DNA of 64,000 nucleotides from Protonemura montana. Its lineage: Eukaryota; Arthropoda; Insecta; Plecoptera; Nemouridae. Below, piece by piece: positions 1 to 64,000 of this stretch (the first letter of the stretch is position 1; every line of letters begins with the position of its first letter). The position numbers and the translations under genes are program-made. The notes under the pieces were generated by a model. It searched no databases. It was given only the letters and a program-made list of their open reading frames with translations, and was not told where the DNA came from. The stretch spans positions 11,534,001 through 11,598,000 of the forward strand of contig OX387612.1 in NCBI GenBank assembly GCA_947568835.1. Direction: 5' to 3'.

Positions 1-55
1 TTGATCGGCATTTTCCACAATAAATCCGCTGCAGGAATCGATTCTTCCAACTTAC

Positions 56-553
56 CAGTGGTGTAGTCCTACATTATTTTGTTTTGGGTATACGCTGGGT
101 TATCAGGCCTTGAGTTCCAAATGCCGTGGTCATCACTAGGTTAGGTACTGGCTAGGTACTTCTAGTCTATTTACTTGTTTATAGTTCATAGATAGTTGAT
201 TCCTATCAACAGTAAAACTACTACTTGGTGTTGGGGTAGCTGCAATCGCGCTTTCCTCGGGTGGGTTGAATGAGTACGTTGACTGCTTGGAAAAACCATT
301 GCATACCCATCCAGATCATACGAACCGCTATTATACACGGACTACCCACTTTTCAGAATAAACTTTGCTTTTCCAGTTTTTATAGTGCAGGTTGTAGGGA
401 GATTAAGAATTGTCGTTGCAAAACGCAATTTAAAGTTATGCAAAGAGTATTTACTGGGCGTATACCCTGTAATTTTTTTGGGTATACGCTCGGTGTCGAA
501 AAGTTTTTTGGGTATACGGCTAATACCCGCGTACACCCTCGACTACACCACTG
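56..553. mobile_element. hAT-type non-autonomous transposon, 498 bp
   Basis: The element begins CAGTGGTGTAGTC and ends with its exact reverse complement. It is flanked by a perfect 8-bp direct repeat CAACTTAC (48-55 and 554-561). An 8-bp target duplication with CAGTG termini is the hAT signature. The interior repeats the phrase GGGTATACG several times and has no transposase-like frame, so this is a MITE-like deletion derivative. The empty site reads continuously across the two flanks. Confidence 0.85.
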
Positions 554-680
554 CAACTTACCTTGCACTGAACGAGTCCGTCCGTTGTGCTTTGCTCGTT
601 TAAATTTCGCGTCTACCCATCCCAGTGGCGTTGCAAGCCACTGTCGATCGTGACTAACGTGTTTCTGGTTTTGTCTGCAG

Positions 681-2811
681 TCGGCGGTTGTCATTCACGA
701 TTGAAGAAAGTGACGGTGAAGACCTCGAGGAACCTGAGCCCCCAGGCTTCCCCCGCAACAAGTGTCGTACGATGGAATATATTCGACAACAAAACTACAG
801 GTACGCAACTGCATGGACGTAAAGCTCCCTGCTCCAAACCGGAACTTGGATTGTAAGCTGACATTTTAATTCGACATGTACATCGGTGAGAATGCAATCA
901 ACTGAGAGCGTACACAACTACCCTCTAGAAACTTTGTTCCCATTCGTGGAATAGACCCACAGTTGTTAGCTTACGAGGCACATACTCATGGACTTAACCT
1001 CAAAAAGTTGTTGCTAGCAACCGTCTAGCGGGAACATAATTGATGAACGGTTTGTCGTGTTGGAAACACCGGCTCTCGTTAGATCACCAAAGTTAAGCAA
1101 TACTGTGCTGAGTCAGGTATTGGATGGGTGACCATCATACACATGACCACTTCTGTTCGGGAGAGAGGTTGGAGGGATGAAAGTTAAGCAACACTGCGCT
1201 GAGTCGGGTATTGGATGGGTGACCATCATACACATGACCAGTTCTGTTCGGTAGAGAGGTTGGAGGGATGAAAGTTAAGCAACACTGCGCTGAGTCGGGT
1301 ATTGGATGGGTGACCATCATACACACGACCAGTTCTGTTCGGGAGAGAGGTTGGAGGGATGAAAGTTAAGCAACACTGCGCTGGGTCAGGTAGTGGATGG
1401 GTGACCATCATATACATGACCAGTTCTGTTCGGTAGAGAGGTTGGAGGGATGAAAGTAAAGCAACACTGCGCTAAGTCGGGTATTGGATGGGTGACCATC
1501 ATACACATGACCAGTTCTGTTCGGGAGAGAGGTTGGAGGGATGAAAGTTAATACAGCAACTTCACTCGCCTTGCTTATCATCCTCTCGACAGCATGGATT
1601 TGTGGAGGAATCCTGTTGTTCGCGTTGTACTGTCCTTCGGAAGGGACGTTAAGCCGGTGGTCCCCTTGGTCTTCGACAGGAGTAGGCTACGTGCCGGCAC
1701 CGGGTTTCCCCTCCTCCCTTCTAGGCTAGGTTAGGTTCTTCATCATCATCATCATCCACTCATTCACCGACGCCATCAGACCAGTGCTGCATGGCACGTT
1801 GTCAAAACAGTGCGTCATTAATCACCGCAAATAATAATATTTTCATAGATGTGTTGCCTAATCTGCGGCCTTTCTTTTCACGCAGGTTTCCACTCTGCCT
1901 TGGTTTGGATGGAAAGCTGTCCGCGGTGGGACGTAATCCGATCTCCTACCAGCGTCATCGAGACGTCTCTACAGCAGCGTCGATAGATGTAAGTCGGCAT
2001 GCGAGCCTTCCAATACAAGTCCGTAATCTCTCGCCCTAGAATTGGCTTTTCAAAGACGTATCGCGTCAAAAACTGGATACATTTTGTCTCCTTCTAAGAG
2101 ATATAATCCACAGGTTCATAACCAACGTACAAAGCTAATGATTGTTTTTAGACTCATGTCTACTTGATGTAAACTTAGCACTTGTTTTAACAAAAACTAT
2201 TTCAACTGGGTTTTGAATGCTAAGTGAAGAACAACTTAATTTCCCAACGTTTCGTAACTTGTACCTGTTACTTTATCAAGGGTAAGAGCAGTCCTGACAA
2301 TACATAATACATTAGTTTTTTAGTTATTGAACCTGATTATTTTATTTAGATGCATTTAGGAAGCTTGAACTTGGTAATTGTTATAATTTTATAAGGTTAT
2401 TTTGTTATTGGAAAATTGTCAGGACTGCTCTTACCCTTGATAAAGTAACAGGTACAAGTTACGAAACGTTGGGAAATTTAGTTGTCCTTTACTAAGTTTT
2501 CAAACCCCATTTCAAATAGTTTTTCTACATAGCTAATGTTTTCCCAAGTTTGAAAACTGGTTTTGCGCAATTTTTCCCGAGTAAACGTCGCTGTCCGGAG
2601 CATGTTTTACTGAGTGCAAGAGTCGTCATGTACCTGGCAACGAGTCTAATATGACTTTATTCTGTTGTCTTCAGGTGAACTCCACGAGCCGCTGCTGGAA
2701 TCGGCTTCCTCCGACGAGACCTTGCTTCAAGCCCTGGAAATTGTAGCGAGGACGCGCTGTGAGAGTTTTATCGGGGCTCTGAGGAAACATGGGGCAACTT
2801 TTGTTTGTTAG
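681..2811 (+). CDS. Unrecognised gene, three exons seen (3' part)
   Basis: Three coding-like blocks with good splice signals lie in order. Exon 681-800 (after TCTGCAG, before GTACGC) reads RRLSFTIEESDGEDLEEPEP then GFPRNKCRTMEYIRQQNY. Exon 1886-1988 (after ACGCAG, before GTAAGT) joins in phase and contains GLDGKLSAVGRNPISYQRHR. Exon 2675-2811 (after TCTTCAG) reads ELHEPLLESASSDETLLQAL, then a short helix-like tail ending FVC and TAG at 2809-2811. The first junction is in frame. The second is not if GTAAGT at 1989 is used; a weaker donor at 1993 restores the frame, or a small exon is missed. Upstream exons are not visible, so the start is unknown. The 5S-SINE copy lies in the first intron. I do not recognise the family. 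Confidence 0.45.
1060..1830 (+). mobile_element. 5S-rRNA-derived SINE, about 5 tandem heads
   Basis: The head (from about 1060) matches the 5S rRNA interior: GTTGGAAACACCGG, GATCACC.AAGTTAAGCAA and TATTGGATGGGTGACC, which are the 5S box A and box C regions. A 91-bp unit (box A to box C plus a linker containing GAGAGAGGTTGGAGGGATGAA) is repeated, with starts near 1183, 1274, 1365 and so on. From about 1545 comes a unique body (CTTCACTCGCCTTGCTTATC through CGGAAGGGACGTTAAGCCGG) and a CATCATCAT-rich tail ending near 1830. This + copy defines the order head, body, tail for the family. Confidence 0.85.
2130..2545. mobile_element. Foldback repeat family F, copy 1
   Basis: Two arms in inverted orientation: AATTTCCCAACGTTTCGTAA..CTTTATCAAGGGTAAGAGCAGTCC on the left, and the reverse complement ending near 2540 on the right. 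The arms enclose about 130 bp of AT-rich DNA. The same family recurs at about 9890, 21200, 26836, 34985, 42124 and 43840. The ACGAAACGT(T/C)GGG phrase resembles the end of Penelope-like elements; no coding part is present. Confidence 0.7.
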
Positions 2812-3004
2812 TTAATATCTTTCATTGCTTGCTTTGCGGGGCTTAACGTCACGTCAGTTCAGAGGCTGTTCAAGTCTCGAGTTCGGGAAATATTCATAAT
2901 TATTGATTAATTTGTGTGACATGAGAGAAGTTGAGAAAAATTCGGGGACAAGGCCATTGTTGTTAGACTTCCTGTCCAAGTTTTGGATTGTTGTAGGTTC
3001 TTTC

Positions 3005-4345
3005 TAGAGGTGTATCGTTCTTCACGGTTAGATTGGTTCGGTACCGAACCGTAGTAGGTTTGTTAGGTTTGTTAGGTTTGTTAGGTTTGTTAGGTTTTGG
3101 TGTCGAATGGTTGTTTCTTTGTCGCTTTGTCCATCGTTGAGGGTCGCCAGAATTAGGTCGACTTGTTCTTCTAGTTTTCATGTCCAATATTTTTTTGTCT
3201 TCTCTCATGTTGCGCTTTTTCTCTTAGCTTGCCTTACGCCTAGAACATTTTGTAATATTGTGGTAAATAAGACCAAGACAACAACATAGCAGGTCGAGTC
3301 ATAAGGGGAGAGTAGAGTTTCCTCAGATGCTTTGAGATTCATGTGAACTAATTTACAAGCCATAGGACTTTATCGCTCGCCTGCATAATGTTCCTGTTTG
3401 CACCCGTGAGGCCCGCCTCGGACGTTCGTTTTTCATGGTTTTCGCGCGTCTTAAGTTAAGCTAATGCTGGGCGATTGATTATAATCTCCACAAATCACAG
3501 ATTATAATCGGCCATGACCACTGACCTCACGGAACAAACGCTTGGAAATATCAAATGAATCACTCTCATAGTTAGCAAGATTTACGTAAACACAAACACG
3601 TAAATAGTAATTCAGATATTGTTAAAGCATTTGAATTGTATTTGATGGCGATATTAATGTCATTCTATATATTGTGTTGTGATATAAAAATTTACAACCC
3701 TATAGTCTTTTGATTGGGATCCCTGGATGAAAAGAAATTTCACGAATTTGCGGTACTTGTAAATCTGGAATTCCTGTAACTTCCACTTCCAAATTTTCCT
3801 TCCGCCTAAAGGTACCTCAGTATATTCTTATTATTGTACACATTAAGTTACTCAAGGTAGCAAGAAATCGTAAGTGTGTTGAGAATTAGACGCCATTTAA
3901 CCCCTTCAGAAAATCCTGCCCAAATTTTCCTTCTGCGTAAAGGTACCTTTAGGTACCTCTGTATGTTCTTTTAATTGGACAAGATTTTTTAGTTGGACCG
4001 GGTTTTCGTCTGGTAGTTACAGCTGGTTTAGACATTCACGCTTCTCTGGTATGTTTATTATTTTAGTCGTAATTGTGTCCTTTTAGTGCATTCTCAGTTT
4101 ATAAGTAATTTTTGTGTGTTTTGATGTGATTTATTTTATTTTGAGCCTAGATTTAAATTGTTTTTGTATTTCTTTTAATTACTGGCAATATTTTTCATTT
4201 CTTTATGTTCGAATTTGCGCGAATGGCCTTAAATTACATGGTCCATTGCTGGGTTTCTGATTGGCTTAGCGGGCATGATAGTAGCCTCCTAAGAGGTGTT
4301 TAAATGTCAGCCATGTTTAATCAGAATGTGCCGCTGGTTGGGCCG
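3005..4345. repeat. Dispersed repeat R, copy 1 (about 1.3 kb)
   Basis: Most of this stretch is repeated in the same orientation at 52105-53290. Shared landmarks include GTCTTCTCTCATGTTGCG, CCATAGGACTTTATCGCTCG, CGGCCATGACCACTGACCTC and TGTGCCGCT.GTTGG. It begins with short TTAGGTTTG repeats (3055-3098). No long frame or clear terminal repeats were found. Fragments related to its 3900-4030 part also occur inverted at 4430-4530 and 50530-50960. Confidence 0.75.
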
Positions 4346-4539
4346 GACCCCAACAAGCAGCCCATTGAGATTGTCGAATTGAAACATCTTGTAAAATGAT
4401 GACAGCATAACGAGGTTTCTTGAGGTAGAAGGCAATTTTGTGCCCGAATGTTCTAAATGGGTTTAAAATCGTCCACGACACGATTTCTTGCTATCTTGAG
4501 TAACTAAACCCGGCCTTTACTTCCAAACGAAAACCTGTT

Positions 4540-5150
4540 GATTGAATGATTGATTATTGGGGTTTAACGACGCACTGTTATACAACTGGGCATACGGCAC
4601 TGGTCTAATGGCGACGGTGAATGAGCGGATGATTATGAGGATGATGATTAATCTAACCTAGCCTAGAAGGGAGGCGGGGAAACCCGGTGACCGCACGTAC
4701 CCTACTTCTGTTGAAAAGCTTGGACCACCGGCTTAACGTCCCTTCCGAAGGACGGTACAACGCGAACAACAGGATTCCTCCACAAATCCATGCTGTCGAG
4801 AAATTGATAAGCAAGGCGAGTGAAGTTGCTATGTTAACTTTCATCCCTCCAACCTCTCACCTAAACAGAACTGGTCATGTGTATGATAGTCACCCATCCA
4901 ATACCTGACTCGGCGCAGTGTTGCTTAACTTTCATCCCTCCAACCTCTCTCCCGTACAGAACTGGTCATGTGTATGATGGTCACCCATCCAATACCTGAC
5001 CCATCGCAGTGTTGCTTATCTTTGATCCCTCCAACCTCTCTCCCGAACAGAACTGGTCATGTGTATGATGGTCACCCATACAATACCTGACCCAGCGCAG
5101 TGTTGCTTAACTTCGGTGATTTAACGAGAACCGGTGTTTCCAACACGCCA
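4540..5150 (-). mobile_element. 5S-derived SINE, about 3 heads
   Basis: Reverse-strand copy of the family described at 1060-1830. Tail and GTGTTTAACGACGCACTGTT-like end near 4560, body 4620-4850, then about three 91-bp 5S-like units ending with the head GGTTCTCGTTAAATCACCGAAGT near 5135. Confidence 0.85.
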
Positions 5151-5157
5151 AACAGGG

Positions 5158-5505
5158 AGTAGCCCCCCTTCATTTTCTCGCTAATAAATGTTAACACAAA
5201 TTTTGTTAAAGTTAGCCTTTTTTTGTCCAAGGCTGGGCCAAAAATTTAGACCATCACTGATCGAAAGCTTATCACGTACTCTATCATCTGTAAAAATTTC
5301 AAGGGAGTACCTCCCCTTCATTTTCTCGCAAATAAATGATGACAAAAATTTTGTTAAAGTTAGCCTTTTTTGTCCAATTCTGGGCCAAAAATTTAGACCA
5401 TCACTGATCGAAAGCTTATCAAGTACTATATCATCTTTGAAAATTTCAAGGGAGTACCCCCCCTTCATTTTCTCGCAAATAAATGAAAACCAAATTTTTT
5501 TATTG
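5158..5505. repeat. About 151-bp tandem repeat, 2.2 copies
   Basis: The phrase CTTCATTTTCTCGC.AATAAATG recurs at about 5168, 5319 and 5465, with matching intervening sequence (TTTAGACCATCACTGATCGA in both full units). It lies just upstream of ORC2. No coding meaning is visible. Confidence 0.85.
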
Positions 5506-5775
5506 TTAGCCTGTCTCGTTCAGTACATCACGTATTTTTTAAGGCTAGCGCTTATGAGTTTTGTAGGCTGTTTTCTCGTTGCGCTATGTTGAGTTGGTGC
5601 CTTTAGATGGCGTTTTAGATTTTGCGAGCTAAGTATTCATCTGTAATCGTAGATAGTTTATTTCGATCGCCGGCCGCCGGCTCTAATCTGTCAGCTGACC
5701 ACCGAAAGTTTTGGCGGCGAACCGACATGTGAGTGCGGGTAGGAGTGCGGTCCGTATTTTAAACTTTTTTTAGTC

Positions 5776-8700
5776 ATGGAGACTCGCAAGAAAGTGTCCG
5801 TGCATTTTGTACACGAAGAAACTGTGAAGCACTTGATTTTGTCTGTTGATCAGGTCAAGAAAAAGAGTCGTAAACATGAGGGTAAAAAATGTCATCAAAA
5901 CGAAGGTAAGTTGCACCATTCCTAACCTCTAAATTTGTCTTTTCATTACTGTCATCAGCTAATGTATTTATCTATAGTCAGGTTGTATGGATTACCCTTA
6001 AGTGTTTAATTATGTTTCTGTCTTAATCCACATGTTCTATTGAGGCTTATCTATTTCTAGAAAAAGTGCTCAGCGAAATCATTAATAATGGCTCGGAGAT
6101 TCGCCCAACTCTCTTAAGCGATGATACGGATGTTACTGGTCGGGAGCTTTTTAGCATCGAGCGGTCATCTGGTTCTGTAAATAATAGGAAGATGGGAAGT
6201 CTTGAAACAAAATCTTTGGAAGCCGATTCTTCATCGACACCATTATCAGCCAAAAAAACTCCGAAGAAAACTCCGAAAAAAACTCCGAAGAAAACTCCGA
6301 ATGTCAAAGCAGTAACACCGACAAGCAAAACAGGAAATAAGAAAGAAATCAGATCAACAAAAAGCTGTAGTAAACCCGTATCATCGGGCAGGGCTAAACA
6401 AGCTTGTATTAAATCTGTTTTGGATCTAACAAATACACCCTATGCTACAAGGAACAGATTTAAACAAGGTGAGGAGCAAGTGAGGAGACATAAATAGTAG
6501 CTATCATTATTCTATGGTAGTAGTATATGTCAACTAGATGGTCAAGCCATGTTACATGCCTTTTACCTATTAGGCACATGTGCACACCATCTATGATAAA
6601 TGTAACCTTCTCTTGTGGATTTGGAATTTATAAAAACACAACCTATTGTCAAATTGCAAATATAGCTATAGGGCTATAGGGATGGCTATAGGGATGGCTG
6701 TAGCTTGGTACTTGCATTAATAAGTTATGCACTTTTGATGCTTTCAGAGCTTGCCAAGAGAGCCCAGTCTATTGTACAAGGAGATAACAGTGGCAGTGAC
6801 TTTTCCCCAAGTGATTCTGAAAGCTCGAGCAATGACGAGGAGAGCGAAAGCGAAGATGACAGCACCAGGGAAGAGGAGGCTAGACCTGTCACGTTAAAGT
6901 CTATCCAAGTGTCCAACCTTCGAGTGAGCTTGCGACAAAAAGAACGCAATCAAGATGATCTCAATTATGTTGTCGATGCAGATGAATACTTCCGTCAGGG
7001 TAAAACCAAATCATGCACGTCTAATCACACTTTGGGAAGACTGAAAACTCCACGGCTGCCCCCAGATAAACTACGAACATTGCTTGAAAAGAGCAAAAAG
7101 ACTCACGAAAAGCCGATAAGAAATCTTCTCGAAGACCAGCGATGCCTGTTTGCCAAGTGGATATTTGTGCTAAATGAAGGACACAGTGTTTTGACCTACG
7201 GAGTGGGCTCGAAGAGGACTTTGCTCAATTCGTTTCACAAAGAAGCCGTGAATTTTCCTGTCCTTGTTTGCAACGGATATTTTCCTAGTTTAACAATCAA
7301 TCAGGTATTAGAAACTCGCCTTTTTTTTATCTAGGGCCAATTGAACGCAATTTGAGTTGGGTTTTAGATGAGCGTAGTTTATTTAATTTCTGCTTTATAA
7401 GTTTTTTTTTCTTTGTGCTCCTATCCTCTCTCGGGCCCTCACATACTTCTTTTGGTACTCCTACTCATTAATGCGGTAAAATTTAAGCTACAGAAATGAA
7501 TAATCTTAAATTCGAACTAATTAAATTAAATCTGTTGATGAAATTGTACAAAAATCAGCACTCTGACATATTCTAATTCTGACTAATTCTAACATATTTC
7601 TTCTGAAAATGTTTACATTATTTTCGGTCCGTTCCATTGCATATTTCTTCTTTTCATCCCAATCTTTACTTGTTCTGTTTATAAAAGAGTATTTTCCTGT
7701 GTCTTTCTGAAATATTAAAATATTAAAATATTTCTTTCTTAAAAACTACAAATTTTGCCTGGATGTTAATCACAGTGTACCCACCATTTTGTTCAGCTTT
7801 TCTAAAACACCGGTTGTTTATGTTACGTAATTTCTTACACAATTTCCAGATTCTTGATTCGATAACCAACGGCATTCTGAAAACGAGAGAAAGCGTGTCT
7901 GGTTTGTCTGAATCAATCGAACTCATCGAACGATTGTTTCGTGCTGGCAGCAAACATCGAATGCTTCTCATCGTCCACAACATCGAGGGTCCGTGCTTGC
8001 GATCTTTTAAGAGCCAAGAGATCTTGGCAAGAATCGCAAGACTTGAAAATGTCTGGCTCGTTGCTTCTATTGACCACATCAACGGTCCAAACAGTGAGTC
8101 GAGGTCCATTTCATCAACGTCGTTCAAATCTTGATTTATTGTCAATTTAAGGAAGGTCTTAGAACAGAATTGATTTTCCCCTTTTAGCCAACATTTTGGC
8201 AATATTTGAATGAGAATGTTAAAAAAAAATATTTCATTTAATTTTGAATTTGTAGCTAATTTAGGAAGGGTTTGACCTGTTACATAAAAAATAAATGGCA
8301 GCCGTCATTATTTCTCACTGCCCTAATTGCTATTTCACATGTGAAGCTGAGTTGTAGGGTGTTTAAATTTTAAAATCTCTTTTGGAAGTCAAAGTAAGAA
8401 GTCTCATCGATATTTTGCTAATATTTCCAAGTCACCAAATATTCCGTTTCGAAGCAAACATATTAAAAATTATTACTGTATTAAAAAGTAAAAATAATTA
8501 CTGCTCCAGTTAAAATCACTCTCATTACCACCAAACATGTTTTTAAACATTCAAGATATCACTGGGTCAGGTATTGGATGGGCGACCCCCAAACGGTTTA
8601 GCAAATTGGAAATACCGGTCCTCGTAAGATCACCGGAGTGGAGCAACACTGCGCTGGGTCATTTATTGTATGGGTGAACACCAAACTTTTTATCAACCAT

Positions 8701-11012
8701 TCACCAAATTTGTACCATTCTGGCGTTGAGTGCAGGTTCTAGGTAGAGTTTCAACGTCAATGTTACAGTCTCTGCGTGAAAGATGGCCGCCAAATGACTA
8801 CCTTACCGACAAAACTGCAGAGTACCGGAACATCACGTTAAGTGGAGCCACTGTCGTATGAATTTTAATTTCGATATTTCTCGTAGGTTAACTCGCTTTT
8901 GTGACTTTTCATGCTCAAAAAATCTCCATCAATGTTTACCTCAACGATTGATAAACACGTAACGATATTAAAAAGTGAGTTAACCTACGAGAAATATCGA
9001 AATTAAATTTCATACGACAGTGGCTCCACTTAACGTGACGTTCCGGTACTCTGCATTTTTGTCGGTAAGGTAGTCATCTTTCACGCAGAGACTGCATCAA
9101 TGACGTTGAAACTCTACCTATAACCTACACTCAACGATTCTGGTTTCTAACGATTACATCCGGTTCACCCAGTGTGGGACCAGACGATGCTGAGCAACTT
9201 CAACTTCAGCTACTACGACACGACTTCATTTCTCCCGTACACCGAGGAAACGAGCTATGAGAGCTCGCTGATGATTCAACGATCGGGAACTTTGATGCTG
9301 TCGTCGCTGACAAATGTTTTCAAGTCGCTCACCTCCAACGCTCAAGGTAGATCCTCGGTTCCCGCCCTTCAAAGATCGCTTTCACTGAGTTTTTTTTTAT
9401 GACAATGCAATTTACTTTCGTTCTGTTTAAGGGCCGATATTTTAACGGGTCCGTTAAGTAATTAACAGACTGTTAACAAACAAAACACAGCTTGTTATTG
9501 GCTGTTGCTTCCAAAATAACATTAACAAGCTGTTAGGTTTTTAACACATCACTGAAAAGTCATCCTTAAATCAAATTTAAATTCTTAATGCTTTCAATGA
9601 GCATAGCATTTTATTTTTATAAACATTTTAACACTTTTTTGGCGCAGTATAGTGACTGTACTTATTCACAGCCTCATGACGCTCATTAAATGGATTAAAA
9701 TTACCTCAAAACAGTGATTTTCAATCAGCACAGATGGATCTAGAACAAAACTGCAAAATTTAGAACCTAGGGTTTTATTTCCTTGTTGTAATTACATTTT
9801 TTAGAGAGAAGTGCTCATAAAATAAAATATCCTGGCCATTGCAAGCATTCACAATAAAAAAAACTGAATGAAAAAAACTGTATTTTACGATGGTTTTTAG
9901 ACTCATGTCTACTTGATGTAAACTTAGCACTAGTTTTAACAAAAACTTTTTCAACTGGGTTTTGAATGCTAAGTAAAGGGCAACAAAATTTCCTGATGTT
10001 TCGTAACTTGTACCTGTTACTTTATCAAGTTAACTGTTACTTTATACTTTATACTTTTATACTTTATGTTACTTTATTTACAAATGTAAATAGTTTAAAA
10101 TTAAGACTGAAAGATGTTAGATGTAAGGAATGATATGTAACTTACCAAGAATACCAAGTAAGGAATGATATGTAACTTAGAAATAAGAAATCTTTTATGT
10201 AACCCAACAAAACAAGGGGGAATTTATACTATTTGTACTGGACGCCACTGTGCGAGAAACAAATAAAACTAAACCAATCAAAGGGTAAGAGCAGTCCGGA
10301 CAATTTTCCAATAACAAAAGAACCACATAAAATTCTAACAATTACCAAGTTCAAGCATTCTAAATGCATCTAAATTAAATAATCAGGGTCAATAACTTAA
10401 AAACTAATGTATTTTGTATTTTCTGAAATAAAATCCCATACAAATTGGCATTTTTACTAACTAACTAATTATGTGTATGGAAAAATTGCCAATTTTTCGA
10501 GATTGTCCTAACGTTATGTGATACAATTGTATCACAATTGATAAAAGTAACTTGAAGAAATTACTAGTATATGTTACGAAACGTGGGGAAATTTAGTTGT
10601 CCTTTACTTAGCATTCAAAACCCATTTCAAATATTTTTTCTTAAAAATATATGGTATTTTCTAAAACTAACCTATAAATGCAATAATATGAACTTGGGTG
10701 TCCTGCCCCGAGTAAAACCTCCGGTAAAACTTAACGTTCGTTACAGGAATCTTCATGGTGATAGCCGATTACCAGCTGACTCGATCCAAGCAAAAAGGCG
10801 TCTACCAAGGCATGCAGTTCAAAGATCTGTATCGATCTTGTCGCGATCAGATGCTGGTCAGTTCCGACCAAACCCTCAGAGCTCAGCTCACGGAGTTCCT
10901 CGATCACAAGCTTATCATCTCGAAACGAGGTCAAGGCGGCTCAGAAATGCTGACAATTCCCCTTGAAAAGTGTCTGCTCGAAACCTTCCTCGAGCACAGA
11001 AACGAAGGCTAG
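5776..11012 (+). CDS. ORC2: Origin recognition complex subunit 2 (six exons, 592 aa)
   Basis: Exons 5776-5905, 6061-6468, 6748-7304, 7850-8093, 9173-9346 and 10747-11012 all have GT-AG borders and compatible phases; the exon 4/5 join rebuilds the Met of NGPNMWD. Total 1779 nt, 592 aa (human about 577). Recognisable ORC2 signatures: LLTYG-type YGVGSKRTLL (330 onward), NGYFPSLTINQ, LLIVHNIEG, LVASIDHINGP, LPYTEETSYESSL, and the C-terminal winged helix with LRAQLTEFLDHKL. The N-terminal third is disordered, with a four-fold KKTP repeat (about 108-122) and an acidic Ser/Glu stretch. ORC2 is a core ORC subunit that positions MCM loading at origins. A GC-rich segment (5665-5750) precedes the ATG. 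Introns carry 5S fragments, a palindromic MITE and a family F repeat. Confidence 0.96.
8560..8695 (+). repeat. Degenerate 5S-derived fragments in ORC2 intron 4
   Basis: Two box-C-like phrases (GGTATTGGATGGGCGACC and TTTATTGTATGGGTGAAC) about 85 bp apart, separated by GATCACCGGAGTGGAGCAAC. These are older relatives of the 5S SINE heads, without body or tail. Confidence 0.7.
8724..9136. mobile_element. Palindromic MITE family P, copy 1 (413 bp)
   Basis: The element starts CGTTGAGTGCAGGTTC and ends with its near reverse complement; the whole element is a long inverted repeat around a short centre near 8930. It is flanked by a perfect 7-bp direct repeat ATTCTGG (8717-8723 and 9137-9143). It sits in ORC2 intron 4, ending 36 bp before exon 5. 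Each arm carries a GGCCATCTTTCACGC-type end segment, although the right arm has lost part of it in this copy. Confidence 0.88.
9890..10665. mobile_element. Foldback family F, copy 2, interrupted
   Basis: The left arm (GACTCATGTCTACTTGATGT..TACCTGTTACTTTATCAA) starts near 9898. About 250 bp of AT-rich, poorly matched sequence follows, then the middle and right arm from about 10285 to 10665 (TGTTACGAAACGTGGGGAAA). It lies in ORC2 intron 5. Confidence 0.65.
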
Positions 11013-11076
11013 AGGAAATGTGTAGCGCAATCGTGACGGGACAGCAACAGCCTGTCGAAAGTTAACCTTAAACTGG

Positions 11077-11082
11077 AATAAA
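11077..11082 (+). promoter_or_regulatory. Polyadenylation signal of ORC2
   Basis: AATAAA lies 65 bp past the ORC2 stop codon and is followed by a G-rich stretch. It is the first such hexamer downstream. Confidence 0.6.
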
Positions 11083-11099
11083 GTGAGGGGAGAGGAGGG

Positions 11100-11930
11100 A
11101 AGTTATCGATAGAAACCGTGATAAGTGGCAAGAGTTTAAGAAAAGTTTCTGATATCGTATGTGCGTTGATGTCGTGATAGGAGATAGCATTTTAAAGCTT
11201 TCGAGGTTAATTTCTGCCAACATTACCAGAGGAATCAACTGTGTTAAAAAAGCTTAGGTAAAGGCATCTGCTCTCATGAGCAACACTCATGTCAACTTTA
11301 TCTTACATTTGCACTTGGCTTTTGAATGCTGAAGAAAACAACTAATTTTCCCAAAGTTACATGACTGAAGCCTGTTACTTCGTGCATTCAAAAACTCATT
11401 TGTAAATGGTCTGTTTTTTTTTCCTTGACCATGCCATAGCTGCTTTTAATTTGTAAATTTGTTACTTTGTAATTTTTTGCATGTTTGTTTTTTATTTGTT
11501 ACTCTCCTCTGCGTGATGCTCAATCCCCAGCCGCTGGCATACTGCAATTACCATGATTTTAATGTTCATACTCTTTTAATAAATTAGTTGCCGGTTGTTT
11601 GTGTCGTTTATGCTGTTTTGATCTGGTGATATTATTGAAAGTGTATTTTCTACAATCCAATATTAACGATGCAGGCCATCGACAAGCAATTAATAAAACT
11701 AGTTCTATTTTTAATTTCCAAGACACTGCAGACGATTAATAAACGATGTAATACCAACTGTAATACTGCTCTTTGTTTTCATTTGTTTAGCTCATGCCTT
11801 CTTGTTTATTGTTGTAATGCAAATAGGGTGCCAAGAAGAATATCTTTTCACCTCGATACACCTCGATTCACACCTAGAATTTGAAAATGAAAATGATTGA
11901 GTTTTTTTATAATATCAAAACGGTTTGCTC
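11100..11930. other. ORC2 downstream region, no gene seen
   Basis: AT-rich DNA. A degraded piece resembling family F (CACTTGGCTTTTGAATGC.. near 11310-11400) is the only thing recognised. Confidence 0.4.
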
Positions 11931-11934
11931 ACGA

Positions 11935-12250
11935 CCTTGCTCTAACCCATTGAGCTACTTGGACACTGGCTTTTGAGACAATTTCAGTGTATTTGATGAG
12001 AATGACGGATCTCCAAGGAGTAGAACTAAGAGACTGTGAATACTCACAGTCACTCTGATTCTAGTGACGCTATATCACGTCATAGCCTGTCAAACTCGAA
12101 TAACTCAAATTTGACGTTGGATTCGTTGTATTTAGATCAAATCTTATTCAAATCTTATTTAAATCTTATTAAATTTGCAAGCGCTTCCTATGCGCTTCCG
12201 ATTACCCCGCGCATTGCAAGTGTTTGCAATTTAAATAAGATTTCATCAAA
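11935..12250 (-). mobile_element. tRNA-headed SINE, 5' leader and head fragment
   Basis: Reverse-strand copy of the repeat seen at 33260 and 45100. The tRNA-like box A region (GCTACTTGGACACTGGC, 11957 on) adjoins the leader AATACTCACAGTCACTCTGA, GTGACGCTATATCACGTCA and GCATTGCAAGTGTTTGCAAT. Only the start of one head is retained here. Confidence 0.7.
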
Positions 12251-12369
12251 ACAAGACCGGTCTTTCCAACATTTGATGTTGCAGAATGCATTTGCTGTTG
12301 CATTTGCAGAGGTGGCTTAAATATTGAGGGATTTTGTTCCTTCTAATTTTCAAAAATATATCAGTATAT

Positions 12370-13670
12370 AATATATCAGTTGGGTAACAAGCCCAACTCA
12401 AAAGGGAAATCGAAAAGAGATAACTAATAACAGATCTATTACAGTTATATCTGTCTTCAACAAAATCGTTGCAAAGGCTTTTTCAATGAGATTGATTTCA
12501 TTTATCAAGATACAAGATACATTCAAGATACAAGATGGCTTTAATGGAGGAAAGTCAACCTCTACTCCTTACATCTCTGCTTACATCATCATGAAGATAA
12601 TAGACGTAATAGAAGGAATAGGCACATTTATAGACTTTTCGAAAGCGTTTGACATTGTGGACTATAACCTACAACTAGATAAACTTGCATACACTGAAAT
12701 AAAAGGCGTCACATCACAATGGATAAAATCTTACCTACATAAACGCTGACAAATAGTTTGTCTCTTTAATAAAGTTAAATCATGTGAATCAATCGTCGAC
12801 GTAGGTGTCCCCCAAGGCCTTTACTTTTCATACTCTTTACGAATGACCTACCCGAGCGTTCGAGTATATTGGCAAACTGGAACTTTTCGCCAAAGACACT
12901 CAACAGTTTATATCGTCAAAAGAAAATAATATAGGGTGTCTAGCAAACACTGCCGCTCAGGAAATGCAATCTTGGTGTGAAAAAAAGAAACTCCTTTTGA
13001 ACTCTAACAAGACTGTCATTCTGACATCTAAACAAATAAAAAAATCTGACCAAAGTCCTCTTGTGGGACTCATGATTAAAAGCACACGACTGAAATCTGA
13101 GTCAACATTCTCAGGAATAATCATTGATAATTCTACACTCAACGATAATACCTTAAACTGGAGAAGCCATATTTATAAATTGTGTCAAAAGGTGGCCTAT
13201 GGATGCTACTTACTTAATAAAAAAACTTAAGGAAGTGACAACAATCGAAACTGTTTGATTAGTTTACTTTGCCAACATTGAAGCCAGTTTATCACATGGA
13301 ATTAAGCTAAGGAGAGGTTCTTTTATAGCTAAAAAGGTTGTTCATCCTACACAAACGAGCTGTAAGATTGATAGCAAAAGCCAGTACTGACCTGGGTTTG
13401 TATACAGATCTGGGTGAGAGATTCATGTAGACCTCTTTTTCAATATTTTAAAGTACTGACTCTCACTAGCTTGTTTATTTTTAATTACGAGAGTTTGGTA
13501 ATGTCGAAAACAAATTCTTATGCTACCAGACAGATATTAAAATATGGGCTTGATAAACCAAATGTGTCTTTTTTAAAAAAATACGGGTGTAGCTGCATCT
13601 TATTGATACGGCCGATATTTAAGCGTGACTACGTTCAACTACCGCGTAGCCACGTAGGTCAACTATAGTA
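12370..13670 (+). mobile_element. Decayed LINE reverse transcriptase (CR1/Jockey-like)
   Basis: Reverse-transcriptase blocks are recognisable across several frames. GTFIDFSKAFDIVDYNLQLD corresponds to the F-x-D-x-x-K-A-F-D motif; SYLHKR and GVPQG follow near 12740-12820. LFAKDT stands where intact copies have a Y/F-A-D-D box, so a catalytic Asp is lost. Downstream are WCEKKKLLLNSNKT, NWRSHIYKLCQK and the 3' phrase FKVLTLTSLFIFNYESLV that follows the RT domain in this LINE class. Stops and frame changes throughout show a dead 5'-truncated copy. Confidence 0.85.
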
Positions 13671-13814
13671 CTGACCATACTTCACATGCAAGTTTTACAT
13701 CTCTATTTATTTGGGTTGTGTTTTCATATCTAATTTACATGTTGAAGGACTTTACAGATTGGGATGGAAGTGTCATCTTGCGATAGATATATTATTTTTT
13801 TCCATTAGTCTAAT

Positions 13815-14175
13815 GACAAGTGCTAAAAACGCCGCCTCCTCTCACGCCTCCAATATTTATTTTATCGAAAATAAAAAAAAGTACTTTTAGAGAATTGTCT
13901 GAACTATTGAATAATAATAAATCGCATTCTGTCCTTTGTTTCCTGTAGGCTGTAGGGCTTGTTACACATTTGCCATTTTGCGTAATTTAACATTGGTCTT
14001 ATGGAGAGCATTTAAAACGCCAACCCCTCTAACGCCTCCGATATTTATTTTATCGAAAATAAAAAAAATTACTTTTAGAGAATTGTCTGAACTATTGAAT
14101 GATAATAAGTCGCACTCTATACTTAGCTTCCTGTAAGCTGTAGAGCTTGTTACACATTGGCTATTTTGGAGAGAA
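13815..14175. repeat. About 185-bp tandem duplication
   Basis: Two copies of a unit containing ATTTATTTTATCGAAAATAA and TTAGAGAATTGTCTGAACTA, at about 13848 and 14035, each followed by GCTGTAG.GCTTGTTACACAT. It follows the LINE remnant and may be its amplified 3' tail. Confidence 0.8.
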
Positions 14176-14189
14176 AATCCGTACATGCC

Positions 14190-16255
14190 TCCCTATATAA
14201 TGCGCTTTAAGACATAGTCACGTCAAAAAGAACCTGTTTATGCTGGTAGTTTATTTTCAAACTGTAAATATATAGTTTGTTATATATTAGCTCTTCGGAG
14301 CTTTGTCTTCAGCTTTATCTTATTGAACATTGCTTTTGTAGCATAGACAAATTTTTATACTCTAACTTTCCTGTATAACATTTTATGTTCTTGTCGAATA
14401 AAATAATTATTTTATTATTGTAGCCATTGTAGCACGTCTTTCATAATCTTTCCCAATCGGTCTTTTCTCCCACATAATATTTTTCAGCTGCGTCCTTTAA
14501 AAAGCTGTAAGACAAAAAAGAAATGGGAATCATTTGTTTACAAAAAACGTGACTTTATTTCAGTATCTTTCCATCTCAATTTTTTTCGAAAATCATTTTT
14601 TTTATAGAAAAAAGGCTTACAGGTTACAATGCAATTTTAAATGCTATTGAGGGTTAAATTTCAAAAGCAACTGACCTATTTTTAAATTATTGCTAACCTT
14701 ACCTGGCTTTTTGGATCATTTAGATTTGGTACTCAAGTAGGCTGGAAGAATCTAAAAAATTAGCAATAGCAAATTTCTGAAACAAGTCGATTTCCAAAGA
14801 TATTTTAGCGGTACATTTTAATTAGGCTTGGTTTGTTTTCTGCAAGAACTTTTATAGAATTCATCCAGGCAAGTGTTTCTTGCGGCTGTCACGAGCTATA
14901 CCTTGAAACAGTTCGATGGGAATATTTACAACGGACTTCGATACCACCACATTACCAATTAAAACATACAATCTTTTAAGTGTAATTCCATAGAAATATT
15001 TACAGACGACATAAACTCGGCAGAAAATCACATTCGCCACCAGCCGTGACAGAAACAAAGCAGGAGCTTCTTTGCATAGAACATGTAAAATCTTACATCA
15101 AAGTTGAGACACAAGACCAAGCGTCTGGCTCAAGACGTTAGATGAAAAAAGACTTATCCACACTAGAAATCCTATAAAAACTGAACTACGATTACAAGTA
15201 TATTCAAATCGAAACCTCGTTTCAGTGTAACTGGCAGCCAGGAATGTAAGAAATCCTTAAGGGCGCCAAAAATGAAAAAAAAAGTATTTCGAAAAGTGAA
15301 ATCAAAATACGTGTACAGTGCAGTGCATTCATTCGACAAGCAAACTCTCAAGTGTTTTCAGCCTCTTTGCATTGCATATTGGAGGCAAATCAGAAAAAAA
15401 GTCAAGACAGCTGATTCCATCGACATAGAGCTTGAACAAGTTCAAACGTGGTATAAATACCAAATTCAAATTATATTTTGAAAGGTTTAAAAGAAGTTAA
15501 TTACGCAAAAACCAGAAAAAATTTAAGATTGCAAATTCAAAGGTGGTATTTATTCAAGAACTCAATGTTTTGTCTCATCAAACAAAATTCATTTTGTGGC
15601 CGTTGAAATATTTTCTTCGTGCTGATCTCCATTTGAAATTTGTTCCTAGATCAACGGAGGATTATATTTTCAATCGCTCTTATTAGTTCAAAGAAACTAG
15701 AGCCGGAGAATATTTATTTGTATAAAATATAACATTCCATCTGGTTTAAACTTTTGAGCTAAAAACCATGTTTTTCTTGAGATTTCAAGAATACCAAATC
15801 TTAAACCCTAAACCAAATTTCGAGCAAGTTCAGTCTGATGTTGGTGAAATCGGCCGTAAGGGAATCGGACGCAGGAGTTTGATAAAAAATGTTTCAATAG
15901 GCTAACTAAACTAAGATTCCACGTCAGTAGAATGATTCACAAGTTAACTGTTCTCACATAGAAATAGACATAAGGAATGAAGCAAATGATAGGGGAAAAA
16001 AACGATCGTACCATTTGTACTTGACAATTGCCGATACATTATTTACAGAGTTCATTGTGCCGAGGCCTAATCGCTATAGCGCGCAGCTCGAGGTCTACCC
16101 ACAATCACAGGAAAACCTCTCGGGTTCCTCACTGCAATTTTGGAGAAAATTCATTTGTAAAAAAATGGAAAAACTCTTACGACCACTTTGCCCCAAAAAC
16201 TCTGCTTTTTCTTTTAACTAATTTTTCCTAAACCACACAAAACAATAAGGAAATA
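14190..16255. other. Intergenic AT-rich DNA, nothing recognised
   Basis: No coding-like frame, tandem array or known repeat family could be identified. An AATAAA-rich patch near 14397 may end the upstream repeat. Confidence 0.4.
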
Positions 16256-16648
16256 CGTCAATGTTACAGTCTCTGCGTGAAAGATGGCCGCCAAATGACT
16301 ACCTTACCGACAAAAATGCAGAGTACCGGAACATCACGTTAAGTGGAGCCACTGTCGTCTGAATTTTAATTTCGATATTTCTCGTAGGTTAACTCGCTTT
16401 TGTGACTTTTCATGCTCAAAAAATCTCCATCAATGTTTACCTCAACGATTGATGTACACGTAACGATATTAAAAAGCGAGTTAACCTACGAGAAATATCG
16501 AAATTAAAATTCTTACGACAGTGGCTCCACTTAACGTGATGTTCCGGTACTCTGCATTTTTGTCGGTAAGGTAGTCATTTGGCGGCCATCTTTCACACAG
16601 AGACTGTAACATTGACGTTGAAACTCTACCTAGAACCTACACTCAACG
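16256..16648. mobile_element. Palindromic MITE family P, copy 2, left end missing
   Basis: Same sequence as 8724-9136 but lacking the outer 30 bp or so of the left terminus. The right terminus CTACACTCAACG is intact at 16648. Both YY1-like GGCCATCTTT segments are present near the ends. Confidence 0.85.
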
Positions 16649-16984
16649 CTATTACGCTTTTGCTTCCAGCCCCGTCGTGGTTGAAAAAACAAAACTTACG
16701 ACCTAATGAAGCGGAAAAAGATTTACACCGGAGGAGAAATTTTGTGATGCGGCAACGGCGAAAAAAATCTACAAACACGTACATGAGTTGGAAAAAAAAA
16801 ATTGTTTCTAAAATGGGCGACCGATTTGTTAATTAAACACGCAAGTCAATTGAAGATCGTTGAGAGACTGATTTATTGTAATGGGAAGGAGAAAAGAAGA
16901 AAGAACAGCTGACTGAGGTTGGAAAAACCTAGCTGCTAAAGATGCAGAGAAATGTACGACATTTCTGTAAAGTCGCCTTGCTTA

Positions 16985-17510
16985 TTGGTTGATTACACAA
17001 TTGATTATTGGGGTTGAATGACCAACTATTTTTACAACGAGCCCTGTGGCACTGGTTTAATGAACCTAACCTAGCCTAGAAGGCAGAAGAAACCTGGTGC
17101 CGTCACGTAGCCTACTCCTGTCGAAGACCAAGGGGACCACCGGCTTAACGTCCCTTCCGAAGGACGGTACAACGCGAACAACAGGATTCCTCCACAAATC
17201 CATGCTGTCGAGAGGTTGATAAGCAAGGCGAGTGAAGTTGCTGTCGAGAGGTTGATAAGCAAGGCGAGTGAAGTTGCTGTCGAGAGGTTGATAAGCAAGG
17301 CGAGTGAAGTTGCTGTCGAGAGGTTGATAAGCAAGGCGAGTGAAGTTGCTGTCGAGAGATTGATAAGCAAGGCGAGTGAAGTTGCTGTCGAGAGGTTGAT
17401 AAGCAAGGCGAGTGAAGTTGCTGTCGAGAGGTTGATAAGCAAGGCGAGTGAAGTTGCTGTCGAGAGGTTGATAAGCAAGGTGAACGAAGTTGCTGTCGAG
17501 AGGTTGAAAC
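16985..17510 (-). mobile_element. 5S-family SINE body without 5S head
   Basis: Tail and body of the 1060-1830 family in reverse orientation (CTAGCCTAGAAGG at 17070, CCGGCTTAACGTCCCTTCCG at 17139, CCTCCACAAATCCATGCTGT at 17188). Where other copies pass into the 5S units, this copy instead repeats a 36-bp piece of its own body. Confidence 0.85.
17207..17510. repeat. 36-bp array expanded from a SINE body, about 8 units
   Basis: Unit GTCGAGAGGTTGATAAGCAA followed by GGCGAGTGAAGTTGCT, starting at 17207, 17243, 17279 and so on. The unit is a single-copy stretch in the other SINE copies. Because 36 is divisible by 3, it leaves artefactual open frames on both strands. Confidence 0.95.
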
Positions 17511-17880
17511 TGGCTAAAGGTCGCACAATTTTCTGTATCTTTCACAACTAGCTTTAGTGAGGTAAGATATCTTGTATTCAACAAACAAATAAAAATTGTT
17601 GGATATTAAGAGCATAGTTTGAATCAAACACAGAAAGAAATGCAACGTATCCACTCTAGAATAAATTAGTTACAAAAAAAAAAGGCAAAGTCCCATTAAG
17701 CTGAGAATATAAAAAGGAAGCAAAGCCGCTTTACCGTACAATATCCGCGAAGGGAGAAATATTCGTCGGATTGACTACACGGGGAAAAGGCCTCGGCCGA
17801 CGCAGAAGTTTTAAGACGAAAAACCAAGAACTCGACCTCGAGATAAACTTTGGCCCTAGTGGCCCGGCGACAACCGCAGA

Positions 17881-20800
17881 CTAGCCGTTGGCCTCCGCCG
17901 CTGTCTCGCACTCGTCCTCTGAGATCTTCCAGTCCTCGGTCAACAGGATGCGCTTGGCGTCGCTGCCATTCTCAGAACCTGAAGAAGCTCCTCGTTTCGT
18001 TCGCGGTGCGGGTTCATCAGCGGACCTGAGCAAAGAAATCGGCTCGTTAAAAACATAGATGGACAACAGCATGGACTGCAAGCTTTTTTTGGCAAGCCAT
18101 GTCTTGAGCTGGACAACAGCATGGAGTGCAAGCTTAGTTTGGCAAGCCATGTCTTGAGCTGAACAACAGCATGGACTGCAAGCTTTGTTTGGCAAGCCAT
18201 GTCTTGAGCTGGACAACAGCATGGACTGCAAGCTTTGTTTGGCAAGCCATGTCTTGAGCTGGACAGCAGCATGGACTGCAAGCTTTGTTTGGCAAGCCAT
18301 GTCTTGAGCTGGACAACAGCATGGACTGCAATCTTTGTTTGGCAAGCCATGTCTTGAGCTGGACAACAGCATGGACTGCAAGCTTTGTTTGGCAAGCCAT
18401 GTCTTGAGCTGGACAACAGCATGGACTGCAAGCTTTGTCTTGCAAGCCATGTCTTGAGCTGGACAACAGCATGGACTGCAAGCTTTGTTTGGCAAGCCAT
18501 GTCTTGAGCTGGACAACAGCATGGACTGCAAGCTTTGTTTGGCAAGCCATGTCTTGAGCTGGACAACAGCATGGACTGCAAGCTTTGTTTGGCAAGCCAT
18601 GTCTTGAGCTGGACTACAGCATGGACTGCAAGCTTTGTTTGGCAAGCCATGTCTTGAGCTGGACTACAGCATGGAGTGCAAGCTTTGTTTGGCAAGCCAT
18701 TGAGCTGGACAACAGCATGGACTGCAAGCTTTGTCTGGCAAGCCATGTCTTGAGCTGGACTACAGCATGGAGTGCAAGCTTTGTTTGGCAAGCCATTGAG
18801 CTGGACAACAGCATGGACTGCAAGCTTTGTTTGGCAAGCCATGTCTTGAGCTGGACAACAGCATTGACTGCAAGCTTTGTCTGGCAAGCCATGTCTTGAG
18901 CTGGACTACAGCATGGAGTGCAAGCTTTGTTTGGCAAGCCATGTCTTGAGCTGGACAACAGCATGAACTGCAAGCTTTGTTTGGCAAGCCATGTCTTGAG
19001 CTGGACAACAGCATGGAGTGCAAGCTTTGTTTGGCAAGCTATGTCTTGAGCTGGACAACAGCATGGCCTGCAAGAACAGGATGGACCCACCTTGTTTTCC
19101 TAGGTGTGTGCTCTGGCATGTCCTGGAACTTCTGCAGAGCCTCCTGCAGGGGAAGGAGTCCAACAGCAAACGGAATGCTGCTCTCCTCCGCCGCTTCCTT
19201 TGCCTCGTCCTGGTCGGTTGTCACTGTACCTGTAAATAACAAACCGGTTACAACTCGGAAGCTCTAAAGATGTTACGGACAAAGGCATCGGCCGAAAACC
19301 TAGCTTCAGGATTTGGATAAACTTTTTCCGAATACACCAAAACTCTGGTTCACTTCGTTGCCAATGTTTATAAAGTTCTAAGTTTTTATTTAAGTATTTG
19401 AAAAGTCTTTATGTCTCGGGTGTCAAAAACACCAATCAATGAAATTTCTCATTCATTTAAACTCTATTTTTGCCAAATTTTTGTGAAATGTAGACGATTC
19501 CGTTGTACATATTTCCTCGCCTTTATTTTTATTTTTTTTGCTGTGTCTATAAAACCTGTGGCATCACATGGCCTACCTGTTCCAGTGCCCAGCTGATTGC
19601 CACCCGTCAATGCATTCTTCAGCAGCGACGAGGTCGATGAAGCGTCCGTACCGTTCTCGACGTTGCCCTCGACCGTCGTTCCCTCGAAGGCGTCGCCGCC
19701 GCTGGCCACGCCCTCAAATGTTGACTCCTCCTCCTCGAGCAGAGACTCCGTCTCCGCAAAGCTCGGCTCAGACTCGAGGTATGTGTCACTGGGCAGGCAG
19801 ATTCGTTCATTAATTTGTTTATAATAATAATAATAATAATAATAGTTTATTCATCACAATTAGGTGCTTTTGGCATGAGGCATGTTTGTTAAATCTATTG
19901 CCCACGGCTCTTGCCCAGTCAATATCTTGTAAATTATGCATATTTTGGCCACATTCCTCCTACTTTCTAGGGATGCCCAACTAGTCATGGCCTGATGAGA
20001 ATATTCTCAAGGGAACATTTCCGGAATATTCCCAAATGAGAAATAGATAGATTCCCAAAACTAGGGTATTTTTTTTTTGAACTTTTGTTGGGACTAGTTT
20101 TATTGAAGGTTAAACTTCTCCTTGTCTGTTTGGCCATTTCTAAGTTATTGTGACACCTAGACTTTTGCTTTTGTTCGTTTTCCTGGAAAATGGACCGTGT
20201 GACAGCTGACGTGTGGAGATTTTTTAAGGCTGTTGGGTGCAAAGCCACTTACATGTACTGCAACCATGCGTTTAAGCACAGACATGCAACTAAGATCGCT
20301 AAACACTCGCAGAAACTTTGCAGAAACTCAACCAAATTTCTTAGCCTTTGCATTTTTTAAGTTCCCATGAAACACCCATTTTAACTCTTTTAAAAAATGC
20401 TTGCAAATATTCTCTTAATGTTCCCAAAATTCCCAAAACTCCCAGGAATATTCCTGGAAATATTCCTGGAGAAATAAATTCCGGGAATTCACCCATCACT
20501 ATGCCCAAACTATTTCCTCCAACGTTGAACTCTGTCGCTGCCCATATTAAAAGATATTTATTTAACTTTTATGACACAAAGGTAAGAACCCAGTTGTGCT
20601 TTGTTATAAAACACATTAAAACATGAAACAGATAAAAACACGGCATAAAGAAAAGTAAAGTGAACATCAAATTCAACAGCTTGACTTTCACTTTCTTAAA
20701 ATCTAACAGAGACATAATGATGAATATCCAGATTCTGGATGTTGTCACTAGAGATATAAAATTACCGGTAATTTAAATAATGGTAATATTACCAAAAAGT

Positions 20801-23800
20801 GGTAAAATTGGTAAAAATTTTGTAATCTCGTTTGAATCTCGTACGAAAACGAGGGTCGCTATTTTTTCTGACATGAAGTGAAATCTGACGTCAGTGTGAC
20901 GTCAAGAAACAGAAGCGAACGCAAAGGATACAACAAAATGACGTCAGAACTACGTGTAGTTAATCACAGCCCGTTTTAATCCCGCCACGAGAATTCATAT
21001 TTTAGCCATTCTTAAAACAAATAGAAATAGAAAAGTTATGATCAGATTATAAAAAGAAAAAATACATCAGATTTTATTTTAAACGCGTATTTGAACACAA
21101 TGATAATAATTAAATAATTATCTTAATGAGATTTCCCCTATTGAACTTTGAATTTAAAGATCTTCTCGACAATTAGATCTTAAGATCTTTCTTTCTTTTT
21201 TTCCATACACATAGTTGGTTAGTTAGTAAAAAACGCCAATGTGTTCGAGATCTTATTTCAGAAAATACAAAATACATTAGTTTTTAAGTTATTGACCCTG
21301 ATTATTTTATTTAGATGCATTTAGGAAGCTTGAACTTGGTAATTGTTATAATTTTATGTGGTTCTTTTGTTATTGGAAAATTGTCAGGACTGCTCTTACC
21401 TCTGAAGAAGTAACTAATATATGTTACGAAACGTCGGGAAATTAAGTTGTCCTTTATTTAACATTCAAAACCCAGTTGAAATAGTTTTTCTTAAAAACCA
21501 AGATCTCGACGAACTCACCCCATGGAGACGGATCCCTCGTGATATGCGGATGAATCCGTCTCGAGGAAATGTTGCTCCTGCGACGACGCAGACTCGAAGG
21601 CTTCCGTCTGCTCCGAGCCGTCGGCCAAGAAACTGTCCTCGGTGAGAAACTCTGAGCCGGCTTCAAGCAGAACATCGTCCGTCTCTGAGACACCGACGCC
21701 CTCAACCTGGCAACGTCGGGCAGAGAATTAAAAGCCGAAGTCCTCCATCGAGGGCTTGGATATTTTTACAAGCTCAGCGAGCAAATCATATCTCCGATTT
21801 AATTAATTGATTTGTTGTGTTTAGCAAGGCACTGTTTTGACATCTGGCCATGCGGCACTGGTCTAATGGCGTCGGTGAATTAGTGGATGATGATGAACCT
21901 AACCTAGCCTAGAAGGGAGGAGGGGAAACCTGGTAGCCTACTCCTGTCGAAGAGCACCAAGGGGACCACCGGCTTAACGTCCCTTCCGAAGGACGGTACA
22001 ACGCGAACAACAGGATTCCTCCACAAATCCATGCTGTCGAGAGGTTGACAAGCAAGGCGAGTGAAGTTGCTGTACTAACTTTCATCCCTCCAACCTCTCT
22101 CCCGAACAGAACTGGTCATGTGTATGATGGTCACCCATCCAATACCTGACCCAGCGCAGTGTTGCTTAACTTTCATCCCTCCAACCTCTCTCCCGAACAT
22201 AACTGGTCGTGTGTATGGTGGTCACCCATCCAATACCTGACCCAGCGCTGTGTTGCTTAACTTTCATCCCTCCAACCTCTCTCCCGAACAGAACTGGTCA
22301 TGTGTATGATGGTCATCCATCCAATACCTGACCCAGCGCTGTGTTGCTTAACTTTCATCCCTCCAACCTCTCTCCTGAACAGAACTGGTCATGTGTATGA
22401 TGGTCACCCATCCAATACCTGACTCAGCGCAGTGTTGCTTAACTTCGGTAATCTAACTAGAACCTGTGTTTCCAACACGCCAAAATGGCTGTTCTGACTT
22501 TGATAAATCTATCAAGAAACCATTGCCTAATCATAATTTAAGCCACCTGAATTAAAAAAAAAGTTACATAGTTTTGTAGCTTTTTAAATTTACGAACATT
22601 TCCAGATTTTGTATAATTTTTTCCGAGCCGTATTCCCATAAGTGTCCCATTTTTTGCAAAGATTTCAAAACTAAGCGGTTGCAAATTTTTCCGAGTTTTC
22701 CTTTTCATTTCATTCACAGAAATCTCTTTAAATTTGAAACTATATATATATATATTTTTTTTTTGTGAGAAAATAATGAACACATATTTTTTATTTTCTT
22801 CTAAATCAAATTTTGAATAAAATATCTCTGTTTAAAATGTTTGCGTTTGAATCTCGTACGAAAACGAGGGTCGCCATTTTTTCTGATATGAAGTGAAATC
22901 TGACGTCAGTATGACGTCAAGAAACAGAAGCGAACGCAAAGAATACAACAAAATGACGTCAGAACTACGTGTAGTTAATCACAGCCCGTTTTAATCCCGC
23001 CACGAGAATTCATATTTTAGCCATTCTTAAAACAAATATAAATAGAAAAGTTATGATCGGATTATAAAAAGAAAAAATACATCAGATTTTATTTTAAATG
23101 CGTATTTGAACACAACGATAATAATTAAATAATAATCTTAATGAGATTTCCCGATTGGTATTACATATCACCAGCTCAAAATACCGCTACGCTCATCGCA
23201 ACTCGAACTGCGTTGCCCGGTTATAAAAAGTCGGAGTTCTTACCGTGATTCCGCTGTCCACGTTGTCGTCCTTGTCTTCAGCCATCATCTCCTCGAGAGC
23301 CTCTTCAACGGACATGACGGGTTTGTCTGCGTCAACGTCCGCACCTTTGTACACCACGTACTCTCCCTTGTCGTTCGTCGTGTACGCCACACCGCCGTCT
23401 GCAAACCCACTCGCTGGGAACCAAACAAGACACGTTTGTAGCCAAGAAATCTCATTTCAATTGCGAATGCTTGAAATGCAAAACGTTATTTTTTTATTAG
23501 GAACGCTGCTCAAGTATTTCCGCTATCGCGGCTTGCCACTCTACCTCCGTAAGTTCCGTACTCTCAATTTACTTTCCAAATCAACATATTCCTGTTATCC
23601 CAGAACTTTGGCACATTACAAATCAACATATTCTTGTTATCCCAGCACTTTGACACATTACAAATCAACATATTCTTGTTATCCCAGCACTTTGACACAT
23701 TACAAATCAACATATTCTTGTTATCCCAGCACTTTGACACATTACAAATCAACATATTCTTGTTATCCCAGCACTTTGACACATTACAAATCAACATATT

Positions 23801-26800
23801 CTTGTTATCCCAGCACTTTGACACATTACAAATCAACATATTCTTGTTATCCCAGCACTTTGACACATTACAAATCAACATATTCTTGTTATCCCAGCAC
23901 TTTGACACATTACAAATCAACATATTCTTGTTATCCCAGCACTTTGGCACATTACAAATCAACATATTCTTGTTATCCCAGCACTTTGACACATTACAAA
24001 TCAACATATTCTTGTTATCCCAGAACTTTGACACATTACAAATCAACATATTCTTGTTATCCCAGCACTTTGACACATTACAAATCAACATATTCTTGTT
24101 ATCCCAGCACTTTGACACATTATAAATCAACATATTCTTGTTATCCCAGCACTTTGACACATTACAAATCAACATATTCTTGTTATCCCAGCACTTTGAC
24201 ACGCTATACCGTTCGGGAGCCAGGAGGGGAACTTCGCCGCTGTGATTCAAGCCAGCGCGGCAGGCTACAGCGGAGTAAATTCCCCGACGAAAAAACGAAC
24301 AAAACCCGGACCCCGAACGTTGGAACAGGGTTCGTCATTACTTGGTACCGACCCGGGTATCCGAAGGCATCCCTATTAGATTACAAATCAACCGCTACCC
24401 TCTAAAAAATTGATTTTCTATGCCAATCGATCGAATTTTGTGGTACGTTTGCTGTTATTTACAAAAATTTCTTGATTACCAATTGTTTTTCTACGCTAGA
24501 AGAATATGTTATCTAAAGCAATAAGACGATGACAAACCCAATATCATGTTCGATTGATCGGGGAAATAATGAAATAATGATTATCTTACTACGCAGCCTA
24601 GACTGTATGTGATTGTAAAATAAAACCTCGGTACTTCAACCCCTCTCACCCGAAGGCATCCTCATGTTACTTCTCTTTTAGAACCGTCCGGTAAAACCGG
24701 CCAGCAACGTCGTGGGCTCACCTGTCATATTCTTCAGCGAGTCTTCGCGGACGTGGACAAAGTTTCCGTCGCCGTTGTCGAGCAGGATCGGCATGTCGGC
24801 GTCGGCATCCCCTCCGAGCACGAACTGGCCTTCCGAGATCTCGAAACCGGTCTGACAAACAAACAACAGTGAGGTGAGTTATCGACAAACATAGCTGTAG
24901 CATAATCTTTGCAACACCCGTGACAGATGAAGATTGGGGTCCAAGTAGCTCAATTGGTTAAAGCAACACCCGCGACAGGTGGAGATCGGGTTTTAAGTAG
25001 CTCAATTGGTTAGAGCAATGCCCGTGACGGATGGAGATCGGGGTCCAAGTAGCTCAATTGGTTAAAGCAACACCCGCGACAGGTGGAGATCGGGTTTTAA
25101 GTAGCTCAATTGGTTAGAGCAATGCCCGTGACGGATGGAGATCGGGGTCCAAGTAGCTCAATTGGTTAGAGCAATGCCTGTGACGGATGGAGATCGGGGT
25201 CCAAGTAGCTCAATTGGTTAGAGCAACACCTGCGACAGGTGGAGATCGGGTTTTTAGTAGCTCAATTGGTAGAGCCAAGATTTTATGGTGTTATGATTTC
25301 GTTAATTTCGTGGTAAGCTTTTTGGATTTCGGTGTTATGGCGGTGTTATGGAAAAAGTACAGAATTTCATGTCTATAGCAGATTTCGGACATAGGTGACG
25401 AAAAAAAGAAGAATAGTTAAACATAGTGTTTCTGTTCAATAAGTTCCTTTAAAATGTAGCTAATTTACCTTTATGTTTCATAAAATACACTGTTACGCCA
25501 CAAGGAAACTACAAAACAAATAAGACACAAGAAACATTTATCCGTATAAGCTCCATGTTTTTATTATTATTGATGCAAAATTAAATTAATTTCAATTAGC
25601 TCCTATTTGTAACACTAATTTTCCAAAAAGAGTTTATAACTAAAAAGTTTGTCAGTGAGGGGTTTGAGATTTTTATGTCCATTAGAATTTGAATTAGACC
25701 CACTGCCTGGTACTAACAACATACTTTGCAAGATTGTCTTTTTTCTCCCAGACAAGTCTGTGTTCCAGATTCCACACATCAAAATATATCCATCACTCAC
25801 AAAGTGTTGCTTTGTTTGATCCTCAAAAGTCAAAAATGTATTACACCCCATTGAAATTTGAAATCCCAGCTAATCTCTATATAGACTGAATGCATGTGGT
25901 GCTGGTGCTCACATGGCAAGGAGGGGAAGGTTCAGCCAACCAATGGCAATGGTTTCCTACAGCAAACAATTTGCCCCACTACTTCTACCCCCTAAACTTA
26001 GGAATGTTGACAGCGTTTGATGAGGAACAGACCTGACAACAAGACTGTGGGAAATAATCTGACAAATTCATGGAAATGTGTGTTTAGAGAGATAAAATAA
26101 ACATTTAAAATTTTTTGAATGGAAATTAGTGGCTATTTCGCAAAATACACACATTTTAGTGAAATGGGTTGTTTTGTTTGTTTATTTATTTTCCGTGATA
26201 TGTGGTTTGATAAAAATGAAAAAATAACAGATTATCTGAAATTTAAGATAATTGGATGGGAAAAGGCTCATTTCGCGATGATTTCGCGGGAAATAGTTGA
26301 TTTCGGTGTTATGGATGATTTTTCGTGAATTTCGCGTTATGTCGCGATGAGCTTCTTACATATTTGAGTTGGGAATTCAATGAATTGCACTCATTTGTAA
26401 GAATAACAAGAGATAAGAACAATTCGCGATTTCGCGCATCACCATATAATCGTGGCTCTATCAATTGGTTAGAGCAACACCCGTGACAGGTGGAGATCGG
26501 GGTTCGAGTCCCCGTTTGGTCATCATTATCAATATTTGAGAGGTTATTAGTGTTCCTTATAAATAAAGGCTACAATAACTTGAAGCCATCTGAAAAATGG
26601 CTTCAAATTTGACACGATTAGCAATTTTGTTAATTCACTTCGTTAGCGTAAAGTATTCACGGCGTAGCTTTGCCAAACGAAAATAATATTAGTCTGAACA
26701 GGCTACACGTTCACCAGCAAGTAACACCATGCTTGGTCTTCTGAGATGAGAATTCTGGCAATACAAAAAGTATTTTACTGATGGGACAGCTAATAAAAAC

Positions 26801-29800
26801 ATGCTTGGATAGCACTCAAGAGAACGAATCGAACAAAAACTATTTCAACTGGGTTTTGAATACTTAGTAAAGAACAACTAAATTTCCCAACGTTTTGTAA
26901 CTTGTACCTGTTACTTTATCAAGGGTTTGAGCAGTCCTGAAAAAGTAGCCCTTGACGAAATAACCGGTATAAGTTACGAAACGTTGGGAAATTTAGTTGT
27001 CCTTTACTTAGCATTCAAAACCCAGTTGAAATAGTTTTTGTTAAAACTAGTGCTAAGGCTAGTGCTAGTGCTAGTGCTAAATCAAGTTGCCATAAGACTA
27101 AAAACCATCATAGAGAACGGCTCGAACCTGTGGTTCTGGAAGCTGGTAGTTGAGGATGTTCTGTGTGTTCCCGTCCTTGTCCAGCAGTGGATTGCCGTGC
27201 TGGTCGGAGATGGTTCCGTCCGGCAGTTGATAGATGACGTTGTCTTCCACGGGAGCAGCCGGCTGTTCTGCTGACACCAGTCAAGAAAGGTTATTTTTAA
27301 TTTAAATGCACATTCTACTACCACCGGCTTAACATCCCTTCCTAATGACGGTACAACTCCAACAACAGGATTCCTCTACAAATCCATGCTGTCGAGAGGT
27401 TGATAAGCAAGGCGAGTGAAGTTGCTGTACTAACTTTCATCCCTCCAACCTCTCTCCCAAACAGAACTGGTCATGTGTATGATGGTCACCCATCCAATCC
27501 CTGACCCAGCACAGTGTCGCTTAACTTTCATCCCTCCAACCTCTCTCCCGAACAGAACTGGTCATGCGTATGATGGTCATCCATCCAATACCTGATCCAG
27601 CGCAGTGTTACTCAACTGCTAGCTATACGGTGGCTCACCTATTTGGTAGATGATGTTTGTCTCTGGGTCCTGGTACAGTGTTGACTCGTGGGAGGTTGCG
27701 ATGGGTGCGGGTGGCGGAGCTTTATCAGGCGCCGGCTTCATCGGTCGAGGACGCTTCTTGTTGCCCAAGATGCTGCAAGGAGAGATTGGTTATAAACGGA
27801 CCGTGCCGAGCATGAAATGTGCTCCAAAAGGGGAATTGCCTTTTTTTGTTTATATATTTTAATTCGTCTGTTTTAGAGTCCTTTTGATTTATCGATGAGA
27901 AGTTTTCGCATCGTATGTTTGGCATTGTCAGAGATGTTGTGCTGGTATAATGGTGGGGTGAGGAGGGTTGGTGTAATGATTGAACGGGGCAAGTTGTTAT
28001 GCGGTTGTCAGGTTTGTTGCCAACCAATCATGCGTCTGATTTACAACGAAAAAAAAAAAAAACTTTTTCCATAAAAATCACAAAACTGTTTAAAATCCCT
28101 CTTCGTTAGAACTTTGCGACTTTTGTCTTACTTGGAGTGTGTTGGCTTGCTGAGTGGGGGTGGCGTGGGTTGCGGCTCGTTCCGCACGTTCCGTGCCGGG
28201 AGGCGGTTCTTGGGGGGCATGGGGGCGACGCCCCCGACAGCCTTCTTGAGCAGGTTCGGTTGGGTTGGAGCGCCCAGCGTCTTCTTGGGCTTCCCCTCCG
28301 AGAGTGACAGCAGCAGCTGGGCATTGGCCGCCTGCGCAAACAATAGCTTTTATAACATAAACCGCAGAGTTGAGAGAGATCATCGAGTTCGAAAAAAAAT
28401 AGTTTCAGACATAACTGTAATAGCATTTCCATCAAAATTATACTTGGCGCTAGAAATTAAGGCTCTATTACTCTTCACAATATCCAGTCTCTTGGCATCC
28501 TATTCACAATATCCAGCCTCTTGGCACCCTATTCACAATATCCAGCCTCTTGGCATCCTATTCACAATATCCAGCCTCTTGGCATCCTATTCACAATATC
28601 CAGCCTCTTGGCATCCTATTCACAATATCCAGCCTCTTGGCATCCTATTCACAATATCCAGCCTCTTGGCACCCTATTCACAATATCCAGCCTCTTGGCA
28701 TCCTATTCACAATATCCAGCTTCTTGGCATCCTATTCACAATATCCAGCCTCTTGTCATCCTATTCACAATATCCAGCCTCTTGGCATCCTATTCACAAT
28801 ATCCAACCTCTTGGCACCCTATTCACAATATCCAGCCTCTTGGCACCCTATTCACAATATCCAGCCTCTTGGCATCCTATTCACAATATCCAGCCTCTTG
28901 GCATCCTATTCACAATATCCAGCCTCTTGGCACCCTATTCACAATATCCAGCCTCTTGGCATCCTATTCACAATATCCAGCCTCTTGGCATCCTATTCAC
29001 AATATCCAGCCTCTTGGCACCCTATTCACAATATCCAGCCTCTTGGCATCCTATTCACAATATCCAGCCTCTTGGCATCCTATTCACAATATAGAGATAC
29101 TATCACTATCAGATATTGAATTGAAGTTTAATGACCAACTGTTTTGAGCATGGAGACAAATCTTCAACTGTCAGTTATTTTTTTAGCTTTCAACGGTGGA
29201 AAATTCTTAGGTGCTTACTGCCATACAACAAACAAAACTTTGCCAAACCATTGAAGAAAATAAAAAGCGCATACCTGCGATTCTTGAGTGGCTTGCGCCG
29301 CCACCGTTTTCGGCACGGTGTGGAACACAGCGCGGCCCTCGCCTGCGCCGGAAGCGCCTGGTGTCAGCGTCTTCGTCGTCTTCACCGATTGGATGTTGAC
29401 ACGTTTCTGCGGACGAACGAACGCCTTGTGCGTCCCGATCGAGACCGATGGGTTCGGTGCACCTGCGCAAGCCGTGTTATGAGAACACCGCTCTAGGTCG
29501 GGGTCACTGCTTGGTGCTATGGTGGTGCTAGTTAGCACAGTGCTACTGACAGTAATACCAGGGTCACTGCTTGGTGCTATGGTGGTGCTAGTTAGCACGG
29601 TGCTACTGACAGTAATACCAGGGTCACTGCTTGGTGCTATAGTGGCGCTAGTTAGTACGGTGCTACTGACAGTAATACCAGGGTCACTGCTTGGTGCTAT
29701 GGTGGTGCTAGTTAGCACGGTGCTACTGACAGAAATACCAGGGTCACTGCTTGGTGCTATGGTGGTGCTAGTTAGCACGGTGCTACTGACAGTAATACCA

Positions 29801-32800
29801 GGGTCACTGCTTGGTGCTATAGTGGCGCTAGTTAGCACGGTGCTACTGACAGTAATACCAGGGTCACTGCTTGGTGCTATGGTGGTGCTAGTTAGCACGG
29901 TGCTACTGACAGTAATACCAGGGTCACTGCTTGGTGCTTTGGTGGTGCTAGTTAGCACGGTGCTACTGACAGTAATACCAGGGTCACTGCTTGGTGCTAT
30001 GGTGGTGCTAGTTAGCACGGTGCTACTGACAGTAATACCAGGGTCACTGCTTGGTGCTATGGTGGTGCTAGTTAGCACGGTGCTACTGACAGTAATACCA
30101 GGGTCACTGCTTGGTGCTATGGTGGTGCTAGTTAGCACGGTGCTACTGACAGTAATACCAGGGTTACTGCTTGGTGCTATGGTGGTGCTAGTTAGCACGG
30201 TGCTACTGACAGTAATACCAGGGCAAGGTAATGACTTACCGTTTACGGCAGATCCGCTTTCTGCCGGCAATCCCAGAGCCTCCTTGGTCATCGCTGACAA
30301 GCCTCGAACCTGTGAAACGACAAACATCTTTTTAGATCATAAGGATTTTGTCCCCGAACCAGTTTGTCAGGCTAGACTGGGGACAATTCGATCGGTCAGC
30401 ACTGATATATCAGTATCAGAAACGGCCATTTTAATATTATGAACACTATAACCGTCTCAAAAACTGATGCCTAAACGGGGACTAGAACCCATAAAACGGC
30501 TGCCTACGCCTTGTCGCATCCCGGAGATGACGAAACTTTAATTAAGATCACTGATTACAGATAACTACTATTGCTAAATATGTCCTCACATTGCTTATCA
30601 AATCTCTTGCATGGTACAGGACATAAACAAAGAATCAAAATCAATACATACCGAAAAAAACTACGTAATCAATTCTCACATCTGTGCTGTATGTAAGTCG
30701 ATCTCAATTTGTTCTAAATTGAGATCTATCTTTTGTATTATTCCAAATATTGTGTGATTTTATTAACCTAACATTTTCTTGGGTTTTGTTTAAACAGTTA
30801 TTCCACTAACAGAAGAAATACGGTTTCCCACTTTTTAAATTGCCTAGCAATGTTATTGGGATACATTTGTTCAACTACAGAGCATCAGTGGGAAGTATAA
30901 ATGTTCAACTACAGAGCATCAGTGGGAAGTATATAAGTTCAACTACAGAGCATCAGTGGAAAGTATATATGTTCAACTACAGAGCATCAGTGGGAAGTAT
31001 ATATGTTCAACTACAGAGCATCAGTGGGAAGTATATATGTTCAACTACAGAGCATCAGTGGGAAGTATATATGTTCAACTACATAGCATCAGTGGGAAGT
31101 ATATATGTTCGACTACAGAGCATCAGTGGGAAGTATATATGTTCAACTATTGAGCATCAGTGGGAAGTATATATGTTCAACTACAGAGCATCAGTGGGAA
31201 GTATATATGTTCAACTACAGAGCATCAGTGGGAAGTATTTATGTTCAACTACAGAGCATCAGTGGGAAGTATATATGTTCATCTACAGAGCATCAGTGAG
31301 AAGTATATATGTTCGTCTACAGAGCATCAGTGGGAAGTATATATGTTCAACTACATAGCTCCAGTGGGAAGTATATATGTTCAACTACAGAGCATCAGTG
31401 GGAAGTATATATGTTCAACTACATAGCTCCAGTGGGAAGTATATATGTTCAACTACAGAGCATCAGTGGGAAGTATATATGTTCAACTACAGAGCATCAG
31501 TGGGAAGTATATATGTTCAACTACAGAGCATCAGTGGGAAGTATATATGTTCAACTACAGAGCATCAGTGGGAAGTATATATGTTCAACTACAGAGCATC
31601 AGTGGGAAGTATATATGTTCAACTACAGAGCATCAGTGGGAAGTATATATGTTCAACTACATAGCATCAGTGGGAAGTATATATGTTCGACTACAGAGCA
31701 TCAGTGGGAAGTATATATGTTCAACTACAGAGCATCAGTGGGAAGTATATATGTTCAACTACAGAGCATCAGTGGGAAGTATATATGTTCAACTACAGAG
31801 CATTAGTGGGAAGTATATATGTTCAACTACAGAGCATCAGTCGGAAGTATATATGTTCAACTACAGAGCATCAGTGGGAAGTATATATGTTCAACTACAG
31901 AGCATCAGTGGGAAGTATATATGTTCAACTACAGAGCATCAGTGGGAAGTATATATGTTCAACTACAGAGCATCAGTGGGAAGTATATATTTTCAACTAC
32001 AGAGCATCAATGGGAAGTATATATGTTCAACTACAGAGCATCAGTGGGAAGTATATATGTTCAACTACAGAGCATCAGTGGGAAGTATATATGTTCATCT
32101 ACAGAGCATCAGTGGGAAGTATATATGTTCGTCTACAGAGCATCAGTGGGAAGTATATATGTTCAACTACATAGCTCCAGTGGGAAGTATATATGTTCAA
32201 CTACAGAGCATCAGTGGGAAGTATATATGTTCAACTACATAGCTCCAGTGGGAAGTATATATGTTCAACTACATAGCTCCAGTGGGAAGTATATATGTTC
32301 AACTACAGAGCATCAGTGGGAAGTATATATGTTCAACTACATAGCTCCAGTGGGAAGTATATATGTTCAACTACATAGCTCCAGTGGGAAGTATATATGT
32401 TCAACTACAGAGCATCAGTGGGAAGTATATATGTTCAACTACATAGCTCCAGTGGGAAGTATATATGTTCAACTACATAGCTCCAGTGGGAAGTATATAT
32501 GTTCAACTACAGAGCATCAGTGGGAAGTATATATGTTCAACTACATAGCTCCAGTGGGAAGTATATATGTTCAACTACATAGCTCCAGTGGGAAGTATAT
32601 ATGTTCAACTACAGAGCATCAGTGGGAAGTATATATGTTCAACTACAGAGCATCAGTGGGAAGTATATATGTTCAACTACATAGCATCAGTGGGAAGTAT
32701 ATATGTTCGACTACAGAGCATCAGTGGGAAGTATATATGTTCAACTACAGAGCATCAGTGGGAAGTATATATGTTCAACTACAGAGCATCAGTCGGAAGT

Positions 32801-35800
32801 ATATATGTTCAACTACAGAGCATCAGTGGGAAGTATATATGTTCAACTACAGAGCATCAGTGGGAAGTATATATGTTCAACTACAGAGCATCAGTGGGAA
32901 GTATATATGTTCAACTACAGAGCATCAGTGGGAAGTATATATTTTCAACTACAGAGCATCAATGGGAAGTATATATGTTCAACTACAGAGCATCAGTGGG
33001 AAGTATATATGTTCAACTACAGAGCATCAGTGGGAAGTATACATCCTACTAGTTTATTTAACAGTTATGCTCAATATTATTAAAAAATATATATGTTGAA
33101 CCAATTTTACAATTTAGTAAGAGAATATTTTACAAAAATCAAAAAAATGCTTTGACCATAAGAGGGTTGAAATAGTACGCATCAAATCTCATGTCCTCCT
33201 GTTTGGTGACTCGAACAAGTTTTATTTAAATTGCAAATTTTCGACCTTTTGCGAGTATTTGCAATTTAAATAAAGTATCCTCGAGATTGACAGGTTGTGA
33301 CGTGATATAGCGTCACTAGAATCAGAGTGACTGTGAGTATTCACAGCCTCTTGGTTCTACTCCTTGGAGAACTGTCATTCTCATCAAATACACTAAAATC
33401 GTCTCAAAAAGCCAGTGTCCAAGTAGCTCAATTGGTTAGAGCATCACCCGTGACAGGTGGAGATCGGGGTCCAAGTAGCTCAATTGGTTAGAGCATCACC
33501 CGTGACAGGTGGAGATCGGGGTCCAAGTAGCTCAATTGGTTAGAGCAACACCCGCGACAGGTGGAGATCGGGGTCCAAGTAGCTCAATTGGTTAGAGCAT
33601 CACCCGTGACAGGTGGAGATCGGGGTCCAAGTAGCTCAATTGGTTAGAGCAACACCCGTGACAGGTGGAGATCGGGGTCCAAGTAGCTCAATTGGTAAGA
33701 GCAACACCCGCGACAGGTGGAGATCGGGGTCCAAGTAGCTCAATTGGTTAGAGCAACACCCGCGACAGGTGGAGATCGGGGTCCAAGTAGCTCAATTGGT
33801 TAGAGCAACACCCGCGACAGGTGGAGATCGGGGTCCAAGTAGCTCAATTGGTTAGAGCAACACCCGCGACAGGTGGAGATCGGGGTCCAAGTAGCTCAAT
33901 TGGTTAGAGCAACACCCGCGACAGGTGGAGATCGGGGTCCAAGTAGCTCAATTGGTTAGAGCAACACCCGTGACAGGTGGAGATCGGGGTTCAAGTAGCT
34001 CAATTGGTTAGAGCAACACCCGCGACAGGTGGAGATCGGGGTTCGAGTCCCTGTTTTCATTATCAATATTTGAGAGGTTATTAGTGTTCTTTATAATTAA
34101 AGGCTACAATAACTTGAAGCCATCTGAAAATTGGCATTATTAAAATCTTGTATATGATGAAAAGTTAGCACAAGTATTTTCGATGCAGCTTTGCCAAAAG
34201 GATGGAATATCTGTGTAAACTTTATCTGGGTTATAAAAAAGCACCAAACGCACATCCCGAAGAAAAATGGCAAGAAGATTTTGCAAATGTTGGAACCTTT
34301 CGTGAACATCTGCCATCTTGGTGGAAATGTTCATCATAAACAAAAATAACCCTGAACACAAAAATAAAATCATTGAGTTTATAAGAAAAGACAGAGAGCC
34401 GGTGTTAACGTTACGTTTTCTGCCGAGCAAACGAGCCGGCCACACGTTTAACTCAACGATTAAATTACTCCGACTCAAAATATCTATGCATGTCTATCAA
34501 TCGTTGAGGTTAGCATTAATAAAGATTTTTAGTGAGAAAATCTGTCCTATATACAAGTAAACTGAATACCGATATGAAATTTTTTAACATACGAAACGAC
34601 GGTGACTCAACCGAGCGGCATCCTACATTTTTGTTGCGGTAAAGAAGTAATTTGGCGGCCATTTTATCCAGGGTTTATTTATTTGTGGTGTTTAACGACG
34701 CACTGTTTTGACAACTGGTCATGCGGCATTGGTCTAATGGCGTCGGTGAATGAGTGGATGATGATGAGGATGATGATGAAGGAGGCAATTTGACTATTTG
34801 CACTGAACCCACAAACCTTCAGAACAAACTTGTGCCTTAAGTTGCAATAGAACCAGTCGAATGCAGTGAATGAAAAAAAATGACACCAAAAGAATTTTAG
34901 TGTCCAAAAATTGATGTTCGGGAAAAAAATGGCTCAGCGCTATGAACAATTTGCAATTGACGAATCAAACAAAAATTAATAAATAAACGTAAGATAAAAA
35001 CAAGGGTCCATACACATAATTATTTAGTTAAAAAACGCCAACGTGTTTGAGATCTTATTTCAGAAAATACATAATACATTAGTTTTTAAGTTATTGACCC
35101 TGATTATTTTGTTTAGATGCATTTAGGAAGCTTGAACTTGGTAATTGTTATAATTTCACGTGGTTCTTTTGTTATCGGGAAATTGTCAGGACTGCTCTTA
35201 CCTCTGAAGAAGTAACTAGTATATGTTACGAAACGTCGGGAAATTTAGTAGCCCTTTACTTAGCATTCAAAACCCAGTTGAAATAGTTTTTGTTAAAACT
35301 TGTGCTAAGAATAAATCAAGTAGACATGAGTCTAATAACCATTTTAAGGGTCCCATGCAACCACTTAGCTCGGTGTAATGTTCTTACCTGGAAAAACTTG
35401 GCGGCCTGCAGAAGAGCCGGCAGATTTTCCTCGGTGACGCTGGTCTCCCCGCAGTACATGAACTCAATCAGAGACTTGAGTACCGAGAACTGCATATCTT
35501 TCAATACAATCAGCGGATGCTGACCAAGATTACGCATGAGGATTCCCTGAATTAAAAAACAATATTAATTAACAAATTAGTTTACCTAGGTTCCTATTAT
35601 TCCTCAATTTGTTACTTTTATCACCAAATTATTTATTTCCCATCCATATTTATTATAAAGTAATTTATCATAAGTATTATTACTATATTAGTATCATAGT
35701 TTGTAGGTATGTTCCTACCACACTAGTATTACTACTATACCATCAGAATTATTATTATCATTATTACTATATTAGTATCATAGTTTGTAGGTATGTTCCT

Positions 35801-37738
35801 ACCATACTAGTATTACTACTATACCATCAGAATTATTATTATTACTATATTAGTATCATAGTTTGTAGGTATGTTCCTACCACACTAGTATTACCACTAC
35901 ACCATCAGAATTATTATTATCATTATTACTATATTAGTATCATAGTTTGTAGGTATGTTCCTACCACACTAGTATTACCACTATACCATCAGAATTATTA
36001 TTATCATTATTACTATATTAGTATCATAGTTTGTAGGTATGTTCCTACCACACTAGTATTACCACTATACCATCAGAATTATTATTATCATTATTACTAT
36101 ATTAGTATCATAGTTTGTAGGTATGTTCCTACCACACTAGTATTACCACTATACCATCAGAATTATTATTATCATTATTACTATATTAGTATCATAGTTT
36201 GTAGGTATGTTCCTACCACACTAGTATTACTACTATACCATCAGAATTATTATTATCATTATTACTATATTAGTATCATAGTTTGTAGGTATGTTCCTAC
36301 CACACTAGTATTACCACTATACCATCAGAATTATTATTATTATTATTACTATATTAGTATCATAGTTTGTAGGTATGTTCCTACCACACTAGTATTACTA
36401 CTATACCATCAGAATTATTATTATTATTATAACTATATTAGTATCATAGTTTGTAGGTATGTTCCTACCACACTAGTATTACCACTATACCATCAGAATT
36501 ATTATTATTATTATTTTAACTGTATTTTATTAATATTACTTTTATGAACTATTCTGACAATCCCTAACGGGATTCATGGCTTGTAAATGTTTTTTATTTT
36601 TTATTTAACCCAATAAAGGAAATAAATCAATCAATCGATAAGGTAACAATAAAAAATTCTAGAGTTGGCTCGTCAAATAGTTATCGAGGGTTTTTGGTTT
36701 TTTTTTGTGATTCCACGCGGGAGCTGAAACCAGCAAACAAAGGATAGAATGGACTGGAAAAATTTGCAACCAAACCGGGATACGAATCCGGGACTTCCTG
36801 ATTGCCGGTCGGTCTAGCAACTGAGCTATCCTGGCACACATATTCCAGCTTTGAGGAGTGGGATAACGGATCCCAACCCGCACCCGACTGGTAATTGGGA
36901 GGTCCCGGGTTCACTTCCCCATTTGGTCGCACATTTTTCCAGTTTAGCCTTTTCTAAATGATACATAATACTTATATTGTTATGAACGGCATGGAGTGAA
37001 CTGGGTCTAGGATTAATGGATAAAACATATATTGGAAAGAATGGGCCTTGTGCTAAGATAGATATAAAGTGGAAAGGAATCATATCGAAAGGGGTAAGAG
37101 AAAAGGGGATAAAAGACTGGAACTGGAGAAGAACGTTTTAAGTGATCAAAAAAAATTACTGTTAGTACGTTTAGTTAGGGAAGTCAAGACACTTTTTGCA
37201 TGTTGTGCAAATCTGTTTAAATAAATGACTAATAAACTAACAGCTCTTTGAGGAGTAATTGCTTGATAGTTGCCAATCAACATACTGTCGATTAAGCTTC
37301 GTTAACTTTGCCTTAAAGATTCGGTATCTGGAGTTCAGAACAAACTTGTTTAGCGCTAGCGGAAAGTTTCTTCATCATTCCTAGCAGTTTGTTTTCTACC
37401 AAGCTCATTTGCCCTGCTGTTCAAAAAAAAGTATGGGGCACAAATCTTAATTTTGCAAAAGTTTCTGAAAGGGCGTACTTGCGGAGAAATCGATTTTCGC
37501 CGAGTATTTTGTTAGGAGTACTCAGAAAAGCGCCAAGTGACGATACTATCGTAAAGGTACAAAAAAATCATACCTCGAAATAAGGACTTCCAGCTGCGAG
37601 GACAGCGCGATGGACACGAAGAGTGTGCGTGTTGCACATCAACGTTACGTCGACTAGCTTCTGATGTTCGAGTAGAGCGCCTAGTCTTGTAGCCAGATGG
37701 GAAGGATGGTCTTCCCATTGCACCATAAACTTAGTCAT
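17881..37738 (-). CDS. BTB/POZ-domain protein with acidic C-terminus (13 exons, 680 aa)
   Basis: Exons in coding order: 37574-37738, 35388-35546, 30240-30309, 29275-29462, 28132-28331, 27639-27772, 27128-27270, 24722-24851, 23244-23413, 21519-21706, 19577-19788, 19091-19229, 17881-18025. All phases join, giving 2043 nt. Residues 1-115 form a BTB domain of the tramtrack/bric-a-brac type: VQWEDHPSHLATRL, KLVDVTLMCN, LRVHRAVLAAGSPYFE, HPLIVLKDMQFSVLKSLIEF, MYCGETSVTEENLPALLQAA. The rest looks disordered: basic Pro-rich (KKRPRPMKPAP), then strongly acidic (EDKDDNVDSG, LLEEEESTFEG), with a basic PRTKRG near the end. No zinc finger, kelch or BACK domain is visible. BTB domains mediate dimerisation; a chromatin or transcription role is inference. 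One donor (27127, GTTCGA) is weak. Introns are packed with repeats. Confidence 0.9.
18061..19075. repeat. 50-bp minisatellite, about 20 units, last BTB intron
   Basis: Unit GGACAACAGCATGGACTGCA, AGCTTTGTTTGGCAAGCCAT, GTCTTGAGCT, with starts at 18061, 18111 and so on; some units lack about 6 bp. It occupies about 95% of the intron 18026-19090. Open frames through it on both strands are artefacts. Confidence 0.97.
19822..19846. repeat. ATA trinucleotide microsatellite
   Basis: About eight ATA/TAA repeats in a BTB intron. Confidence 0.9.
19982..20501 (+). mobile_element. hAT-derived element with BED zinc-finger remnant
   Basis: Starts TAGTCATGG and ends CCATCACTA (8 of 9 matching as inverted repeats), flanked by TGCCCAAC (19974-19981) and TGCCCAAA (20502-20509), an 8-bp target duplication with one change. 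Inside, a + frame from 20190 reads VWRFFKAVG then YMYCNHAFKHRHATKIAKHS. This fits the BED finger at the N-terminus of hAT transposases. The frame ends soon after, so only a transposase fragment survives. The element lies in a BTB intron. Confidence 0.75.
20830..21150 (+). repeat. Dispersed repeat X, copy 1, with three CRE octamers
   Basis: Contains TGACGTCA at 20886, 20897 and 20939. Continues with CAGCCCGTTTTAATCCCGCC and ends near AATGAGATTTCCCC. Repeated at 22840-23155 and, inverted, at 44559-44996. Confidence 0.85.
21200..21505. mobile_element. Family F copy 3 with hammerhead-like motif
   Basis: One arm and the centre of family F. At 21402-21435 it reads CTGAAGA, then A, GTAAC (21410-21414), an 8-nt loop, GTTAC (21423-21427), GAAA and CGTC. 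This is the order of hammerhead ribozyme core strings around a 5-bp stem II. It ends directly against the donor side of a BTB exon (21519). Confidence 0.6.
21815..22485 (-). mobile_element. 5S-derived SINE, 4-5 heads
   Basis: Complete reverse-strand copy: tail 21815-21900, body 21905-22070, 91-bp 5S units 22080-22440, and head start GGCGTGTTGGAAACACAGGT near 22485. It lies in a BTB intron. Confidence 0.88.
22840..23155 (+). repeat. Dispersed repeat X, copy 2, with three CRE octamers
   Basis: TGACGTCA at 22901, 22912 and 22954, the same 11- and 42-bp spacings as copy 1. Ends at AATGAGATTTCCCG just before the BTB exon at 23244. Confidence 0.85.
23577..24200. repeat. 42-bp minisatellite, about 15 units, BTB intron
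   Basis: Unit ACAAATCAACATATTCTTGT, TATCCCAGCACTTTGACACA, TT; nearly identical copies. The 42-bp period keeps frames open on both strands. Confidence 0.97.
24911..25269 (+). repeat. tRNA-like head array, 52-bp units, about 7
   Basis: Units GTCCAAGTAGCTCAATTGGT, TAGAGCAACACCCGCGACAG, GTGGAGATCGGG. Each spans the tRNA 5' acceptor strand, D-arm (with box A) and anticodon arm. The array is cut by the hAT element 25270-26460 and its last unit with T-arm resumes at 26461. Confidence 0.9.
25270..26460. mobile_element. hAT-type element, 1191 bp, inserted in a tRNA-like array
   Basis: Left end TAGAGCCAAGATTTTATGGT; right end is the near inverse, ACCATATAATCGTGGCTCTA. Flanked by perfect 8-bp repeats TCAATTGG (25262-25269 and 26461-26468). 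The TAGAG terminus and 8-bp duplication fit hAT. No transposase frame is recognised. Sub-terminal TTTCG/TTCGCG phrases repeat near both ends. Confidence 0.85.
26461..26600 (+). mobile_element. Last tRNA-like head unit and SINE tail
   Basis: Continues the interrupted array with an intact T-arm and box B (CGGGGTTCGAGTCCCCG), then the SINE tail (TTTGGTCATCATTATCAATA.., near-identical to that after 34055). Confidence 0.85.
26836..27060. mobile_element. Foldback family F, copy 4, short
   Basis: Two arms meet almost directly: AACGTTTTGTAACTTGTACC (26890) and its inverse ending GTTACGAAACGTTGGGAAAT (26972 on), with little spacer. Ends within 70 bp of a BTB exon. Confidence 0.75.
27310..27615 (-). 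mobile_element. 5S-derived SINE, partial body and 2-3 heads
   Basis: Body fragment CACCGGCTTAACATCCCTTC to CGAGTGAAGTTGCTGT (27322-27428) and two to three 91-bp 5S units. Tail missing. Lies between two BTB exons. Confidence 0.85.
28476..29090. repeat. 29-bp minisatellite, about 21 units, BTB intron
   Basis: Unit TCCTATTCACAATATCCAGC followed by CTCTTGGCA; variants CACC/CATC alternate. Open frames through it are artefacts of a stop-poor unit. Confidence 0.97.
29501..30222. repeat. 60-bp minisatellite, 12 units, BTB intron
   Basis: Unit GGGTCACTGCTTGGTGCTAT, GGTGGTGCTAGTTAGCACGG, TGCTACTGACAGTAATACCA. It fills about 93% of intron 29463-30239 and ends 17 bp from the donor. A 307-codon + frame and a 370-codon - frame across it are repeat artefacts. 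Confidence 0.97.
30872..33040. repeat. 34-bp minisatellite, about 64 units, BTB intron
   Basis: Unit AGTGGGAAGTATATATGTTC followed by AACTACAGAGCATC. Variants (CATAGCTCC, GACTAC, GTCTAC) recur in blocks, e.g. an alternating AGCTCC pattern at 32165-32590 and a repeated variant order around 31630-32000 and 32640-33010, which indicates segmental duplication within the array. Confidence 0.97.
33260..34110 (+). mobile_element. tRNA-headed SINE with 12 tandem heads
   Basis: Leader 33290-33416 (GACGTGATATAGCGTCACTA, ACTGTGAGTATTCACAGCC) as at 45210. Then twelve 52-bp head units starting at 33417, 33469 and so on to 33989, each with box A (TAGCTCAATTGG). Only the last unit continues into GTTCGAGTCC (box B), followed by the tail to about 34110. 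Confidence 0.9.
34390..34690. mobile_element. Diverged MITE family P relic
   Basis: Recognisable pieces TCTATCAATCGTTGAGGTTA (34494) and GCGGTAAAGAAGTAATTTGGCG (34639, family: GTCGGTAAGGTAGTCATTTGGCG) show an old, eroded copy. A 5S-SINE tail fragment (GTGTTTAACGACGCACTGTT, 34688) follows to about 34785. Confidence 0.55.
34985..35305. mobile_element. Family F copy 5 with hammerhead-like motif
   Basis: Same arm as copy 3. At 35204-35237: CTGAAGA, A, GTAAC, 8-nt loop TAGTATAT, GTTAC, GAAA, CGTC. It ends about 80 bp from BTB exon 2. Confidence 0.65.
35675..36515. repeat. 84-bp array, about 10 units, BTB intron 1
   Basis: Unit includes ATTAGTATCATAGTTTGTAG, GTATGTTCCTACCACACTAG and CTATACCATCAGAATTATTA; period 81-84. 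It is continuous with a dispersed tail (36516-36640, ACCCAATAAAGGAAATAAAT). That tail occurs inverted at 47520-47690 with only about one unit. Confidence 0.95.
36660..36935 (-). mobile_element. tRNA-headed SINE-like repeat
   Basis: On the - strand, GCCAGGATAGCTCAGTTGCT gives a box A, and CCCGGATTCGTATCCCGG gives a T-arm with box B (about 36840 to 36770). A poly-T/A-containing body runs down to about 36660. The acceptor pairing is poor, so this is a tRNA-derived element, not a working tRNA gene. It lies in BTB intron 1. Confidence 0.6.
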
Positions 37739-37739
37739 T

Positions 37740-39310
37740 CTGGCAGATGATTTGCTACAAGAATAAGAGAATTGATATTAAAGGTTTGCTCTGTGCATTG
37801 ATGAACATAAAATCGGCTTATAACTAAAAAAAAATTTACCACAACCTGGGTAATGCATAGGAACATTTACCTAGGTGAAACAAGTTGGTACACAAAAAAA
37901 CTAAAACCACACAAAACGAAAAGACAGACTAATTAAAAAATCAAATTCATCATCACAAAGCGTGAGGTTTATATGAAACTGTGACGGTTTATATTCCAGA
38001 TTTGTGCCGCATGAACGCTAGCTTTCCAGGTGCTGGTAGGATAAGCTTTTGCTTGCACAGTAGATTTTAGGCCTAAACCGAGGCGTTTACAGTACGTCAA
38101 GTACTTAACGGTAACTAGTCTTCTAGCCCACAACAAAAAGATTGTAAGCCGGTATGCTGACTTTTTCCTATCAATACCTTAATGCTTCTTCAATGTATTT
38201 TATTTGCAAGTTTGATTGTGCGGACGATATTCAAGAATATCAAACTACGAACAGGATATCCACCATTTTAGAAAAGCAGACAGAGATAAAAGTTGGTATC
38301 GGACGCTAGCGACATCTATGTCTCTAGCATTAACTGTATTACGCGGCAGGCTTTTTTTATTTGGTTTGAAGTGCTCAAAAACGGGTAGTAAGGGTGGTAT
38401 TGTAAAACTCCCAACCAAAGATTGCAGAATCAAGCATAATTTTTAAATAAATGGCTCTTCACATCAAAAGTTTTACATTGTGGTAACAATTTACATAACT
38501 CACCTAACAGGAAATTAGCGATCGTTAGTGAAAAAAGGGCTATGTACCGACATTTTTTGTTCCCATATCACAGTGAAAACTGCAAAAGCTGACAATAAAA
38601 ACCCATATTAAAATCCAAACCAAAATCAAGTTCAGGCCAAAACTATCTAGTAACACGTTCAAGGGCAGGTACAGATCTGGCGAGAGTAGCCATGGACGAT
38701 TTGATTTAATCTCGAGCAGTTCTGAATATTCAATTATGAATAAACAATCGGAAGGAAGAGGTAAGAAGGATACACAGGTGTCGAAGTTGACTTGTCTTTC
38801 TAAAATTTATACCATTGTTGAATCCACTCGTACTTTTGTATACTACATTTACGTGGAAGGGCAAAAAATACATTTCTAATGTGAAAATTGTTTTTATTCA
38901 TTATTATTCATTGCATTCGTAGTAAATAGTGACACAAGTTAGAGTACAGCAGCTCTGAATTAGTGATTTGTTGATGTAAAATCAATTTTAGATGGAATAT
39001 GATGTTGGGAACATTTTGCTTTCAACTGAGAGATAAGATAACCAGAACCTGAAGAGGCTGGGACTCACTAAAGGACACGGTTTATCCCCAACTGATAGCT
39101 GGTAAATAAATAACTACCTCTAACGATTGATTAACTTCTTACAAAAATAATTAAAATAAGATCAACTAAGTACACTGTAAATAATTTACACGGAACATTT
39201 GTAGATTTTTCCGATCCACTTCTAGGTTGAATTGAAAACAATGTTGTCTTGTTTCCTTCAGTAACAATTTTCACAAACATTCATGATGCAACTGAAAACA
39301 GAAAAAGATC
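37740..39310. other. Region upstream of the BTB start, no gene seen
   Basis: AT-rich sequence between the BTB start codon and the 31-bp array. No CpG-rich promoter-like patch, no coding-like frame and no known repeat was recognised. It probably contains BTB promoter and 5' UTR sequences. Confidence 0.4.
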
Positions 39311-39316
39311 ATGTTT

Positions 39317-39958
39317 TAACATGGTTGACAAGTCTAACCATGGTCTTGGTCTTGGTTGACAAGTCTAACCATGGTCTTGGTCTCGGTTGACAAGTCTAAC
39401 CATGGTCTTGGTCTCGGTTGACAAGTCTAACCATGGTCTTGGTCTCGGTTGACAAGTCTAACCATGGTCTTGGTCTCGGTTGACAAGTCTAACCATGGTC
39501 TTGGTCTTGGTTGACAAGTCTAACCATGGTCTTGGTCTTGGTTGACAAGTCTAACCATGGTCTTGGTCTTGGTTGACAAGTCTAACCATGGTCTTGGTCT
39601 CGGTTGACAAGTCTAACCATGGTCTTGGTCTCGGTTGACAAGTCTAACTATGGTCTTGGTCTCGGTTGACAAGTCTAACCATGGTCTTGGTCTTGGTTGA
39701 CAAGTCTAACCATGGTCTTGGTCTTGGTTGACAAGTCTAACCATGGTCTTGGTCTTGGTTGACAAGTCTAACCATGGTCTTGGTCTTGGTTGACAAGTCT
39801 AACCATGGTCTTGGTCTTGGTTGACAAGTCTAACCATGGTCTTGGTCTCGGTTGACAAGTCTAACCATGGTCTTGGTCTCGGTTGACAAGTCTAACCATG
39901 GTCTTGGTCTCGGTTGACAAGTCTAACCATGGTCTTGGTCTTGGTTGACAAGTCTAAC
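39317..39958. repeat. 31-bp minisatellite, about 21 units
   Basis: Unit GGTTGACAAGTCTAACCATG followed by GTCTTGGTCTC/T. Intergenic between the BTB gene and TAF13. Confidence 0.97.
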
Positions 39959-40192
39959 AAGGTAAGGTAAGTCACAGTTTACCAAATACACTGAAGACAG
40001 GGGTAACTTTGAACCAAGGTAAGACCTCTGGTAAGACCCATTGCCTTGGCCCATGGTATAAGGATTAGTTAGTTAAGGCCTGCCTCAATGCACTCCTGAT
40101 CTGTGGTCTACGCAACAAAGTATTTAGATGTGGCCACATATAGACACAGTTAGATATATTTTCACTACAACTCAGACCCGCATATGTTCAAT

Positions 40193-40538
40193 CGTTGAGT
40201 GTAGGTTCTAGGTAGAGTTTCAACGTCAATGTTTCAGTCTCTGCGTGAAAGATGGCCGCCAAATGACTACCTTACCGACAAAAATGCAGAGTACCGGAAC
40301 ATCACGTTAAGTGGAGCCACTGTCGTATGAAATTTAATTTCGATATTTCTCGTAGGTTAACTCGCTTTTTAATATCGTTACGTGTTTATCAATCGTTGAG
40401 GTTAACATTGATGAAGATTTTTTGAGCATGAAAAGTCTCAAAAGCAAGTTAACCTACGAGAAATATCGAGATTAAATTTCATACGACAGTGGCTCCACTT
40501 AACGTGACGTTCCGGTCGGTAACGTGACGCACTCAACG
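40193..40538. mobile_element. Palindromic MITE family P, copy 3, right arm shortened
   Basis: Starts CGTTGAGTGTAGG, ends GCACTCAACG, with 7-bp target repeats GTTCAAT at 40186-40192 and 40539-40545. The right arm has lost about 80 bp. Confidence 0.88.
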
Positions 40539-40902
40539 GTTCAATGTGTTTGTCAGCAGTCAAAAATGTATCAGAAGTTAAGATCAATTTTTTATCTCAA
40601 CCCAAGACATCAGGCAGAGTTCAAAATTGTGGGAGAGAAAATTTAGCTAAACACACATGGGAAGAGAAAAGCAACATTAAAAATAAAAACGGATTGATTC
40701 TGGATTACAGGAAGGAAGTTACACTGCGGTTTTTAATGTGGAAACATGTAATGGGAAGCGGAGGAAAGAATAGTGTCTAGAATAGCAGCTCTAAAATGTA
40801 CTAATAGTTAGCGTACTATCGAAACACAAGAAATAAAAATAACTTTTCTGTAATCATAAGCTCTGAGACCAACAATACATGTGTAATTCATTTTGAAATC
40901 AC

Positions 40903-41478
40903 CTGCATATTTGACTTCATCAAAAGCCTTCCTAGCCTTTTTCAACTCCTCGTTCATCGTGAGAAGATCTTTGACTCGAGCGTATTTCCGCTGGTCTTTG
41001 CGTACCAAGAAGACAATGTCCTCGACCTGCACACGACCAGTTCGGCCGATTTCCATTGCTTTGTGAGTTGTTTCGGTAATAAACTCGTTAACCAAATCTT
41101 CGAGCAGGTCAACACTTTCGGTGTATGGATTCTGATCGTCTCCAAAGCCATACATCATGCAACGAAGTTCTTTGGAAAAGAGGCGCTTACGCCCTGAAGA
41201 AGTGTTACCGGTAAATGTTTCGGATTCATCTTCTTCGAACTGAAAACCAAAACAAATTTCAAGTCATGACAAAACAACATAACCTAGTCACAAGGAAGGA
41301 ACCTGTTAAAGCATTTAGCAAATACTTTCAAGAGCAAAACTGCTATTTTTTTTAATGTTTATACAAGAACGCCTTTTTTATTCATTTGCCATTTGCATTG
41401 CCAAGCTTGGCGACAAGAGTTAGATTAAAAAAATATATTTATTTGTACCTGATCCAGGTTGTCGTCCACAGCCGCCAT
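40903..41478 (-). CDS. TAF13: TFIID subunit TAF13 (two exons seen)
   Basis: Exon 1 (41449-41478) encodes MAAVDDNLDQ. Exon 2 (40903-41239) encodes EDESETFTGNTSSGRKRLFS and a highly conserved histone-fold: KELRCMMYGFGDDQNPYTES, VQVEDIVFLVRKD, KYARVKDLLTMNEELKKARK. TAF13 pairs with TAF11 through a histone fold in TFIID. Exon 2 ends at KYA plus one base before GTGATT, 122 codons in, close to the end of the human protein (124 aa). Either a tiny last exon completes it or the transcript reads on for about 23 residues to a stop at 40808-40810. The start sits in a CpG-containing stretch (41470-41520). Confidence 0.95.
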
Positions 41479-41639
41479 TTTCGACCGATCGCCAGTCCGC
41501 GCACTTGCGGCGTTTCAGCGAACTGTTCTTTTGGAAGGATTTTCAAATCCAAAGAGTAATATTACGGTAATATCGTTGTAATATCCTAGAGAAAAGAATA
41601 TTATTTTCTCTAAGGTAATATTTCACCTTTTGAAGCTCA

Positions 41640-42120
41640 CTTGCTAAACCATTACTTCATAATCCACAAGTGTCAGACATAGAATAATGTATTACACAGT
41701 TACATAAAGCAAAGTAGAGGTTGACCATAATTTTATTTTATAAATCATGATTAAAAACAATTTTCTCATGTTTTTGGTCTGTTGTAAGTAAAAAAAAAAG
41801 CCGACTGAATAGCAATTCAGCAGCAGTAAATAATAATAAAAAACGTTAAAATTATTGTTAATAATATTTAAAAACACTAGCACATAATATGCTAGTGAAA
41901 CTGGTAACTGGTATCAGTTTTCTAGGACTTAAAGCCTGCATATTCAATCACAGAATGTTTTGTACCCTGTAATGGTTGGAAAAATTGCGCTCGCATTATA
42001 GAAGAAAAGATGCTTCGTATTGAGTGAAGTAAAATGATTATCAGTGTCTTATTTATCTAACTACAACTACAATCTAATTGTCAGCAGCCAATAAACAAAT
42101 AAACAAATAAAAATTAACTT
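41640..42120. other. AT-rich intergenic DNA, nothing recognised
   Basis: Upstream of TAF13; only simple AT-rich sequence. Confidence 0.4.
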
Positions 42121-42123
42121 TTT

Positions 42124-42330
42124 AGAAAAACTATTTCAACTGTGTTTTCAATGCTAAGTGAAGAACAACTAAATTTCCCAACGTTTCGTAACTTGTACCT
42201 GTTACTTTATCAAGGGTAAGAGCAGTCCTGACAATTTTACAATAACAAAAGAACCACATAAAATTATAACAATTACCAAGTTCAAGCTTCCTAAATGCAT
42301 CTAAAAACTTGTGCTAAGGGTCTAAAATCC
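42124..42330. mobile_element. Foldback family F, copy 6, left arm only
   Basis: AACTATTTCAACTGTGTTTT through CTTTATCAAGGGTAAGAGCA to CTAAATGCATCTAAA. A fragment of repeat X follows at 42510-42605 (AATACATCAGATTTTATTTT, AATGAGATTTCCC). Confidence 0.75.
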
Positions 42331-43241
42331 AAAAATAAACTTGTTTCTACCCATTTGATGGCAACAAGCTAATGGTCCAACACATTAAATAGAAGATCGC
42401 GACCATGTTGGGCATTCAATATCCAGGCTGGGTGGATATTTTTGTTAGATAAAAAAAGATATTTTTATATCTTATTTATATCTTATCTTTTTTATTTTAA
42501 GATATTTATAATTTTTATAAAAAGATAAAATACATCAGATTTTATTTTAAACGCGTATTTGAACACAATGATAATAATTAAATAATAATCATAATGAGAT
42601 TTCCCTATTGTGAACATAACTGCTTTGAAACAAAAGACAGAGTAATTATCATGCAAAGAGTTTAAATTGCAGTGACAAGAGTCAGATAAACATTCAAGGT
42701 ACCTACCTGCACTGGCACATTGTTGTAAATTTCTTCAATCTAAAATTAACATTAACACTAACACTAACATTAACATTAACATTAACATTAGCATTCAACT
42801 ATTCTGATAATTGCACAAATCACAAGCAACGAAATCCAATGATTTAAAGGCGAAAATCTTGGCGCTAAAGTTAAAAGCTCCCAAATTTGAAAATGATTGT
42901 ATCCCAGTTGCTCCTGGGACACTGCTATGATTACTCTTGGACTTTAAAATCTCTGTCAATCATCAATTCAAAATGAGCCAGCAGAAAAATGTTTGTTTTA
43001 TAAAATGTGAATCTTTCCTGGCATAAATCCCCGGTGAACTTTTGCAGCATCTTTTCCTTTGTGTGGTACTGGTATGCGAACCTGTTGTGAAAGACAGTGA
43101 TTATCATAAATGCGTGATGATAACAGTGGGAAAATTATTGGGAAAATAGAGATACATTAAGGAAGGATTTTCTTTTTGGTAACTTAGCACCCTTGGGGTC
43201 TGAGCCTTTTTTGCTAAGGTTTTTGCTTAAGACGGTTATAG

Positions 43242-43664
43242 CGTTGAGTGCAGGTTCTTGGTAGAGAAACAACGTCAATGTTACAGTCTCTGCGTGAAAT
43301 ATGGCCGCCAAATGACTACCTTACCGACAAAAATGCAGAGTACCGGAACATCACGTTAAGTGGAGCCACTGTCGTATGAAATTTAATTTCGATATTTCTC
43401 GTAGGTTAACTCGCTTTTGAGACTTTTCATGCTCAAAAAATTTCCATCAATGTTCACCTCAACGATTGATAAACACGTAACGATATTAAAAAGCGAGTAA
43501 CCTACGAGAAATATCGAAATTAAATTTCATACGACAGTGGCTCCACTTAACGTGATGTTCCGGTACTCTGCATTTTTGTCGGTAAGGTAGTCATTTGGCG
43601 GCCATCTTTCACGCAGAGACTGTAACATTGACGTTGAAACTCTACCAAGAACCTTCACTCAACG
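43242..43664. mobile_element. Palindromic MITE family P, copy 4
   Basis: Full-length copy, CGTTGAGTGCAGG to CACTCAACG, with GTTATAG on the left and GTTATAC on the right, again about 7 bp. Both arms contain GGCCATCTTTC or its inverse. Confidence 0.9.
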
Positions 43665-43839
43665 GTTATACGTGTTATAATAATAAAAATCAACTTGATT
43701 GATTTAAAAGAATGAAATACATTCTCAAGTTGTTGCCGATAAATTGCAAGTTGCACTTCCTTACAGATAACAAGCGAGCTGTGTCTTAGATGCAAGTTGA
43801 CAACCAAATCAGGTAGATCCTGATTAAATGTCAATTATG

Positions 43840-44240
43840 ATGGTTCTTAGACTCATGTGTACTTGATGTAAACTTAGCACTAGTTTTGACAAAAACTATT
43901 TCAACTGAGTTTTCAATGCTAAGTAAAGGACAACTGAATTTCGCAACGTTTCGTAACTTGTACCTGTTACTTTATCAAGGGTAAGAGCAGTCCTGACAAT
44001 TTTCCAATAACAAAATAACCACTAAAAATTATAACAATTACCAAGTTCAAGCTTCCTAAATGCATCTAAATAAAATAATCAGGGTCAATAACTTAAAAAC
44101 TAACGTATTTTGTATTTTCTGAAATAAAATCCTGAACAAATTGGCGTTTTTACTAACTAATCAATTGTGTGTATGGAAATTACCGTAAAAATTCATCTCG
44201 TTGAAAAAGTTTTCGTTAAAACAAGTGCTAAGGTCACATC
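43840..44240. mobile_element. Foldback family F, copy 7
   Basis: GACTCATGTGTACTTGATGT through TACTTTATCAAGGGTAAGAG and the central AT-rich part to about 44170, then GTTTTCGTTAAAACAAGTGC. Ends 40 bp past the last LRMDA-like exon. Confidence 0.75.
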
Positions 44241-44282
44241 AATTAGACACGAGTCTAAAAACAATCATAATAAATTACCTCG

Positions 44283-47200
44283 TCAAAGATCGTTGTTTGA
44301 AATGAATCGATTCCCCTCGGAATTTTTCCCGGAGTATTTGTACCGGCACTTGCCATACGCCCCGACGCTGGACACAGTCCCAGTCCCAGTCCCGGTCCCA
44401 GTCCCAGTCCCGAACCCGGTGCCGGTCCGGGAGCCCGGCAGCGGAGAGTAAACACCCACAGAATCATCGCTGTCCTCGTCTGAAGTCTGGTGACAGAAGA
44501 ATGCAATGAGATATTTAGACTCAATACATATAACCTTTAGATGAAATCTTAATTTAAACAGGGAAATCTCATTAAGATAATTATTTAATTATTATCATTG
44601 TGTTCAAATACGCATTTAAAATAAAATCTGATGTATTTTTTCTTTTTATAATTCGATCATAACTTTTCTATTTCTATTTGTTTTAAGAATGGCTAAAATA
44701 TGAATTCTCGTGGCGTGATTAAAACGGGCTGTGATTAACTACAGGTAGTTCTGACGTCATTTTGTTGTATCCTTTGCGTTTGCTTCTGTTTCTTGACGTC
44801 ATACTGACGTCAGATTTCACTTCATGTCAGAAAAAATAGCGACCCTCGTTTCCGTAAGAGATTCAAACGCAAACATTTTAAACAGAGATATTTTATTCAA
44901 AATTGGATTTAGAAGAAAATAAAAAAATACGTGTTCATTATTTTCTCACAAAAGATAAAATAAAAAAATGGTTTTAAATTTAAAGAGATTTCCCTGTTGC
45001 GAACGCTTGCAATGCGCGGGGTATTTTATTATTAACAACACTATAACCGTCTCAAAAATTGATGCCCAAACAAAAATCCATCAATTTTTGAGACGGTTAT
45101 AATGTTATTAATAATAAAATAACCCGCGCATTGCAAGCGTTTGCAATTTAAATAAGATTTCATCCTAATACAGCAACGAATCCAACGTCAAATTGGAGTT
45201 ATTCGAGTTTGACAGGCTGTGACGTGATATGGCGTCACTAGAATCAGAGTGACTGTGAGTATTCACAGCCTCTTGGTTCTACTCCTTGGAGAACTGTCAT
45301 TCTCATCAAATACACTGAAATCGTCTCAAAAAGCCAGTGTCCAAGTAGCTCAATTGGTTAGAGCAACACCCGCAACAGGTGGAGATCGGGGTTCGAGTCC
45401 GCGTTTGGACATCAATTTTTGAGACGGTTATAGTGTTTATAATAATAAAATACATCTTACCTTAGTATTAATTTTTATAAAAACAATAAAAAAAACTGGG
45501 TTTTTCATGCTCAGTGAAACAACGAGTTTTTCCAGAAGTTTTGCAACTGATGTTTTGCTTTGTCAACGACGTTGATCAACCCCTGACCAAGTAACGGGCA
45601 TAAGTTGCAAGACGTCGGGAAAATATATTAATTTTTTTACCGAGCGATTCGGAAGTTCTAGAAATTTCTCGACCCCAAACGACGCCAATTTCTTTCTTTC
45701 TCTGTTTATTTCTTATAATTATTATTATATTATTTATTTCTTTGTCCTTTGCCAAAACATCATTTTTTTTTTTTTTTTTTTTTTTTCGAGACATGTATGC
45801 TAAATATTGTGTGAATGAACTTAAATTACTAAATGCACGAGAGTTTTAATTATCAATTAACAATTTCCAGCGCCTGTTTTTACTGTTTTATGCGACAACG
45901 ATCATGACATGTGATTATTTTACAATGGAGAATAAACAATACAAATTTACAACACAATGAACCTAACCTAAATGAAGGGATGACGAGACTTACGTGGTTT
46001 TCAGAAGGCAGTGATGTATTGGTCAATGGACGCGGGTGTACGCAGTCCACCCACTATTAATTTTATTTTTGGCCGTACCCCCACTTTGAACTTTTGAGGG
46101 AACGCAGGCGAACGCACGGGAAAGCAGTATTAAATTATGATTATTCGAAATATCCTGCACTTCTTTATTTTCAAGGCGAAAATATCCCAGTTAAGGGTTT
46201 TATTCCTAATAAAACCTAATATTCCTAATAAAACCTAATATTCCTAAGTAATGTATTGTATTGTAATTGTATTGTATTCACCATGGCTTCTGAGCTAATA
46301 ATAAAACCATTGATTGATTGATTGATTGATAATCCACTTACTTGAAAATAAACCTACCAAGAATGCCACTGTATGCGAACGTACCTACTAAGAGTCGGTA
46401 GGCTGGAACTGCCTGCGTCGCGACTTGCAACAAAGGGGTTAGTTAGAATCATATTACTGTTATCACTTAGGGAAGTCGGTAGCCGCTTTCGCGGCGTCGC
46501 ACGGCGGTGCAAGCTCTCAGAAGCAAGCCCGCTTCAAATAATAAGAATTCGCAGGAAAGACAAAAATACAAACCATAACCAAAATGCCACATACGAGCCA
46601 CACTGGACGAGTTAGTTCAATTCAAGATACAGAAGAGGAAGCAAGTGGATTTGCATTCCCTTTCGGGCCTTGCTCCTCCTAAAAAACCAAAATTTGGTTT
46701 GGGAGAAGTTGAAGACACCACCAACGTCGAATGAAGAAGAGCTTAATGAAAAAGAGTCATTGTCGAAACTGATGTAATCTCCTCAACGCGAAAGTACGCG
46801 CATATCTATGGATAGTTTCAACAAAAATTTAAACCAGTATTCGATTAAAATGATTGACTTTCTTTTACCAGATTCCCGAATCCCCACCAAATTTCAAGAC
46901 TGCAACAATGTGGGAAGGTGCTGACATGAGAGGGCGGCATTAATTTAATTTTCTCAAAATCATTACGTAATTAAAAATGCAGTTCTGACCATGTCATTCC
47001 AAGCCCAATTTCATCGTAAACTCGTAGATTGACTCCAAAAGAAACCTTAGAATCAAAATTCACTTGGAGCTGCGCCCGAAGCCCCCTATTTTCCACTCTT
47101 TCGGTGCATTCGCCTTGGGTCTCCTCCTCCTCCCCCCCCCCCACCCACCCCGCCCGCCGACACAAAAAAATGTGTAATTTTTGCGTACCCCCACTAAAAA

Positions 47201-50200
47201 TTTTACGAATACAACAATTTCCAGCGCCTGTTTTTACTGTTTTATGCGACAACGATCATGACATGTGATTATTTTACAATGGAGAATAAACAATACAAAT
47301 TTACAACACAATGAACCTAACCTAAATGAAGGGATGACGAGACTTACGTGGTTTTCAGAAGGCCTGACGATCCGCATGAACTGCCCCTTGGTGCGAGCGT
47401 CATCTCGTTCTCTTGCACTGACTGCGCTCGAGTCCAGGAAACGGAGGCCGGGAACGCGATACAGAACGTAAATCCTGAAGGAACGACTACGGTTAAATTT
47501 TGTTTTTATGTCACAGAACATTGATTGATTGATTTCCTTTATTAGTTTAAATAAAATAAAACATTTACAAGCCATGAATCCCGTTAGGGATCGTCAGGTT
47601 AGTACATAAAAGTAATATTAATAAAATACAGTTATAATGATAATGATAATTCTGATGGTTTAGTGGTAATTCAAGTGTGGTAGAGTAATACCGTTGAGTG
47701 TAGGTTGTAGGTAGAGAAACAACGTCAATGTTAAAGTCTCTGCGTGAAAGATGGCTGCCAGATGACTACCTTACCGACAAAAATGCAGAGTACCGGAACA
47801 TCACGTTAAGTGGAGCCACTGTCGTATGAAATTTAATTTCGATATTTCTCGTAAGTTAACTCGCTTTTGAGACTTTTCATGCTCAAAAAATCTCCATCAA
47901 TGTTTACCTCAACGATTGATATATACGTAACGATATTAAAAAGCGAGTAACCTACGAGAAATATCGAAATTAAATTTCATACGACAGTGGCTCCACTTAA
48001 CGTGATGTTCCGGTACTCTGCATTTTTGTCGGTAAGGTAGTCATTTGGCGGCCATCTTTCACGCAGAGACAGTAACATTGACGTTGAAACTCTACCTAGA
48101 ACCTACACTCAACGATAGTATGCTTCGTTAGCAAGGAAGTTTTTTAGGGATCGTTTAAATTTGAGTGGGTCTTTGATATTTGTAAGACCAGAGGGAAGTT
48201 TGTTATAATTTTTGAATGGATATAATCTGAGTTTTGTTGAATTTGTTTAGTTCTCTTAAATTGGACGTTTAGCATTTTGCTTTGTCTGGTGTTGTGTTTG
48301 CGAATGTTATTATTGTTGTGCTCATTTACTTTCAATTTTTTGGCCACGTGGTTATGGATGATTGTGATGGATGATTGTGATGGATGATTGTGATGGATGA
48401 TTGTGTGGATGATTGTTGATTTAGACTGAAGCTTTCTTAAATAAGTAAAAAGTTTAAATGTAAATCTGATTTTTTTTTAGAATATTCGTGTAAAAATCTT
48501 TTCTTAAATCTTTTAAAACATCATCATATGAGCTTGATATTATTTAGAGCTCTGCCATGTATGTTACCGGTAAGTAAGGTAGTCCTGTTCTTCGAGTTCA
48601 CAGTCTGACAGCTGATCTGGACACGCTGGGTTGCCTAGGAGACTCAGGTAGTACAACGACGGGACTTTCTCTGTCAATTGCGACAGCACAAGCTCCAAGT
48701 TCGTGATCTGGAAGATACGTTAACTGCTCAATGAATGGATGCACATATCAAAGTGAAGACTAGATTTGTCAATACAAAAAAAAGTTTAACCTGTTTTAAG
48801 ATTTTTTTTTGTATTTTTGTGTTTGCTTGCATGCCATACTGGACCGTTTTGAAGCAAAATTTTCAGGAATTCTTAGAAATCTCTGAACTTTGATATGATA
48901 GGATTTTGAAAACAAATTAATAAATGACAAAACACTTAACAAAACTTGATGAAATTTTGTTAATATGTTGACCGCATTGAGAAATGGCATGCATAAAAAA
49001 TTACAGAGCTGCAAGTTTTAGCAAGTGTTTTTTGGAATTTTTAAAAGTAGGTCGAATCATTTGGTTTGTTGCTGCTTTTAGTCAAAAGCTCTGCAGTTAA
49101 ATTTTTGAATAGTAAAAAGTGACCACCACTTTTATTGGTACAGTTGTTATTGATTCGATATATAAATATTTTTTTTAACAACAGTAAAGCATAGTATTGA
49201 AAATAAATTTAAAGCCTAATGATAACGCCACCAAGAATTCAGAATAATAAATAGTCTAATATAGCTATGCTATTTTACATACTTTGTTTTTATTTAGCGA
49301 AAGCGTATGCAATCGTAAGAGTGAGGGCAAACGGATTGTGTCACTCAAGTTGTTGTTGTCTAGAACAAGTTCTTCCAAAAATTCAAACTTTTCCAATCCA
49401 GCCAAAGAGACGAGAGAGTTGAAGCTAAGATCGAGTCTTTTCGTTTGTCGGCCGTAGAGCTTTGCAAGTACTGGAGGAAGTAGTCGACAATCTTTGCCTA
49501 CGTAGCTGAGCTAGGGAAGAAAAGAAATCACGATTAGATTGTGTGGTATTTAAAACTGTCTAAGTATGGCGTCAACAATATCTATGCTTGAGAACCAAGA
49601 GGATTCAATAGCATAATTCTCTATTAATTGCCAAATTTTACCGAAAGCTGCAAAAAAGAACACTGCAGCACTTAAAGTTAAATATTTTTTATTTTATATT
49701 TTTTTATATTGTAACCCAGTGGATGAGCTGTAATCAATAAACCAAATACATACATATTACCTGACAGCTAAAATATCCAGTCGATATATCAGAAAGGATC
49801 GAGAAATAAATGTGCGATTCTTGAACTTCTATTGCTCCCAGTTTTTTAAATCTTTCTAAACGTGCGTCATCAAACTGCCCCGCGTTCTTGCGTCTAGTAC
49901 ATATTCTGACAGTTTCCAAATCTAAAATAAATATATAACTGTTAGTAGCTTCTGTTGTAAGTGACATACAAAATGTGTAGAGAAAGAAAGGTTAGAGGTT
50001 AAGATTTCATTCTTTGAAATATTGATCTCTAGGTACTTTAGTAATCGGATTAGGTATTTAACTCAATAAGTTTGGTTTAAATAACCTCCCGGTGGTGAGT
50101 TTTCAGTGATCAAGTGATTAAAGAGTAATGTAAGCAGAGAAGGTATACAGACAAGCACTAAATACCCTAAAAACACTTGTATGGGTGTAGGTGACACCTG

Positions 50201-50305
50201 TCACGGCAATTTAAGCTATATCAAGCTATATATTGTAAAACATACTCGTTCCTTTTCGAACATAATAGCTCCCTTGTTCACGGTTTCTTCTACGTCTTCG
50301 TCCAT
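44283..50305 (-). CDS. LRMDA: LRMDA-like leucine-rich-repeat protein
   Basis: Exons in coding order: 49761-49921, 49283-49510, 48568-48707, 47348-47474 and 44283-44486; the joins are in phase. Leucine-rich repeats: [62 protein letters not shown]. An LRR cap follows ([20 protein letters not shown]) and a C-terminal motif [15 protein letters not shown]. This architecture matches leucine-rich melanocyte differentiation-associated protein. The last exon also holds a Gly-Thr run coded by a hexamer repeat. The N-terminus is unsettled. A candidate first exon (50246-50305, [20 protein letters not shown]) ends in the wrong phase for 49921; an in-frame ATG at 49967 would give about 301 aa. LRR protein of unknown biochemical role; the symbol follows the vertebrate gene. 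Confidence 0.8.
44559..44996 (-). mobile_element. Repeat X, copy 3, inverted, with CAGGGAAATCTC ends
   Basis: Bounded by CAGGGAAATCTC and its inverse GAGATTTCCCTG, which suggests a non-autonomous DNA transposon with 12-bp terminal repeats. No matching 8-bp flanks were found. CRE octamers TGACGTCA at 44752, 44794 and 44805. Confidence 0.75.
45020..45480 (+). mobile_element. tRNA-headed SINE with a single head
   Basis: Leader 45130-45335, then one tRNA-like head 45339-45410 and the tail CAATTTTTGAGACGGTTATA. In the head the acceptor strands GTCCAAG/TTTGGAC pair over 7 positions, and box A and box B are present. The anticodon loop has G where U33 is needed, and the T-stem has a mismatch. Upstream, GATGCCCAAACAAAAATCCATC sits between inverted phrases TTTTTGAGACGG. 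Confidence 0.85.
45859..47363. mobile_element. 1.2-kb insertion flanked by 151-bp direct duplication
   Basis: 45859-46009 and 47213-47363 appear identical, and enclose about 1203 bp (46010-47212). The duplicated piece includes the last 16 bases of an LRMDA-like exon and its GTAAGT donor. The insert has GTACCCCCACT direct repeats near both ends and a polypyrimidine tract (47120-47150). It looks like a transposable-element fragment, but no family was identified. Confidence 0.75.
47520..47690 (-). repeat. Dispersed repeat tail, single-unit copy
   Basis: Inverse of 36516-36640 (CATTTACAAGCCATGAATCC, AATATTAATAAAATACAGTT) plus about one unit (CAGAATTATC.., GTGTGGTAG) of the 84-bp array. Confidence 0.85.
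47692..48114. mobile_element. Palindromic MITE family P, copy 5
   Basis: Full-length, CGTTGAGTGTAGG to CACTCAACG, in an LRMDA-like intron and abutting the single-unit repeat. Flanks do not show an obvious 7-bp duplication. Confidence 0.88.
48350..48412. repeat. GATGGATGATTGT short tandem repeat
   Basis: Four to five units of about 14 bp inside an LRMDA-like intron. Confidence 0.9.
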
Positions 50306-50529
50306 ATTTAAATCAAATAATGAAAAATAACACTAAATGCGAAGCTACTGTCAGCTCTGAGGCACGTGACTGTCAGTTTTAAAGACCGGACCCAACCAGC
50401 AGCATATTCAGATTGAACATGCCGGATATTATAATACCCTTGAAGAGGCTACATCGAGAATTCTATGAACAGTTGAACATGCTAAACGGCATATTAAAAC
50501 ATACAGAGGTCCCTAGTGGTGGACGCAAG

Positions 50530-50960
50530 ATTTATGCCCGAATTTTCAAAACAGGTTTTTAAGCATCCAACACCCAACAAAGACACAAATTCTTGCTACC
50601 CTGAGTTACAAAACCGGCTGTAACTACCAAACGAAAACCAGGCCCAACTCAAAAATCTTGTACATTAAACAATAAGTTCATACAGAGGTACTTTTAGACA
50701 AAAGGAAAATTTGGACCGGATTTTCTGAAGGAGTTAAACGGCGTCCAAATCTCAACACCAATACGATTTCTTGATGACTTGACTTGAGTTACTAAACCGG
50801 CTGTAACTACCAAACGAGGGTCAGGCGCAACTAAAAAATCTTGGAAAATGATAAGAAAATAAAGAGGTGTTTGGTGCCGTCAGGCTCAAAGAATATTTGG
50901 GCCGGATTTTCTGAATGAGTCAAACGGTATCTAGAACCAGAAAACAAACACGATTTGTTG
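50530..50960. repeat. About 190-bp tandem repeat, about 2.3 diverged units
   Basis: Each unit contains AACCGGCTGTAACTACCAAACGA and GGACCGGATTTTCTGAA-like phrases (50608, 50713, 50784, 50899). It is the inverse of 3900-4035 in repeat R and of 4430-4530. Confidence 0.75.
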
Positions 50961-50999
50961 GTTACTTGAGTTATTGAGCAAGCGGTGATCTCACGAGGA

Positions 51000-52050
51000 T
51001 CTGTGTTTCCAACACGCCGAATCGTTCGGTGGCCACCCATCCAATACCTGACCCAGCGCAGTGTTGCTTAACTTTCATCCTTCTAACCTCTCTCCCGAAT
51101 AGAACTGGTCATGTGTATGATGGTCACCCATCCAAAACCTGACCCAGCGCAGTGTTGCTTAACTTTCATCCCTCCAACCTCTCTCCCGACCAGAACTGGT
51201 CATGTGTATGATGGTCACCCATCCAATACCTGACCCAGCGCAGTGTTGCTTAACTTTCATCCCTCCAACCTCTCTCCCAAACAGAACTGGTCATGTGTAT
51301 GATGGTCACCCATCCAATACCTGACCTAGCGCAGTGTTGCTTAACTTTCATCCCTCCAACCTCTCTCCCGAACAGAACTGGTCATGTGTATGATGGTCAC
51401 TCATCCAATACCTGACTCAGCGCAGTGTTGCTTAACTTTCATCCCTACAACCTCTCTCCCGAACAGAACTGGTCATGTGTATGATGGTCACTCATCCAAT
51501 ACCTGACTCAGCGCAGTGTTGCTTAACTTTCTTCTCTCCAACCTCTCTCCCGAATAGAATTGGTCATGTGAATGATGGTCACCCATCCAATACCTGACCT
51601 AGCGCAGTGTTGCTTAACTTTCATCCCTCCAACCTCTCTCCCGAATAGAACTGGTCATGTGTGTGATGGTCACCCATTCAAAACCTGACCTAGCGCAGTG
51701 TTGCTTAACTTTCATCCCTCCAACCTCTCTCCCGAATAGAACTGGTCATGTGTATGATGGTTACCCATCCAATACCTGACTCATCACAGTGTTGCTTAAC
51801 TTCATCCCTCCAACCTCTCTCCCGAATAGAACTGGTCATGTGTATGATGGTTACCCATCCAATACCTGACTCATCACAGTGTTGCTTAACTTCATCCCTC
51901 CAACCTCTCTCCCGAATAGAACTGGTCATGTGTATGATGGTTACCCATCCAATACCTGACTCATCACAGTGTTGCTTAACTTTCATCCCTCCAACCTCTC
52001 TCCCAAACAGAACTGGTCATGTGTATGATGGTTACCCATCCAATACCTTA
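51000..52050 (-). repeat. 5S-derived 91-bp array, about 11 units, no SINE body
   Basis: The head start GGCGTGTTGGAAACACAGAT (51020-51001) is followed, on the - strand, by box-A and box-C units repeated to about 52050. There the array passes directly into repeat R rather than the SINE body. Three consecutive units near 51705-51986 are almost identical, a recent local duplication. Confidence 0.92.
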
Positions 52051-52104
52051 ACAAATTATTACATGTATTACATTATTATGTAAAAAAATTACATGTTCTT
52101 ATTA

Positions 52105-53290
52105 GAGGTTGTTTCGTGCTTCAGTTTTGATTGGTTGGGTAGATTGATTAGGGTTTGATTGGTTCGGTAGATTGGTTAGGTTTTGGTGTAGAAGGGCCGT
52201 TTCTTTGTCGCTTTGACCATCGTTAGGGTCGCCAGAATTAGGTTGATTTGTTGTTCTAGTTTTCATGTCAATTTTTTTTTTGTCTTCTCTCATGTTGCGT
52301 TTTTTTCTTAGCTTGCCTTACGCCTAAAACATGTAATATTGTGGTAAATAAAACCAACGTAAAATCATAGCAGATTGGGTCATAAGGGAGAGTAGGGTTT
52401 CCTCAGATGCTTTGAGATTCATGTGACCAAATTTACAAGCCATAGGACTTTATCGCTCGCCTGCATAACGTTCCTGTTTGCACCCGTGGGGCCCGCCCCG
52501 ACGTTCGGTTTTCATGGTTTCCGCGCGTTTAAGTTAAGCTAATGCTGGGCGATTGATTATAATCTCCACAAATCACAGATTATAATCGGCCATGACCACT
52601 GACCTCACGGAACAAACGCTTGGAAATATCAAATGAATCACTCTCGCAGTCCGCAAGATTTACATGAACACAAACACGTGAATAGTAATTCAGATATTGT
52701 TAAAGCATTTGAATTGTATTTGATAGCGATATTATTGTCAATCTATGTATTGTGTTGTGATATAAAAATTTACAACCCTACAGCCATTTGATTGGGATCC
52801 CTGGTTGAAAAGGAATTCTACGAGTTTACTCTGCTGGTAAAACTGGAATTCCTGTAACTTTCACTTCCAAATTATCCTTCTGTGTAAAAGTATGTTCTTA
52901 TAATTTCACAATACTTTCGAGTTGGGCCGGGTTTTCGTCTGGTAGTTGCAGCCGGTTTAGTAGTTCACGCTTCTCTGTTAAGTTTCCTATTTTAGTTGAA
53001 ATTGTAAATGTTATTATTCTTTTAGTGCATTCTCAGCATATAAGTAATTGCTGTGTGTTTTTCTACTGATTTATGTCTTTTTTTGCCTGATTTAAGTTTT
53101 TTCGTGGTTATTTTTTAAGTTCTTGCAATATTTTTCATTTCTTTTTGTTCGAATTTGCGCCTATGGGTTTTTATCACATGGTCCATTGCCGACTTCTCGA
53201 TCGGCTCAGCGGGCATGATTATAGCCTCCTAAGGGGTACTTATATTTCCGCCATTTTCAATCTGAATGTGCCGCTAGTTGGAGTCCGGTG
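52105..53290. repeat. Dispersed repeat R, copy 2
   Basis: Same orientation and order as 3005-4345, with substitutions and small gaps throughout. It joins the 5S array on its left. Confidence 0.8.
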
Positions 53291-54660
53291 GCGAATAGGC
53301 CACTAACGCCCACGTGACTGCCCTTTGCTCTGCCCATCCAAAACACAACCATTTTTTGAATGTTGCTAAACTTCGGTGGCCGACGGTAAGCTATCATTTC
53401 AAGTTCCAATGAATGTACACAAACTTACTCCTCTTAAATACCACTTGTAATCCCTTCCAACGAATTTAGAGACAGCTGAAACAATGATTTGAATGACAGA
53501 GATGTGTGTGATCATTATCAATAATAGAAACGCAGTTTTATCAAAAAAGAATCTGCGTCAAGGCATCGATCAGCTGGCATGTAAACTAGCAGACTAAAAT
53601 GGTAAGTAACAGTGGTCAATGCAAATCTGTTAGATTCTCGAGTTCAAAAGACCACAGCAGTGCGTTTGGTGTATGGTCTTAAGAAACGGTAAACGATTGT
53701 AAACGAGCTTGATGTCAGATCTTAAAACAAAAAAACCCGCTCCATTCTGACAAATGTCTTCCTGAAGTGTTTTGCAGTGATAAAGTAATTACAATGATGT
53801 CAGTGTTCTTTGGTTTCTTGCACACCTTTTTATTTATTAGGTCGATTAACGGTTATTTAAGCAGAGTTGTTTTAGCCTATTAAATATGCGTGCTGGTTCT
53901 TTACAAAGTTTAGTGATCTCAGCAGGTCCATAGCAGTCACTGGCTCCTCTGGTACCTAAACTCAACAGACTCTACCTTACAGTTGTTGTAGCAATCATTG
54001 AATACAATGACAATGAATCGAAGGGTGAGTGTAATTGCAGTTTTGCTTATTTTTCTGTTACTAATAAGATATTTCTAGCATCAAGTTGTCTGAAAAGAAC
54101 AGTAATGCAGAGATTTATTTGTAATATTATCACAGGCATGGTAAATGGTCAGAGAATTCAGACTTGAGGGTTGAACGCAATTTCTCAGCGGCGCCATGTT
54201 CTTGCTTGGCTTGTTGTGTTTAACGACGCACTGTTTTCACAACGGGCTTTATGTCACTGAGCTGATGCCACTGAGCTGGGCTTTATGTCTACTCGTGAGC
54301 CGCTAAGAAATGCAGTAGGTGCTACAGATTTAACCACATAGTTGAGTGCATACAAATTATCGATTACTGCGACCAGTTTTTCTGCGAATAAAAAATAATC
54401 TGAAAAGTGGTTGTAAATATCTCTAATTATAACAAGAATTTTCCTAATTTAGAGGAATAATTTCTAGTAAGTTCCTGATAACAAAATACCTTTCAAATGA
54501 CTTCCAGCAAAAAGCTGGACCAAAAATTAATGGGAAGTGTTTCCCTAAAATTCCCTAAAACAGGGATGCAGTTCGCAGACCTGCCGTTCACTTAAAAACA
54601 AGAGAACGCCGCGCGTGCTCGACCAGTCGTGACAAAATCTGAATCGTTTCAGGAACACGT
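53290..54660. other. Upstream region of the secreted-protein gene
   Basis: No coding-like frame. A 5S-SINE tail scrap (GTGTTTAACGACGCACTGTT) lies at 54218. The 70 bp before the ATG are GC-richer and probably form the 5' UTR; CACTTAAAAACAAG near 54590 is a possible TATA-like element. Confidence 0.4.
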
Positions 54661-54661
54661 T

Positions 54662-56281
54662 ATGCAAAACCTGTCCGCGGCAGTCGTCGTCTTCGTCGTG
54701 CTCCTCTCCGCCGTCTCCGCCGTCTCCGCTGCCGATGGGTAAGAAATGGTACATAGGGGCAGGGTCCAGGCAAGGCTGGGACACGAGACATGGGACATGG
54801 AGGCAGGGTCCAGACAAGGCTGGGACATGGGACATGGGACATGGGGGCAGGGTCCAGGCAAGGCTGGGACACGAGACATGGGACATGGGGGCAGGGTCCA
54901 GGCAAGGCTGGGACACGAGACATAGGATATGGGGGCAGGGTCCAGGCAAGGCTGGGACATGGGACATGGGACATGGGGGCAGGGTCCAGGCAAGGCTGGG
55001 ACACGAGACATGGGACATGGGGGCAGGGTCCAGGCAAGGCTAGGACACGGGACATGGGACATGGGGACAGGGTCCAGGCAAGGCTGGGACATGGGACATG
55101 GGGGCAGGGTCCAGGTAAGGCTGGAACATGGGACATGGGGGCTGGGTGCAGGCAAGGCTGGGACACGGGACATGGGACATGGGGGCAGGGTCCAGGCAAG
55201 GCTGGGACACGGGACATGGGACATGGGGGCAGGGTCAAGGCAAGGCTGGGACATGGGAAATGGGGGCAGGGTCCAGGCAAGGCTGGGACACGAGACATGG
55301 GACATAGGGGCAGGGTCCAGGCAAGGCTGGGACACGAAACATGGGACATGGAGGCAGGGTCCAGGCAAGGCTGGGACACGAGACATGGAAAATGAGGGCA
55401 GGGTCCAGGCAAGGCTGAGACACGAGACATGGGATATGGGCATACAAGAGTCGAACCTGACCTTGGCTTAGCACAAGGTCACATGGTCCTAGTAACATCC
55501 TAATACCCAGTAAAAGCAATAAAATACACTTACTTTTTTTTGTTTTTTTTACTTTTTCAGTGAAATTATCGACCAACTTACACCCAGCCTGGCAACGCTG
55601 ACAAAGACAGAAACTGTCACCCTCACCATACCGCCATTAACCATCACAGAGACGTTCACGACGTCAGCAAAAGAAATCCACTTTCGTACCGTAACACAAA
55701 CTGAACAAGCGTGCTCCGACATTTCGCCAACCACGATAACTAAAACCATAGACGAGTACTCCTCGACACGTCTGGAAGAATGTCTTCGAGACATGAGTTC
55801 TATTTTAGGTGAGAAACCGACAAATATCGCTGGTGTTACCACAACTTTACCGGGATCAATGCTGCTGGAAACAACAGTCACAGAAGCGCCTGCAACTGTC
55901 ACCAATTATTTCACAGAGACCGTTACTTTTAGCGAATTTGAAACCTCTACAACTGTCAAAAGTGACAGTACAGATGAGTTTGTTGAATCGCTGACCACTT
56001 TGATGAAGCGTATTGCGGATATTTATCCGTTTGTTGAAGCAGCTGATAAAGTGGTGTTGGATTTGTTGACTTCTGTTGCTGATGTCAAGAGAGTTGAGTT
56101 GCAGTTGAAAGAATTGCCGAGAAATCAGAGGGAATTAGCTGTCAGTGAGTTGTTGGAGTTGACAGAATCTATAAGGGGGATGGTGAAAGAGGATGATAGC
56201 TATAAAAGAGTGGTACCTATTAATTTTATGGGATCTGTTAAGAGATTGGTTAGATATTTGCAAAGGTTGATTAGGTTTTGA
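54662..56281 (+). CDS. Secreted Thr-rich protein, two exons, 265 aa
   Basis: Exon 1 (54662-54738) starts MQNLSAAVVVFVVLLSAVSA and continues VSAADG, a clear signal peptide with an Ala-rich cleavage region. Exon 2 (55561-56281) joins in phase across GTAAGA and TTTTTCAG. Residues about 27-135 are Thr/Val/Glu-rich with repeated T-x-T-V-T-like phrases (LTKTETVTLTIPPL, ITETFTTSAK, NYFTETVTFSEFE), likely O-glycosylated. Only two Cys are visible. The last 115 residues look helical and charged (ELQLKELPRNQRELAVSELL) and end basic, RLVRYLQRLIRF. AATAAA lies at 56448. No known domain was recognised; the order of signal peptide, Thr-rich region and helical C-terminus suggests an extracellular or mucosal product. 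The intron is mostly a minisatellite. Confidence 0.82.
54755..55440. repeat. About 45-bp G-rich minisatellite, about 15 units
   Basis: Unit GGGGGCAGGGTCCAGGCAAG followed by GCTGGGACACGAGACATGGGACAT with variable length. It fills about 85% of the single intron of the secreted-protein gene. Strand-asymmetric G content is high. Confidence 0.95.
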
Positions 56282-56447
56282 GGGGATTTTTTGATGTGAT
56301 TTGCAATTTTTGGAAATATGTAATGACGTGTTGCGGGATTTTTTGTGTTTTTTACATTTCAGTCTGAGTGCCAGCGCTAATGTTAAACTGCTCGCCTGTA
56401 AAGATTGGTGTGGTTTTAAATTAGTAATGGATGGCACTCTGAAACTG

Positions 56448-56453
56448 AATAAA
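56448..56453 (+). promoter_or_regulatory. Polyadenylation signal of the secreted-protein gene
   Basis: AATAAA 167 bp after the stop codon. A second AATAAA follows near 56554. Confidence 0.5.
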
Positions 56454-56589
56454 CCCAATGGAAATATGACCGTATTTATTTATATAATTACAGCAAAAAA
56501 AAAAATTGTTATGCCTACATGTTGTTCCTGTTTTTCCTGCGGATTTTCATTGTAAATAAAAAAAAAACAAAAATCAATTGATCATAAAA

Positions 56590-57170
56590 CAATATTGAGT
56601 CACAAAATATGAATAAAACTAGCAGTACCCGCTGCCTAACGGCCGCTTAAGATTTTGAGGGAGTGGGCATTTTGGTTTAAATGGGACCACAACCAAAAGT
56701 ACCGTGCAATACCATACAGTACCCCCATTTATTGTGTTTGAAATTTGCTGTGATCAAAAATTTTTGAGACGGTGATTTCTTTTTGTGATTTCCACTTTGA
56801 CTTCATACGATTTTTCAGAAAAAAACGGTCGGCAAGTTTGCCAACCGAACAAAATTTAGAAAAAACGTGCACCTATTTTTTCCTCCAATTTTGAGTAAAA
56901 ATTTGAAGGTAAAGGATATTTGTTGAAGTACCAAATTGAACGAATTTTTGGCCGGTATAAGAGAGAAGCATGAGGTATGTTGGAGGGGGGGGGGGACTCC
57001 CCCAGGTATGTTGGAGGGGGGGGGGGGGGGGGCATGGGAAACCATAAAGGAAAATTTTTAAAGAAAACAAAATATCACACTAAAGGGTGGACAAAGATTA
57101 AATTGAAAACATACTGAAAACACACTGCACACTTGATTTTGATTACAAACTTGTAAGTACACAAGTCGGA
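56590..57170. other. Intergenic DNA with duplicated G-tract
   Basis: GGTATGTTGGAGGGGG occurs twice (56973 and 57005), with runs of 11 and 18 G. A SINE-tail-like phrase TTTTTGAGACGGTGA is near 56761. No gene seen. Confidence 0.5.
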
Positions 57171-57424
57171 AAGATGCACGCCGTCTTTACCGGCTTAATG
57201 GTTAGTTTACTGGCCACCGATGGCGCGGCCGGTCACACAAACAATCTGAACAGATACTTGCAGCGTTACTATATTATTACCCAGACGCAAGGTCATTAAA
57301 GCGCCTGGCGGTGGTAAATGCAAGCTCTCAGGGATTTTATTCACAACGGCAAACAGGACCAATATCAAGTTGTTGGAAACGCAGCAATGTACTTAGCTGA
57401 TTTATTGATTTGTTAAGTTCAATA

Positions 57425-59245
57425 ATTGTGTTTAACGACGCACTGTTTTGACATCTAGCCATGCGGCACTGGTCTAATGGCGTCGGTCAATGAGTGGATA
57501 ATGATGAACCTAACATAGCCTAGAAGGGAGGAGAGGAAACCCGGTGCCGGCACGTAGCCTACTCCTGTCGAAGAGCACCAAGGGGACCACCGGCTTAACG
57601 TCCCTTCCGAAGGACGGTACAACGCGAACAACAGGACTCCTCCACAAATCCATGCTGTCGAGAGGTTGATAAGCAAGGCGAGTGAAGTTGCTGTACTAAC
57701 TTTCATCCCTCCAACCTCTCTCCCGAACAGAACTGGACATGTGTAGGATGGTCACCCATCCAATGCCTGACTCAGCGCAGTGTTGCTTAACTTTCATCCC
57801 TCCAACCTCTCTCCCGAACAGAACTGGTCATGTGTATGATGGTCACCCATCCAATACCTGACCCAGCGCAGTGTTGCTTAACTTTCATCCCTCCAAACTC
57901 TCTCCCGAACAGAACTGGTCATGTGTATGATGGTCACCCATCCAATACCTGACCCAGCACAGTGTTGCTAAACTTTCATCCCTCCAACCTCTCTCCCGAA
58001 CAGAACTGGTCATGTGTATGATGGTCACCCATCCAATACCTGACCCAGCGCAGTGTTGCTTAACTTTCATCCCTCCAACCTCTCTCCCAAACAGAACTGG
58101 TCATGTGTATGATGGTCACCCATCCAATACCTGACTCAGCGCAGTGTTGCTTAACTTTCATCCCTCCAAACTCTCTCCCGAACAGAACTGGTCATGTGTA
58201 TGATGGTCACCCATCCAATACCTGACCCAGCGCAGTGTTGCTTAACTTTCATCCCTCCAACCTCTCTCCCGAACAGAACTGGTCATGTGTATGATGGTCA
58301 CCCATCCAATACCTGACCCAGCGCAGTGTTGCTTAACTTTCATCCCTCCAACCTCTCTCCCGAACAGAACTGGTCATGTATATGATGGTCACCCATCCAA
58401 TACCTGACCCAGCGCAGTGTTGCTTAACTTTCTTCCCTCCAACCTCTCTCCCGAACAGAACTGGTCATGTGTATGATGGTCACCCATCCAATACCTGACC
58501 CAGCGCAGTGTTGCTTAACTTTCATCCCTCCAACCTCTCTCCCGAACAGAACTGGTCATGTGCATGATGGTCATCCATCCAATACCTGACCCAGCGCAGT
58601 GTTGCTTAACTTTCATCCCTCCAACCTCTCTCCCAAACAGAACTGGTCATGTGTATGATGGTCACCCATCCAATACCTGACTCAGCGCAGTGTTGCTTAA
58701 CTTTCATCCCTCCAAACTCTCTCCCGAACAGAACTGGTCATGTGTATGATGGTCACCCATCCAATACCTGACCCAGCGCAGTGTTGCTTAACTTTCATCC
58801 CTCCAACCTCTCTCCCGAACAGAACTGGTCATGTGTATGATGGTCACCCATCCAATACCTGACCCAGCGCAGTGTTGCTTAACTTTCATCCCTCCAACCT
58901 CTCTTCCGAACAGAACTGGTCATGTGTATGATGGTCACCCATCCAATACCTGACCCAGCGCAGTGTTGCTTAACTTTCATCCCTCCAACCTCTCTCCCGA
59001 ACAGAACTGGTCATGTGTATGATGGTCACCCATCCAACACCTGACCCAGCGCAGTGTTGCTTAACTTTCATCCCTCCAATCTCTCTCCAGAACAGAACTG
59101 GTCATGTGTATGATGGTCATCCATCCAATACCTGACCCAGCGCAATGTTGCTTAACTTTCATCCCTCCAACCTCTCTCCCGAACAGAACTGGTCATGTGT
59201 ATGATGGTCATCCATCCAATACCTGACCCAGCGCAATGTTGCTTA
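57425..59245 (-). mobile_element. 5S-derived SINE with about 17 tandem heads
   Basis: Tail GTGTTTAACGACGCACTGTT at 57430, body 57510-57690, then about seventeen 91-bp 5S units (57700-59245). This is the longest array here, with very similar units. No complete 5S head start is seen; the array instead meets the tRNA-SINE tail at 59246. Confidence 0.92.
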
Positions 59246-59335
59246 ACTTCGTTGAAGTTCGGGGTTTGAGTTCCCGTTTGGTCATCAATTTTTGATAGGT
59301 TTTCAGTGTTGCTTAAAATAAAGTTAAAAACTTTA
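59246..59335 (+). mobile_element. tRNA-SINE 3' part fused to the 5S array
   Basis: GTTCGGGGTTTGAGTTCCCG, TTTGGTCATCAATTTTTGAT: a degraded T-arm and the tRNA-SINE tail, joined to the end of the 5S array in the opposite orientation. Confidence 0.7.
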
Positions 59336-59351
59336 TTAATTTCTAGCTCAC

Positions 59352-59546
59352 CGACGTCGCAACGCCAACGCTTTTGTCTTGCGCACTCGGCGTCGTCTGT
59401 CGCGACGCCTGGAAGCTGAGCGGTCGCTCAGTGTATCGTCGTCCGGCGTCGGTTTGTGATCGTTCAGCGGGCGTCGGTTTGTGATCGTTCAGCGGGCGTC
59501 GGTGAAAAGCGTCTGATCGCGAGCGTCGAGTCCTGACAAGTTCCAT
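59352..59546 (-). CDS. First coding exon of an unidentified gene
   Basis: A CpG-rich island of about 200 bp in AT-rich surroundings. The - strand reads MELVRTRRSRSDAFHRRPLN, then a basic, Ser/Thr/Gln-rich stretch ending KSVGVATS, followed by a good donor GTGAGC (59351 down). 65 codons, phase 0. It contains a short internal duplication (GTCGGTTTGTGATCGTTCAG twice). No partner exon downstream could be assigned within the window. It could instead be a CpG-rich promoter with a chance open frame. Confidence 0.4.
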
Positions 59547-59559
59547 GGTGAGGATTTTT

Positions 59560-59945
59560 TTTTCAGATTTAGATTTTTTTTAATTACTGTATTTTAATAA
59601 AATATATTATATGTTTATGTTTTATTTTACAAAATAATACATCAATAGTAATCTTTACTTTTTTTGTCTGCCATGAAATCAGTGAACCGGAAAACATTCT
59701 TGTAAAACATCAGTAATTTTTAACAATTATGAAAATTAAGTGAAAAGTCAACTGATTCAGTTTTAAATTTATTTTAAGCAAATCTTTTCTTAATCGCATT
59801 CAATTCTTATTTCCTTCAAAACAAACTCTTGCTTTCTGCGAATCTTGTAAAAGAATCTGAACAAATTTAAGAAATTTCATTAATTTCAAAGCCATCAAGA
59901 TCTTATTTTTCTTAAACTTCAAGCAAATTCATAAAGATGACCGTG
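59560..59945. other. AT-rich DNA, nothing recognised
   Basis: Very AT-rich, no frames or repeats seen. Confidence 0.4.
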
Positions 59946-59949
59946 AAAC

Positions 59950-60373
59950 CGTTGAGTGTAGGTTCTAGGTAGAGTTTCAACGTCAATGTTACAGTCTCTG
60001 TGTGAAAGATGGCCGCCAAATGACTACCTTACCGACAAAAATGCAGAGTACCGGAACATCACGTTAAGTGGAGCCACTGTCGTATGAAATTTAATTTCGA
60101 TATTTATCGTAGGTTAACTCGCTTTGGAGACTTTTTATGCTCAAAAAATCTCCATCAATGTTTACCTCAACGATTGATAAACACGTAACGATATTAAAAA
60201 GCGAGTAACTTACTATAAATATCGAAATTAAATTTCATACGACAGTGGCTCCACTTTACGTGATGTTCCGGTACTCTGCATTTTTGTCGGTAAGGTAGTC
60301 ATTTGGCGGCCATCTTTCACGCAGAGACTGTAACATTGACGTTGAAACTCTACCTAGAACCTGCACACTCAAC
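59950..60373. mobile_element. Palindromic MITE family P, copy 6
   Basis: CGTTGAGTGTAGG at the left; right end GCACACTCAAC with a 2-bp insertion in the terminus. Placed directly before the next 5S array. Confidence 0.88.
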
Positions 60374-60389
60374 AACTGAACTGAACTGA

Positions 60390-61460
60390 ACTGGTCATGT
60401 GTATGATGGTCACCCATCCAATACCTGACTCAGCGCAGTGTTGCTTAACTTTCATCCCTCCAACTTCTCTCCCGAACAGAACTGGTCATGTGTATGATGG
60501 TCATCCATCCAATACCTGACTCAGCTCAGTGTTGCTTAACTTTCATCCCTCCAACCTCTCTCCCGAACAGAACTGGTCATGTGTATGATGGTCACCCATT
60601 CAATACCTGACCCAGCGCAGTGTTGCTTAACTTTCATCCCTCCAACCTCTCTCCCAAACAGAACTAGTCATGTGTATGATGGTCACCCATTCAATACCTG
60701 ACCCAGCGCAGTGTTGCTTAACTTTCATCCTTCCAACCTCTCTCCCGAACAGAGTTGGTCATGTGAATGATGGTCACCCATCCAATACCTGACTCAGCGC
60801 AGTGTTGCTTAACTTTCATCCCTCCAACCTCTCTCCCGAACAGAGTTGGTCATGTGAATGATGGTCACCCATCCAATACCTGACCCAGCGCAGTGTTGCT
60901 TAACTTTCATCCCTCCAACCTCTCTCCCAAACAGAACTGGTCATGTATATGATGGTCACCCATCCAATACCTGACCCAGCGCAGTGTTGCTTATCTTTCA
61001 TCCCTCCAACCTCTCTCCCGAACAGAACTAGTCATGTGTATGATGGTCACCCATTCAATACCTGACCCAGCGCAGTGTTGCTTAACTTTCATCCTTCCAA
61101 CCTCTCTCCCGAACAGAGTTGGTCATGTGAATGATGGTCACCCATCCAATACCTGACTCAGCGCAGTGTTGCTTAACTTTCATCCCTCCAACCTCTCTCC
61201 CGAACAGAGTTGGTCATGTGAATGATGGTCACCCATCCAATACCTGACTCAGCGCAGTGTTGCTTAACTTTCATCCCTCCAACCTCTCTCCCGAACAGAG
61301 TTGGTCATGTGAATGATGGTCACCCATCCAATACCTGACCCAGCGCAGTGTTGCTTAACTTTCATCCCTCCAACCTCTCTCCCAAACAGAACTGGTCATG
61401 TATATGATGGTCACCCATCCAATACCTGACCCAGCGCAGTGTTGCTTAACTTCTATGATC
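60390..61460 (-). repeat. 5S-derived 91-bp array, about 12 units, no SINE body
   Basis: Same unit as 57700-59245, with a block of units sharing the variant AGAGTTGGTCATGTGAATGA that recurs in order (60740-60960 and 61110-61410), so multi-unit segments were duplicated. Head-like end ATGATCTCACGAGGACCGGT near 61457-61476. Confidence 0.92.
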
Positions 61461-61479
61461 TCACGAGGACCGGTGTTTA

Positions 61480-61935
61480 CAATTCGCTACTGGCTTGGTC
61501 ACTAATGACTTTGCCGACAGAAAGATATTTCGTATTAAGACTCATTTCACGAGCAATCAAACTCAGTAAACAAGTCGTGGCTCAAACTTATCAACTTTTG
61601 AAAACATATCAGAGGCCAAATAATTGTTTACAGGGTTTGTTTAAAGGGTTTTTAGACAGGTCTAGATGGAGAACCCAAATATTTAACTTAAAATGTCTTA
61701 GCAATTTTGGATTGATGTGTAATCGAGCTTGAGCAGGAAGTGCCTGTTGTTAGCTGATTTATCATAACATATTCTACGAGCGGAATTTCATCGAAGCTTC
61801 CTTAGTGATGATTACTTAAACTGTCAATCATTCGAGATCGATTCATCAAACTTTCTTTTAATGATGTTTTCACAATGTAAATATAGCGTGATCAGTGGCG
61901 GAACATGATTCCTTGAGTCTGTGTTTACATTCATT
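61480..61935. other. Intergenic DNA, no supported gene
   Basis: A 97-codon frame starts inside the 5S array and runs to 61732, with no homology I recognise and no splice or start support. Confidence 0.4.
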
Positions 61936-61939
61936 GTGT

Positions 61940-62855
61940 TTGTTGAAACTGTTGCCATGACGACTTCCAATCACATGCAGTGAAATTCAGATGTTTCTGT
62001 GAGCTAGAGATCCAACTTATAGTTGAACATTTTGTTGAAACTGTTGCCATGACGACTTCCAATCACATGCAGTGAAAATCTGATGTTTCTGTGAGCTAGA
62101 GATCCAACTTATAGTTGAACATTTTGTTGAAACTGTTGCCATGACGACTTCCAATCACATGCAGTGAAATTCAGATGTTTCTGTGAGCTAGAGATCCAAC
62201 TTATAGTTGAACATTTTGTTGAAACTGTTGCCATGACGACTTCCAATCACATGCAGTGAAATTCAGATGTTTCTGTGAGCTAGAGATCCAACTTATAGTT
62301 GAACATTTTGTTGAAACTGTTGCCATGACGACTTCCAATCACATGCAGTGAAATTCAGATGTTTCTGTGAGCTAGAGATCCAACTTATAGTTCAATATTT
62401 TGTTGAAACTGTTGCCATGACGACTTCCAATCACATGCAATGAAATTCAGATGTTTCTGTGAGCTAGAGATCCAACTTATAGTTGAACATTTTGTTGAAA
62501 CTGTTGCCATGACGACTTCCAATCACATGCAGTGAAATTCAGATGTTTCTGTGAGCTAGAGATTCAACTTATAGTTGAACATTTTGTTGAGACTGTTGCC
62601 ATGACGACTTCCAATCACATGCAGTGAAATTCAGATGTTTCTGTGAGCCAGAGATCCAACTTATAGTTCAATATTTTGTTGAGACTGTTGCCATGACGAC
62701 TTCCAATCACATGCAGTGAAATTCAGATGTTTCTGTGAGCTAGAGATCCAACTTATAGTTGAACATTTTGTTGAAACTGTTGCCATGACGACTTCCAATC
62801 ACATGCAGTGAAATTCAGATGTTTCTGTGAGCTAGAGATCCAACTTATAGTTGGA
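61940..62855. repeat. About 91-bp array, 10 units
   Basis: Unit TTGTTGAAACTGTTGCCATG, ACGACTTCCAATCACATGCA, GTGAAATTCAGATGTTTCTG, TGAGCTAGAGATCCAACTTA, TAGTTGAACAT. Similar in period to the 5S array but unrelated in sequence. Confidence 0.97.
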
Positions 62856-62859
62856 ACCA

Positions 62860-63365
62860 GAGATCCTAAGGATTAAACATTAGTTTGCATTTCTTTGAAT
62901 TCAAACAAATTTGTCAATCTTGATTGGCTGACAAGATTTGATTGATAACAAATGCAATGGGTCTGTGTTAGGAACAGGAAAAATTATTTTGAAAAATTGT
63001 GTAAAAATCGGGGGCAGCTTTCTGGCCGGCAAAGCTTAAACAAAAACAAAAACACATAGAAATACCAAACGTATTTTGGTTATATTTACACTATTCTTGT
63101 TTTTTCCGTTACTCTAGTTTGATTCCAAGATAGAAGAAATTCCAAACACTTGGCAGTTTTAAATAGGCCGTGGTTATTTCAAAATACGTTTCCTTTGTTT
63201 CGATAATAATACAGTTGGAGGAAATCCTAATATTTATTTTCTTGAACCAATTTCACTATCGAGGATTCAAAGAGCATCGACAACCGACCTCATTTTTCAA
63301 TCGTGAATGTTTTAGTTAAGTGGCCAGTTCCATTTTATTAATTTAACACTGAGACTTTTAGACCC
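62860..63365. other. Intergenic DNA, nothing recognised
   Basis: No frames, repeats or splice-like structure seen between the two arrays. Confidence 0.4.
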
Positions 63366-63369
63366 CTCC

Positions 63370-64000
63370 TACCATACGCTTTCCAAGCAAGTGTGTACAG
63401 ACCAGTGGGTTACACAGGTAGAATAGGGGAGATCGAAGACCCCACTGGCTTAGAAACCAGTCCACGGGATGCGCTATCCACGCAAGTGTGTACAGACCAG
63501 TGGGTTACTCAGGTAGAATAGGGGAGATCGAAGACCACACTGGCTTGGAAACCAGTCCACGGGATGCGCTATCCACGCAAGTGTGTACAGACCAGTGGGT
63601 TACACATGTAGAATAGGGGAGATCGAAGACCCCACTGGCTTGGAAACCAGTCCACGGGATGCGCTTTCCAAGCAAGTGTGTACAGACCAGTGGGTTACAC
63701 AGGTAGAATAGGGGAGATCGAAGACCCCACTGGCTTGGAAACCAGTCCACGGGATGCGCTATCCACGCAAGTGTGTACAGACCAGTGGGTTACTCAGGTA
63801 GAATAGGGGAGATCGAAGACCCCACTGGCTTGGAAACCAGTCCACGGGATGCGCTATCCACGCAAGTGTGTACAGACCAGTGGGTTACTCAGGTAGAATA
63901 GGGGAGATCGAAGACCCCACTGGCTTGGAAACCAGTCCACGGGATGCGCTATCCACGCAAGTGTGTACAGACCAGTGGGTTACACAGGTAGAATAGGGGA
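63370..64000 (-). repeat. 95-bp array with tRNA-like core, more than 6 units
   Basis: The GTGTGTACAG landmark recurs every 95 bp (63391, 63486 and so on) and the array continues past the window. On the - strand each unit holds GGATAGCGCATCCCGTGGAC (like the D-arm of tRNA-Arg), a hairpin ACTGGTTTCCAAGCCAGT, and GGGGTCTTCGATCTCCCC (T-arm-like with TTCGATC). The loops are one base off canonical lengths, so it is a tRNA-derived repeat at most. Confidence 0.8.

What the first reader, a model, noticed from the sequence alone, without database searches (positions are those of the whole stretch)
51000..61460. 5S-rRNA promoter module amplified into arrays of 3 to 17 units
Several loci in this window carry the same 91-bp unit: the 5S internal promoter (box A to box C) plus a linker. 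In at least five copies the units form the head of a SINE with one body; at 51000-52050 and 60390-61460 the units stand alone. Unit number varies widely, and variant units recur in ordered blocks, pointing to unequal exchange or replication slippage after insertion. A SINE whose promoter head expands into satellite-like arrays is unusual and may show how a Pol III element seeds satellite DNA.
Basis: partly seen in the sequence, partly recalled or inferred. Interest (0 to 1): 0.75.

Follow-up and report, generated by a model that had tools for sequence, protein, structure and literature searches.

The report
SINE promoter heads forming variable arrays
A common short mobile element in this animal carries a 5S-rRNA-like head that repeats in tandem from one to over twenty times, and copies of one and the same insertion with different numbers show that the repeats are gained and lost after the element has landed.

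Summary
Seven arrays of a 91-bp unit (2 to 17 copies) lie in the window; the unit is 5S rRNA from about nt 49 to 92 plus a linker, and five arrays join one SINE body. Genome-wide there are 7,632 unit-body and 26,664 unit-unit junctions; single-headed copies are common and dispersed. Decisive new evidence: one SINE insertion was copied with a surrounding repeat, and 34 copies could be measured. 26 differ by exact multiples of 91 bp and carry 3 to 23 units, so unit number changes after insertion. Multi-variant units repeat within loci (23 identical pairs) but hardly between them (1). Arrays are longer near contig ends (rho -0.65, partial sample). Against a purely local origin: site 22 is mixed A/G even in 4 of 10 two-unit copies, and mean divergence is the same within and between arrays; multi-headed copies were probably also inherited, or units move between loci. 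Promoter boxes are not better conserved than the linker, and other SINE pieces form arrays, so selection on the promoter is unsupported. A 6-bp direct repeat bounds the unit, a plausible seed. Closest known: SINE-derived satellites of squamate reptiles. New variant of a known kind.

The parts
1046..1845 (+). SINE copy: 5S start 1046-1088, 5 units 1089-1546, body and AAT-like tail about 1546-1845
   Evidence: body and tail end read by eye
4527..5157 (-). SINE copy with 3 units (4834-5113), 5S start 5114-5157, body about 4527-4833; sits inside a larger repeat and is one of 34 measured copies of the same insertion
21800..22493 (-). SINE copy with 4 units (22076-22445), 5S start to 22493, body about 21800-22075
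27325..27615 (-). SINE copy with 2 units and a shortened body; no 5S start
51030..52048 (-). Stand-alone array of 11 units, 5'-truncated; its 3' end (about 50990-51030) runs into a second 5S start without a body
57410..59249 (-). SINE copy with 17 units (57697-59249) and body about 57410-57696; 5' flank joins exactly at the unit edge
60383..61498 (-). Stand-alone array of 12 units with 5S start (61453-61498); 3' end in the linker next to a foldback element (arms 59956-60116 and 60206-60366)
8549..8690 (+). Relic 5S-like head preceded directly by the end of another head (joint without linker); no body; Rfam score below the cut-off
17203..17507 (-). 36-bp array, 8.5 copies, of the SINE body segment bounded by ACAGCA; the same body continues at about 17000-17202
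33417..34061 (+). Array of a tRNA-like SINE head, 52-bp unit, 12 copies, ending in a complete tRNA-like head (Rfam tRNA 33989-34061)
24911..25275 (+). Second array of the 52-bp tRNA-like unit, 7 copies, with a 156-bp higher-order period

Best explanation
This is most likely a LINE-dependent SINE of a pancrustacean animal with a 5S-rRNA-derived head. In the single-headed form two copies of AAGTTA lie exactly 91 bp apart, one in the 5S part and one at the linker/body joint; slipped copying or unequal pairing on this short repeat duplicated the 91-bp segment (inferred). Two- or more-headed copies then arose, and some probably served as sources of new insertions (inferred from the mixed site 22). 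After insertion, arrays gained and lost whole units and blocks of units by unequal exchange, slippage or conversion (shown for one insertion measured in 34 copies, and by private repeated blocks at single loci; which of the three is not resolved). In the sample the process ran furthest near contig ends. The unit behaves as a minisatellite carried by a SINE, not as a selected promoter array.
For: SINE: 5S head, common body, common stretches of 9 bp or more at both ends in 10 of 39 complete copies against 3% in mismatched pairs; 8 of the 10 are 9-14 bp long, one of these in an 8-unit copy, L070. Abundance: 7,632 unit-body and 26,664 unit-unit junctions at up to 3 mismatches, 0 for the reversed control. 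Single heads: 40 of 40 scored candidates span the query at 93-99% on 11 contigs; 19 of 20 fetched are single. Change after insertion: 40 upstream and 48 downstream junctions of one insertion, 34 paired; 26 distances fit 384+91n exactly, n = 3 to 23, 3 lie within 2 bp, 5 do not fit; unit maps of 23 copies show shared unit types in shared order and a block duplication in L128 (23 units) against L125 (11). Locus-specific blocks: 23 identical pairs with 2 or more differences within arrays, 1 between, of 1,430 and 56,540 possible pairs; shuffles give mean 0.54, maximum 3 (one search had lost one array to a name clash and gave 23 and 1 of 1,414 and 53,532). Position: rho -0.65 over 68 copies. Seed: AAGTTA at consensus positions 51 and 142, ACAGCA at 150 and 186; 95 of 56,595 possible breakpoint pairs have 6 bp or more.
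Against: Mean differences within arrays (4.64) equal those between arrays (4.71; 50 arrays); permutation mean 4.79, minimum 4.39. Units one difference from the consensus are shared freely between loci (188 identical pairs between, 41 within, null 5.46; counts for 1 or more differences). Site 22 is mixed in 38 of 53 body-joined arrays, also in 4 of 10 two-unit and 4 of 5 three-unit arrays. Single heads and arrays differ in subfamily sites (site 22, body 72 and 79), although within C1 above 27 Mb the body difference is not significant (P=0.26). In the copied insertion the end trend is reversed (rho +0.43, P 0.02, 29 copies), and the fitting copies have 3 or more units, so the first doubling itself was not seen. 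The position sample covers C1, the left end of C2 and the window only. Contig ends are not shown to be telomeres; TTAGG repeats are scattered inside C1 and the first listed lies at 0.92 Mb. AAGTTA is only one of 12 direct repeats of 6 bp or more in the single-head consensus, and four others are 7 bp long, so homology alone does not explain why this one dominates; the ACAGCA repeat exists in the window's body variant, not in the consensus.
Confidence: 0.75

Rival explanations
1. Purely local origin: every array was born at its locus from one inserted head and expanded there; sources are always single-headed.
For: Single heads are common; private blocks repeat within loci and not between; in the sample arrays are long near contig ends and short inside.
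Against: Both alleles of site 22 in 4 of 10 two-unit arrays, against about 5% expected from private mutation (P=0.001); within-array divergence not below between-array divergence; the same unit phase in the arrays examined.
Confidence: 0.12
2. Fixed multimer: a source with many heads is copied whole and unit numbers at loci reflect only 5' truncation.
For: Mixed site 22; 32 body-joined copies lack the 5S start, 25 of them with two or more units.
Against: One insertion carries 3 to 23 units in its copies although the 5S start is the marker used to find them; private unit blocks; 19 other arrays that keep the 5S start and have 3 or more units differ in number.
Confidence: 0.03
3. Selected promoter array: extra heads are kept because they raise Pol III transcription or act as Pol III or TFIIIA sites.
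For: The unit holds most of the 5S internal promoter; a tRNA-like promoter head is arrayed in the same window.
Against: 5S part varies 2.3-2.8% per site, linker 2.0%, in 240 interior units (2.3-2.9% and 2.0% in 235 units); a promoterless 36-bp body piece is arrayed too; unrelated minisatellites fill the window.
Confidence: 0.06
4. Exchange between loci (gene conversion or ectopic exchange) spreads units among arrays, which explains mixed site 22 without multi-headed sources.
For: Mixed alleles, equal divergence within and between arrays, and one-difference units shared between loci.
Against: Units with 2 or more differences are almost never shared between loci: 1 identical pair of 56,540.
Confidence: 0.04

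Closest known systems
SINE-derived satellites (sSats) of squamate reptiles, Vassetzky et al. 2023, PMC10702118 (abstract, Background, Squam3, orthologous-loci, localisation and Discussion sections read)
   Same: Part of a SINE repeated in tandem within SINE copies; unit number varies between loci and, in 26% of orthologous pairs, between two rattlesnakes; locus-specific alternating subvariants; preference for subtelomeric regions, stronger for longer loci.
   Different: There tRNA-derived SINEs of squamates; here a 5S-derived head in a probable pancrustacean, head core plus linker as unit, one insertion measured in 34 copies of a surrounding repeat, and a short direct repeat at the unit edges. 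The authors left open whether such satellites occur outside squamates.
5S-derived satellites such as PcP190 of frogs (search listing with abstract starts only)
   Same: Tandem repeat containing a 5S-like region.
   Different: PcP190 unit about 190 bp with a 120-bp 5S-like region; the listing mentions no SINE body.
Cassandra retrotransposons with a 5S promoter (search listing and passages, PMC10853983)
   Same: Mobile element with a 5S-derived Pol III promoter; tandem arrays of elements are cited there.
   Different: LTR-type plant elements, not SINEs; there whole elements stand in tandem, here the promoter core with a linker.
Transposons with internal tandem repeats, e.g. Tetris in Drosophila virilis (search listing only)
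   Same: Repeats inside a mobile element seed satellite DNA.
   Different: DNA foldback transposon, not a Pol III element.

Membership tests
SINE with 5S-derived head (SINE3-like type, name recalled) | Pol III head similar to 5S rRNA | tested here: met
   64 of 76 columns identical to the genome's 5S nt 17-92; Rfam hits above cut-off at 4 heads
SINE with 5S-derived head (SINE3-like type, name recalled) | Thousands of dispersed copies sharing one body and simple tail | tested here: met
   7,632 unit-body junctions; body consensus from 91 copies; AAT/AATC tails
SINE with 5S-derived head (SINE3-like type, name recalled) | Target-site duplications | tested here: met
   10 of 39 complete copies have a common stretch of 9 bp or more, most of them directly at the element ends; 3% in mismatched pairs; 29 of 39 show none that long
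SINE with 5S-derived head (SINE3-like type, name recalled) | 3' end shared with a partner LINE | not tested
   No LINE search was made
SINE with 5S-derived head (SINE3-like type, name recalled) | Pol III transcription | not testable with these tools
   No expression data
SINE-derived satellite (as in squamates) | Tandem units derived from part of a SINE, ending in the rest of that SINE | tested here: met
   Unit scans and body junctions
SINE-derived satellite (as in squamates) | Preference for chromosome ends | tested here: inconclusive
   rho -0.65 with distance to contig end in a partial sample, but the copied insertion shows rho +0.43 and ends are not shown to be telomeres
SINE-derived satellite (as in squamates) | Homogenised units in long arrays | tested here: not met
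   No lower divergence within arrays on average; only private blocks. Array length was not tested apart.

The most novel reading that the evidence does not exclude
Head number is a heritable, changing trait of the element itself: multi-headed transcripts are retrotransposed, the heads expand or shrink at each landing site, and the altered copies can seed the next round, so that a Pol III element keeps throwing off satellite-like arrays, fastest near chromosome ends.
Probability: 0.35. Interest if true: 0.7.

Novelty: new variant of a known kind. Interest (0 to 1): 0.5.

Why it matters
How satellite DNA starts is mostly inferred from finished arrays. Here several steps lie side by side in one genome: single-headed copies, two-headed copies, arrays of up to about twenty units, and 34 copies of one insertion whose unit maps can be compared like alleles. 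It extends SINE-derived satellites from reptile tRNA-SINEs to a 5S-SINE of a probable pancrustacean and offers a concrete seed, a 6-bp direct repeat, that can be tested.

Tried and rejected
Strand bias: the lists seem to show only plus-strand copies over megabases of C1; the whole counts are balanced (3842/3790 and 13384/13280), and a run of exactly 40 plus-strand places suggests a listing cap, so I do not claim a bias. Segmental duplication as the cause of clustering: most flank pairs are unrelated; the exceptions led to the copied insertion. Subfamily as full cause: body difference not significant inside one region. Multi-headed sources proved by 5'-truncated copies with target-site duplications: no clear case (1 of 32 with a match of 9 bp or more, null 1.8%, and by eye that one is a second SINE tail). 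The distal limit of 1.5 Mb was set after seeing the data; the rank test does not depend on it.

Rows dropped: of the 100 listed junction places (of 7,632) I fetched 70; five of the 70 (L015, L019, L023, L029, L031) gave no parsable unit and drop out. Copies chosen by BLAST (L091-L110) were left out of the position and unit-sharing tests because the query biases them to one head; L107 among them has two heads and is in the two-unit count. Three copies of the shared insertion, arrays cut by the locus edge, arrays without body and the C1:62 kb array were left out of the position test. One search lost one array to a name clash; one search repeats it with 47 arrays and 341 units, and the odds did not need changing. 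Six of 40 upstream junctions of the copied insertion found no downstream partner.

In print: the listings show no title or abstract start about 5S-SINE head arrays; I read only PMC10702118 in sections and passages of PMC10853983, and the library lacks most subscription papers. Species: not identified; mitochondrial tRNA order around cox1 (I, Q, M, nad2, W, C, Y, cox1, L2, cox2, K, D; nad2 and cox2 recognised by eye) and table-5 code point to Pancrustacea (meaning of the order recalled).
Full report
Observation. The seven 91-bp arrays are in the sequence at the stated places, with 5, 3, 4, 2, 11, 17 and 12 unit cores by a fuzzy scan. Rfam reports 5S rRNA at four of the heads. The first-stage range '3 to 17' becomes 2 to 17. 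Five arrays run into the same body; two stand alone.

What it is. The head aligns to the genome's own 5S gene over nt 17-92, 64 of 76 columns identical. Behind it lie a linker, a body of roughly 280 bases and AAT- or AATC-like tails. Ten of 39 complete copies have a common stretch of 9 bp or more at both ends, against 3% of mismatched pairs; an 8-unit copy (L070) is among them. This is a SINE by these marks; its partner LINE was not sought and transcription could not be tested. The mitochondrial contig has a pancrustacean tRNA order (its meaning recalled). The window is C15:11,534,001-11,598,000 of a 258-Mb genome.

How many. Unit-body junctions: 7,632; unit-unit junctions: 26,664, both at up to 3 mismatches and with no match for the reversed control. 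At 91 bases per unit-unit junction this is about 2.4 Mb (arithmetic). A single-headed query of 195 bases from L012 was matched end to end or nearly so by 40 of 40 scored candidates (444 in the first look), 93-99% identical, on C1-C5 and C11-C16; of 20 fetched, 19 have one unit and L107 has two. Among the 68 body-joined copies of the position test, 21 have one unit, the rest 2 to 17.

The key experiment of nature. The copy at window 4527-5157 (3 units) shares both SINE/flank junctions and flanks with L016 on C1 (6 units) and L051 on C2 (7 units): one insertion, copied with its surroundings. The two junctions occur 40 and 48 times. In 34 pairs the distance gives the unit number without reading the array: 26 fit 384+91n exactly (n from 3 to 23; chance 1 in 91 each), 3 lie within 2 bp, 5 do not fit; six upstream junctions have no partner. 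Unit maps of 23 of these copies share unit types in shared order, with units and blocks gained or lost; L128 (23 units) carries a doubled block relative to L125 (11 units). So unit number changed after this insertion. Whether the changes fell during copying of the surrounding repeat or between times is not known. Eleven of the 34 lie within 0.3 Mb of a contig end, so some copies may be duplications of contig-end DNA and not transpositions.

Private arrays. In 47 arrays with three or more units (341 units), identical units with two or more differences from the consensus form 23 pairs within arrays and 1 between, of 1,430 and 56,540 possible pairs; shuffling gives 0.54 on average and 3 at most (which mends a name clash). 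Seven loci repeat ordered unit pairs, among them the window's 17-unit array. This is local duplication of blocks. Units with one or more differences give 41 pairs within and 188 between (null 5.46 within), so simple variants are shared widely.

Results against a purely local origin. Average divergence is the same within and between arrays (4.64 and 4.71 of 91; 50 arrays; permutation not significant). Site 22 carries A or G and both occur in 38 of 53 body-joined arrays, in 4 of 10 two-unit copies and 4 of 5 three-unit copies. In three closely related copies of the shared insertion (L111-L113) the site is the same across all four units, so it does not look hypermutable. Single heads not chosen by BLAST are mostly A (15 of 21), array interiors mostly G (25% A of 221). 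The simplest account is that some sources already had two or more heads.

Position. Unit number falls with distance from the contig end: rho -0.65, P about 1e-9 over 68 copies; -0.65 without the window; -0.42 (P 0.004) on C1 alone. Within 1.5 Mb 1 of 25 copies is single, beyond it 20 of 39 (window left out). The copies come from the first 100 places of a list sorted by position (C1 and the left end of C2) plus the window, so this is not a genome-wide sample. The shared insertion shows the opposite trend (rho +0.43, P 0.02). Contig ends are not proven telomeres.

Seed. In the single-head consensus AAGTTA stands at 51 and 142, exactly 91 apart, where the unit of the arrays begins and ends. The 36-bp body array at 17203-17507, seen again at L057, is bounded by ACAGCA at 150 and 186 in the window's body variant. 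Only 95 of 56,595 possible breakpoint pairs have 6 bp or more of homology; yet the consensus holds 12 direct repeats of this length or longer, most of which gave no array in the 287 kb scanned. The tRNA-like 52-bp unit has weaker homology (read by eye). This fits short-repeat slippage as the first step, but the first doubling was not observed.

Promoter role. In 240 interior units the 5S part varies at 2.3-2.8% and the linker at 2.0% per site. Together with arrays of other SINE pieces and many other minisatellites in the window, this speaks for general tandem-repeat dynamics and not for selection on the promoter.

Known and new. SINE-derived satellites of squamates (PMC10702118, sections read) are the same kind: parts of tRNA-SINEs in tandem, locus-specific subvariants, different numbers in some orthologues, preference for chromosome ends; their authors leave open whether it occurs elsewhere. 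New here are the 5S head, the probable pancrustacean host, the series of copies of one insertion, and the direct repeat at the unit edge.

Noticed in passing
33417-34061 and 24911-25275: A tRNA-like SINE head also forms 52-bp arrays (12 and 7 copies): a second Pol III promoter type in tandem; a single-copy form stands in L037 after its array.
   Followed up: partly
17203-17507: 36-bp piece of the 5S-SINE body in 8.5 copies, recurring with 2.2 copies at L057:390-467.
   Followed up: partly
whole window: Many other minisatellites (34-bp x 64, 50-bp x 20, 29-bp x 21, 31-bp x 20, 42-bp x 15, 92-bp x 10 and others), several read through as long ORFs.
   Followed up: no
59956-60366 and about 8727-9130: A foldback element (arms 97% complementary) next to a body-less array, and by eye a similar one next to the relic 5S head.
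   Followed up: partly
40331-40478 and 43380-43526: Two hits below the cut-off to a microRNA family model (MIR7504), perhaps an inverted-repeat element.
   Followed up: no
L022, L053, L063, L064, L066, L077, L082, L090 and window 59249: Body-joined copies whose 5' flank joins at the unit edge (AAGTTA, or with its first base changed) without the 5S start (by eye); cause unknown.
   Followed up: partly
G000:C1, e.g. 916562, 11637666, 16525145, 22384693: Interstitial TTAGG arrays far from contig ends (9,672 overlapping matches genome-wide).
   Followed up: no
L061:289-801 and its 3' side: A 96-bp variant unit and a 15-bp microsatellite made of part of the unit linker.
   Followed up: no
L063 and L011: Pairs of arrays in opposite orientation with related flanks, palindrome-like.
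   Followed up: no
G000:C11:70-105743: True 5S genes, three per repeat with a period of about 9.5 kb for much of the stretch, at the start of a contig; further 5S genes at C15:8741-66866 and on C23.
   Followed up: no
G000:C4:5760925-5777755: Copies of mitochondrial cox1 inside a large contig.
   Followed up: no
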